64,000 nucleotides of DNA, from positions 4,403,117 to 4,467,116 of the forward strand of contig CM069454.1 of the NCBI GenBank assembly GCA_035610835.1, given 5' to 3'. The notes beneath the pieces are model-generated. The model saw only the letters and a list, made by a program, of their open reading frames with translations. It searched no databases and had not been told where the DNA came from. Shown here one piece after another: positions 1 to 64,000 of this stretch. The position numbers and the translations under genes were made by a program. This stretch comes from Ophiura sarsii (Eukaryota; Echinodermata; Ophiuroidea; Amphilepidida; Ophiuridae). Position 1 is the stretch's first letter. The number at the start of each line of letters is the position of its first letter.

Positions 1-1905
1 AATATGGTTGAAATTTGCAATACAAATTGACAAGTACGCATATTTTCTTATGTTTACTTAAAACTTAATAATTAATGCGCAATTTCTATGATTTCATGCT
101 TTCTAAACATTCAGATTTTTAAAAAAATGTAGCTCCAAAACTACAGACCTGGGAATTGGCAGAATCAATCTTTATAATGAACTCTAGGTTTTGGTCCTCA
201 TACAAAAATATTGAAACTGAATTTGTTTAGTTTGTCATCATTTAATATAGGTGATACCAAACTGTAGTAACTCGCCTTAAAACAAGACCAATCCCTAGAT
301 CTTGGCAAGAGCTTTAATTAGACACCTTACTGAACTTTCTGTGACATTCTGTTTTGGAGCTAAATGATTTTGAAAATCTGACTTTCATCGCTAATTACTT
401 ATGCAAATGAGCTAATTATTTATGCGAATACATTCGCAGGGTTTGAAAAAGAATTACGAAGAATTAATTCTCCTTAAATCCCACTTAAGGTTTTATGAAA
501 TCCAGATCACTGCATATGGAGTCTATGTTGAGAATACCTGCTAACATCACCTCTTGCTAACCCCAAAAATATGAAATTTTTCTAGCACTGTTACTTTTGA
601 ATTATTATTTAAAAGTATACATTTTTGGAAAGGAAATGAGTCAAGAGAATTGGTATAAAATTTCAAGAAAAATGCTGATTTTTAAAACTTTGACCAAATG
701 ATTTTGGTGCAATTTCTGCATTTTTTTATCAAAAACTGATTTTTATATATCACATTAATATTTCAAAAAGTGACGGCACTTGATGAATTTAATTATTTTT
801 GTATACACAGAGTGTAGTGTTAAGTTCTATTTGTATACCATGAAATGTCAGAAAAGGCTAAAACGTTGTCTGGTAAACATTAAATTTAGACAGAGAGCTT
901 TCCTTATAGCCAAGATTTTGTCGTAGAGGATTCTCCGTCACCGATATAATTGTAATTTCAATCACAAATACCACACATAAAAGAAAGTCTACACTCATTA
1001 AAGAGGTCATTGAAGACCCTAGATAAAATTCCTTGATATACATTTGACCTTTGACTTGAGACCATTGAACAGTTCTGTCTACTAAATGTTGACACCTTGT
1101 TCGCTTTGCACCCTAAATATTTGTCCAAAATTGTTAAATTGAAAAATAATGCAATTCCAAATATCACAAATTTCCAGATTACGCACAATACAATGCGAGT
1201 GTCGGAGATACTTTTATCGCATGCAGGGCACGGGATGTGCAGAGTGGAAATTATCTTCAAATCTTGGCATTCATTACGTATTAGATAGTGCTTTAACTGG
1301 TAAATTGTGACATTTGAAACTGATGTGTTTTCAGGAATTTTCACAAATTTGGAGATTTTTTCTAAAAATGTGCAAAAATATCAAAAACAAAATCCCAATA
1401 TCTTTTTAAAAATGTGACTTGGCGCCTTATAGCAAATAAAGGTTGTATCTAAACTGCTCAAAAAAGTTCGGAAATTTGTTTTCAATCATCAATTTATCAA
1501 ATATTGCTCGATTTATTTATATTGTGTGTTGTGCTAATAAAAAGCTGAAGTGTCCTTCTCTCCAGTGATACCTCATTCATTGCAATCCCTTATTTCAGTG
1601 CTTAGCCGCACCTGCTTGTGAATGTGGGTAGGTATCATTAAAAATTTGCCAAATTTGCCAATATCTCGAGCTTAAAAAACCAACGCTTCAATGAAGTGTT
1701 GCGTTGACAGCTGCACTGTAAAACCATGGCAGGTAATAGAGGAGCTGAATCGCAGATTAGCCCTATTTCTAATCCTATTCCCTTCTTTCATGATCAATTA
1801 TCACCCTATTGTATATCGTAAGAATATCCTCCTTGAATCGGCCTTTCAAGACATGTGTGTGGCCGCGATCAACCCACACACTCGAGTGGTTTTGACGTCC
1901 CGTGT
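1..1905. other. AT-rich intergenic DNA, no gene recognised
   Basis: Only short chance frames occur. The longest, 128 codons on the minus strand (1344-958), has no family resemblance I recognise and no supporting splice sites. No clear repeat structure was seen. Confidence 0.6.
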
Positions 1906-1913
1906 ACGTATCA

Positions 1914-2514
1914 CAGGCGCGTAGCCAGCATTGTCATTCCGGGGGGGGGGGGGGGGGGGGGGCAAGCATCAATATCGTCCCTATTTGTTTTTTATGTCCC
2001 TAAATTTTTTTCGTAAAAGGTTGCCCCCATTTTTTTTCTAGTCACTTACCTCGTGAATTTCACGTAAGTGGGGGGGGGGGGGGTTAGTTGTCAAAAGATT
2101 TCGCACCGTCCCAAAAAAAAATCGCAGTTAAACAAAATCGCACAGTACAAATTTCTCGTCCCCATTTTTTAGCTTCTCCGTCCCCATTTTTGCAAAAAAA
2201 TTCGCACAGTTCAAAAAAAAATCGCAGTCCAAAAAAAATTGCACAGTTAATGTACTACATGAACAATTTATCGTCCCCATTTATCTTCTCTTTCCCTTCT
2301 CCTTCCCCTTTCCCTTCTCTTTCTCCCGCTCCTTCCCCTTTCCCTTCTCTTTCTCCCTCTCCCCCCCCCTTTCTCTTCTCTTTCTCCCTCTCCTTCCCCC
2401 TTCTTTCTCTCTTTTCTCCCCTTCTTCTCGTCCCCATTTTCCGCTTCCCCGTCCCCATTTTAGGTGTCCGGGGGGGGGGGGGGGGTTGCAATCGCCCCGC
2501 TGGCTACGCTACTG
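1914..2514. mobile_element. hAT-like non-autonomous element with 8-bp target duplication
   Basis: The ends are CAGGCGCGTAGCCAGC and the inverted match GCTGGCTACGCTACTG. They are flanked by perfect 8-bp direct repeats ACGTATCA (1906-1913 and 2515-2522), the hAT hallmark. Inside lie G-runs near both ends (about 1940-1961 and 2470-2485), one at 2070-2083, and a CT-rich low-complexity tract (about 2280-2430). The long open frames over this tract are compositional. Confidence 0.85.
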
Positions 2515-2522
2515 ACGTATCA

Positions 2523-3730
2523 CACTAAAAGTGTTTCTAGATTTCATTTGTAAACTTTTATCACGCGTGCGTACGAGGGGCATAACATCTATTTCCTTAA
2601 TTAAGACAATGGATGTTTGGTCCCTCGTAAGCATGCGTGATAATATTTTACACCACAGAAAGAGATCTCAGGGAAACGAACATTTCAGCAAAACTTCTAC
2701 CGAAATCGGCGGTATATTTAGAAAGTTACGAATTATTGAATATGTCATTCTGTTTAGAAAATTTGGTTCCCAAACTGTGAATTCAGAAATTAGTCTGACA
2801 ATTTGGTCATTTTCATGTATTTCCTGCAATTTCCTGTAATTCAGACATAGTTCAAAATAAACTTATTTCTATATATCGTACCAATTTATGATGATATGAT
2901 CGTGACCGCCGTTGACCGAAAAATGTAATATTGAATCAAATATTGCTACATTTCTGATGCATACAGAAGAACCAAGGCAGACTACTGAACTATGTTCACC
3001 ATGCGAGTTAAAATCACTTTAAAAAACCAGCGTCAATTCAAAGAATAAACTAAATGGATTGTATGCATTACGCCATCATTGCACGTGGTTGATTCCTTTC
3101 TGTAAAGCCGACCGAAGCACGTGGAAGGCCTCTATAGACATGATAAACAAATGGCATCAAAACCGCTAGAGCATGGAGGTCGATCGCGGCTAAACAATGT
3201 CTTCAAAGGCCACTTCAAGGGGGTTATTCTTACGACGTAAACAAGTGAATTACGATAAGCCTAGCAATAAAAAGGAGGCTACAAACATATCTCGTTTGAA
3301 TAGTGTTGCGATTAGCCTCCTCTATTACCTGCCATGGTAAAACACTGTTTAAAACCTTTTAACAACTGGCGATGTCCAAATACCCTGCTTAAATGAATGT
3401 TGATATTTGCAAAACCCCGTTTAAGCAGGGTACATGAAGAAACCCTGTTTTTTTTAACTATTAAACAACATTTTTCCTGTGTCATGTGTGTTGTAGAGAG
3501 ATGCTTGATTGGCTTTTGAGGACAAATAGTGATGATTTTGGCATCAAATTGAGACCTCCCCATATTCTCAAGCACGTAGATCAGCCCTAAAACAAGCAAT
3601 TGCTACAAATATGGAACCACTAGAATGATGAACACATCAGTTTTAAATTGATATGCAACACAATATGAACATTTCTTATGTCTTTCTGCCCGGTAAACAT
3701 GCTTCATTGGCTAAAATAGCCCGGTAAACA
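2523..3730. other. Intergenic DNA without recognised gene
   Basis: No conserved frame was seen. A small inverted pair (CCCTGCTTAAA near 3384 and TTTAAGCAGGG near 3420) suggests an old MITE remnant. Confidence 0.4.
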
Positions 3731-3732
3731 CA

Positions 3733-4201
3733 TTGGCCCGTAATCTCGTACGTAATTAAACACGGTTTTAAGCTAAACTTGCACTGAACTTCGACTTCAG
3801 ACACATCGTTTAACTAGACATAATTCTCGAAAATGTGTTAATCTTAAATACGCATCTAACTCACTAAAAAGTGTCTAACTTTAATCATGGGTATGGTAAT
3901 TAAACTCATACACTAACTGTATGCCTTGATTAAGCTGACATTCAGATATTGTAATATTTAAAATATGCATTTGAGGAGGTATTCGGTCGATATCTATTGA
4001 TATCCAATCCATTAGGGCCACAACAAAAATAAATACCTGTATACAGTAACGCACGACAACTCTGGGGACGAGATTCACAGAGTTTAAAACCTTGTTTTGT
4101 TAAACATGTTGATTAAAAGCTAAACTCGCATTTAAGTTAGACACGTTTAGTTAGACACAGTTTTAAGCTAAATCCGTGTTAAGAACGAGATTACGGCCCA
4201 T
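3733..4201. mobile_element. MITE with GGCCCGTAATCTCGT-type inverted ends
   Basis: The left end TTGGCCCGTAATCTCGT and the inverted right end (CGAGATTACGGCCCA) match with few differences. AACACGG and the TTTTAAGCTAAA block recur inside each arm. No clean target duplication was seen, so superfamily is open. Confidence 0.6.
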
Positions 4202-4879
4202 TGTGTATTTTCACTTTCCGAGTTTTTCTCTCAATTGTTTGTCAGCTGCCACCCCTGTCTGCGCCACAGCCTGTTCGATCAAACTTGCAATCCCCTTACT
4301 TTTGTACAGGATTTCCCTTCTTTGTCCGGAATTAACTGAGTTAACATGAACCGATGGTAAAACAAAACACACCTTTGGCAAGTTATGATTCTGCTCTATT
4401 CACAATCGATTATGTTATAGAGAGAAATATTACTTTTAAAAGCTTTTTAAACATAAAAATATAATGCATTGTGGGAAGGATGTGATTTCTGTCCAGTCCA
4501 AAATCCGCTAGCTTTACCGCTCTTGCGAGAACACCTGTGTGTGAAACTTGCTTTTGAATTGCCAGCTTCAAATTGTTAGGCCAATAATATTAGCATGTTA
4601 TACACGCCATACAGCCATGGATAGATTACTAAGCCTTTGTAATTCTATCGATGTGGATACATTCACCTAACTTGCAATGCCAATAGATGGTAGAATAGTA
4701 ATAGTAAAGAACCTTACCACAATGCATTATGCTTCTAAATCTTTCAAAAGATATATTTTTCTTTATAACATGAACCGATAGTGAAAGAAATAACCTACAT
4801 GAATGGAGTAAGAGTAGAAATTCCAATTGGTATGCTTTGTTTTACTATCAACTCATGTTTACCCAGTTTATTTGATCTA

Positions 4880-5015
4880 CAGTACAGCTCACGTTAGAAT
4901 GGACATTGCAATGACATTAAACAATGCCTTGCGATGTAACCCGATTAGTGCAGTAATTGCAATGACATTGCACTAATTTGCGTTGACATTGTCCATCCTA
5001 TTTCAAGCTGTACTG
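4880..5015. mobile_element. Small Tc1/mariner-type MITE with TA duplication
   Basis: A 136-bp element with perfect 10-bp ends CAGTACAGCT / AGCTGTACTG between TA dinucleotides (4878-4879, 5016-5017). Inner arm similarity continues (GAATGGACA versus GATGGACA). No coding capacity. Confidence 0.7.
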
Positions 5016-5691
5016 TACAAAGGGAATCATTGTACAAAGGTAATGGAAGAGCAAGTATATTAAATAGGTAATGCAGTTCGACACAATGGTTTCTAGGAAG
5101 CTACAGATATCTTCTCTTGTCGGTCGGGCCTGTAGAACAGGTCTTTTTCTTTTGGGGGGGGGGGGGAGGGGGGGGGTGGTTTGTCGCCCAAAACAATAAT
5201 AACGACTAACAAACTCAAAATATATCTTTAGTAGATAAGATTTTAATACCGTACGCTATATTTAATAGACATTAAATAACACCTCCTTTTTGTTTCAAAT
5301 TAAATACGCACACTATTGCTGGACTACGACACAATACCTTCAGCATTTTATAGCCGAGGTAAGCGTTATAAAAACCAACGTTTTCCGGTGGTTAGAAATA
5401 CAACAGGGATCATTTCACGATACTAGATGTCTTTATTTAATAATTGGTTCAAATAAATACAAATTTCAAAAACATCTTATGGCTCTATGTCAAATCATGT
5501 ACAGGGTGGGGTGGTTGTTGATTTGTATTTTAATATGTTCAATTTGCTTGTTTTGTTTTGTTGGCGTTTTTGTTTTTGCTTTATGCATTTTTGAGTTGTC
5601 ATCTTTGTGTAATATATCAATGCGCAAAAACCTATACATTATGTCACAAGGTACATATCTTACCAGCCAGGTCGAGATATAGAGCATAACC

Positions 5692-5927
5692 CAGACCTGC
5701 CAACCTTTTTAAATCGGAAAAAGCAACACCCCAGGCTCACAGGATACTCAAAGTTAATGAAATTAGACCCCTCACACAACCAGGAAAATGACTTTGATAT
5801 ATAGTTTAGTAATCAAATGTTATCTCAAGTAAGTAAATAACAGAAATAGGGGCTGTCCAATTTTTCGTGCTTTCCAAAGTAAAAAAGAGGGACAGTCCCT
5901 CCTAAATAGAGACAAGTTGGCAGGTCT
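5692..5927. mobile_element. Possible hAT-type MITE with CAGACCTGCCAAC ends
   Basis: CAGACCTGCCAACC at 5692 is mirrored by GTTGGCAGGTCTA at the right end. An 8-bp target duplication is not visible, so it is either old or of another family. The region 5020-5690 before it holds only a G-run (about 5153-5177) and AT-rich DNA. Confidence 0.45.
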
Positions 5928-6359
5928 ATATACGCTGGTAAATTATAGGATGCAACTTTTGGCATAATGCTTCACAATTTGTAATGCTTCACATTGTGCG
6001 TAATGCTTCACAATTTGATTGATCCCTGTTGTATCTCTACTTCTTGGTAAGATTTCTGATAAAAACAATGACATCATGGTTTCTGTTTTTAGTGAATTGC
6101 AACACTTCTAAATGACATAGAAAAACCCTGTGTGTATATAGGTTAATAATTACCTAGTTTTAAGGGTGCTTAGTCTTGAAATTGAGACATTTTCAAAACA
6201 TTTTTCAGAGCCATTCATAAAAATTTACGACAAAACTAGCATGACTCCAACATTTTGGCTTATTTGCTTAAAGCTATAAATAGGTTAATAAAAGCGATCA
6301 TTTGCAGTCAAATAGCTGCGTCAAGTGTACCTCGAGTACAGGCAAAGTTTCCTTAACAT

Positions 6360-7202
6360 TTGCATAATTTATTTATTTTTAAAAATCTGATTTTATTCTG
6401 GGCAACTGTATATATATCATATCCAGTTTTCCAAAAATTATAAGAAAATATCAGATTTAAAACAAATAATCAACTCGAGATACATTTGCAGCACTATCAG
6501 ACCACAGACTATCATAATCAAACTAATAATAAGCTTGTAGATAAGGCCCTACCACATAAATTTGACTTGATTAACTTCATAACATCAAAACTGATAATAC
6601 AGCTATTATTATTATGCAAGGATACCCAGTGGTGGCCTCTGGTACGAGGTGTATAAGATCGAACATGAATTCGTGCAGCAGTTGGTCCATTCTTATTTAA
6701 CTTAATGATGTGTATAATCCACGACTATTAGAGGCATATACTCCTAGCGAATACATGTGCTTCACCATTGTCGATGGCTGCGTGTGTATGGAACTCTATG
6801 TCGTATACACCAGTGTAGCGTGCTGATGGCTGCATCTGAGAGAGTCATGTATATCATCTTGCTATTGGATAGGGATTATCTGACGCAGGGTCGCAGGTGT
6901 TGATACCAACTCATGTGTCGATGGCTGCGTGTGTGTGGCACTGTATGTCGTATACACCAGTGTAGTGTGCTGATGGCTGCATTTGAGAGAGTCATGTTTC
7001 ATCTTGCTATTGGATCTAGGGATTATATGACGCAGGGTCGCAGATGTTGATACCAACTTGTGTGTTGGTATCAATACCTTCGTCATCTTGCTGTTATGTA
7101 GAGATTGTCTGACACTAGTGTTGATGATTTGGAAGATAGCTGATATACTGTAATCATATGAGGGAGGCTAGGAGGGTGGTGGTGGACAGATCTCTGACAT
7201 CA
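6360..7202 (-). other. TPT1: Probable TCTP exon 5: stop codon plus 3' UTR
   Basis: The minus strand at about 7230-7203 holds a long polypyrimidine tract ending TCTTCTAACAG, one of the best acceptors in the window. Exon 4 ends in phase 0, so the first three bases after this acceptor (7202-7200, TGA) become the stop codon and the protein ends EEKL. Downstream is non-coding. Three AATAAA signals (minus strand) cluster at 6368-6397, giving a UTR near 0.83 kb. The UTR would contain the tandem duplication at 6771-7065. Placement is inferred; another last exon cannot be excluded. Confidence 0.5.
6771..7065. repeat. Two-copy 147-bp tandem repeat within the presumed TCTP 3' UTR
   Basis: TCGATGGCTGCGTGTG begins copies at 6771 and 6918. 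The copies share CGTATACACCAGTGTAG, GATGGCTGCAT and ATTTGAGAGAGTCATG-like segments with modest divergence. Confidence 0.8.
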
Positions 7203-10200
7203 CTGTTAGAAGAGAAAAAAAAGAAAGGGAAACATGATTAATTTCAAACAACTGCTACTATATCATTCCAATCGTTAGGCTATATTAAAAAAATCTTTTG
7301 TCTCAAAGCTCTTCAGTTTTTCAAAACCTAATGCGGAATGTGATTTTTTTAAAGGTTTTTAATTTTTTTTTTAATAAATATAAAATATTGAAATCCTAGT
7401 AAAAGTAAACTTTTGTATTTAAAATGATGTGATCAATGAAAATCTGTCAAATTTTTGGATTTTTTTTGGATTCTGACAATGAAAATCTGAAAAACCTGTG
7501 AAATTTTTGGATTTAAAAAAAAAAAAAATTAAAAATTAATTTTTTTTTTTCATAATTTTTTTTCTTCTAACGCGCACCAATTAACTAACGCGCGCGGGAG
7601 CTTTGAGACAAATCATTTGTTTAAATATAGCCTTAGCATGGTACTTTGATTTCACATGAAGTAAAACCTTGTTAATACAAAATTCCTGATATTAACACAA
7701 AGTATTTTTTAAGTACCAACCTGATGTTTCACACCAGAATATAACCTGATAACACAAAATCCTGTTTATAATAAAAACTGAAATATGGAAAGCCCAAGCA
7801 ATGTTGTGTTAACAAGGTTCCACTGTTAGGTAATTTGTTTTGGTGTGATTATGACATTATTTTCCACAATTAGTGATAACCTGAATTTCATATTGGCCAT
7901 GTTTTAAGGGCAGGCCTCGAAATAAGAAAAAAAATCAAAGGGTCCTCTGGGCCCTTTCCTCTGTAATTCCAAGGGTCCTCACTAATTTTGAAGGGCCCAA
8001 AAATAAATATGAAATTTGCATAATTTAGCTGCTTTTATATTTCATATAACAACATAAAAAGGCATGAGTATCATCAGGGACGATGCTTTTTAGGGGTCCA
8101 CCAAATTTGCGTCATACATCAATGCGTGCAATGTATTAAGCTTAAATAGTGTAATGCTTCCGAATTTGGAATATGATGATATTAAAAAAATACCTACTTT
8201 TGGCACATTTCCATCATCAAAATAACATTTCTGGGGCTCAACAGTAATATTTGGAGTGGTACCAACATAACAAATCAAAAGCTGGCTTTGAAATATGGAA
8301 AATTAGAGTAGAAATCGCGATCTAATTCATGGGAGACGGGCTGTCCGTACCAAAATTTCGCCAGAAATCAAGCATGTTATTGGAAATAATGCGCTGAAAT
8401 TGGTGGCAAATATCATATTTTTTCACATTTTCTTTCAAGATGAATTAAACTACTATATCAGCATGTGATTTATTTGGTCCCTATACTTTTGAAAGTTTCT
8501 TTAAACCGATTTTAGTATTTTTTGTTGGACCCCCTAAGTTAGCTTAAAATTGTCCATTACAACTGGCATGATCGGTACGGGCCCTGCGGACCCGTACGAG
8601 AGAAATATCACGGGTCCTCGCCAACTTTTGAGGGCTTTTGACCCGAGGGCCCGCCTTATTTCGAGGCCTGTTTAAGGGTGCTGTCTGTGCACCTTCAGGT
8701 ACACTGGTACAGCCTCCGTAAAACTGCCGTAACTTCTTCATTATTCATTTAATCTGACATTTTTTTTGCAGGAAAGGGTTCAATAAATCCAACCATGATC
8801 ATGAAATTGACCATTTTGGATTTTTTTAAAATAAAAAACATGTTTTTTGACCCATTTTAGGTTCTGCAAAGATAACTCAAAATATAATGTGTCAAATTTT
8901 GTCCTTCTAGTTTTATAATATTCCTCATACAATTCCCTAGGATTTTGTTTATGTTGTTGAAAATATTTATTATTTTTTGAAATATCGACCAACAAGTGCC
9001 AAAAAATGTGATTTTTTAGCGTTGACTCAACTAGCCGATCTGAAGCTTCAGTGATTGTCATATTGTTGGTGGTGGCGCTGTTTGTGTCGTCTGCTTTAGG
9101 TATAGACTTAATTGAAGTTTACACGAATTTGTTGGCAAAAATTGTCCGGTTTTGAAAGTTATATTAAAACATACATGCTTGATGGTTTTTAAAAGCCTGA
9201 AATATGATACTTTATGTTTTATTATTTATTTTATGTATTTGAATACATTCTCTGTCTCTGAGTCTTCTCTCACTTTACACCAAGCATGTGCAACCTTTTC
9301 TACCACGCGGGCCTCATTGTGACTTTGAGATCCATTCACGGGCCGCAGTGAATGTCAAACATTCCAAAATATCCGGATACCCGCTTCTCTTCGCCATTTT
9401 AACCAGGGATTTTAACACGCAATCACAACTTTGTTTTGATGAAAGAAATGCGCGCATAGAGCGCGAAATTTTTTGACTTTACACTTATTTTTGCTATGAT
9501 ATTGAGGTACATTTCTGCTTTAAACAAATTTCTACCAAAATATAATCCATTTGGGATACACATGCGCGCGTAGCGCGCGAAACAATTAGGTCTGTGCACT
9601 TTTGATCATCATAATTCCATGATTCCTCTTGTCAAATTAACCGACAGTGCCAATCTCAACCGACACGACAGTCAATATTGGGGGAAATTGGCCCCTCGCC
9701 TCCCTCTGGCCACGTCACTACGTCACCCTACTAATTATAAGGGAGGACACCGCTAAATCAATTCGCCATCAGTGTAACATAGGGAGTTCCGGTTAAAACG
9801 GGCCGCATCAATGGACATTTTGGGATTGCTTCGCGGGCCGCAGATTAGAGGCCGGCCGCGGGCCGCAGGTTGCACACGCTTGCTTTACACTATACCGTCA
9901 TTGTTTAAATTCCTTTCATTCCGGTGAACATCATAAAGTGGCGCTGTTGCTTTTTGAAGTTCTTCAAAGGCGACATATTAAGCTACGTATGTCACATAGG
10001 ACTTTCCTATCCCCAAATTAATTTAATCCCTAATTACGCCTCCAATTTTGATCAATATTCTTTTATTTTAGCCATTTATATTCTATTATTCCCTTTGTGC
10101 AACAAAATTTTCTCTCATTATATAATCTAAAGTCACTCTAAAGGACCTTACAAAGCGTATGACTTTTTGTTGTTGATGAGCACTTTACAATAAAATTTAA

Positions 10201-13200
10201 CTAATTGATATTAAAATAATGATGCACTTACCAGTTTTTCCTCAACTAATGTATGTTTAAGAAAGATCAAGTAGGGTGTCTCTCCTTTCCAATACATGAA
10301 TCCGACTGTGCCTTCGTTATCTAAAGACTCTCCGGTGAAGAATTGCCACTCATCAAAATCACCAATAATTTTTTCCATGACAAATTTATTAAGTTTGGCC
10401 TTGTATGCAGGCAAGTCCACATCTGGGTGTTTTTCTTTGATGTGGGCTACAAGACTGAAACAGAGAACAGAGCAAGAACAACATTCATAGGGGGTCATGA
10501 TAATAGAGGTGGGCTATATATGGGGTGACATGTGACGACGACGTCATGCCGGGCATTTGGTTGGCAGTTGCCATTGTTCTTGACCAGCGGTGTGCTAGTC
10601 TACTCGTATGCCTTGTATAATTTCACTGTCACACAATCGAACAACACCCCCTGATACTTCCCATCCGAGAACCGACCAAATACAAGGTCTACTGGCATTG
10701 GATTTACAAAAGAACTGTGCTTGAGCACACTAGGGATTACTAGGGACGATGCTTTTTATGCGTCACGATAGTATCACACCCCTTCATAACGCGCTAATAT
10801 TGAATTTGCTGTTTGTACATCTAGAAACGCGTGAAGGGGGTATTTCTGTGGCTGTGTAAGAGTCTCTAGTTATCGTAAACAATGATCAAATTATTTGTCT
10901 CTGTTTAAACGTAAAAAGGTTTTTTATTACACGATATTGAAAGATAGGTAATAGCATGATAATAGTCACATATGCGGAAATGTAGCTATATCTCTGAGGA
11001 ACATATTTTGGGCGAGGACCAATGTCAAAGATAACTCCTAAAGTGTGATTTTAGACCGAAACGGCGGCTATACAGTGCCAGAAAATCGACATTTTGAATT
11101 TATCAAGTGAGCAAGATTCGTCTCTCTGCGAAGACGCATATAAATATTCATATACTTCGTATTTATCGTGTCTGCCATTGGTTAATTTTGAACCCCACGC
11201 GAACAAATTGCTCATTACGTATGCGTCCAATTTCTGGACGAGCACTAATGTAAAAGTATACGGAGGTCAACGAGGTCAATCCAATGCAAGTAGACCTTTT
11301 TTTCCCGGGGGTGAGATCAGAGGATGGGGAGTGGTCCATGGGGAGTGAGCCCCCTATCGGTACATGTTCATAGAGTGACAAAGAAAATGAAAAAGGTATA
11401 CTAAAGCAGACTAGCGGTGTGCATGTGATCCTGTTTTGTTTAGGACCTGTGCTTTTAAAACTCGCGCCAAAACATTATAAAGGGTAATAAGGCATAGTGG
11501 ACAGTGTTGTGGTCATATGCTATTCCCTCAAGCATGTATCGACAGTCCAGTCCCTTCGACCGTTGCTTTTGTTGATAAACATTGCTGTCACCCCATCTAT
11601 AGAGGGTCATATTTAGGTCATAGTTTCAGATCATTTCAAACACCAGATGAATTAACCCTAACTCTACTACACCACACAGTACTGTGTTGTGTTGCTACTG
11701 CGTGGTGCCGTGATCTACAGCATGTGCACACACACTGTGTTGGCTGTGAATCTCTAGAATACTGCACCACACAGTGCGTGGCCTGTGCTTGTCCCTGAAT
11801 ACTATACCATACAGGTTATGATGCATACATATTGCTTTGAATACTACACCTCACAGGCTGTGTTGTGTTTTGCTTGTGTGGTGTAGGGATGTATACATTG
11901 TCATTTTATGGTTTGTGTTGTGTAGTTGTCTAGCCAAAATTTACAGATCGAGTTAGGGTTTTAATGACAGAAAAGTCGGATATCTAGGGTGCCCCGGCCA
12001 AAGATCCCTGAAATGGTGACTATTTTGGCAAAAACAGTAACTCTAGTCATTTGTTGTTCAATTTATTTGATTTCGGTGGCAATACCCATTGGTACAAGAT
12101 GTTATTCCATGCTAGGTTTGTCTCATACAACCCATTTCTTTTTCTTATAATAGCTGATTTTGGTCAAATTTGGACTGGAAGGGTGCTTTGCAAAAAATAG
12201 TGCTATCGCATCAATAATGAATTTGAATATGGAACATTTTAAATGTTGAAACAGGCTATACAGAGGTCAATAAATGCTTTTTTGGTTATTTTTCTTAGAT
12301 AACAGGTTTTTGCCGAGAAGCCGAAGCGTCGTAGCACATTTGAGGCGAGATATCTCAGTATAGTCCACTATCAGCACCAACCACTGTCAAATTTTTAGAT
12401 TGGAAGAAACAGCGCAAATATTAAAGTTGTTACATTCATAGATAAGAATTTCTGATTAGATGAATCAACAAGACATCCAGGTTTATTCAGGCTTTCAACC
12501 AATGATAATGATTGTTTGAGTCGCGCTTCATGGAGTTAATGAATGGTGTATTATTTGTATTTGATTGCTGTTGTTTGATTGAAAAACAGTGGTTAACAAT
12601 TAACAGCAAATGAAAATTAATTTAATTAGTTATGATCAAATTAATTTAATGGTCTGAATTTATTAAGAAATGGTGTTTTTTTTGAAAAAAACTTATTTCA
12701 AATTTGAAAATATTTATAATCTTGAATTATATAAATATTTTGTATCGCATACAAAGAACATGTATTATTATAGCTTATACAGCAGGGCTGTACTTTCGGC
12801 GCGAATCCGCGAATCGATTCGCGTGAAGATTCGCGTAAAATCACTTCCGCGAAAGTACACCCCTGTAACTTGTCGGCAAGGTTTCATATATTTGAGTTAT
12901 AGAGCAAAATAAAGACATCAAAAAAAGTAACTCGGCTGTTGTAAAAGCACCTATAATTTTAAAATTGTTACTCCTATTCTAAAAATGAAAATACCAGGAG
13001 ACAGACAATTTAATTACGGTGATTTTGACACCTTGTTTGTTAAAATCGATAAAGTATTGTTGTCGCGGTATGTGCTTACAAATGAAAAGTGCCATTTCCA
13101 TTATTGCAGTAACTCCTATTGATCTCTCTGATTCAGCGTGAAGATAATAGCGGGAATTTTGATTAGCTGTTCTTGTTGTGCTGTAAACTTGATTAGCATA

Positions 13201-16200
13201 ATCCGGGACAAATTTAATGGGGATGACAGGCGTACTTCTTTACAATTAAAAAGGATGAATTTAAAACTCCAAATGCTCAGAAGGTCCGAGAAGACAGACA
13301 GGACAGGTCATCGCCATGGGCAAACTATCAGAATTCCCGCTATTATCTTCACGCTGAATCAGAGATATCAATAGGAGTTACTGCAACAATGGAAATGGGC
13401 ACTTTTCATCTGTAAGCACATACCGCGACAACAATACTTTATCGATTTTAACAAATAAGTTGTCAAAATCACCGTAATTAAATTTTCCATCTCCTGGTAT
13501 TTTCATTTTTAGGATATGAGTAACAATTTTAAAATTATAGGTGCTTTTACAACAGCCGAGTTACTTTTTTTGATGTCTTTATTTTGCTCTATAACTCAAA
13601 TATATGAAACCTTGCCGACAAGTTCCTTAATGGTATATTAATTATGCGATCTTTTCCAGGGGACACCCTCAATCCTCGAAGAAAAAAAATGGAAGCAGAT
13701 TTTCTGGCAGATTTACATTTCTGATCATAAATTGTACATTCCAAGTTGCTGAGCGATAGGATTCCTAATTACCTCATCAACATGGTTCACTCTAAAACCA
13801 TTATTTTGAAGTAATTAAGAATCGTATCGCTCTGTAACTGGAATCTATTCATGATTTATGATCAGAAATGTAAATCTTCTTCCAATTTATTTTTGAGGAT
13901 AAGGTTTATCGCAGATAGAAAAAAACCCATTGATTATCCTTTTCTGATGCATTGTGGGTGGATTGCGGGTGCAAATCTGCTCCATTTGCGAACCCACAAT
14001 GCATCAGAATAGGATAAGGCCAAACAAAAATAAAAGTTTGTCTCAAAGCTTGCGAAGGCTTCAAAATTGGGCGACGCGCGCTGTTTTTTGTCTTCCATTT
14101 TTTTATTTGTGTGGCAATTTTTACTCTTACTATTTGCAACCGTTGACACTTTCTGATATTTGTTTTTTCTATTTGAAATGAATATTGTGATGTAGTTGTG
14201 TATAAGAACAATTGAGCAGCGTTTTTTGAAGACCTGAGTCATGTAAAAGTTTGAGAAAAGGAAAATCTGCCGATATTTTTAATAAAAACTCGAAATAAAA
14301 ATTTGAAGGGAAAAAAAAAATTGATTTGACAATTTTCTGCATTTCAGACGCGGTATTTTGGCATTTCAAAACCAATGCGCGCGCAAGCTTTGAGACGAAC
14401 CATTTATTTTGTTTGGCCTAATCAATGGGTTTTTTTCTATCTACAATAAACCTTATTGAGGGCTTTTCCTGGAAAAGATCACATAATAAACCTAAAGTTA
14501 CGACATGATACGTCATGTTAAAGGTATATTATGTGATCTTTCCAGGGAACGCCCTCAACATCGAAAAAAAAATAGAAAGCAGATTTTCTTGCAGATTTAC
14601 ATTCTGATCATAAATCATGCATACATTCCAAGTTACAGGGCGATACGATTCTTAATTACTTCAAAATCATGGTTTTAGAGTGAAAATAAACTGTCGGAAT
14701 CCCGACAGTTTATATATTTTCACTAAATTCACTCTAAAACCATGATTTTGAGGTAATTAGGAATCGTATCGCTCTGTAACTTGGAATGTATGTATGATTT
14801 ATGATCGGAAATGTAAAACTGCAAGAAAATCTACTTTCTAAAAAAAAATCATGAATAGAGGGAGCTCTCTGGAAAAGATCACATAATATGCCTTTAATAA
14901 ATAATCCACTTACAGTGCGACAAATTTTTTAACGTAGCCTTTAAATGTTTTTTTGTTGAATTTAGTTTCTTGTAGCTTGTTGTGTAGCACGATGTTGACG
15001 CCAGATACTGCGTTAGTGTCAGCTTCATCACCTCCTTCATCCTCTGCTGATTTGTTGGCACCAAACTTACTCTCATCAATATTGTCTTTCATTGTCACCA
15101 TCTGCGGAAAAGTTCAAGCATCAATTTATTCAATATTATGTTTGACAACTGATTTGTCTTGTTGGCACCAAACTTACTCTCATCAAGTACGTCTTTCATT
15201 GTCACCATCTGCGGAAAAGTTCAAGCATCAATTTATTCAATATTATGTTTGACAACTGATTTGTCTTGTTGGCACCAAACTTACTCTCATCAAGTACGTC
15301 TTTCATTGTCACCATCTGCGGAAAAGTTCAAGCATCAATTTATTCAATATTATGTTTTAACTGATTTGTCTTGTTGGCACCAAACTTACTCTCATCAAGT
15401 TCATCTTTCATTGTCACCATCTGCGGAAAAGTTTCAATTTATTCAATATTATGTTTGACAACTGATTTGTCTTGTTGGCACCAAACTTACTCTCATCAAG
15501 TACGTCTTTCATTGTCACCATCTGCGGAAAAGTTCAAGCATCAATTTATTCAATATTATGTTTTAACTGATTTGTCTTGTTGGCACCAAACTTACTCTCA
15601 TCAAGTACGTCTTTCATTGTCACCATCTGCGGAAAAGTTTAAGCATCAATTTATTCAATATTATGTTTGACAACTGATTTGTCTTGTTGGCACCAAACTT
15701 ACTCTCATCAAGTACGTCTTTTATTGTCACCATCTGCGGAAAAGTTCAAGCATCAATTTATTCAATATTATGTTTTAACTGATTTGTCTTGTTGGCACCA
15801 AACTTACTCTCATCAAGTACGTCTTTCATTGTCACCATCTGCGGAAAAGTTCAAGCATCAATTTATTCAATATTATGTTTTAACTGATTTGTCTTGTTGG
15901 CACCAAACTTACTCTCATCAAGTTCATCTTTCATTGTCACCATCTGCGGAAAAGCATCAATTTATTCAATATTATGTTTGACAACTGATTTGTCTTGTTG
16001 GCACCAAACTTACTCTCATCAAGTTCATCTTTCATTGTCACCATCTGCGGAAAAGCATCAATTTATTCAATATTATGTTTGACAACTGATTTGTCTTGTT
16101 GGCACCAAACTTACTCTCATCAAGTACGTCTTTTATTGTCACCATCTGCGGAAAAGCATCAATTTATTCAATATTATGTTTGATAACTGATTTGTCTTGT

Positions 16201-19200
16201 TGGCACCAAACTTACTCTCATCAAGTACGTCTTTTATTGTCACCATCTGCGGAAAAGCATCAATTTATTCAATATTATGTTTGACAACTGATTTGTCTTG
16301 TTGGCACCAAACTTACTCTCATCAAGTACGTCTTTTATTGTCACCATCTGCGGAAAAGCATCAATTTATTCAATATTATGTTTGACAACTGATTTGTCTT
16401 GTTGGCACCAAACTTACTCTCATCAAGTACGTCTTTCATTGTCACCATCTGCGGAAAAGTTCAAGCATCAATTTATTCAATATTATGTTTAACAACTGAT
16501 TTGTCTTGTTGGCACCAAACTTACTCTCATCAAGTTCATCTTTCATTGTCACCATCTGCGGAAAAGTTAAGCATCAATTTATTCAATATTATGTTTGACA
16601 ACTGATTTGTCTTGTTGGCACCAAACTTACTCTCATCAAGTACGTCTTTCATTGTCACCATCTGCGGAAAAGTTAAGCATCAATTTATTCAATATTATGT
16701 TTGACAACTGATTTGTCTTGTTGGCACCAAACTTACTCTCATCAAGTTCATCTTTCATTGTCACCATCTGCGGAAAAGTTCAAGCATCAATTTATTCAAT
16801 ATTATGTTTAACAACTGATTTGTCTTGTTGGCACCAAACTTACTCTCATCAAGTTCATCTTTCATTGTCACCATCTGCGGAGGAAAAGTTCAAGCATCAA
16901 TTTATTCAATATTATGTTTAACAACTGATTTGTCTTGTTGGCACCAAATTTCTTTCATTGTCACCATCTGCGGAAAAGTTCAAGCATCAATTTATTCAAT
17001 ATTATGTTTGACAACTGATTTGTCTTGTTGGCACCAAACTTACTCTCATCAAGTTCATCTTTCATTGTCACCATCTGCGGAAAAGTTCAAGCATCAATTT
17101 ATTCAATATTATGTTTAACAACTGATTTGTCTTGTTGGCACCAAACTTACTCTCATCAAGTTCATCTTTCATTGTCACCATCTGCGGAAAAGTTCAAGCA
17201 TCAATTTATTCAATATTATGTTTAACAACTGATTTGTCTTGTTGGCACCAAACTTACTCTCATCAAGTTCATCTTTCATTGTCACCATCTGCGGAAAAGT
17301 TCAAGCATCAATTTATTCAATATTATGTTTGACAACTGATTTGTCATTGATTGATTGAATTTCATTCATAATATGCCAATCGATATTCACTCATCAAAAA
17401 AAGTAAAAAACACTGCAAGTCACGACTTGCGAATCCCCCTGGCTGGGAGATCAACTAAATGAGGTCAAAGGTCACATAGGGGTCTTACTCTCATCAAGTT
17501 CGTCTTTCATTGTCACCATCTGCGGAAAAGTTCAAGCATCAATTTATTCAATATTATGTTTGATAACTGATCTGTCATTGATTGATTGAATTTCATTCAT
17601 AATATGCCAATCGATATTCACTCATCAAAAAAGTAAAAAACACTGCAAGTCACGACTTGCGAATCCCCCTGGCTGGGAGATCAACTAAATGAGGTCAAAG
17701 GTCACATATGGGTCATGTTCCCCCATTGTTCATTTCTCCAAGTTTGACATCAATCGGGCAACTTTTACGATTTGACCTCTGGATGACCTTTGACCTCAGA
17801 TGACCTCTAATTATTTGTTGTCATGTTCCCCCGGTGTTCATTGCAGTTTCACCCTCTATTGACCCTAGATGACCTCTAATGACCGTTGACCTCAGATGAC
17901 CTCTTATTAATTTTAGACATGTTCACCCGGTGTTCATGTTTCTTTTCTCCAAGTTTCACGTCAATTGGGCAACTGTTACGATTTGACCTCCAGATGACCT
18001 TTGACCTCAGATGACCTCTAACTATTTTTTGACATGTTCCCCCGGTGTTCATTGCACAATTTAACCCCTTGTTGACCTTTCACCTTGGATGACCTCTAAT
18101 GACAGATGACCTCGGATTACCTCTCATTAATTTTAGACAAGTTCACCCAGTGATCATGTTTCTTTTCTCCAAGTTTGAAGTCAATCGGGCAACTTTTACG
18201 ATTTTACCCCTGGATGACCTTTGCAAATTAGACCCAAAAAAAAAGCAGCCACAGTTTTTGACCATGGCTTACCTATCGATGAAAGTTTGAAGTCAATCTG
18301 TCCATCCGTTCAAAAGATACAGCATTCGGAAAAAAGGCTAACCAAAAGGCACAGACGGACATTGATATGATAAAATCCCCTTAAAACCAGGGGGATAAAA
18401 ATAGGGACAGCTGTCCCAAATAGGTCGTCCGTACGGTCCGTTATGGGTAGATTAAAAACGAGAGCATCAATGATGCAGAAGCTCACTACAGCTGAGAATT
18501 TGGGAAAATTCATAACTCATAATACATGTCTATATATGAAGAGCTTTGTTGCAAAAGGGCTATGGTGCATTTTTTTCAAAAATGAGTTTGATATAGAAAT
18601 GTATAGGGAAAAATCTTATGTTTCAAGGAAACAAAGTCATTTTTCAAAAAGTCATTTTCAAAAAGTCATTTTTTTCTCATTGTAAACAGCCATTGAAATT
18701 GTTGCAAAATGGCCTGTGTCCAGAATTAAATCGGGATACAGGCCCTTTTGCAACAAAACAACAACTTCAATGGCTGTTTACAATGAGATGTAGGTCTTTT
18801 TGAAGAAAAAAATGACTTCATTTCCTTGAAACATGATTGTGACCTATACATTTCTGTATCAAACTTCTTCTTTTTTAAATGATTAAAATAAATGATTTTG
18901 TTTGAGTGGTATTTTTTCTCTATGTACAAACAGATGGAGTTTTGTTGCAAAAGGGCCTAGGCCTACATCCAAATTTTCAAAAAATGTAAACATGATTTAA
19001 TTTTTTTTGAAAACTAGCACATTTGGAATGTATTTCAATTTAAATTAGTATGTAGTGTACCTCTTTCATAATCCATTCAGTTTTTCAATTGCTCAACTTG
19101 AATATTTAGAAACAGTTTTTTTAAACTTTTTCTCAATAAGAGCCAAAGTGGATGGCAGGCCCTTTTGCAAAAAACCTCTTCATATTGTAAACCACTATAA

Positions 19201-22200
19201 TCTGTCCAGCATATAACAAATGATGCAAAGCTCGAATCCATATTATACCTTACATGAAACAAGAATTATCTATCTATATAATAATACGCTACTCTCTGTC
19301 TGTCTGTTTGTTTGTCTGTCTGTCTGTGCGCACTTTTACGTCGCCTCCCGGGGTCAGGCGGCGTTCAAACTCGGTGGGTGGGTGCAGCTCGGTCCCCGCA
19401 AGAGCGAGTTCGCATTCGCTAGAGCGTGCGAGGTCAAAGGTCATCTAGGGGTCAACTTTTTGAAGTTGGTCGGATCGTGCTTAAACTCGGTGATCACAAT
19501 GCTTGATGCGAGGCGAGCGTGGCAAAAATAAAACGGGTTGGCGTTTGTCGGGTCTTCCGGGGTCAAAGGTCGTCTAGGGGTCGAATGTTCAAAGTTTGTC
19601 CGATCGGGCTTAAACTCGGTGACGGGAAGCCCGGATACGAGTCGAGCGTGGAAAAAATAAAACGGCTTTGCTTTTCTCGGGTCTTCCGGGGTCAAAGGTC
19701 GTCTAAGGGTCGAATTTTCAAAGTTTGTCCGATCTGGCTTAAACTCGGGGACGGGAAGCCCAAATGCGAGTCGAGCGTGGAAAAAATAGAGCATATGAGG
19801 TCAAAGGTCATCTAGGGGTCAACTTTTGGAAGTTGGTCGGATCGAGCTTAAACTCGGTGATCACAATGCTCGATGCGAGGCGAGCGTGGCCAAAATTAAA
19901 CGTGTTAGCGTTTGTCGGGTATTCCGGGGTCAAAGGTCATCTAGGGGTCGAATTTTCAAAGTTTGTCCGATCGGGCTTGAACTCGGTGACAGGAAGCCCG
20001 GATACGAGTCGAGCGTGGAAAAAATAAAACGGATTTGCTTTTCTTGGGTCGTTCGGGGTCAAAGGTCGTCTAAGGGTCGAATTTTCAAAGTTTGTCTGAT
20101 CGGGCTTAAACTCGGGGACGGGAAGCCCGAATGTGAGTCGAGCGTGGAAAAAATAAAACACCTTTGCTTTTCGTGGGTCGTCCGGGGTCAAAGGTCATCT
20201 AGGGGTCGAATTTTTAAAGTTTGTCCGATCTGGCTTAAACTCGGTGACGGGAAGCCCGAATTACGAGTCGAGCGTGGAAAAAATAAAACGGCTTTGCTTT
20301 TCTTGGGTCGTCCGGAGTCAAAGGTCGTCTAAGGGTCGAATTTTCAAAGTTTGTCCGATCGGGCTTTATGCATGCCTTCTACAAACCACCAAACCCGAGA
20401 ACCGACAAACTCCGGGTGACCGCCCAAACCCCGGGTGACCGATTTGCCCTTCTATATGCTTCGGTTGAGATTTCATAAGATCAAGAAATAGTCTCTTTCT
20501 GGTATTAAAACAAAATATTGCCAAACACCTTGGATATTAAATGGTGCGACCTAATGGTAGATGATTGTTCTCTTATGTAATGTGTGAAGGTTCAATAAAT
20601 AATATGTACAGAGATGAATAACTTGGGTACATAACAATGGCAAAATACAACACCTATTTTATGAAAATATGCATCATTTAATGAAAATAATAATATTTAC
20701 AGGTCACCAAACTCCCATGGCCCCTGGATCTTAGGCCAAGTAAAAATAAAACTAGTTTTTCGTGCTAACTTTGTGAAAAAAGGAAGATGAGGTTGTTTTT
20801 TCTTCTTCCCAAAATGGCGAATGCCCCTTTTTCCAAAACTGGTTTCGCTTTTTCCAACATGGTGGAAATGTTTTTGCTTCAAAATGGCCGCCACTTTTCT
20901 AAGACTAGCTTTATAACCTTAAAATGGGTACATACTGGAAACAGCTCGCGATATTTTAAATGTTTATTTTAATATAACACAAGGATTTATTCTCTATTTT
21001 TTCTCTTTCAGGAATACAAAGCTAAATAAGAAAAGATGTGTATTCTAGATTTACAAAATATCAGTGTGATCTCAGGAATATCTTGATAAATAAATCAGTT
21101 CCAGCCAAAAACGACAAACAAATGTTCCGAAGACCACACTGGTATTTTAAAACACCAGTTTTACCCACGGTTTATTTATATCATCTGATGATACAGTTTA
21201 ATTTGTATCATGTTTTGATAATTAACGGTTTGCCTGTAATATGTTGTTCTTTGATTTTAACAGGGTTTTTTTTTAAATATTGACACGTTGTCCATTTACA
21301 ACATCAGTGTGATCTTGAGAACATTCAACAACAAAAAATTGAAGAAAGAAAAAAATTGAAAAAAAAAATTGAAAAAAAAAAAAAATTTAAGAAAAAAACT
21401 ATTTTTTTGACGCGGCGGCCAAAATGGATGAGCACGCGCGGGGAAGAGAAACTACTATTTTTTTATTTGGCCTTTTAAATGGTGCGCCACTACTTTGACT
21501 TTGGTAATGCCACAAAAACCAGTTGGCGAATTGGCATTCAGTCTTCTGGATGGTTCAATAAGTAACAATAACATCTACCGAGGTGATTGGTTTCGGGGTC
21601 GGAATATTGAGAATAAGATAGGCTTTTCCTCTGATATCAAAATAATATAACCATACATCATAGCCTATAGCCTAGGCTAGTATAGGCATAGGCTGGGATT
21701 TTCGGGAATTTAGTGCTCCCGGGACTCGATTTTGTTTTTCGTGCGGGACTCGGGATTTACGAAAATTGGTAGTCCAGATTTTCGAGGAAGTGAAATCGCA
21801 ATAAAATATACTAAATGTCCACCAAAGTGTACTGTACTGTAGATATGTACTTCTGTTCTCTGTGTTGTCTTCATTTATTATTGTGAAATCTGCACCGGTT
21901 TTAATCAGCTTCCGGACATTAACATTACATATTAAAATCGCGATTCGTTCAAGATTTACCATCAGAATAATTTTGTGTACTACCAAAATGCATAAAACTT
22001 TCATAAGTGCAATCAAATGTGCACAATGAAGCGAATTTTAGAGCAACATCGTGCGTACGTAAACACCGCAGCGAGACGAATCTTGGCGAGTTTACAGATT
22101 TGATACATTTGCGTTACATGTAGATTGATGCGCTTTATTTCGTAAACTCGCCAAGATTCAGCTTCCTGCGTAAACACCGCCGATGTGAGCGGCGCCATAC

Positions 22201-25200
22201 TCTTGGGTTCCTTTTTTAGTAGGAGAACCAGGGATGGGAGAACCGTATGAGGAATAGGCGGGGTTGGACGATGATGTATTATTTATTTTAAAGTACCCCT
22301 TTTCATTTTATAATTGGTTTATTTTGTACTCACGTCTAGGCTATATCAGCCTTTCGACTCACTCGTAGTCATTTTTTATCTGCGAACGTTTTCAGAATTT
22401 TACTTTTAATCACGGGTTCCACAAACGTCGTTGAAGCAGTTCAGCTGTCAGATTTGTTTACCATTTTAAATGATCAATATTCATGACATACGATGCATAA
22501 TTAATTAAATGTTACCATATATGGCAAGATCATGATTCGAACGATACCAAATTTATATAGGTAAGTCAGTGCGTAGTAGTGTCGCCTATCTATGGAAAAT
22601 ACGATGTATTTGGAAGATAAATCACCACTTTGGGACACAGTTTGCCTCAATAAAGGCATGATTTTTGTACTTCCTCCCTCACCAATAAATTTGATTTTGT
22701 TTAACTGAGGGTTAAGTATACATATTGAAGAATTAAAAAATGACGAAAAACAAAAATTGATATCCGCCAGATTTTTCACCCCCCCCCCCCACCCCCATTT
22801 CAACTTTGTTTGTTTGTTTGTTGTTTATCCAAAAAAAAAGCCAATCACAATGCTCACTGCAGTGGCGTACGTGCATCAGAGTGCCACACTCATGTAATGG
22901 GCCAAGCTGTCAATACGAAGTATAGGGTACTCAAAACAAGAATATTTCATCATAAAAGTTGCGGGTGAAAATGAATTAAAGTCTACGATATTATTAATTA
23001 TTATTAATCTATATAATATTATTTACTACCATACCTACTCGCTACATTATCGGACGAAATCTTCAGGTGGAAATTTGAAGATGAACTCTTCACATCGTCG
23101 TAACTTTTGAACCACTTTTGATCGATTTTGAAGCGAGAAAAGATGAAGTTGGGTCATCTATCGTTTTTCCGAAGATTCATTCGGCAGTGCCAAATGACCA
23201 ATCAAAACCCCGCAAATTTTCCTCCGAAGACCCGAGCTCCAAACCCGGAAGTGTTTTAGGGAGCACACCACTAAGTCTGTTTTGCGCGGCACTTCCGGCA
23301 AAACTTGAGTACGATAATAGTTCCTTTTGACCAAATGAATGTGCAAAATTGGCATCAATTTGAGAGGTAATGATATCAAATTTGTGTTTTATGGATTTTA
23401 TGGATTATATATTTAATGTTTAGAACAGAAAATTCGATGAATTTAGCTGAAATATAAATAACGGGCCGATTTACACACATGGTGCATGAACGGGAAATAA
23501 CCGAATATTGACTCGCGTAATCATACCATTTATTTTCGCCGACTTCTAGCAAAAAATCTTGACGATGATTTGTAGTTCATATTAAGATATGTTAAAGATC
23601 ACGGATGGTTCTAAAACATATCAAAATTTCATTGATCTAGTCACTAGCACTCTGGATTTACAGCGTTTTGAATATGGAGTACTCGCCGTGTAAAGTCAAT
23701 GGGAGACGACATAGTGTTGTGCTCCCTTTAAGGTAAATAACCGGTGCTCCACACGAAACGGGAATACCATAAATGGTGAATGCTGTTCACACCCAAATCT
23801 ATGCGTAGATTTCAGATCTGGGCAGTTTAAATATCGCACTATGCCAAAATTGTTTGGTTTAACAAGGACCAGGGGGGGGGGGGGGGGTGCTCTTTTTTAT
23901 ACATTAAATGTGACTTTTTCAGTTGTTATGTTAGTTCAACATTATCAGTGACTGATCAAAATCAAAATCGGTTGGATTTGCACCCCGGATTTCACTCAAA
24001 AAAGTTGAATTTACTTGAGTATGTTGAGTGTAGGCCTAGAACGCGCATCCGATAGGATAAAAACCCCGGAATATAGTGATTTTACGCAAGATGCGCTCTC
24101 CGCAATCTGAGCATATCTCAAAAACGGAGTGTTCGATTGACATGATATCTGGCTAGTTTATTCAAAATTTTATGCTGAACAAGTTGATATCAAATGTTTA
24201 ATGATTTTGACCAAAAGTGTCACCTTGAAGGGAGCACACCACTAAGTCTGTTTTGCGCGGCACTTCCGGCAAAACTTGAGTACGATAATAGTTCCTTTTG
24301 ACCAAATGAATGTGCAAAATTGGCATCAATTTGAGAGGTAATGATATCAAATTTGTGTTTTATGGATTTTATGGATTATATATTTAATGTTTAGAACAGA
24401 AAATTCGATGAATTTAGCTGAAATATAAATAACGGGCCGATTTACACACATGGTGCATGAACGGGAAATAACCGAATATTGACTCGCGTAATCATACCAT
24501 TTATTTTCGCCGACTTCTAGCAAAAAATCTTGACGATGATTTGTAGTTCATATTAAGATATGTTAAAGATCACGGATGGTTCTAAAACATATCAAAATTT
24601 CATTGATCTAGTCACTAGCACTCTGGATTTACAGCGTTTTGAATATGGAGTACTCGCCGTGTAAAGTCAATGGGAGACGACATAGTGTTGTGCTCCCTTT
24701 AAGGTAAATAACCGGTGCTCCACACGAAACGGGAATACCATAAATGGTGAATGCTGTTCACACCCAAATCTATGCGTAGATTTCAGATCTGGGCAGTTTA
24801 AATATCGCACTATGCCAAAATTGTTTGGTTTAACAAGGACCAGGGGGGGGGGGGGGGGGGGGTGCTCTTTTTTATACATTAAATGTGACTTTTTCAGTTG
24901 TTATGTTAGTTCAACATTATCAGTGACTGATCAAAATCAAAATCGGTTGGATTTGCACCCCGGATTTCACTCAAAAAAGTTGAATTTACTTGAGTATGTT
25001 GAGTGTAGGCCTAGAACGCGCATCCGATAGGATAAAAACCCCGGAATATAGTGATTTTACGCAAGATGCGCTCTCCGCAATCTGAGCATATCTCAAAAAC
25101 GGAGTGTTCGATTGACATGATATCTGGCTAGTTTATTCAAAATTTTATGCTGAACAAGTTGATATCAAATGTTTAATGATTTTGACCAAAAGTGTCACCT

Positions 25201-28200
25201 TGAAGGGAGCACACCACTAAGTCTGTTTTGCGCGGCACTTCCGGCAAAACTTGAGTACGATAATAGTTCCTTTTGACCAAATGAATGTGCAAAATTGGCA
25301 TCAATTTGAGAGGTAATGATATCAAATTTGTGTTTTATGGATTTTATGGATTATATATTTAATGTTTAGAACAGAAAATTCGATGAATTTAGCTGAAATA
25401 TAAATAACGGGCCGATTTACACACATGGTGCATGAACGGGAAATAACCGAATATTGACTCGCGTAATCATACCATTTATTTTCGCCGACTTCTAGCAAAA
25501 AATCTTGACGATGATTTGTAGTTCATATTAAGATATGTTAAAGATCACGGATGGTTCTAAAACATATCAAAATTTCATTGATCTAGTCACTAGCACTCTG
25601 GATTTACAGCGTTTTGAATATGGAGTACTCGCCGTGTAAAGTCAATGGGAGACGACATAGTGTTGTGCTCCCTTTAAGGTAAATAACCGGTGCTCCACAC
25701 GAAACGGGAATACCATAAATGGTGAATGCTGTTCACACCCAAATCTATGCGTAGATTTCAGATCTGGGCAGTTTAAATATCGCACTATGCCAAAATTGTT
25801 TGGTTTAACAAGGACCAGGGGGGGGGGGGGGGGGGTGCTCTTTTTTATACATTAAATGTGACTTTTTCAGTTGTTATGTTAGTTCAACATTATCAGTGAC
25901 TGATCAAAATCAAAATCGGTTGGATTTGCACCCCGGATTTCACTCAAAAAAGTTGAATTTACTTGAGTATGTTGAGTGTAGGCCTAGAACGCGCATCCGA
26001 TAGGATAAAAACCCCGGAATATAGTGATTTTACGCAAGATGCGCTCTCCGCAATCTGAGCATATCTCAAAAACGGAGTGTTCGATTGACATGATATCTGG
26101 CTAGTTTATTCAAAATTTTATGCTGAACAAGTTGATATCAAATGTTTAATGATTTTGACCAAAAGTGTCACCTTGAAGGGAGCACACCACTAAGTCTGTT
26201 TTGCGCGGCACTTCCGGCAAAACTTGAGTACGATAATAGTTCCTTTTGACCAAATGAATGTGCAAAATTGGCATCAATTTGAGAGGTAATGATATCAAAT
26301 TTGTGTTTTATGGATTTTATGGATTATATATTTAATGTTTAGAACAGAAAATTCGATGAATTTAGCTGAAATATAAATAACGGGCCGATTTACACACATG
26401 GTGCATGAACGGGAAATAACCGAATATTGACTCGCGTAATCATACCATTTATTTTCGCCGACTTCTAGCAAAAAATCTTGACGATGATTTGTAGTTCATA
26501 TTAAGATATGTTAAAGATCACGGATGGTTCTAAAACATATCAAAATTTCATTGATCTAGTCACTAGCACTCTGGATTTACAGCGTTTTGAATATGGAGTA
26601 CTCGCCGTGTAAAGTCAATGGGAGACGACATAGTGTTGTGCTCCCTTTAAGGTAAATAACCGGTGCTCCACACGAAACGGGAATACCATAAATGGTGAAT
26701 GCTGTTCACACCCAAATCTATGCGTAGATTTCAGATCTGGGCAGTTTAAATATCGCACTATGCCAAAATTGTTTGGTTTAACAAGGACCAGGGGGGGGGG
26801 GGGGGGGGGGGGGGGGTGCTCTTTTTTATACATTAAATGTGACTTTTTCAGTTGTTATGTTAGTTCAACATTATCAGTGACTGATCAAAATCAAAATCGG
26901 TTGGATTTGCACCCCGGATTTCACTCAAAAAAGTTGAATTTACTTGAGTATGTTGAGTGTAGGCCTAGAACGCGCATCCGATAGGATAAAAACCCCGGAA
27001 TATAGTGATTTTACGCAAGATGCGCTCTCCGCAATCTGAGCATATCTCAAAAACGGAGTGTTCGATTGACATGATATCTGGCTAGTTTATTCAAAATTTT
27101 ATGCTGAACAAGTTGATATCAAATGTTTAATGATTTTGACCAAAAGTGTCACCTTTAAGGTAAATAACCGGTGCTCCACACGAAACGGGAATACCATAAA
27201 TGGTGAATGCTGTTCACACCCAAATCTATGCGTAGATTTCAGATCTGGGCAGTTTAAATATCGCACTATGCCAAAATTGTTTGGTTTAACAAGGACCAGG
27301 GGGGGGGGGGGGGGTGCTCTTTTTTATACATTAAATGTGACTTTTTCAGTTGTTATGTTAGTTCAACATTATCAGTGACTGATCAAAATCAAAATCGGTT
27401 GGATTTGCACCCCGGATTTCACTCAAAAAAGTTGAATTTACTTGAGTATGTTGAGTGTAGGCCTAGAACGCGCATCCGATAGGATAAAAACCCCGGAATA
27501 TAGTGATTTTACGCAAGATGCGCTCTCCGCAATCTGAGCATATCTCAAAAACGGAGTGTTCGATTGACATGATATCTGGCTAGTTTATTCAAAATTTTAT
27601 GCTGAACAAGTTGATATCAAATGTTTAATGATTTTGACCAAAAGTGTCACCTTGAAGGGAGCACACCACTAAGTCTGTTTTGCGCGGCACTTCCGGCAAA
27701 ACTTGAGTACGATAATAGTTCCTTTTGACCAAATGAATGTGCAAAATTGGCATCAATTTGAGAGGTAATGATATCAAATTTGTGTTTTATGGATTTTATG
27801 GATTATATATTTAATGTTTAGAACAGAAAATTCGATGAATTTAGCTGAAATATAAATAACGGGCCGATTTACACACATGGTGCATGAACGGGAAATAACC
27901 GAATATTGACTCGCGTAATCATACCATTTATTTTCGCCGACTTCTAGCAAAAAATCTTGACGATGATTTGTAGTTCATATTAAGATATGTTAAAGATCAC
28001 GGATGGTTCTAAAACATATCAAAATTTCATTGATCTAGTCACTAGCACTCTGGATTTACAGCGTTTTGAATATGGAGTACTCGCCGTGTAAAGTCAATGG
28101 GAGACGACATAGTGTTGTGCTCCCTTTACCCATTGAGTTTATGTCATTCGTCCACAAGTTTTATGAATGGCAGACGATACCAAACTGGTTGGGGGTAATA

Positions 28201-31200
28201 CAAAATATACGGCACGAAAGCACGCAAATTCAGCATTTTGGCAAGGCAATATTCGCAAGTTTTACTCTTTTTCGCGAATTTCTAATAGCACTTCATGATG
28301 AAAAACCTTTGAAAACATCATTTTCCATTAATTTTGGCCGCTGAAATCGGAGATATATTTTGAAGAATATATACAGAAGCGATTTAACATCATTAACGAA
28401 AAACGACCTCCCCCCATTTTTCACTTTGACGACTGTATTTTACTTTCAGCTGATTTCGTATCATGAATAATAATGAGTCTCTAGTAGTTAAACCAATCAC
28501 AATAAGACAATCACGCTTGCACGTCATAATACATGCGTGTCATTTGTTAATCAATTTTCTATTAATAGCATTTACATGCATTTTCAATACAATTTTGACA
28601 ATAAAGAAAATAACGCGAAATTGCCTATTTTGTCGAATGGCAATCAAGCCCATTTTATAACATATTTATGCGATCATATTGTTTCACTATCTCAAGTACA
28701 TTTCCCGACAAATACCACTTGTGTGACCAAGATAAAACCATATTTCACAGTCGCACTTTCCCCTTGACCTATACCGTGACCTTTCGCTTCGAGTCGCTAT
28801 AGCTTACTTGTAGTAAGCTAACAAGGTGGCTCTCAAACCAAAGAAAGAGGACATAGCCTCCTTGTTAAAGACATAATAAGTAAACATCATAATCTAAATA
28901 AATAAACATCCTGGAGTTTGGTTGCAGATGACCTTTGACCTTGGTATGTGACCTTTGACCTCATTAACATATGAAGGTTTCCATGTTGCATCCAAGTTTG
29001 GTATAAAATTGGTCATTGTATGGAAAAGAAATAGACAAAACAAAAAGTGTGTACCAATTGTTGACAGACAACACAGACACAGACTACACAGACAAAGGAG
29101 GCGATGCAGCCTTAAGGTCTCTCTCCTACGGACGACCTAAAAATGTGCTTATAAAGTTTTCAAGAAATGACCCTCCTTAATTTTAGATACTAGTAGTATT
29201 GCATAAGAATGGTTTGATGTCAACGAAGATAAATGTAGACTTGCGTCAAGTCTCTCTTGTTAATGTTAGTGATCTATCTGTTTGTTTTGTTGCCATATAC
29301 ACCAGTCATCATGGTCATGAACTGAGTCATACTTAGACTTGCGTCAAGTCTCTCTCGTTAATGTTAGTGATCTCCATCTGTTTGTTTTATGTTGCCATAT
29401 ACACCAGTCATCATGGTCATGAACTGAGTCATACTTAGACTTGCGTCAAGTCTCCCTTGTTAATGTTAGTGATCTCCATCTGTTTGTTTTGTTGCCATAT
29501 ACACCAGTCATCATGGTCATGAACTGAGTCATACTTAGACTTGCGTCAAGTCTCCCTTGTTAATGTTAGTGATCTCCATCTGTTCGTTTTATGTTGCCAT
29601 ATACACCAGTCATCATGGTCATGAACTGAGTCATACTTAGACTTGCGTCAAGTCTCCCTTGTTAATGTTAGTGATCTCCATCTGTTTGTTTTGTTGCCAT
29701 ATACACCAGTCATCATGGTCATGAACTGAGTCATACTTAGACTTGCGTCAAGTCTCCCTTGTTAATGTTAGTGATCTCCATCTGTTTGTTTTGTTGCCAT
29801 ATACACCAGTCATCATGGTCATGAACTGAGTCATACTTAGACTTGCGTCAAGTCTCTCTTGTTAATGTTAGTGATCTCCATCTGTTTGTTTTATGTTGCC
29901 ATATACACCAGTCATCATGGTCATGAACTGAGTCATACTTAGACTTGCGTCAAGTCTCCCTTGTTAATGTTAGTGATCTCCATCTGTTTGTTTTATGTTG
30001 CCATATACACCAGTCATCATGGTCATGAACTGAGTCATACTTAGACTTGCGTCAAGTCTCTCTTGTTAATGTTAGTGATCTCCATCTGTTTGTTTTATGT
30101 TGCCATATAATAATAATAATAATAATGGTAATTTATAAAGCGCCGGTATCCGCCGCAAGCGACGCTCATGGCGCTTCTCTGCATAACAACCAAAATAACA
30201 TAAACACGAATAGGAACAAAGATGAGGAGAGTCACATCAAGCAAATGCTTCAGAGTACAAATATGTCTTCAAGTTTTTCTTAAAAATATGTACAGAGTTT
30301 GACAGTTTCACATATTCAGGCAAGCTATTCCATAGTTTCGGTGCTGCGACTTGAAAACTTCGCTGTCCCCACTGATGTTTAGCCAATGTTTCCTGAAGAA
30401 GACTTTGTTTTGAAGAGCGTAGCCCGCGATGCCCTGGCACATATGGTTGAACAAGTTCTGTTAAATAAGAAGGAGCTGCATCATGTAAGATTTTGAAAAT
30501 AATAAGACATATCTTGTATTTCAGTCTCTGTTCAATTGGAAGCCAGTGTAGGTCCGCTAATACAGGAGTTATATGATCTGTTCTCTTAGTATAGGTTATA
30601 ATCCGGGCGGCTATATTCTGCAATCGTTGAAGGCGAGAGAGTTGTGATGTTGTAATTCCATATAGAAGTGAGTTATTGGAGTCAAGTCTGGATGTTACAA
30701 ATGCATGAATGATGGTTTTAGCTGCATCCCTTGTTAGATGTAGACGGATTCTGCTAATGTTTCGTATTGAGCAGAAAGCAGCCCGTGATACTGCTGTCAC
30801 ATGGCAGTCCATTGTTAGATTGGAATCAAACATGACCCCCAAGTTGCGTACATTTGCAGCTGGCACTACATAAGATCCACCCACCCTAACATGTTGAATA
30901 TTGACCTTTGCGATTTGTTGTTTGGATCCGAGAATCATGAATTCTGTCTTTGAGTCGTTCAACTTCAGAAAATTGGTATTCATCCATGTTTTGATATCAT
31001 CAATGCAGCGTTCAATTCTGTGAAGCGCAGAGTCAACATCTGCTTGCACAGGTTTTACAGACAAATACATCTGCGTATCATCTGCGTAGCGGTGATAATT
31101 CAGTTGATGCCGACGAATGATATCTCCCAATGGCAAAGTATAGATAGAAAATAGTCCGGGTCCGACACACGAACCTTGTGGTACTCCATACTTCATTTGC

Positions 31201-34200
31201 TTGAAATCTGAAATGTCATTGTTTATGCAGATCGCTTGAGATCTACCTGAGAGGTATGATATAAACCAGTCCAAAGCGACACCGTTAACACCAATTCTAT
31301 GTTGAAGGCGTTGAAACAACACAGCATGGTCTACAGTATCGAACGCTGCTGACAAATCGAGTAGGACAATTAGTGTGATTTCTCCCTCATCAGTGGCATG
31401 CAACACATCATTCTGTACTTTCAGAAGTGCGGTTTCCGTGCTATGGAAAGCACGGTATGCTGATTGGTAATCCTCATTAAGATCATGTTGTTGTAGAAAG
31501 GGTTCTAGCTAGAATTACACGTTCTAAAGTTTTGCCGAGAAATGTCAGATTTGATACTGGTCTATAGTTCTTGAAAATGTTGCGGTCGAGATTTGCTTTC
31601 TTTATAAGTGGTCGAACATGAGCAACTTTCAAACTATCTGGGAAAACACCAGTCATCATGGTCATGAACTGAGTCATACTTAGACTTGCGTCAAGTCTCC
31701 CTTGTTAATGTTAGTGATCTCCATCTGTTTGTTTTGTTGCCATATACACCAGTCATCATGGTCATGAACTGAGTCATACTTAGACTTGCGTCAAGTCTCC
31801 CTTGTTAATGTTAGTGATCTCCATCTGTTCGTTTTATGTTGCCATATATACACCAGTCATCATGGTCATGAACTGAGTCATACTTAGACTTGCGTCAAGT
31901 CTCTCTTGTTAATGTTAGTGATCTCCATCTGTTTGTTTTATGTTGCCATATACACCAGTCATCATGGTCATGAACTGAGTCATACTTAGACTTGCGTCAA
32001 GTCTCTCTTGTTAATGTTAGTGATCTCCATCTGTTTGTTTTATGTTGCCATATACACCAGTCATCATGGTCATGAACTGAGTCATACTTAGACTTGCGTC
32101 AAGTCTCCCTTGTTAATGTTAGTGATCTCCATCTGTTTGTTTTATGTTGCCATATACACCAGTCATCATGGTCATGAACTGAGTCATACTTAGACTTGCG
32201 TCAAGTCTCTCTTGTTAATGTTAGTGATCTCCATCTGTTTGTTTTATGTTGCCATATACACCAGTCATCATGGTCATGAACTGAGTCATACTTAGACTTG
32301 CGTCAAGTCTCTCTTGTTAATGTTAGTGATCTCCATCTGTTTGTTTTATGTTGCCATATACACCAGTCATCATGGTCATGAACTGAGTCATACTTATCAC
32401 TTAAAGGCATATTATGTGATCTTTTCCAGAGAGCGCCCTCTATTCATGATTTTTTTTAGAAAGTAGATTTTCTTGCAGATTTACATTTCCGATCATAAAT
32501 CATACATACATTCCAAGTTACAGAGCGATACGATTCCTAATTACCTCAAAATCATGGTTTTAGAGTGAATTTAGAGTGAAAAATATAAACTGTCGGGATT
32601 CCGACAGTTTATTTTCAGTGAAAAATATAAACTGTCGGGATTCCGACAGTTTATTTTCACTTTAAAACCATGATTTTGAAGTAATTAAGAATCGTATCGC
32701 CCTATAACTTGGAATGTATGCATGATTTATGATCAGAAATGTAAATCTTCAAGAAAATCTGCTTTCTATTTTTTTTTCGATGTTGAGGGTGTTCCCTGGA
32801 AAGATCACATAATATACCTTTAAGTGGGCGTGGTACTCAAATGGGAAATTCCATGATTTGTTGGCATGACCTGAAAATGTTAATTCAATTTGGGTGCTAA
32901 TTACCCATTTTATCTTGTAATTTACGTTCGAGATAATGCGAGATACCGTTAGCGCATGCATATTCAGTACGTTCATTAAATGCAAAGACTACACGTAGCA
33001 ACTATGTGTTTGGTCGAGTGAATTAATTTGTTTTCCTAAAAAATCCAACATTCCGATTAAATCGGGTTGGATAAAGTTTTTAAAAAACCTGTAGAAAAAA
33101 GTAAACAATAATCGTACATTATGGAATGGACCCACGTCACATGAGGTTGAGCTCGCGTAAAGTACGCCTGCTCAACCTCACCCCAAAACGGTCCCGTGGT
33201 TCTCCGTTGTGCGCACTACGTCATCTCGACCTCAAGGCTCTGATTGGTTGGTGCTCAAACATGAGAACTGAAAAACTCATGAGCTTTTCCACGCACCATC
33301 ACGCTCCACTGCGCGTCGGTGGTTATGGCGCAGCAGGAGCACTGCATTGGTGGATACGGCGCAGCGTGACGATCGTTAAAAAGTCTTCAGTTTAAATTTG
33401 ACCAATCAGGTGCTTTGGTGTTGTTGGTTGGCAGTATTTTGTGAGTTCAAGCATGCGTGCGCAGCCTGGTCGAAGTGCGCCCACGTATGTCGAACTGTGG
33501 CCAGGAGATTATGTGCCGTAGGTCCATCGAGCAAGATCTCTAACACAACCATTATAAATGTCAATTGGTAACACCAACAAAAGAAAATGGTAACGAATTC
33601 TGAAGTCGGTGAAAGCTCAAAGCAAATCAAGACCGATAACGGCCAAAAAGCGTAACAGCTTCTGGCTGTATGATTTTGTAAGATGCATTAGGGTTAGGGA
33701 TATTATTTAATGGGCTATATCTAGACGTCCGGTACAGAATAAACCATGTACTAGTATTACAAGACATTTTAAATGGTTTTGAGCATATGCACATCAGTTA
33801 CGCCTTACAGGACGCCTATCAATATTGTCATTTAATGCACTCACCTTTCCTTCGAGCTCATAATAAAAATCATCAACCTCTTTGAACCTGTAGACTGAGG
33901 TGAACAACTCATCCCCTGTATTGAAAAATAATTAGAGAATGATTTTGTTAATAAATATCTAGCTTGTGACGTCCTTAAACTGGAGACCTCACATCCCTTA
34001 TCATCTGACCCCCATGGCCTGAAAAAATGGTTTTTTTCCTGGCAAGCGATTCCAAATTTCCCTCCAAAATGGAATGCATTTCTTAATGAAAGAGTAACAT
34101 TTCCCTCCAAATGCCAAATTTCCCCTCCAAATGCTCAAATTTCCCGGCAAGGAGCTTTCCGTATTGCCTACTTTTTCAGCCTGTGCTGACCCCCCCTACT

Positions 34201-34986
34201 TTTGGTTATAACTTTGTTGTCATTATTCACCCTGCTGACATGGTTGAACCACCAGTTTTTATTGTAAAGTACTTCGACTTCGTTTCCATGTAGGCCTATT
34301 CCATTTTCAAAGAGATATTTTTATTTTCAAAATGTTATGAACATGCCTAACTCAGATAGGCCATGGACTTATTATTAGAATAAGTCCATGGATAGGCCTA
34401 GCCTAGGCCAGGGCTTTTACTTTTAGCTAGCCTATGGATGCCATGATGATGCGTCGTCGAATTGCTCAAATCTTAAATCAAAGTTTAAAAAAGGTAACGC
34501 TGTTGTGACGCTGGTGAGGCTGTTCTACAACGCACTTCAGTGTTGACGCTGTACGTTGTCACAGAAAAAAGTGCGGTATCAGGGCGTAGCCTAATCCGAT
34601 TATCATGATTATGGACGCGATCGTATCCGTATCTATCACGAATCTGAATGTGATACATTAACATTATTATTAAATTATTACTTGAAAGTCCCCGCCCACA
34701 CGCTCATTAACTAGATCGCCACAGGCGGTTTCAAAAAGTGCCGAAGTATTCTGACGACGACTATTATAGGAGACAGATGAATATTAGTATGGGAGAGGGG
34801 ATTGCGACACCAGCCGTATCACAATAACAATGACATTTACGCCTAATCGTACCCTACGAATGTGACATATAGAGACCACAATTTTATGAAATATATAGAT
34901 AAAGATACATTACATCCTACTTCAGAGGTTAGCAAATTATTTAAAATTTATGTTTTACCACTTTTGAAGTCTTTGTAGAGTAACAT
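7200..34986 (-). CDS. TPT1: Translationally controlled tumour protein (TCTP), five-exon gene
   Basis: Coding exons read on the minus strand are 34986-34959, 33915-33845, 15101-14914, 10454-10232 and the stop codon at 7202-7200. Coding lengths 28+71+188+223 give exactly 170 codons, junction phases 1, 0, 2, 0, all introns GT/AG. The protein begins [14 protein letters not shown]. It shows family signature 1 (FGANKSAED, about residues 45-53) and signature 2 (WQFFTGE, in exon 4), plus [13 protein letters not shown], which matches the family's GVDIVMNHxLQET block. Length fits the usual 168-173 residues. Glu12, reported to matter for Rheb contact in the fly protein, is present. TCTP is an abundant cytosolic calcium- and tubulin-binding growth and survival factor. 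Introns are about 1.0, 18.7, 4.5 and 3.0 kb, swollen by repeats. Splicing is inferred from sequence; family identity is very secure, the last exon less so. Confidence 0.92.
7275..7636. mobile_element. Inverted-repeat MITE (TAGGCTATATT / TTTGTCTCAAAGCT family)
   Basis: The left arm TAGGCTATATT then TTTTGTCTCAAAGCTC is mirrored by GAGCTTTGAGACAAATC then AAATATAGCCTTA. The GTCTCAAAGCT inner arm also occurs at about 14038 and 14385, so it is a repeated family. It lies in TCTP intron 4 just upstream (gene sense) of the last exon acceptor. Confidence 0.6.
7911..8670. mobile_element. hAT-like non-autonomous element with 8-bp target duplication
   Basis: Perfect 16-bp ends CAGGCCTCGAAATAAG / CTTATTTCGAGGCCTG are flanked by TTTAAGGG at 7903-7910 and 8671-8678. 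Inside are GGGTCCTC and GGGCCC-rich subterminal stretches and no transposase. It sits in TCTP intron 4. Confidence 0.9.
9281..9882. mobile_element. hAT-like non-autonomous element, GGGCCGC-rich ends
   Basis: Ends CAAGCATGTGCAACCT and, inverted, CAAGCGTGTGCAACCT (one mismatch in 16), flanked by perfect 8-bp repeats CTTTACAC (9273-9280, 9883-9890). Subterminal GGGCCGC motifs resemble the hAT style in which GCGGCCCG follows the terminal repeat. The body carries GCGCGTAGCGCGCGAA-like words. It lies in TCTP intron 4. Confidence 0.9.
10232..10454 (-). CDS. TPT1: TCTP coding exon 4 (C-terminal, with signature 2)
   Basis: The exon is 223 nt, preceded by TTCTCTGTTTCAG and followed by GTAAGT. It completes Leu96 and encodes [46 protein letters not shown] and [16 protein letters not shown]. 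This is the conserved C-terminal TCTP half, with the T-G-E turn and the TPY-I-F-K strand. Without splicing at the donor the frame would add six residues (VSASLF) before a stop at 10211. The splice is preferred because the donor is consensus and the family ends about here. Confidence 0.92.
10530..12782. other. TCTP intron 3, left part, no gene
   Basis: Mostly unique AT-rich DNA. From about 11670 to 11900 a degenerate repeat of CACCACACAGT / ACTGTGTTGTG words recurs in both orientations. No exon-like frame was found. Confidence 0.4.
12783..12865. mobile_element. Tiny 83-bp palindromic hAT-like element
   Basis: Ends CAGGGCTGTACTTTCG and GCGAAAGTACACCCCTG are mirrored, and the centre is built of GCGAATC / GATTCGCG words. 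No target duplication is visible, since a foldback element abuts its right end. Confidence 0.5.
12867..13624. mobile_element. Foldback element with ~292-bp inverted arms
   Basis: The arm 12867-13158 (AACTTGTCGGCAAGG to GCGGGAATT) is nearly a perfect mirror of 13332-13624, leaving a ~173-bp spacer. No transposase. RNA from either strand of this intron would form a long hairpin. Confidence 0.85.
13626..14495. mobile_element. Copy of the TATATTATGTGATC palindromic MITE split by a nested element
   Basis: The outer arms (TGCGATCTTTTCCAGGGG near 13645 and CCTGGAAAAGATCACAT near 14468) belong to the family at 14522 and 32405. Between them an inserted element about 13899-14456 has its own ends (ATAAGGTTTATCGCAG / TACAATAAACCTTAT) and contains a GTCTCAAAGCTTGCG arm pair. 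A hairpin on TGATGCATTGTGGGT lies at about 13945-14008. Confidence 0.65.
14522..14893. mobile_element. TTAA-flanked palindromic MITE next to TCTP exon 3
   Basis: Ends AGGTATATTATGTGATC and GATCACATAATATGCCT sit between TTAA (14518-14521) and TTAA (14894-14897). Arms of ~180 bp pair almost fully; the centre is AACTGTCGG / CCGACAGTT. Its right boundary is about 20 bp from the exon 3 donor. Confidence 0.88.
14914..15101 (-). CDS. TPT1: TCTP coding exon 3 (central, with signature 1)
   Basis: The exon is 188 nt, starting at 15101 right after CTTTTCCGCAG and ending at a GTAAGT donor (14913-14912). It encodes [20 protein letters not shown] and continues through the acidic loop, [13 protein letters not shown] and [10 protein letters not shown], ending two bases into a Leu codon. 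Two oddities: its acceptor and first ~54 nt are repeated 22 times just upstream, and a TTAA-flanked MITE begins about 20 nt past its donor. An internal GAGAGTAAGT makes a second donor-like site 31 nt into the exon. Confidence 0.92.
15102..17345 (-). repeat. Tandem array of TCTP exon 3 acceptor plus exon start (21 contiguous decoy units)
   Basis: Units of mostly 101-107 bp, oriented as the gene, each contain ~50 nt of intron end, the acceptor TTTTCCGCAG, and a copy of the exon 3 start encoding MVTMKD(V or E)LDESKFGAN. The unit then diverges (a 3-nt insertion, then CAGTTGTCAAACATAATAT) and re-enters the next intron-end copy. I counted 21 copies of the CCGCAG acceptor block between exon 3 and 17340. 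Two exon-like versions alternate (GTACTT and GAACTT where the true exon has AATATT). Units around 15.9-16.4 kb lack TTGAAC before the pyrimidine tract. One unit near 16950 has an internal deletion. The exon-like segments appear free of stops and frameshifts. Confidence 0.95.
17344..17707 (-). repeat. Detached 22nd decoy unit inside a ~230-bp duplication
   Basis: A flanking block beginning TTGATTGATTGAATTTC and running to AGGTCAAAGGTCACATA occurs twice (about 17344-17477 and 17576-17707). Between the two lies one more copy of the decoy acceptor and exon start (about 17486-17575). The outer end of the array was therefore duplicated once as a larger block. Confidence 0.8.
17708..18440. repeat. 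TGACCT-rich degenerate repeats in TCTP intron 2
   Basis: Blocks of TGACCTTTGACCTCAGATG, GTTCCCCCGGTGTTCATT and CCAAGTTTGA-GTCAATCGGGCAACT recur at ~120-200 bp spacing and end in TAGGTCGTCCGTACGGTCCG. A related block with the same TGACCTTTGACC words and a CTACGGACGACCTA end is at 28769-29140. These look like decayed copies of one dispersed family. Confidence 0.6.
18540..19200. repeat. Cluster of TTGCAAAAGGGC-containing inverted and direct repeats
   Basis: TTGCAAAAGGGC occurs near 18549 and 18939 and inverted near 18740 and 19160. TCATTGTAAACAGCCATTG is mirrored by CAATGGCTGTTTACAATGA around 18680-18785. These are remnants of a foldback MITE family with no coding content. Confidence 0.6.
19271..20456. 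mobile_element. Helentron/HINE-like element carrying a 129-bp tandem array
   Basis: It begins with TATATAATAATACGC and a TCTGTCTGTCTG tract and ends with repeated CGGGTGACCG words and CCCTTCTATAT. From 19431 to about 20370 there are ~8 units of ~128-130 bp starting GGTCAAAGGTC(A/G)TCTA and containing CTTAAACTCGG and GAGCGTGGAAAAAATA. Non-autonomous Helentrons often carry internal arrays. No Rep/helicase is present, so the class is inference. Confidence 0.45.
20457..23258. other. TCTP intron 2 stretch with MITE remnants, no gene
   Basis: GGCCAAGTAAAAATAAAA near 20734 and TTTTTTATTTGGCC near 21458 form a loose inverted pair. CTTGGCGAGTTTAC (22083) and GTAAACTCGCCAAG (22142) plus CGTAAACACCGC words form a second at about 22054-22180. 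A C-run is at 22780-22795. No exon was seen. Confidence 0.45.
23258..28125. repeat. Composite tandem array A-B-A-B-A-B-A-B-B-A
   Basis: Module A is 468 bp in all five copies (23259-23726, 24230-24697, 25205-25672, 26178-26645, 27657-28124), with mirrored ends GGGAGCACACCACTA / TAGTGTTGTGCTCCC. Module B (503-508 bp; 23727, 24698, 25673, 26646 and 27154 starts) differs between copies mainly in the length of one G-run. One junction is B-B (27153/27154), lacking A. The copies look essentially identical, so expansion is recent. The whole lies in TCTP intron 2. Confidence 0.9.
23259..23726. mobile_element. Module A: 468-bp MITE with GGGAGCACA inverted ends
   Basis: This is the first of five equal copies. 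The ends mirror over about 20 bp with a few mismatches. The array is bounded by A on both outer sides, with flanks GTTTTA on the left and TTTACCC on the right. No coding capacity. Confidence 0.75.
28125..29238. other. TCTP intron 2, unique DNA and one TGACCT repeat block
   Basis: From 28125 to 28768 no repeat or exon was recognised. From 28769 to about 29140 lies a block with TGACCTTTGACC, CAAGTTTGGTATAAAATT and CCTACGGACGACCTA, related to 17.7-18.4 kb. Confidence 0.4.
29239..30108. repeat. ~100-bp tandem array, left half
   Basis: Units start ACTTGCGTCAAGTCTC at 29239, 29337, 29439, 29539, 29641, 29741, 29841, 29943 and 30045. Lengths alternate at 100 and 102 bp according to TTTTGTTGCC or TTTTATGTTGCC. 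The last unit stops at GTTGCCATAT, where a LINE enters. Confidence 0.95.
30109..31645 (-). mobile_element. 5'-truncated CR1/L2-type LINE inside the tandem array
   Basis: The minus strand encodes the C-terminal part of a non-LTR reverse transcriptase: [50 protein letters not shown], the YADD catalytic box ([11 protein letters not shown]), then [14 protein letters not shown] and a conserved C-terminal block ending YLYSEAFA. The only clear break is a frameshift near 31500, so the copy is young. The 3' end is a (ATT)n tail (plus-strand ATAATAATAAT at 30108-30125). It is in the sense orientation of the TCTP gene. The array resumes in register on the other side, with no evident target duplication. 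Confidence 0.9.
30237..31500 (-). pseudogene. LINE reverse transcriptase, main open frame
   Basis: The frame runs from about 31500 to the stop at 30237-30239 and holds the palm motifs ([22 protein letters not shown]) and the thumb/C-terminal region. A 1-nt frameshift separates it from the upstream part (31677-31483). The endonuclease and ORF1 are missing because of 5' truncation, so the copy cannot move on its own. Confidence 0.88.
31646..32396. repeat. ~100-bp tandem array, right half
   Basis: The array resumes at ACACCAGTCATCATGG, the exact continuation of the unit cut at 30108. Units start at 31684, 31784, 31888, 31990, 32092, 32194 and 32296. Both halves together make about 16 units. Confidence 0.95.
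32405..32819. mobile_element. TTAA-flanked palindromic MITE, second copy
   Basis: Ends AGGCATATTATGTGATC and GATCACATAATATACCT lie between TTAA (32401-32404 and 32820-32823). Same family as 14522-14893. The centre carries a tandem doubling of the AAACTGTCGGGATTCC / GACAGTTT hairpin core. It directly abuts the end of the ~100-bp array. Confidence 0.88.
32824..33844. other. TCTP intron 2, start of intron, locally GC-richer
   Basis: No repeat family recognised. Between 33125 and 33480 GC content rises, with CpG-containing words and two CCAAT-type boxes (GATTGG near 33242, CCAATC near 33401). This could be an internal regulatory segment; nothing else supports that. Confidence 0.3.
33845..33915 (-). 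CDS. TPT1: TCTP coding exon 2
   Basis: The exon is 71 nt, preceded by TTTTTCAATACAG and followed by GTGAGT. It encodes (G)[13 protein letters not shown], then [10 protein letters not shown], matching the family pattern DEMFSD-YKI-E-D-L-EVEGK. It ends in phase 0 exactly where TCTP continues with Met-Val, which is how exon 3 begins. A different reading frame here gives an 89-residue open frame that is only a shadow. Confidence 0.9.
34959..34986 (-). CDS. TPT1: TCTP coding exon 1
   Basis: The start codon is at 34986-34984 with A at -3 in the minus-strand reading. The exon encodes MLLYKDFKS plus the first base of a Gly codon and ends at a GTAAAA donor (34958-34957). TCTP proteins typically start M-[IL]-[IL]-[YF]-[KR]-D, so a very short first coding exon fits. 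The next exon supplies GG to finish Gly10, then Asp11-Glu12. Confidence 0.85.
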
Positions 34987-35049
34987 TTTGATGGATTTTG
35001 ATGGATGATGTTGGCGAGAATTTGTCCCACTGTACTCCACAGAACCACC

Positions 35050-35063
35050 GGAAATAAAAAGGT
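35050..35063 (-). promoter_or_regulatory. TPT1: Candidate TCTP transcription start with TOP-like pyrimidine tract
   Basis: On the minus strand this reads ACCTTTTTATTTCC, about 65-75 nt upstream of the start codon. TCTP mRNAs in other animals are 5' TOP messages that start at a C followed by pyrimidines. A start at 35062 or 35061 would fit loosely, although the tract is broken by an A. No TATA box was identified with certainty. Confidence 0.2.
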
Positions 35064-35394
35064 CGTGTAAATTTATTTACGTGACACATCCAATTCCCCG
35101 CAGATGGCGCTATTTTGAGCTGGTAAATGCATCAGGCAGGGGTTGACAAGATTTGATCAAATTAGTTTTAGGCCAATAAAGTAGGGTCGTTTGAAGCAAT
35201 TCCGTGAGTACCGTGGAGAGTAGAGCAACGAGTACCTGTTCGTATTTGTTTGTTTGTTTGTTTGTTTACACGGTCGGTCCGTACAGACACACGCTTGGGT
35301 CCTGAAGGGACCAGACTCAAGCAAATTGCTCGGGCCAGGCTTAAAAAACCTATATAAGCATGCTGGTTGAATTATTATAATCTACGCGAATGTG

Positions 35395-36850
35395 CTGATC
35401 AAATAGCCCCTTTGCTCCTACACAGAGCCTGCATACTGGAGACTTACCAGCTGACTGGAAACAGCCTTCATTACTCCATTATTTAAAAAAGGAGACAGAG
35501 CTTCACCAGCAAACCATCGCCCTGTATCCGTAACGTCAGTTTGCTGCAAACTTATGGAACACTGTATATTTAGTCAAGCTTAGTCACATCATGAATCATT
35601 GCGAGACTCACAAAATTTTGACAGATGTACAACATGGATTTCGTCAGAAGCGATCTTGTGAATCCCAGCTGCTGCTGGAGACGGTCGACGACCTAAAGCC
35701 TACAATTTAGATCATGGTATCCAGACAGATGTCGTCGTTTTAGATTTTCGCAAAGCCTTTGACACGGTACCACATGTACGCCTCATGTCAAAACTAGACC
35801 ACTTTGGTATCAGTGGACCAATCCATAATTGGCTGTCACACCTTTCTTACCCGTCGTAACAAAAAAAAGTAGTCGTAGATGGAGCAGAGTCAGTCGCAGA
35901 AGATCAGGTGTTCCACAAGGCACAGTGATAGGCCCTCTTCTCTTTTTATTATATATAAATGACTTGCCACAATCCATCAACTCACATATTAGCCTCTTTG
36001 CAGATGATTGTTTGTTATATCACACTATCCAAAACCCAGATGACACCAAATACTCCAAAATGACTTAAAACAACTTGAAACATGGCAACAAAAATGGCTC
36101 ATGCAGTTCAATCCATCAAAGTGTACTGTCATCAGAATGACCAGCCCTAGACGTAAACCAAAGATTTTTGATTACCGCTTGTGTGTGGCCACATCCTCAA
36201 CCCAGTCGACTCCAATCCGTATCTTGGCGTTGAGCTAAATCGCACTATGTCATGGAACTTACACATCGACAAAACTGTGAAGAAGGCAAATTCCATCATG
36301 GGATTGGTAAAGAGGAACCTCTACGCTGCACCAAAAGACACAAATATCTTAGCGTATCAATCCATAGTCCGGCCTACTCTAGAGTATTCAGCTTCCACGG
36401 GATCCATTCACACAAAAGAACATCACTAAACATGCTAAAGTGGAGAAAGTACAGCGATCTGCAGCTAGATTTGTTTGCAAAGACTACAGCAGACACAGCA
36501 GCGTAACATCAATGCTTCAGTCCCTTGAGGGGCAGTCGAATCCTTACAAGATCAGGGGACCGGGAAAGCAGACAGACTCGTCAGCTTTTTCAAAGTTCGT
36601 AACGATGAACTGTTTATCAGCGCAGCAAAAAAGCGTCTGGTGCCAGCAAGAAGCACTACATGTAGGATCAACAAAGCAAGATACAAACAATTGGAAGCAA
36701 AGACTGAGATTTATAGAAACTCATATTTTCCAAGAACTGATGTTGATTGGAATGCCCTGCCCGCCACCGTTGTTGATGCATCTTCTACACCAACCTTCAA
36801 GAAATGACTCAAAGACCATTTATTCCAGCACATCCACCCTGACCCACAAT
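35395..36850 (+). pseudogene. Decayed non-LTR retrotransposon reverse transcriptase
   Basis: Fragments in shifting plus-strand frames spell a LINE polymerase in order: FITPLFKKGD and NHRPVSVTSVCCKLMEH (35460-35560), HGFRQKRSCESQLLLETVDDL (35630-35700), VVVLDFRKAFDTVPH (35727-35775), [20 protein letters not shown] (about 35905-35960), FADDCLLYH (35995-36025), LGVELNRTMSWNLHID (36220-36270) and VQRSAARFVCKDYSRHSSV (from 36440). Multiple frameshifts and stops. It is of a different family and much older than the LINE at 30-31.6 kb. Confidence 0.85.
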
Positions 36851-36868
36851 CGGCGTGATACTCCTTAA

Positions 36869-37110
36869 AACACTCTCCACGCGGCTATTAGTTTTACCAT
36901 ATACAAAACAGATTTTTCAGAAACCTTTCCCAATTTTCAATGTCTATCTCAAGGATTACTGAACCAATACTAGGCATGTTTGTACTTATTTCAATGCATT
37001 TCTCATGGTGATTCCTAATGTGGTAATGAAATTCAATAATTATAACATTTTTGAAACATTTTGTGAAAATTTGAAATGTCGTCTGCAGCCGCCTGCCGCA
37101 TGGAAAGCGT
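36869..37110. mobile_element. MITE with CCACGCGGC-type inverted ends (copy 1)
   Basis: The left end CACTCTCCACGCGGCTATTA and right end CTGCCGCATGGAAAGCGTTA match the element at 54120-54716. TTTACCATATACAAAACAG and TTTGTGAAAATTTGAAATG are shared internal blocks. Ends are diverged, so it is older. Confidence 0.65.
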
Positions 37111-37601
37111 TATCGGAGGCGGTGCTGATTATTAAACCAGAACCAGAACCAGCAATGTTTCTCGGTAGATTTGTCTTCCTTGATGGATAAATAAAAAAAT
37201 AAAAAAAGGGGGTGCCCCTCGCAAAAGGGTGGGCGGAACCTGTGAGAGCCCCAAATTCAAATGCCCGCCATACAGGGGCCTCAAAATGCATGGCTTCAAT
37301 TAAAACCCTTTCGGATCCACAGAACGCCACAGCGTTCCTAGGAAATAAAAAAATACTAAGAAAAACATTCAAATAATGTTTCTATATCTCAAAAATGGAA
37401 CAACCCATATACTTAAGTTTGGTATCATTTTAAAGCTTGAAATATCTTTTACAGCTTGAAGCAGAGAGCAAGGACATTACAAATGAGGCAGAATTGCTAT
37501 GATAGGAGTCAATCTCAAAGGTCAAGGATTAAAATTGGAACCCTAAATTTAATTCGGATCCGAAAGCATACCAAATTGTTCAGCATAAGGATTCGGAAAA
37601 T

Positions 37602-38023
37602 GTATAGTTTGCCCCACTTCCGATGTTTGGTTAACGAGTTATCGGGTAAAACGTAAAAAGGTCGTTGACCTTTGCATATGGGGTCAAAATTTATAAACTT
37701 GCACCGATTTTGAAAAATTTCACAAGGATTCCAGAAATTGATATTATTCTTAGCACCATGAATATTTTGCGTGGGTCAAAAGGTCAAGGTATACTGACCT
37801 ATATGGAACCTGACCTTTTGACCCCTTTATAAGGTACAACAGACACTCTAGGTGGTAAAAACTATCATTTCTGTAATCCTTGTGATCATACGAACAATAT
37901 GAGATATTGTTTTTCAAAATCGGTGCAAGTTTAAATTTTAACCCCAAGTGCAAAGGTCAACGACCTTTTTACGTTTTACCCGATAACTAGTTAACCAAAC
38001 ATCGGAAGTATGGCAAACTATAC
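37602..38023. mobile_element. Foldback element with ~120-bp inverted arms
   Basis: The left arm (CCGATGTTTGGTTAACGAG, GGGTAAAACGTAAAAAGGTC, CTTGCACCGATTTTGAAAAA) is mirrored from about 37908 to 38023. The centre holds GGTCAAAAGGTCAAGG and its mirror. Confidence 0.8.
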
Positions 38024-38856
38024 CTATACCACATGTCTCTCTTTTCCTAAACAATGATAAAAAGGACCCCAATGGTAATAAGCTTCCTAATATATGGAGT
38101 GGAGGCTTTTTGGGCTATCTTTGACTATTAGGGTTATTGGGAAAACAATTGTTATGTAGATAAACAAAATGAGGGTGGCCGAGCCGAACTTTTGTTTTAC
38201 AATGTTGAAACATAGAAGAATGCGCGCAACATTGTTCAGTATGTTTACTAAAACGTGTGCGTGCGAAGTATTTTAACTACAATTTTGCTTTAACAATTAC
38301 AATTGACATTTTGACAATTCCTATACAATGGTATTAATTTCACGATCCCCCATTTTCTGTGCAAAAAACTATGACCCCCTGGAAATTTGGGACCCCCTAC
38401 ATACAGAAGAAAATGACAACCTCCTTAGTTTCCAAGAATAGTACTGCATTCTCCTCTAATTTAAGGATATTCATATAACTAGCAAACAAATATTGATATC
38501 GGAAGTGTAAGGTCAAGAGATGGTTGAGAAAAATAAATCATTTACTGGTGGTGAATCAGGTGTATGGTTCAACGGATAATAGATGGAACAATTCTAAGTA
38601 ATTTTGAAGTCTTTTGTTTTGTGTTGATTTAACTTTTTGACTCCCTAGGTAAAATTTAGTTTTTGCTCTAAATTTTCAGTGAAAACTTCATTAGATTCCC
38701 GCATCACAGGCAATAAGGGAGAGTTGTATTATAACCAGCATTTTACACCAAGTGGCAATACATTTAGCAAAGTGCATGAACTTCACAAAAACAATTTAGT
38801 GCATTAATTAGCCTCAATTTTTTATGACCTAAAGCTTCTTTAGATAATTTAAAGTA

Positions 38857-38887
38857 TCTAATTATTATACTTAAAAGTATAATAATT
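38857..38887. repeat. AT-rich hairpin
   Basis: TAATTATTATACTT is followed at once by its mirror AAGTATAATAATTA. It sits about 50 bp from the MITE at 38934. Confidence 0.6.
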
Positions 38888-38933
38888 ATGCAGATGTCTT
38901 GCCCGCATCACAGGAAATGTTTTAAAAACAAAA

Positions 38934-39482
38934 AGGCATTATTATGTGATCTTTTCCAAGTAGCACCTTCTATTATTATTATTTTTTTAATTATTAATAT
39001 TATACAGGGCAATTTAGCGCTCTTACATAATGAGGTACCACAGAAAAGCGCTTTACAAAATAAAATACATATAGTCACGCGTTATGAACTCGCCTCCCAA
39101 TAGGGTGGTGCTGTTACATTTTTTAGTTTCATGCTGTCATTTTCCTCAAATATTTTTAAAACCACATTAAGTTTTTACTATGAAAGCAGATTTTCTTGCA
39201 GATTTGCATTATTGATCATAAATCATAAAGATCTTCTAAGTTACAGATCAATACGATTCCTAATTACTTCAAAAATCATGGTTTTAATAGGTTGAATTCA
39301 AATGTTACTCTAAATTCACTCTAAAACCATGATTTTGAGGTAATTGGGAATCGTATCGCTCTGTAACTTGGAATATATTTATGAGTTTATGATCAGAAAA
39401 ATAAATCTGCAAGAAAATCTGCTTCCATTTTTTTCGAGGATTGAGGGCGTCCCCTCCCTAGAAAAGATCACATAATATACCT
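38934..39482. mobile_element. TTAA-type palindromic MITE, third copy, interrupted
   Basis: ATTATGTGATCTTTTCC near 38940 and GAAAAGATCACATAATATAC near 39461 are the family ends, with TTAA on the right. A ~180-bp insertion after 38975 starts with ATTATTATTATT and includes AAAGCGCTTTACAAAATA, resembling the ATT-rich 3' tail of CR1/L2-type elements. Confidence 0.7.
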
Positions 39483-39776
39483 TTAACAAGCTCTCAAGAT
39501 GTCAGCTGTGTAGCATTCATACTTTTCTTGCAAAAAATAATTAAACATTTTTGCGGCATGGTTTATTTTGCTAGGCGTCAAAACAACAACAAGAAACAAA
39601 AGAAATGAACGCTTGCTTTAGCGCTTCAATTTTGCTTCATTTAGTGACAATAAAATTGTCATAGGCCTATGTATTAATCCATAGATCCTTGAGAAGATCG
39701 TACCTCCGATCAAGCTAAAATTTCAGATTATTGTGGAGCTGCTCAGCAAGCTTTGATAACTATCAAAATGAATTTT

Positions 39777-40040
39777 AGCCATTACCATTATCTTGTGCCA
39801 ACAGGGCCCAACACATCCCATTTTCAAGGCATTTCTTTTGTATCGCATCATGGTACTCATATATTTAGCCATTACCGTATACATATCTTGTGCCAACAGG
39901 GCCCAACAGTACACATCCCATTTTCAAGGCATTCTCTTTAGTATCGCATCATGGTACATAGCCATTACCGTTATCTTGTGCCAACAGGGCCCAACACATC
40001 CCATTTTCAAGGCATTTCTTGAGTATCGCATCATGGTTTA
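39777..40040. repeat. Three-copy ~90-bp tandem repeat
   Basis: AGCCATTACC starts copies at 39777, 39867 and 39960. Each contains CTTGTGCCAACAGGGCCCAA and CATCCCATTTTCAAGGCAT. The short frames across it are repeat artefacts. Confidence 0.85.
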
Positions 40041-40397
40041 CAGCAGCACTGGCAGACAGGAACTGAGCGCGGGTGTGCCATTTCTTAACCCTGACCAAAT
40101 TATGACCCCTCTATGACACTAAAATATAACAAAACTGATTATCACAAATTATTGAGCAGTTCTTTAGTACACAAAGAACCCGTTTATAAATAGACAGTGT
40201 TAGCCATTAGACTAGTCATTACAAAAGAACTTTGTAAATACAATACTCGGGAATATTTATACATCTTATTTATTTCATACAGTCTGACAGTTATATAGAT
40301 TTATGAATAGGATTCGATTTATTTTTAGGCCGGGAGTGATGTGCAGTATAGTGTACATGTAGAACTCAAGAAAACTAATTTTGTGAAGCGTGAGGAA

Positions 40398-40438
40398 ATG
40401 TCGGCTCAGTATCCAAAACAACCATGCAGTTTAGAAAG
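40398..40438 (+). other. Candidate upstream exon ending in a strong donor
   Basis: An ATG at 40398 opens a frame MSAQYPKQPCSLE that runs into AAAG/GTAAGT at 40439. If spliced to the acceptor at 51935 it would form a 14-residue upstream frame ending at the TGA after ATGAATGTT, making it a 5' UTR exon of the receptor gene. It could equally be the first exon of another transcript or chance. Confidence 0.25.
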
Positions 40439-40440
40439 GT

Positions 40441-42730
40441 AAGTCTCTGTGTCACGATATTCGTGATAGGATTTTTAGGCACAAAATTAAAGCCATGAAT
40501 AATAAACTGCTCAGAATTGCGTACAATATTTTCATGGTGTTAATATAGCGGTCGGTAAAGCCTGAGATTGAACAAAGATATACTATTACTTAGTTACTAG
40601 TCTAAACCCACGGGTCAGATCAGTGCGTAGATCCACTATGCATGTGGATGGTAATACTAATACGGTATGCACATTTTCATATTATTGTCGGGCATGAGTT
40701 GAGTAAATTGATTTGTTTAACAAATTTCATTTTAGTGAATTTTGCACTATTCCGTATAATCAAGGGGTAAATTCTATTATCATCTGTAATTACTATCAAT
40801 AGTCATTCGAAAAATGATAATGATAATTTTAGGGAAATGTTGACCGTTTATTGACCTATTATGTCCTATTCAAAACATCGGGTACAAAAACAACCATTGA
40901 CTTGTATGATCTCAGGAACATATACACTATAATCTGAGCATGTGTGCAATTTGACCCCTTTTGACATGCCGACTGCCGAGGGGGTCATTTTGACTGACCC
41001 GAAAAGATTAATGTCTTAAAATGACTTTAAGGTCACGTTTTTTTTTACCTCGGCACCCATAAAAGGTGGTTTTGTTACATTCTAATCAATTTTTTTTACT
41101 TAGGCTATTGTATTTTGTGTAACCCTCTACGCGATTGACTTGTGTTTGGACTAATTTTAACGGCAATTTAATCCCCTTTAATAATCTGAAGAGAGAAAAA
41201 ATCCAACACCGTTGATTAAATTAATAGGCCCTACAGCTCGTTAAAGCATACTTAGTCAGGGTGGTTGAGGAAGTAGAGGAGGAGGAGGAGATAATTGTCT
41301 AATAATGGATGAAAATGGACCGTTTTCTTGTAATAGAGCATTCTAATTCTTAGTATTATGTCAGTTTAGTTCTAAATGATGCAACAATGCTTTACATTAT
41401 TTACTTAAAGTGTCAATTAAGCTAATTAACTTAATTTTCAAATCTGATTAACGAAGTAGGATGAACCATGTGCACATAGTCACAAATCCGTTTTTGTCAA
41501 TGTTTCAACATTTTCCTTGCAGGAAAATTGGAAAGAGTTATCAAGGCTTTGATTTTATTGTAAAAGTAATGATGAGCTCTAATTTGTATTTGCATAATTT
41601 AGTTATCTTTTCCATTATCTAAAATTTCGTATTTTGACCACCCTGTATATTATTTCCTAATAAGCTGAACAATTAATTTTGTATATGGCTGGATGGGTAA
41701 TTTACTCAATTACAGCAAAAACATTTCTAGCCTTTGAATACATTGTAGGTCCTGCATTTTGTATACAATGGAGGAGAAAAAAAAGAAAATTATCATTTTG
41801 TATACAATTTTAATTGTTAGACCCTGTACAATGTTTAGGTCACCCTGTATATTTGATTTTGAGTTACCATATTTTCAATCCTTAGATTATAAGCTTTCCA
41901 AATATATATAATTTCATACACTTTAGATGTAAACATGTTGATATATTCTTCTGAAACTGCGAAAGGAGGTATATTTCATGAAATTATAGACTCGTGTAAC
42001 ACAAATGTAGCCCAGGTTAAAAACACGACCTTAAGTAACTTTAAGGGGTTAAACCTTTTATAAATTATGGGTTGAAATCACAGTGTGACAGGCTCCCAGA
42101 CTGTGCACAGTAATAGAATAAAAGAAGGTTCAAAGTTGAACTATTTTTGATGAGAGTGATAAATAATTGGGCGAGAGCCTGATAAAACTGCATGAAAAAA
42201 GAAAGTCTAAAAAAAATGTTTTAAAGTTAAAATTGGGTAAATGCTTTCCAAACTCCACCCATAACTCTCTTCTTCAGCATGCAGAAAGAGGAGACTAATT
42301 TCATTAAAAACAACAAACAAACAAACAAACAAGTAAACAAGAAAAAACCCAAAACATTTATACTCTCTGAATGTAACTTGATTTGCAAAGGTGTAGGCAG
42401 AATGACAAAATGACGTTTGTTGGATATTTTCTATCTTCTGCCCCTAAAATTTCAGTTAAAAAAATTGTACATACTGTTTGTGCATCCAAGTTATGAAACA
42501 TTCGGCAGTCTGTTTCTGTTATTGCCTTCAAGATGGCCCTCAAGACATATTTGTTCCCCATTCAAATCATGTTCTTTATATATTATTATGTTAACTTATA
42601 TTAACTTTTTGTAAGCGCTTTATATAGCTCATCACAAATACTTGTTTTATGTATGTATGTGTAGTGAATTTATATAGAGAGTCTGACCTCGTATACGTAT
42701 ACGTCTGCATACATAGTATCATAATATTTT
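40441..42730. other. Long stretch without recognised gene
   Basis: AT-rich DNA. The words ACCCTGTATATTATTT and CACCCTGTATATTTGAT near 41640 and 41840 look like remnants of mariner-type ends. A CAAACAAACAAACAA tract lies at about 42315-42335. If the exon at 40398 is real, this is intron. Confidence 0.4.
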
Positions 42731-43494
42731 AATAAATTTTACAATTTTGAAACATTTTGGGCTAAACTTTAGAATACCCTACCATTTTTGAAGCTCCACC
42801 TTTTTTTTTAATCATCTTCGACGGCGCGAAGCTCAACCTTTTAAAAAATAAGGCAACATCGAAAAGGTCTTCCTTTTTCAATATCACCTTCGCCAGCGCG
42901 AAAGCACCGCTTGTGAACCATCATCATCGACGGCGCGAAGCTCAATCTTTTTTCAAAACAATCAACATCGGCGAAGCACCGCTGATGAAGCCATCATCAT
43001 CGACGGCGCGAAGCTCAATCTTTTTTTCAAAACAATCAACATCGGCGAAGCACCGCTGATGATGCCATCATCATCGACGGCGCGAAGCTCAAGCTTTTTT
43101 CAAAACAATAGTATTTTGTATAATTTTCAAACCTCAATGACATAATACAGTCCTCAAAATAAGTAACTGACCAGGTAATAAATATATTCTAACTCCAAAA
43201 CTATTATAGCTCCTATACGTCTAATGTGGGGTTGATTATAATAATGTGGTTTTATGATATGCTGTGTGATATTAAATCCTTGATTAAGGATCATTGGCAC
43301 TGCCGTCCGGCACCCAGACGATGGCGGACACGACGAACGGCCGTAAATTTTGAATTTCCGTTGGTTTCAATGCAATAATGGATTTTGATCATATCCCCCC
43401 TATAAAATTCATCACACGTGGGAATTAAATTATTTTATCTTAAAACCACTGGACTTGTATAACCAACTCAAGTGTCAGTAGTACTTAAGCGTCC

Positions 43495-45490
43495 CATTAA
43501 CTATGGGTCGTTCTTTAAAAGCCCCGTCCAAAGATAGATTATGGGTCGTTCTTTAATAGTCCCGTCCAAATTGTTAAGGTGTTGGACTGCCCCTTAATAT
43601 TGCATTGGGACTGAAGTTCAGTATCATGTGGCAGGTCGGCGTAAATAGATTATGGGTCGTTCTTTAAAATCCCTGCCCAAATTGATGAGGTGCTGGACTG
43701 TCCCTTAATATTGCATTGTGGGACAGGTTAGCCAAAGTAGATTATGGGTCGTTCTTTTTGCATTGGGACATTATGGGTCGTTTTTTACCCCTTGATATTG
43801 CACAGGGACCGAATCTCAGTATCATGTGACAGATTTACCAAACTAGATTATGGGTCGTTCTTTAAAAGCCCCGTCCAAAGATATATTATGGGCCGTTCTT
43901 TAATAGCCCCGTCCAAATTGTTAAGGTGTTGGACTGCCCCTTAATATTGCATTGGGACTGAAGTTCAGTACCATGTGACAGGTCGGCTTAAATAGATTAT
44001 GGGTCGTTCTTTAAAAGCCCTGCCCTATTGTACAGGGACCGAATTTCAGTATCATGTGACAGATTTACCAAAATAGATTATAGGGCGTTCTTTAAAAGCC
44101 CCGTCCAAAGATATATTATGGGTCGTTCTTTAATAGTCCCGTCCAAATTGTTAAGGTGTTGGACTGCCCCTTAATATTGCATTGGGACTGAAGTTCAGTA
44201 TCATGTGACAGGTCGGCTTAAATAGATTATGGGTCGTTCTTTAAAAGCCCTGCCCAAATTGATGAGGTGCTGGACTGTCCCTTAATATTGCATTGTGGGA
44301 CAGGTTGGCCAAAATAGATTATGGGTCGTTCTTTTTGCATTGGGACATTATGGGTCGTTCTTTACCCCTTATTTCGGATTGTAATGAGCCCCGCTGAGCT
44401 GTAGAAAAAGATAGATTATGGGTCGTTCTTTAATAGTCCCGTCCAAATTGTTAAGGTGTTGGACTGCCCCTTAATATTGCATTGGGACTGAAGTTCAGTA
44501 TCATGTGACAGGTCGGCTTAAATAGATTATGGGTCGTTCTTTAAAAGCCCTGCCCAAATTGATGAGGTGCTGGACTGTCCCTTAACATTGCATGTGGGAC
44601 AAGTTGGCCAAAATAGATTATGGGTCGTTCTTTAAAAGCCCCGTCCAAAGATAGATTATGGGTCGTTCTTTAATAGTCCCGTCCAAATTGTTAAGGTGTT
44701 GGACTGCCCCTTAATATTGCATTGGGACTGAAGTTCAGTATCATGTGACAGGTCGGCTTAAATAGATTATGGGTCGTTCTTTAAAAGCACTGCCCAAATT
44801 GATGAGGTGCTGGACTGTCCCTTAATATTGCATTGTGGGACAGGTTGGCCAAAATAGATTATGGGTCGTTCTTTTTGCATTGGGACATTATGGGTCGTTC
44901 TTTACCCCTTGATATTGCACAGGGACATATTTCGGATTGTAATGAGCCCCGCTGGGCTGTAGAAAAAAGATAGATTATGGATCGTTCTTTAATAGTCCCG
45001 TCCAAATTGTTAAGGTGTTGGACTGCCCCTTAATATTGCATTGGGACTGAAGTTCAGTATCATGTGACAGGTCGGCTTAAATAGATTATGGGTCGTTCTT
45101 TAAAAGCCCTGCCCAAATTGATGAGGTGCTGGACTGTCCCTTAACATTGCATGTGGGACAGGTTGGCCAAAATAGATTATGGGTCATTCTTTAAAAGCCC
45201 CGTCCAAAGATAGATTATGGGCTGTCCAAATTGTTTAGGTATGTAGAATAACACCGCCCATTCTATGATGAGGCAGCCCCTAAATATTGCATTGTTGGAC
45301 GCCGCCCCTTAAAATTGTTGAGGTGTTGGACTGCCCAAATTTATGAGGTGCTGGACTGTCCCTTACTATTGCATTATGGGACAGGTTGGCCAAAATATAT
45401 TATGGGTCGTTCTTTTTGCATTGGAACATTATGGGTCGTTCTTTACCCCGTGATATTGCACAAGGGACCGAATTTCAGTATCTATGACAC
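43495..45490. repeat. ATTATGGGTCGTTCTTTA higher-order satellite
   Basis: The 18-bp core ATTATGGGTCGTTCTTTA recurs roughly thirty times with alternating linkers (AAAGCCCCGTCCAAAGATAG; TAGTCCCGTCCAAATTG; AAGGTGTTGGACTGCCCC; CAGTATCATGTGACAGGTC). Larger blocks of several hundred bp repeat almost unchanged, for example around 44130, 44430 and 44670. Confidence 0.9.
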
Positions 45491-46009
45491 CCTCCAGAGC
45501 TATAATTATATATGTAGCATACCACCGGGATCGGGAGGAGATCTGACAGCCTGGGGGGTGGGGGGGGGGGGGGGGGGGGGTGACAGTGTAGGGGACTTAG
45601 GTGAAATAAATACAACAATACGTCGACGACAAACCACAATCATACATGGACACACTGATTACCATAACATACGTAAAATTATTTTCCATAACATTGTAAA
45701 TTGATTCACTAAAATTAATTGACCCATCATGAACAAACAAAGGTTGATACACTTTGTCCGCAATAAGGAACGCATTGCCCTCTCCCACTAGACAATGTAG
45801 ATAGGTTGATCACATGTTATTAAAAGCATAGGTAGGGTCAATTTTTATTTAACGGGGAGGGGGTAAGAGAAGGGGAGACCTCTGCCATCTATCTATTAAG
45901 CAGCGCTAACATTAAAAATGTCCCAAATCTATTTAAATTGCGAGCCCGGACGTTGCGTCAACAGTGTTCAAAGTATGATGGTAAAACAGTAGGTTCTAAT
46001 TGTTTTGAG

Positions 46010-47660
46010 AAAAAAAAGATTGAGCTTCGCGCCGTCGATGATGATGGCTTCATCAGCGGTGCTTCGCCGATGTTGATTGTTTTGAAAAAAGGATTGAGTT
46101 TCGCGCCGTCGATGATGATTGTTTCACCAGCGGTGCTTCACCGATGTTGATTGTTTTGAAAAAAAGATTGAGCTTCGCGCCGTCGATGATGATGGCTTCA
46201 TCAGCGGTGCTTCGCTGATGTTGATTATTTTGAAAAAAGGATTGAGTTTCGCGCCGTCGATGATGATTGTTTCACCAGCGGTGCTTCACCGATGTTGATT
46301 GTTTTGAAAAAAAGATTGAGCTTCGCGCCGTCGATGATGATGGCTTCATCAGCGGTGCTTCGCTGATGTTGATTATTTTGAAAAAAGATTGAGCTTCGCG
46401 CCGTCGATGATGATGGCTTCATCAGCGGTGCTTCGGCGATGTTGATTGTTTTGAAAAAAGGATTGAGCTTCGCGCCGTCGATGTTGATGGCATCATCAGC
46501 GGTGCTTCGCCGATGTTGATTGTTTTGAAAAAAGATTGAGCTTCGCGCCGTCGATGATGATGGCTTCATCAGCGGTGCTTCACCGATGTTGATTGTTTTG
46601 AAAAAAAGGTTGAGCTTCGCGCCGTCGATGATGATGGCTTCATCAGCGGTGCTTCGCCGATGATGATTGTTTTGAAAAAGGATTGAGCTTCGCGCCATCG
46701 ATGATGATGGCTTCATCAGCGGTGCTTATCAGCGGTGCTTCGCTGATGTTGATTGTTTTGAAAAAAGATTGAGCTTCGCGCCGTCGATGATGATGGCTTC
46801 ATCAGCGGTGCTTCGCCGATGATGATTGTTTTGAAAAAGGATTGAGCTTCGCGCCGTCGATGATGATGGCATCATCAGCGGTGCTTCGCCGATGTTGATT
46901 GTTTTGAAAAAAGATCGAGCTTCGCGCCGTCGATGATGATGGCTCCATCAGCGGTGCTTCGCTGATGTTGATTGTTTTGAAAAAAAGATTGAGCTTCGCG
47001 CCGTCGATGATGATGGCTTCATCAGCGGTGCTTCGCCGATGTTGATTGTTTTGAAAAAAGGATGGATCTTCGCGCCGTCGATGATGATTGTTTCACCAGC
47101 GGTTCTTCCTCGCGATGTAGATTTGTTTAGAAAAAAGGTTGAGCTTCGCGCCGTCGAAGATGATGGCTTCAACACCGGGACTTCGCTGATGTTGATTGTT
47201 TTGAAAAAAGGTTGAGCTTCGCGCCGTCGAAGATGATGGCTTCAACACCGGGGCTTCGACGATGTAGATGTTTTTAGAAAAAAGGTTGAGCTTCGCGCCG
47301 TCGATGATGATGGTTTCACGCCGGTTCTTCCTCGCGATGTAGATTTATTTAGAAAAAAGGTTGAGCTTCGCGCCGTCGAAGATGATGGCATCAACACCGG
47401 GGCTTCGACGATGTAGATGTTTTTAGAAAAAGGTTGAGCTTCGCGCCGTCGAAGATGATGGCTTCAACACCGGGGCTTCGACGATGTAGATGTTTTAGAA
47501 AAAAGGTTGAGCTTCGCGCCGTCGATGATGATGGTTTCACCGCCGGTCTTCCTCGCGATGTAGATTTATTTAGAAAAAAGGTTGAGCTTCGCGCCGTCGA
47601 AGATGATGGCATCAACACCGGGGCTTCGACGATGTAGATGTTTTTAGAAAAAAGGTTGAG
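46010..47660. repeat. ~74-bp CTTCGCGCCGTCGATGATGA tandem array
   Basis: About 22 units share GAGCTTCGCGCCGTCGA, GATGATGGCTTCATCAGCGG and TTGATTGTTTTGAAAAAA. From about 47100 a second subtype (CAACACCGGGGCTTCGACG, ATGTAGATGTTTTTAG) takes over. A 163-codon minus-strand frame at 46716-46225 is a by-product of the repeat. Confidence 0.92.
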
Positions 47661-47837
47661 CTTATCTATTCTGCCTTGTACTTAGAAAAATCAGCGCGAT
47701 ATTTCTCTAAGTGTTGTCCCTTAGCTCGTTTGTTGAAGATCATAACGGGATACATCACGATCCGCGGCGTCGAAGAGATTGTTAAAAAAAAGGCAGCTTC
47801 GAAATGGTAGGGTATTCTAAAGGTACTCCACATTTTG

Positions 47838-48058
47838 TGCCACGCGGCAGATTTCACAAAATGTTTCAAAATTGTAAAATTTATTGACTTTCATCACCGT
47901 ATCTGGAATCACCATGAGAATTGCATTACATGTACAATGAGTACAAACATGCTTTGATTCAGTAATTCTTGAGATTGGCTTTGAAAGTTGGGAAAGGTCT
48001 CTGCAAAATAAAATAATTATATATGGTAAAACTAATAATAGCCGCGTGGAAAGTATTA
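47838..48058. mobile_element. MITE with CCACGCGGC-type inverted ends (copy 3)
   Basis: Left CCACGCGGCAGATTTCACAA and right ATAGCCGCGTGGAAAGTATT are those of the family at 36869 and 54120. Its left third overlaps the outer arm of the satellite complex, and a fragment of the same sequence is at 42731-42765. Confidence 0.65.
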
Positions 48059-48592
48059 ACAAATCCGTCTGACAGAACATGCAGAATAACATGATAACAA
48101 CATGACAAATATCCAGGGTCCGCATTAAGCGTGTTAAGGATTAGTCCGAGGTGGCTCAGACTCGTTCCGTAGAGTAGATCATTGATCGTATAGGAACAAG
48201 TCTGAGCCACCTCGGACTAAATCCTTAAGTAGGAAGACAACACTATACGCTACGTGAATGAGCTAGTTAAGGATTTGAAAGAATACTTCATTGGTACTTC
48301 TTGGTAGATTACCAGTGTAGTCATCTTCATCATTTTGCATAGCAAAAAAGTGCTTGATGAGCTGGCATTTTGAAATACTTTACACATTTTGTATATGTAA
48401 AGGCATAAATTGCTATTAAAAACATTTCCTAAATTGTGTAGGAAAGAATAAGGAGTGAGGAGCATTTTGCTACTGATGTACACTTATTGCGGACACCGCA
48501 AATTTCCCACTTAGACGACATTTATAATTACATTTAACAGTGTTTGCTTTCTTATAGTATTATGTGGTTTGTTACGTTTCATTATAGTTTAT

Positions 48593-49035
48593 CAGCGTGT
48601 CCCAAAAAACTGGGTTCAAAAGTTTACGAGCTTATTACTATAAAAGTAGGAAACATGGATAGTTCATATTTTTAGGGATATTAACAAAATATACCTGACC
48701 TTAATTGGTTAAACTCTGTTATCAATGCAATATAAACTTTTTGAAATACAAAGATTTTAATAGAGCGTGGTCAAAACCCATTTGTCCCACTTTTCAAGGA
48801 ACCTCCCAATGTGTTGCAATTGCGCATTGTGGTGACTTTATCATAGTTTTGCGTTTGCATTCATTCTCACAAAGACTTGGGCAGTAAACAAATTATCTTG
48901 GTCATATTGCAATAATACAAGTTCATTATTTACATAAACATTAAAACAAAATGTTCTTTGTTATAGTCCGAGTTATTGTAAAGTTCTTTCGGAGAATAAA
49001 CCCCATCCCGGGCAAGGGCGTCCCCAGACCCTTTT

Positions 49036-49073
<38 letters not shown>

Positions 49074-49342
49074 CGGTGTAAAGGTCATCAATACTGCACA
49101 TAGCGCACAGTTTCATGCAACGCACGGATGGTTTATTCCTTAAATCGGGACAAATGGGCCTTCTGACCACGCTCTATTCAAATCTTTGTATTTCAAAAAG
49201 TTTATATTGGATTGGTCTCCGAATCTACCCAATTAAGGTCAGTTATATTTTGTTTGATATCCTTAAATATAAACTATCCATGTTTCTACTTATTTCGTTA
49301 TAAGCTCGCAAACTTTTGAACCCAGTTTTTTGGGACACGCTG
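48593..49342. mobile_element. Mariner-type MITE with CAGCGTGTCCCAAAA ends (copy 1)
   Basis: The left end CAGCGTGTCCCAAAAAACTG is mirrored by CAGTTTTTTGGGACACGCTG. The arms extend over ~250 bp (GCGAGCTTAT, ACTTTTTGAAATACAAAG). CAG-GTGTCCCA ends are typical of mariner-like elements. It contains a very long G-run (about 49040-49073) not present in the related copy at 58272. No transposase. Confidence 0.8.
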
Positions 49343-49449
49343 TACCACTGTTTCGATACCTTATTCGTCTGCGGTCCAACGTCTTCAGATGGCCAGATCA
49401 TGTACTGTTAACCATATGGCCATAACAATGTCTATATGAAATAGACCTA

Positions 49450-49674
49450 TACCGTAAAACGGGGTGAAAAGGGACGTGGGGGTGAATTGGGACAGCAATT
49501 GGAAAAGTTTTTTAAATGTCACCCGGCCAGTTTGTGTACCGAAAACTGGGTGAATAGGGACATGGGCCCCCATGTCCCTATTCACCCCGTTTTACGATAC
49601 ACAAACTGGCCGGGTGACATTTAAAAAACGTTTCCCATTTTAGTCCCTATTCACCCCCACCCCGTTGTACGGTA
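49450..49674. mobile_element. Palindromic MITE with ACCGTAAAACGGGGTGAA ends
   Basis: TACCGTAAAACGGGGTGAAA is mirrored by CACCCCGTTGTACGGTA. The middle is a strong hairpin (GAATAGGGACATGGGC / GCCCCCATGTCCCTATTC) at about 49550-49588. Confidence 0.75.
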
Positions 49675-49947
49675 CTCATTTGAAAATGTCTGATGATCTA
49701 TATCCTAGGGCAGGGGCGTATTAAAGGCCAAAAAAGAAAAGAGCAGAAGATTTGTTTGCTCAAACACGACCGACCCATAAAATCTCAAAAAACCCTGTTT
49801 CCCCCCCCCCCCCCCCCTTTTTTAAAGATTTTTTTTTATGGTGAAAAATGTATGTTTTTTAAATGATATTTTGTATCTGAAGTGCCAAATAGATAAACAA
49901 ACTGTCCTAGACCTCATTTATATATTACCCATTTCTTCCCTTGTAAA

Positions 49948-50351
49948 CAGTGGCGGCACCAGCCTCATAATTTATTTATTTATTTATTTATTTTTTTTTT
50001 GGGGGGGGCAAGAATTTTATAGGGGGGGGGGGGGGGCATGAACAAAAATAATGCGCACGAAACGCGCAAATGTTTTTGTGCCTTTTTACGCTTAAATGGT
50101 CAAATTTGGTCTAATACTTACTAATTTGGTTACATTTAGCTGTTTTATGCTAAAATTGTCAAAATTTGGTCTAATTAAACCTAATTAAGTAAGAAAATGT
50201 GCGCGCAGCGCGAACAAAATTGCCTTTTTATGCTTAAATTGTCTTTTTAGTTCTTATTTTAACAAAATTAAAAAGGGGAAGGGGGGGGGGGGGCTAGCAT
50301 TTTTCTGGGGGGGGGGGGTGCCCCCCATGCCACCCCGTGGTGCCACCACTG
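49948..50351. mobile_element. hAT-like non-autonomous element with G-runs and 8-bp target duplication
   Basis: Ends CAGTGGCGGCACCAG and GTGGTGCCACCACTG are mirrored with two mismatches. Perfect flanking repeats CTTGTAAA lie at 49940-49947 and 50352-50359. G-runs occur at about 50000, 50022, 50280 and 50307. No transposase. Confidence 0.88.
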
Positions 50352-50359
50352 CTTGTAAA

Positions 50360-51935
50360 CACCAAGGAGGTGAACATTCAAGATTATAGCGAAACAGGAC
50401 TTAAACATGGCCTGAGGGGTTGTGTATTGTTACCATGGTTACCCTTGCATTCAACATGTTCAACACACACGCTTTCACTTAGATTTTAGACTTGTCACAT
50501 TTTGGTATGACACTATTAAAACAAACGTATAAGAACATCAAACAAAATTGTAGTCTTTGTCTTTTCTAAAAGTGTCGGGTAAGTTTTAGAAATAGAACAC
50601 TAAAGTATACGTGTCTATAGCAACAACAAAAAGAATGAAGAAAATGGTTATCATGGTTATCGTCCGACCGACCCACTTTTTCGCCCCTTGTTTGGGCAAA
50701 CAAACCCTTTTTGGCTTACCTTTAGAGGGGCAAATCCGACAAAACAAACGGCATTTGAAAGCTAATCATGTTAGTTATCTTGAAGCTCATACATTGTATA
50801 TGGTCATCAATTAGTGATAGGCCTACTGATATTAATGAGCAAAAATCCTCTTGTTCTAAAAGTGGCACAACCCGTTTTAAAGGTAGATGACCCGATCATA
50901 TTCCGATTTTCAACTTGAAGTTTTCTATTCTACATGAAAGGTCATCCTTAAAAAAGTCGTGTTCCAAAGTTTGAGTTGCATAGCTCTAATGGTTCTTATT
51001 TTAGACGCACAAGATGCCGTGACTGTACCCATTGAGTTGTACACAAACTATATCGGTGGTATACCACCATTCGCGGTAATTCGACGTTATTTCATCGATT
51101 TCTCCGTAATTATACCGATCTAGGCCGTCAAATTTCAGTATGATGATGAGAAAAATACGAGCTTTCATATGATATGAAAATCTCCGTATGTTTGAAATAA
51201 TTCTGTGTTACGAAAATGTGATCGGGTCATCTACCTTTAAGTACCCGTGGTAAGTACCCGTGGTTGATCAAGCATATCGTTGGAATAGGAGCAATTGAAG
51301 ACCTGAGCGCAAGAAAGACCTAAGCCCATATTTGCTATTGTGAGATACAGGCATTTAAAGTGTTTATAATATTATTGTAGTAAATGACAAAAAGGTGCAT
51401 TGTAATGAACATTTACAATTTTGCAGGTTATACATGTTAGTAGTCTTAGCATTCACATGATATATGATTGTTTGACAAAAATGTTGTATTAGGTTATCGA
51501 TCAATTTATTGATTTTGGACTTCTTTTTCTATTGATTTTTATTTTTGAAATTCGCAACAAAATGCCGTGGAACAGTCCACGTGTGGCGGACTCCCTTTAA
51601 CCTGTAGATATTTTATAAGCTTTCTCTATTATGTCCAAACTCCAACCTTCAATAGCCAATAAGACTAAATCATTTCTCGGAGAGACTTGGAATCCCTCCA
51701 TATTGAAGATCTCTAATTTCGTACGTAAAAAATAAATATAGGCTAATGGCAATATCTAATTATGTCCATACTCAGAACATTTCAATAGACCCAGTTGACA
51801 TTGTACTTTATAACAGTAACATGTAATTATTGCGAACATGCAAACGAATAAACAAACAGACAAACAAACAAACAAACAAACTATATTTCTACTATAAACA
51901 TGTACATTCACTGTTATTTCTTTGCTTCTTTTCAG
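50360..51935. other. Upstream region of the GPR161-like coding exons, no gene
   Basis: Apart from the MITE at 50881-51236 and an AAACAAACAAAC tract at about 51855-51880, nothing is recognised. It is probably intron of the receptor gene, given the acceptor at 51935. Confidence 0.4.
50881..51236. mobile_element. TTAA-flanked MITE with perfect 18-bp ends
   Basis: AGGTAGATGACCCGATCA and its exact mirror TGATCGGGTCATCTACCT lie between TTAA (50877-50880) and TTAA (51237-51240). Internal sequence is unrelated to the palindromic TTAA family at 14522, but both start AGGTA. Confidence 0.88.
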
Positions 51936-52234
51936 ATGAATGTTTGAACGCATTAAACACAATGATATGGCGGTTTTCAAAGTCACCAACTTGATCCCAT
52001 TACCAATAGATGTTAACAATCAAAGGCACTCACAACTTGATCATATTGCTATCTTCAGAACTAAATAGCTACACGCCATAACACTTGATTGCAATATCTT
52101 TAGAACGAAACTCCAACAACCCACAACACTTGGTCGCTAAATCTTCCATCAGAACTAATGCGAACCAACCCTAATGTCGATGATGACACATTGAACCTTT
52201 GCGGCGTTCAATCCTCAACCCCACATTGGCTACT
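51936..52234 (+). other. GPR161: Probable 5' UTR part of the first coding exon of the GPR161-like gene
   Basis: A very strong acceptor (TTTCTTTGCTTCTTTTCAG, ending 51935) starts this exon. The 299 nt before the ATG have several short upstream ATG frames, for example ATG AAT GTT TGA at once after the acceptor, which would damp translation. A spliced leader exon must lie further upstream. Confidence 0.5.
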
Positions 52235-52596
52235 ATGACGGATAACAGCTCATCTTCAGACAATAACTCTATGGACCTGGACAACGTGTTGATACTCTCT
52301 GTCAAGGCCATTTCGATAATCCTCATGTTGGCATTAATATGTGGACTAAACTACCTCGTAGCCTACACCCTTCACAACAAATCCCATTATCTACAACAAA
52401 GCGCGGGAAATCGATTTGTTTTCTGTCTGTCGGTTTCAAACTTTATATTTGGCGCTGTTGTGCTGCCTTTTAATTTTATAAGTTGTATTGTTGACGAATG
52501 GATATTTGGCATTATGATGTGCAATCTTACTGGTTTCGTTACCATGACAGTATTTACTGGAAGTATAATATCTATTGTTGTCATCACCATTGACAG
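52235..52596 (+). CDS. GPR161: GPR161-like receptor coding exon 1 (TM1-TM3)
   Basis: The exon starts at the first in-frame ATG and ends inside the Arg codon of DRY at donor GACAG/GTTAGT (52597). It encodes the extracellular N-terminus, TM1, TM2 and TM3. A TTG upstream at 52199 is not a credible animal start. The reading frame closes soon after the donor, supporting the splice. Confidence 0.85.
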
Positions 52597-55500
52597 GTTA
52601 GTGTAAAAGCCACATATTTGATACATGTTCAAACCCATTGCTACACTACCCCCTACTTCTATAAAAATGTCGTCCTTTTTTAATTTAAATCGGTTCCGAC
52701 TTCGTATTCCATTATATCCATGAACGACCGATGATGATAAGGAATGATGCTGTGTATGTATAAATCTTTCAGTTAGAGTATAACGACTCCCCTGATTTGA
52801 ACCTGGTTAATCAGATGGAATGTCACCATCATGGTCACGTCCCACAAATCATTTATTTTTGGGATTGCTTAGGGTATTTTATTAACTTGATTAGCACAGT
52901 TAAGCCTAATCATCTAATTTATCCTTGTTCTCCCTGCACAGGTATTACGCTATAGTTCAACCGCTACTCTACCCCATTAAAATAACCAGCAGACGCACAA
53001 AGGAACTCATCATCGTCATCTGGCTGATGTCACTCTTGGGAAGTCTTCCACCTCTGTTTGGATGGTCCCGTTACACATGGCTGAAGTCAACGTCCAACTG
53101 TCTTGTGCAATGGGATATAGACCCTTCATTTGCATATACATTTACCAGTGTCTTTCTTATCGCACCTCAGTGTATAATGTGTTATTGTTATGGACAGATT
53201 CTCGAGGTTGCCCGTTTGACATCTCGGAGGACGAGCAACGGGAACATAGCCTCGTCAACTGAGTACAATCTTGCGCAAAGAAGACGATCACGAAGGACTT
53301 CTTTGCTGGAAAATATACGGATGAACTCACCGACGAAAGCTATCCGAACGGTTACAATTACTATAGGAACATTAATGATAACAATTGTTCCTTTAACAGC
53401 AGTGATTATCTATCAAGCAATATTCGGTGTGGAAAGTATTCCCGCGTATGCAATTATCCCAGCCACGTGGCTGTTCTTTTGTAGTTTCGTTGCCAATTCG
53501 TGCATCTATGCAGTGTGGAACAAGAGCATTCGTCGTGAACTATTGGGTTATTTTTGTGCACGTGGACGGTGTATGGACGACGATGATGACCCGTCGTTTC
53601 ATGCCAGCAGGAGAAAAAGCTCACAGGCTATCAGTATCAGTGAAAGTATTTCAGTGATCAATGGTTTAACGTCGGTGCCGGAACAAAAGAAATCGTCTGC
53701 GCAGTGCGAGCAAGATGAGGAAATAACAAACGATTCAGGTAAAGTTGACAAATACCTGACACAATTTTGTACAGCTGATATTTTTGAGGTAGATCTTTGT
53801 ATAATAAGCCGATGTACACATTCAATCTGAATTAAGGCTTATCATAGATGGATTGACACTTGACGCGGCAGTTGACCAGCATCAGAGACTTGTTGTTTTG
53901 CCGAGAACCTGTTTTTAAATTTCACGCCAAACAAGATGATAAGAAAATGTATAAGTGGAAGGGCTAGTCCTTCGAACATTGACAAAATCAGTCCCTATTT
54001 GTAAACTCAAAGTCACCTCATTTACACTCCGTCAACTTGCCTCTGGCTCCTTTCTTAGCTCTCAATCCCAGGTTTTGTTGTCTTTACCCCACTCTTTAAT
54101 ATCTCGCTTAACACTTTAACACTTTCCACGCGGCTATTAATTTTACCGTATAGATGAGGTGACCGTTATTTACATTAGTAGTGTTTACAAATTGATTAGC
54201 GCCTGGTCTAAAGACATGTTAGAGGTACTAGTCCATGACTACTGCATACATACTATTCGAAAGCAAAACACACATCACTGAGCGCCAATTTGAAAAGCAC
54301 ATGCCCTTATGGTGCGTACGCATACTGCCGGGCAACCAGATTTAGTACCTGGTCTCTCATTGTGCTTAGGGATGCAGACCATGACTACTGCACTATTACA
54401 CCGTAAGCATGGTAAGTAATGATCAATCAAGTGTGAATTAAAGCATATTCCCTGTAGGTGCGCACGCATACCGCCGGGCACTACGTCACCGGTCACACCA
54501 TCTATACAAAACAGAGTTTTTTTCCTTCAGAAACGGTTCCCTATTTTCAAAGTCTTATCTCACTACTGAACCAATATAAGACATGTTTGTTCTTACTGAA
54601 ATACATTTATCACGATTATATCAAATATGGTAATGACATTAACTCATTTTGACATTCTTGAAAAAATTGTGAAATTTTGGAAGTGTCGTCTGCAGATATC
54701 TGCCGCGTGGAAAGTGTTAATATATAATGGTGATACAAACACTGGTAAAGGACATATAAATTGAATCCATCACCAGAAATAGAGAAATGCTAAGCATTAC
54801 AGGTTGGTTTACGTAAACCTCTGAAAGCTGCAACATTGTATATTATGCTCTTTTTGATTGTCAGGATAAGGCAGTTGATATCGTGACACGACATTGCAAA
54901 TGTACTAGAATCTGCAACCAGCATACATGTGCTATGTATAGACCATTTCAAATTGAGATCGGAAATCTTCGGAAAAACAGGTCACGTGGAGTAGGTGCGT
55001 TGCGCGTTTCGCAACAGTTGATCGCATTCACAGCATTGTCCTAGTTGGTTGTCCGCCTCAGTGATTTACTATGTTCGCATACACGCGTGCACACATGAGA
55101 AGTAAAATGTGGAACGAGACTATTTTGTTTTTTTATCAACAAAGGCGCTGACGGACAAATTCCAAATGTATCGAGCAGACGGTAAAAAGTGAAAATATTA
55201 CCCAAATCTCTTTCATCTCACTTGTTTTTGTAACTGAAATGCCGCAACATCAACTTTGTGAGGGAGACAATCTATCACCAACACCAGCTCAATCTACCAC
55301 ACGGGCAGACGGGTGAAAAACACGTTGTTTTTCTCCGGCACATGGCCATGACCTGTCAGGAGCTGACAGGTCATGGAACCGAGTGTCAAACACTCGGCTA
55401 ATCGTAAACATTCGGAACCGATCGTATATTTTCGGATTTGAAATGGTCTATAGTATGAGTTCTTGGGAAGATCTTGGTACTACTGCGGTCAATATTCGGT

Positions 55501-55964
55501 ACAGAGTTCTTAGAAGACCTATAAGACCACGGGGCATAGTTGTTTAGCTACTTATCAAACAAACAAGGGCTCAGAATGAAGATGTGTTCCATAATAGATA
55601 GTCAGGAAACAGGGTAGTTGATGTACGACAGTACGAGTATACGCTCATCTACTGGTGCGAAACGCATGCCACACCTACAATGTCGTACTTAATTTATCGA
55701 TCTTTTAATATTTATAATTTTATAACAGGCACAGTTGTGACTAGCATTGAAGACTTCGAGTGCATCAACAACCCGGAATCGTCGTGTCTCTCGTCAAAGT
55801 ATCAGCCGAAAGCGACCAGAAGGAAACGAAGTCCGTTATCCAACTCCCGATCTTCTTACCGCGATGGAGAAGTACAACAGATGCTCCCAGTTGTTGCTGA
55901 AGTACATTTACCTGGAGCAACCGATTTGGACGAAGGAGAGTTTGAGATCACTGAAAGAAGTTGA
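52235..55964 (+). CDS. GPR161: Rhodopsin-family GPCR, GPR161-like, three coding exons
   Basis: Exons 52235-52596, 52942-53738 and 55729-55964 join in phases 2 and 1 to 464 residues. The N-terminus has two N-glycosylation sequons (NSS at 4, NNS at 10). Approximate helices: TM1 17-45, TM2 60-83, TM3 95-118, TM4 142-162, TM5 186-208, TM6 255-281, TM7 289-312. Cys96 and Cys174 can form the usual disulphide; DRY is 120-122. GPR161-like traits are EWIFG before TM3, DRYYAIVQP, YPIKIT, LPPLFGW and WNKSIRRELLG after TM7, and Asn instead of Asp in TM2 (VSNF). GPR161 is a ciliary, Gs-coupled brake on Hedgehog signalling; that role is only inherited inference here. Odd: TM7 reads NSCIY, so the NPxxY proline is Ser. 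RRTS and RRKS sites suggest PKA phosphorylation. The first ATG is at 52235 (A at -3), with an in-frame stop at 52184. Confidence 0.82.
52942..53738 (+). CDS. GPR161: GPR161-like receptor coding exon 2 (DRY to C-tail)
   Basis: Acceptor CTCCCTGCACAG ends at 52941, and G completes Arg121 before Tyr122-Tyr123. The exon covers TM4-TM7, helix 8 region (NKSIRRELLGYFCARG), a DDDDD acidic run and a Ser-rich tail. It ends at a consensus donor CAG/GTAAAG (53739), one base into a Gly codon. Reading past the donor gives only about 30 more residues to a stop at 53828-53830, a possible intron-retained short tail. Confidence 0.85.
54120..54716. mobile_element. TTAA-flanked MITE with CACTTTCCACGCGGC ends, nested insertion inside
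   Basis: Perfect 15-bp inverted ends CACTTTCCACGCGGC / GCCGCGTGGAAAGTG between TTAA (54116-54119) and TTAA (54717-54720), in intron 2 of the receptor. Compared with the copy at 36869, about 350 bp are inserted (about 54156-54510), with TAGATGAGGTGACCG / CGGTCACACCATCTA ends and two direct repeats of GCACGCATACCGCCGGGCA-like sequence. Confidence 0.82.
54937..55452. mobile_element. MITE with TATAGACCATTTCAAAT ends in receptor intron 2
   Basis: TATAGACCATTTCAAAT at 54937 is exactly mirrored at 55436-55452. Near the right end are two strong hairpins: CCATGACCTGTCAG with its mirror (55346-55376) and CCGAGTGT-CAA-ACACTCGG (about 55379-55397). Confidence 0.75.
55729..55964 (+). CDS. GPR161: GPR161-like receptor coding exon 3 (cytoplasmic tail end)
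   Basis: Acceptor TTTATAACAG ends at 55728 and the phase matches exon 2 exactly. The exon encodes TVVTSIEDFECINN, a basic stretch (ATRRKRSPL) and an acidic end (DLDEGEFEITERS) before TGA. There is no recognisable long amphipathic helix like the PKA-RI binding helix in the vertebrate GPR161 tail. Linkage to exon 2 rests on phase, splice sites and open frame, not homology. Confidence 0.6.
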
Positions 55965-56892
55965 CATTAATAGTTGACTTGTGAAACTTTGCAGCAAATG
56001 TGCGTGGAAACTACCAAATAATTACTCTACATTCAAAAGGTTCTTATAATAAGTTTGATTTGATCTATACATTGATACTGATAATTGGGAGAAGAAAGGG
56101 CCGCACGAGAACAACATTGAAGAAACGATTGATTGTCGTTCCAAGAAATCATAGGGAGCTTTCGATTTAGACGACGCACGCTTCTACGACGGTAAGATGA
56201 CACCTCGAGTCATGTGCGCATGCGTCGAATAAGCAATCCGTCGGTCGTCCAATTTCTGGGGCCTGTCTTCGACCTGTCTTAGGGAGCTTTCGATTTGCAC
56301 GATGGATGAATCTAGGACGGTTGAATGAGACTTTAAAGGGGCACTAAGAGATGTGTTGGAGGATGCGCCCTCAATTATGATAAAAACTGGGATTAGTATA
56401 TTTTTATAATTGTATTACATGTATGAACTTACACCTATAAGGATTAAGAAAAATCAGCCCTCTATGTACAAGAAAACGTTGATTTTAAAAATGCTCGTCC
56501 CGCGGGACGAGCATTTTACGTCCGACAGTATCCCCCTGCATTACGCGTGATACATAACGCGAACCATATTTGCATAGAGGGCGTTTTTCAATAAATAGCG
56601 ATGATATTGTTTTAATCTAGTTTTGCTGTGTTTTTGCTAGTAGAAACAACAGTAATGCCCATTTTTAATGTTCATCTTGAATTCTGAAGTAAATTTTTAA
56701 ACATTTACAATTTTCAACACCACTTAATGTGAAGTAGTCGATTTGACAAGGGGAGGTCGAAAATGAGATCTTTTCAATTTCGGAAAGATAAACTGTTTAT
56801 GATAATGTATCACATTCCGAAGTATTAAATATTCCGAAGTCTAAATATGTTTTTAAAGTAATTTTAGAGAGGACATTTTATTCTTACATCTC
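55965..56892. other. 3' flank / probable 3' UTR of the GPR161-like gene
   Basis: Non-coding. It includes a perfect 30-bp palindrome at 56488-56517 (AAAATGCTCGTCCCG plus its mirror) and the AATAAA at 56590. GCGCCCTC near 56368 and GAGGGCGTTTT near 56577 may be ends of a small MITE around the palindrome. Confidence 0.4.
56590..56595 (+). terminator. Candidate poly(A) signal for the GPR161-like gene
   Basis: AATAAA lies 626 nt past the stop codon. No earlier AATAAA was noticed on the plus strand between 55965 and this point. Confidence 0.3.
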
Positions 56893-57390
56893 AAGAAATG
56901 AACGCAAAGAGAGGAAAAATGTCTCAAAATTAACTTGTTTACATCGTCATTTCCACGGGTTTAAAATGGTATCCCCTATGGCAAATTTGGTATGGTCTTA
57001 AAGATCGGGGCTTTCCCTGTAAATTCTCAAATGAACCAACGACAGGTCGTTTAAATAGAGGTCTTGGCATAAACATTCTTTCGATTAAGTTTTGACAGAA
57101 TATTATGGAGAGCCAAGTGACGATAAGCTTTACTGAATTTGAAGAAATGAACGCAAAGAGAGGAAAAATGTCTCAAAATTAACTTGTTTACATCGTCATT
57201 TCCACGGGTTTAAAATGGTATCCCCTATGGCAAATTTGGTATGGTCTTAAAGATCGGGGCTTTCCCTGTAAATTCCCAAATGAACCAACGACAGGTCGTT
57301 TAAATAGAGGTCTTGGCATAAACATTCTTTCGATTAAGTTTTGACAGAATATTATGGAGAGCCAAGTGACGATAAGCTTTACTGAATTTT
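56893..57390. repeat. Two-copy 249-bp tandem duplication
   Basis: AAGAAATGAACGCAAAGAG starts copies at 56893 and 57142. I saw one clear difference (TTCTCAAATG versus TTCCCAAATG), so the duplication is recent. Confidence 0.95.
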
Positions 57391-57850
57391 TCTCCAATTC
57401 AATAATAATTCAGCGGTGATTAACTTCAATTTATCATAATTCCACTTTGCAATGGCCTATTATTATAACCACTTTGTTGTAATTTTAAACCTGAGGACAT
57501 CTACTTTCTGAAAATGTGAAGAAGAAAAAAATAAAAAAATAAAAAAAAAAAAAAGAAAAGAAAAGAAAAAAAAAAAGAAAAAAATCATTTTTTATTTTTT
57601 GCTACTTTACTCTCATTTTGTGGTGCCAGGTCACAATGCGAAAATCCAATGATTTTTCTAATTTTTCGAGCAACAAAACATACCCATGTATAATGACACG
57701 ACACTAAACAAATCCAAATTCTCAATTTAAGAATAAATTTGATCTATGTAATAACGAATAAAACAAGTTGCTAACACCCGTAGTGAAAATCGTCGAACCC
57801 GCGATCCCTGGACAACGAAACAAAACAAAGCGCGCGGTGCGGGCATTGAA
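57391..57850. other. Intergenic DNA with an A-rich tract
   Basis: A purine-rich A/G tract lies at about 57520-57585. Nothing else is recognised. Confidence 0.5.
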
Positions 57851-57856
57851 CGTCAC

Positions 57857-58050
57857 TAGTTCGACGCTAGTTCGACGCTAGTTCGACGCTAGTTCGACGC
57901 TAGTTCGACGCAAGTTCGACACTCGTTCGACACTAGTTCGACACTAGTTCGACACTAGTTCGACAGGCTAGTTCGACAGGCTAGTTCGACACTAGTTCGA
58001 CACTAGTTCGACACTAGTTCGACACTAGTTACACTAGTTACACTAGTAGG
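57857..58050. repeat. CTAGTTCGACA minisatellite
   Basis: About sixteen near-contiguous copies of an 11-bp motif (GTTCGAC plus GCTA or ACTA), with two longer variants containing AGG, decaying to ACACTAGTT at the right end. Confidence 0.92.
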
Positions 58051-58573
58051 AGTGTATGAATGCAAAATATTACTTAGGCGACTATCGTATAAGTCTTACG
58101 TATACAAGTCACTTTATACAAGTCACTTACGTGAGTGGCCTAACAAGGGGTATTGACTGTACCGATTGTGAGGTACTCCAAAAATGCATATTTTCATATT
58201 TGGATTTACGGACAACATTCAAAGTTGAATGATCCAGTCTACTTGGTACTTTCACCGAGTGTATACTTGTACAGCGTGTCCCAAAATACTGGGTTCAAAA
58301 GTTTGCGAGCTTATAACTTAAAAAGTAGAAATTACGGATAGTTTATATTTAAGGCTATTAAACAAAATATACTTAATGGGTTAAAACTCTGTATTTAATC
58401 CAATACAAACTTTTTGAAATACAAAGATTTTAATAGAGCGTTGTCAAACCCATTAGTCCCACTTTTCAAGGAATACCCCAATGTGTTGCAATTGCGCATT
58501 GTTGTGACTTCATCAAAGTTTTGCCTTTACATTCATTCTTTACAAAGACTTGGGCAGTAAACAAAATTATCTT

Positions 58574-58787
58574 TTTTTTCCCTTTCCAGCCCGTTTATAG
58601 GGACTTTTTTATTTTATGACATACAACAATAGATTAACAAAATACAAAAATAACACTACACAAAATACATAAAATACAGACAAGGCATCAACATTCAGAC
58701 GCCACAAGTGCCAGACAAAGTTTTACTATTATATAGGCACTTTTTTTTATAAAGAAAACATTATGAAAACAATATTATGAATATATT
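58574..58787 (-). mobile_element. Short retroposon insertion with 13-bp target duplication
   Basis: Direct repeats ACAAAATTATCTT (58561-58573 and 58788-58800) flank ~214 bp that begins with a T-run, i.e. a poly(A) end on the minus strand. Copy 1 of the host MITE shows the empty site. It could be a SINE, a truncated LINE or a retrocopy; the body (GCCCGTTTATAGGGAC and onward) is unrecognised. Confidence 0.6.
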
Positions 58788-58807
58788 ACAAAATTATCTT
58801 GATCATA

Positions 58808-59234
58808 TGTGATGCGATCTGTGAAAACCCGCCACATGGTGGCATTTTTCAAATTGGAGATATTTATATCGTAAGAAAGCTAAAACTGTGCTGATTACAG
58901 AACTGTTTCGATCATTTTTTCTAAGATCACTGCAAAATAGTTATGAGTGAATGATGATTGTGATGTCATAAAAAGCTACAAAACAAGAAATCATGAAAAC
59001 AGGCCAAAAAAGAGATAGAATTCAATAGAATAACATTATAAGGTTAATAATAAAAGTGACATAAGTTTTTGAAGGTGGCATTTCATGAAATTGAAAGATG
59101 ATGACACAAAGTATTGGAATTTAATTTTCTTAAAAAAAATCTAAAAAAACCCATTTAATTTTATTTTTAATTTTACCCATAAACCCTAGTTCACATTTTG
59201 CGACATCCGACAGGTTTTCACAGATCGCATCACA
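58808..59234. mobile_element. TA-flanked MITE with TGTGATGCGATCTGTGAAAA ends
   Basis: The 22-bp start TGTGATGCGATCTGTGAAAA(CC) is exactly mirrored at the right end, and TA lies on both sides (58806-58807, 59235-59236). The empty site is seen in copy 1 of the host element. Tc1/mariner-like by duplication and end length. Confidence 0.78.
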
Positions 59235-59568
59235 TATTGCAATAATACAAGTTCATTATTTACATAAACATTAAAAAAAAGTTCTTTGTTATAGTCCGAG
59301 TTATTGTTAAGTTCTTTCGGAAAATAAACCCCATGCCAGAAATACTGCACATAGCGCAGTTTCATGCAACGCACGGGTGGTTTACTCCTTAAATCGGGAC
59401 AAATGGTTTCTGACCACGCTCTATTCAAATTTTTGTATTTCAAAAAGTTTACATTGTATTGGTCTCCAAATTCGCCCAATTAAGGTCAGGTATATTTTCT
59501 TTGATATCCTTAAATATAAACTATCCATGATTCCTACTTATTACGTTATAAGCTCGCAAACTTTTGAG

Positions 59569-60637
59569 CCGCTCTATTTGTGACCGTTTTAACGAAATAT
59601 CTGATTTGCATCTAATTTGCATACTGTTTTAAGTTGAAATAAAAAAAAAAAACACGTTTGACGCTATCATTTTAATGCTTCTGTTCAATGATTTCTTCAG
59701 ACGTTGTGGCTGAACATGTTATACCTAAATATTGTATAGAAGATTGCATTTTGATGGTAGTTTTGAAAGGCCTATTGATTCTGCAATGTTACGGTAAGAA
59801 TAAATATATTGCATAAAAGTGAATGATATTGACATTCTAATTATTATTATTACAAAACAGAATTTTAACAATATGTCAATTCTCTTGGACGTCCTGATTT
59901 AAAAAAATCTAATTTGCGGGAAAGGTTAAAATTGAGGTTTTTCTTAGGAATGTAATGAACATGTATTTATAGCATGCCATCTAAATGCCTCAATGGTATG
60001 CATTCCATGCCATTTGTTAAGGAAAAATTGAAATTAACCATAATGCCAATTGATTACTAACTTTAATGCAAAACATTGGATTCCTGACATTATTTTTCAA
60101 CTGCATCCACCTTCTGGCAACTCTTGGCTGTCCCCTTTTAGTTTTAATATTTGAAAGCGCCCATTTATCCTGTTTATGCCTAATTCTTGCGTTTTCCATC
60201 AAATGGATAAAATGGTACCCATCCTGAAACCACCATAGGCGAGATACGGAGCCGATCTGGTTCAACAGGTATCTTCCATGGTGACAACTCAGAGGTATAA
60301 CCGTGTTGTTGTGATCAAGGTAGCGTTAAAGCATTCATGTTCACATCTAACATATCTAAGAAGATAATGTCCAATCAAAGTCCCATCACCAAAGATTCCT
60401 GCCCGAACAAGCAGTTTCTGTCTGATTTTGGGCGGTCATAAGTGAAATCTAGAGGTCTCCAATGAAAATATCACGCATAAATCTTTCATGCCGCACCCAG
60501 CTCTAGCCACTGTTCACATTGGAGTCGGTAGACGATCCACTTGAAAGGAACCATTGTCTCACAAGAGCGCTGTTCTTCCCAGTGATTTAGCTAAAAGTGG
60601 TCCAGATGATTTCACGACTTCTTTAGACAATTGATCA
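59569..60637. other. Intergenic DNA without recognised gene
   Basis: AT-rich, then a slightly more complex stretch from about 60100 to 60600 that includes short frames with no family match. No repeat was identified. Confidence 0.4.
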
Positions 60638-60948
60638 TACAGTTAAGCCCACAATTATTCATACCCCTTGGAAAATATGAGTTTTTTGCGTTTTTCTCAT
60701 ATCTATACCAGCTGGAGTGGTGGAACTTTCGCTTTACACTAAAGACAATTAGTTTGCAAGTACAAATCAATATCTTTGGGCTCAACATTTTTTGCATAAC
60801 AATAGAATTGAACAAGAATTATGTTTTTATGCCTGTCCAAAATTATTCATACCCCATACCAAGTCTAAGGATTGAGGCCACTTTTTGTGATAATACACAT
60901 GTTTTTGACATTCCAAACATTCTTTATATTGTGTGATAGGCTTTTATA

Positions 60949-61440
60949 TTGTTATGTAATTATCCCATGATGTGTGCATACAATGTGGATGCATTTCAAA
61001 TGTGTCCTATTGAATGTACAGTGAGGGATATTATAGAACAACACTCTAGCTCTTTGACAGCATGGCGAAGAAGATCAAATAACTTTTTTGTGCATATTGT
61101 GAATGCTCACAAAGAGGGGAAAGGCTACAGAGCTATTTCGAAACAATTCCAAGTGCAAGAATCCACCACACAAAGCATAATTAGGAAGAACAAGACGTTC
61201 AACTCACTAAAAACATTGAAGGATGCAGTCGGAAGCCAGCGGTGTCCCCTTGTTTGGCAAGAAAAGTATTGCGAAAGGCCAACAACAATCCACAGTTCAC
61301 CATCAATACTCTCCTGAACAACCCTGGCAATTATTGGACCAAGATATCATGGCAGACACTCCAGCATATATGGCACATGAGAGGTCTCCATGGAAGCCGA
61401 CCAAGAAAGACTCTACTCCTTAAAAGAGACACAGAGAAAC
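60949..61440 (+). pseudogene. Tc1-like transposase N-terminal fragment, left arm
   Basis: Frames on the plus strand give IVNAHKEGKGYRAISKQFQV then STTQSIIRKNK (paired-type HTH), and after a frameshift KANNNPQFTINTLLNN and MRGLHGSRPRKTLLL (second HTH and linker). This is about the first 120 residues of a ~340-residue family; the frame is broken and the catalytic domain missing. Confidence 0.8.
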
Positions 61441-61519
61441 TTTTCTTGCATCTTAAGCAATCCCAACACTGAAGACCAAAAACTTGGATCTTTGTCCAGA
61501 AGTGCTCTTGCAAATGCTA

Positions 61520-62000
61520 GATGAGTTTCTCATTGTCTCTTTTCAGAAGTAGGGTCTTTCTTGGTCGGAGTCCGTGGAGAACTCTTGTGTACTATGTCTG
61601 CTGGAGTGTCTGCCTTAATATCTTGGTCCAAGACTCACCAAGGTTGTTCAGGAGATATGTGGATTGTTGTTCGCCTTTCACCATACTTTTCTTGTCAAAC
61701 AAGGGGACACTGTTGGCTTCCGACCGTGTTCTTCAGGGTTTTTAACTGATTTGAACTGATTTTAACTGTCTTGTTCTTCCTAATTATGCTTTTTATGGTG
61801 GAATTTGGCACTTGAAATTGCTTCGAAATAGCTTTGTAGCCTTTCCCCTCTTTGTGAGCATTCACAATGCACAAAAAAGTCCTCACAGAGTTATTTGATC
61901 CCCTTCGCCATGCTGTCAAAGAGCTAGCGTGTTGTCCTATAATATCCCTCACTGTACATTCAATAGGACACATTTGTAATGCATCCACATTGTATGGAAT
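61520..62000 (-). pseudogene. Tc1-like transposase N-terminal fragment, right arm
   Basis: The minus strand repeats the left arm: IVNAHKEGKGYKAISKQFQV then STIKSIIRKNKTVK, and further in, the mirrored counterpart of the GLHG-RPRK region around 61550-61600. Differences from the left arm (for example one extra block SVRTFLC) show that the arms have drifted apart. Confidence 0.78.
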
Positions 62001-62479
62001 AATTGCATAACAATATAAAAGCCTATCACACAATATAAAGAATGTTTGGAATGTCAAAAACATGTGTATTATCACAAAATGTGGCCTCAATCCTGAGACT
62101 TGGTATGGGGTATGAATAATTTTGGACAGGCATAAAAACACAATTCTTGTTCAATTCTATTGTTATGCAAAAAATGTTGAGCCCAAATATATTGATTTGT
62201 ACTTGCAAACTAATTGTCTTTAGTGTAAAGCAAAAGTTCCAACACTCCAGCTGGTATAGATATGAGAAAAACGCAAAAAACACATATTTTTCAAGGGGTA
62301 TGAATAATTGTGGGCTTAAAACTGTATCTGCTTCCTGACCACCGATTGTAGTGAAACAAAGCTTATAAAGATGCTGAGAAAATTCCCTTTGCGTAATATC
62401 AAAAATTGAAACAGAAATCACTTTGGAATTATTTTATTTCTTTTTTCTTATTCAAAATTGTATAACCTTTTTTTTACAG

Positions 62480-64000
62480 CCTGTGGATACAAATCGTCTT
62501 CATAATTGTGTTGTTACGCTTTATTCCGTCGTGGACTTGATTCAAATCTAGCATCGTGTCCATGAATGTATGTTTTGGATTCAAATCGTCCTCATAATAG
62601 TGTTGTTACGCTTTATTACATCGTGGACTTGATTCGAATCTAGCATTGTGTCCATGAATGTATGTTGGATTCAAATCGTCCTCATAATAGTGTTGTTACG
62701 CTTTATTCCTTCGTGGACTTGATTCAAATCTAGCATCGTGTCCATGAATGTATGTTGGATTCAAATCGTCCTCATAATAGTGTTATTACGCTTTATTCCT
62801 TCGTGGACTTGATTCAAATCTAGCATCGTGTCCATGAATGTATGTTGGATTCAAATCGTCCTCATAATAGTGTTATTACGCTTTATTCCGTCATGGACTT
62901 GATTCAAATCTAGCATCGTGTCTATGAATGTATGTTGGATACAAATCGTCCTCATAATAGTGTTGTTACGCTTTATTCCGTCATGGACTTGATTCAAATC
63001 TAGCATCGTGTCCATGAATGTATGTTTTGGATTCAAATCGTCCTTATAATAGTGTTGTTACGCTTTATTCCGTCATGGACTTGATTCAAATCTAGCATCG
63101 TGTCCATGAATGTATGTTGGATTCAAATCGTCATCATAATAGTGTTGTTACGCTTTATTCCTTCGTGAACTTGATTCAAATCTAGCATCGTGTCTATGAA
63201 TGTATGTTGGATTCAAATCGTCCTCATAATAGTGTTATTACGCTTTATTCCGTCGTGGACTTGATTCAAATCTAGCATCGTGTCCATGAATGTATGTTTT
63301 GGATTCAAATCGTCCTCATAATAGTGTTGTTACGCTTTATTACGTCGTGGACTTGATTCGAATCTAGCATTGTGTCCATGAATGTATGTTGGATTCAAAT
63401 CGTCCTCATAATAGTGTTGTTACGCTTTATTCCTTCGTGGACTTGATTCAAATCTAGCATCGTGTCTATGAATGTATGTTGGATTCCAATCGTCCTCATA
63501 ATAGTGTTATTACGCTTTATTCCGTCGTGGACTTGATTCAAATCTAGCATCGTGTCCATGAATGTATGTTGGATTCAAATCGTCCTCATAATAGTGTTGT
63601 TACGCTTTATTCCTTCATGGACTTGATTCAAATCTAGCGTCGTGTCCATGAATGTATGTTGGATTCAAATCGTCCTCATAATAGTGTTATTACGCTTTAT
63701 TCCTTCGTGGACTTGATTCAAATCTAGCATCGTGTCTATGAATGTATGTTGGATTCAAATCGTCCTCATAATAGTGTTATTACGCTTTATTCCTTCGTGG
63801 ACTTGATTCAAATCTAGCATCGTGTCCATGAATGTATGTTGGATTCAAATCGTCCTCATAATAGTGTTGTTACGCTTTATTCCGTCTTGGACTTGATTCA
63901 AATCTAGCATCGTGTCCATGAATGTATGTTGGATTCAAATCGTCCTCATAAATAGTGTTGTTACGCTTTATTACGTCGTGGACTTGATTCAAATCTAGCA
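62480..64000. repeat. ~90-bp tandem array running off the window end
   Basis: About 17 units with GGATTCAAATCGTCCTCATA, GTGTTGTTACGCTTTATTCC, GGACTTGATTCAAATCTAGC and GTGTCCATGAATGTATGTT. Most units are 90 bp; those with TATGTTTTGGATT are 92. All units are the same sequence with point changes. Confidence 0.95.

Follow-up and report, generated by a model that had tools for sequence, protein, structure and literature searches.

Intron 2 of a TCTP gene on the minus strand of the window, the whole 64,000-nt stretch of DNA analysed here, contains 22 head-to-tail copies of its own 3' end joined to the first part of exon 3, all oriented like the gene and adjoining the real exon 3. The best reading of this array of decoy splice sites is a real, strikingly large minisatellite of the 'mirage' type known from lancelets. 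The explanation we favour, with a probability of about 0.72, is that the minisatellite was recently amplified and is tolerated because a complete exon body, a purine-rich tract and a donor at a suitable distance are features of the real exon 3 only.

The TCTP gene and its array of decoy acceptors

TCTP is, as a rule, abundant and has an important role in growth. The product of exons 3 and 4 joined scored 106.4 bits against Pfam PF00838 (curated cut-off 24.3), and a four-exon model gave a reading frame of 510 nt (170 aa) with no internal stops, in which all splice sites are standard GT/AG. Introns 1, 2 and 3 are 1,043, 18,743 and 4,459 nt in length, respectively. The four-exon protein shares 68% identity with P0001, 56% with P0002 and 43% with Acropora TCTP; identity to Branchiostoma TCTP is only 44%. 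The final exon carrying the stop codon was not located in the window. Coordinates are collected in Table 1.

Table 1. Positions of the TCTP exons, the decoy array and associated elements, in order along the gene
Feature	Position	Strand	Remarks
TCTP exon 1, coding part	34959..34986	-	first 10 residues of the protein
TCTP exon 2	33845..33915	-	donor AAG/GTGAGT
Exon-3-like 'ghost'	33815..33844	-	exon 3 register; 20/30 nt alike, 12 consecutive
Upstream member of older, larger tandem duplication	17500..17714	-	partner 17269-17484, 97.7% alike
Array of 22 decoys	15102..17576	-	each with intron 3' end, acceptor and ~51 nt from the start of exon 3; donor-like GTAAGT at +31 in 20/22
Real TCTP exon 3	14914..15101	-	188 nt; donor ACT/GTAAGT
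Purine-rich tract of exon 3 (+54 to +79), putative enhancer	15023..15048	-	beyond the part copied in decoys
TCTP exon 4	10232..10454	-	ends EEKL, then donor CTG/GTAAGT

The minus strand holds 23 sites of the form CGCAG/ATGGTG, consisting of the 22 decoys, with first exon-like bases from 17519 down to 15208, and the real exon 3 at 15101. The acceptor AG is intact in every decoy and the exact 11-mer CTTTTCCGCAG in 21 of the 22, with copy 6 carrying a 3-nt insert. Units are 101–107 nt long, copy 5 being shorter at 93 nt and copy 1 far longer at 231 nt, and the array scored up to 3829 in Tandem Repeats Finder, far above chance. In a blastn comparison with nucleotides 1–50 of exon 3, 20/22 copies aligned at 90–92%; the outliers were copy 1, aligned over 36 nt, and copy 5, aligned as two short pieces. 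Translation of the exon-like parts gives mostly two TCTP-like variants, with four copies reading MVTIKD.... A donor-like GTAAGT follows 31 exon-like nucleotides in all copies other than copy 1, which has GTAAGA, and copy 5, which has none. The same GTAAGT is present within the real exon 3, there as coding sequence. By sequence, the 20 units with GTAAGT are complete 31-nt pseudo-exons.

These results bear out an original prediction for this DNA, which had described 22 same-sense copies of the acceptor and exon 3 start in TCTP intron 2 up to the real exon, with the acceptor kept in all copies read and the exon-like parts open and family-like; the translations do resemble the start of the real exon 3. 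The exon portion it assigned to each unit is present, but measures ~51 nt and not ~54 nt. That description lacked the GTAAGT at +31, its counterpart inside exon 3 and the larger founder duplication bordering the array on its distal side.

Origin of the copies and likeness to lancelet mirages

Copies 2–22 have a mean pairwise identity of 97.5% (lowest 92.9%). Copy 1, at the 5' edge of the array, is exon-like to +36 only, and it is long and truncated in this way because the older, larger duplication sits at that edge. The array would have begun with a tandem duplication of a ~231-nt stretch spanning the intron 2/exon 3 boundary, following which unequal exchange or slippage during replication may have multiplied a smaller unit of ~107 nt (56 nt of intron end and 51 nt of exon). 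Variation was counted in 20 of copies 2–22, copy 5 being dropped for its deletion, and amounted to nine events, three within the 51 exon-like columns and six within the 56 intron-like columns. No sign of selection keeping the decoy sites was found among these nine events in 20 copies, of which one touches the splice columns. This sole event is, by alignment, an indel sparing the motif; zero events in the splice columns would have a chance probability of 0.143. Sequence distance showed no clear rise with the separation of copies (Mantel r 0.11, reached by 936 of 10000 permutations), and so gives no support for local exchange. The high identity of the copies and the variants they share are in keeping with a minisatellite that was amplified recently and exchanges sequence, and the open, family-like copies would therefore need no selection.

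In the portions of two lancelet studies available here, 'mirages' are described as minisatellites of duplicated exon/intron boundaries, with cases at the globin genes Gb6 and Gb9, Adh3, TnC and PGBD5 (PMC3087553, PMC3902484); PGBD5 comes from the second study, which also cites Adh and TnC (PMC3902484). The same portions report that many of the repeats contain AG/GT, that edge copies escape homogenisation and that mirages do not disturb splicing (PMC3087553, PMC3902484). In the TCTP array the tandem unit likewise spans an exon/intron boundary and adjoins the real one, which is intact; splice signals lie in the repeats (AG 22/22, GTAAGT 20/22), and copy 1 and the real exon 3 are outliers to a homogenised interior, in which copy 5 also differs by its deletion. 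As far as the sources describe it, the Gb6 mirage has the same acceptor-side anatomy, with 6 and 3 decoys in its haplotypes compared with 22 here. Relative to the mirages in these accounts, the new features are the host, probably an echinoderm and so probably outside lancelets, the many more copies, donor-like sites in almost all units and the resemblance to exon 3 where intron 2 begins. A lancelet host is improbable in view of the echinoderm relatives of the neighbouring receptor frame and the low identity to Branchiostoma TCTP. No mirage array outside lancelets appeared among the open-access literature matches listed, where the only mirage papers, PMC3087553 and PMC3902484, both concern lancelets. 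The claim that no case had been described in TCTP is uncontradicted among those matches, of which the ones listed for TCTP include no paper on it, although the kind itself is known.

An intronic repeat with a reported effect on splicing is the human ABCA7 intron 18 VNTR, in the part of the source available a donor-side array of a 25-bp unit, highly variable in length and linked to exon 19 skipping (PMC5954066). The TCTP array resembles this VNTR, so described, as an intronic tandem repeat that includes the real splice site of a constitutive exon, and differs in its ~107-nt unit and acceptor-side position.

Predicted consequences of decoy use and possible recognition of the real exon 3

The last decoys share every base between −56 and +16 with the surroundings of the real acceptor, so local acceptor strength cannot discriminate there; the other decoys are nearly identical. 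Pairing with U1 was scored for five decoy donors, of which copies 2, 8 and 22 carry the sequence common to all 20 GTAAGT copies. Predicted energies were −6.4 kcal/mol for these three, −5.3 for copy 1 and −0.3 for copy 5, compared with −5.3, −11.8, −6.5 and −10.2 kcal/mol for the real donors of exons 1, 2, 3 and 4, respectively. The standard decoy donors are thus predicted to equal the real exon 3 donor in U1 pairing. RNA structure was set aside as a discriminator: a two-unit stretch folded no better than its shuffles (z 0.68), and the decoy acceptors are predicted to be more accessible, not less, with unpaired probabilities of 0.52 against 0.41 and 0.54 against 0.38 for decoy and real acceptor. 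The feature that discriminates the real exon must lie in the exon body, enhancers, spacing or order.

Every decoy product tested is predicted to meet a premature stop, as expected from the claim that decoy use would truncate TCTP. A single pseudo-exon placed before exon 3 brings a stop after 51 residues in 21/21 copies, and chains of pseudo-exons built up from the 5' end reach one after 49–51 residues, the donorless copy 5 being omitted from both tests; read-through from each of the 22 decoys stops after 48–76 residues. Mutually exclusive exon clusters, for example in Dscam, also line up numerous acceptors and donors in tandem ahead of a single constitutive exon. Such clusters consist of whole usable exons, each alternative keeping the frame, whereas the TCTP array consists of 31-nt frame-breaking pieces. 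Poison exons are those whose regulated inclusion in mRNA brings a premature stop. The pseudo-exons resemble them, at the level of sequence only, as complete exons whose inclusion would bring such a stop.

Behind an intron of 18.7 kb, exon 3 may be recognised as a whole exon, with most transcripts still joining exon 2 to exon 3. The real exon alone has an exon body, a purine-rich tract from +54 and a donor at +188, whereas each decoy presents only a 31-nt pseudo-exon that is probably hard to define; occasional use of a decoy would yield a premature-stop mRNA, presumably cleared by decay. The best 20-nt windows of the tract contain 17/20 purines and the decoy copies stop at ~+51, although overall purine content in exon 3 is similar before and after +51 (67% and 65%). 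Exons of ≤51 nt are rare in mammals, according to the available part of the source (PMC4317164). This rarity, the end of the copies ahead of the purine tract, the like anatomy of Gb6, the lancelet mirages reported not to disturb splicing, the array anatomy with an intact exon 3, the 231-nt duplication at the edge, the 97.5% identity and the spread of variation over exon- and intron-like columns favour a tolerated minisatellite. Against it stand the slightly more accessible decoy acceptors, the equally good decoy donors, the similar purine content and the ABCA7 VNTR, which alters splicing. The original prediction had offered, as one of its options, that the array is tolerated only because the last acceptor wins. 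Toleration fits best; 'last acceptor wins' is incomplete, because nearly all units have a donor and the real exon 3 stands apart in the length of its body, its purine tract and the spacing of its donor.

The identical acceptor context of the last decoys, the good donor in 20/22 copies and the early stops in every product tested are also what a functional attenuator would display, in which decoys compete for the exon 2 donor and divert part of the TCTP pre-mRNA into premature-stop mRNA, copy number setting the TCTP level. However, the splice columns have no detectable protection, the fold of the two-unit stretch is ordinary and the lancelet parallels are reported to be harmless. We regard such an attenuator as unlikely, and no less doubtful is a tunable form in which the unstable length of the minisatellite sets the output of a growth regulator, varying between individuals or cells. 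The earlier proposal that the array tunes TCTP levels or serves as a splicing sink accordingly found no positive evidence. It is less probable again that a second gene does the work, leaving this TCTP copy dispensable and damage to its splicing harmless, given a four-exon frame open over 510 nt, standard splice sites and 68% identity to P0001. The array is known from one assembled sequence, and a similar lancelet array was mis-assembled in a draft, according to the accessible text of PMC3087553; however, the copies vary in length and sequence with several variants interleaved, and the older 231-nt duplication lies at the array edge, making an inflated copy number or a misplaced array improbable to a still greater degree. 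That the decoys are coding alternatives adding or swapping residues is very improbable: the exon-like parts are open and TCTP-like when read, but single pseudo-exons, chains and read-through all hit a stop.

The exon-3-like ghost and other elements of the window

Over its first 50 nt, what sets the real exon 3 apart from the decoys is a short patch, KDNIDE in place of KDELDE or KDVLDE, beside the ATG-to-ATA change of four copies. The KDNIDE patch lies within the 12-nt GACAATATTGAT, which is absent from the decoys and recurs at 33829-33818, in the register of exon 3, within the ghost at the head of intron 2. Translation continued from exon 2 past its donor runs into the ghost in the reading register of exon 3. 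In a comparison made after the match was seen, a 12-nt run shared with the start of exon 3 was present in 20 of 127,940 30-nt windows on both strands, these being exon 3, 18 decoys and the ghost. Candidate sources of the likeness are a small conversion between ghost and exon 3 and a spliced template that left a relic; either would explain it. Gain of intron 2 as the source was set aside, as intron positions 1 and 2 seem to match those of vertebrate TPT1.

TCTP intron 2 also contains a 102-bp tandem array (29236-30109 and 31646-32396) split by a retrotransposon with a minus-strand reverse-transcriptase frame (30240-31508; Pfam RVT_1) and an ATT run at its end. This array was rejected as a mirage, its position being off all TCTP exon boundaries found. 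Two similar MITE-like fold-backs (about 14500-14900 and 32415-32840) form a pair with the palindrome AAACTGTCGG...CCGACAGTTT; the former starts just past the real exon 3 donor and the latter lies beside the 102-bp array. Further tandem repeats comprise a 74-bp unit in opposite orientations (42902-43109, ~3 copies; 46011-47663, ~22 copies), an 11-bp array of CACTAGTTCGA (57854-58047, ~18 copies) and a 90-bp array (62484-64000, ~17 copies) that runs past the window end. A rhodopsin-type receptor gene of at least two exons lies at 52187-53827 on the plus strand, its closest named relatives being echinoderm GPR161-like proteins (41–43% for Patiria, Lytechinus and Diadema; two further relatives at 66–67%). 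The two GPCR reading frames lie clear of every tandem array listed.

With the TCTP array, boundary minisatellites of the mirage type would be known from outside lancelets, and with far more copies. It provides a natural experiment on splice-site choice, in which the acceptors are near-identical and the donor is predicted to be as good in 20/22 copies, and the ghost may show how such loci exchange sequence.
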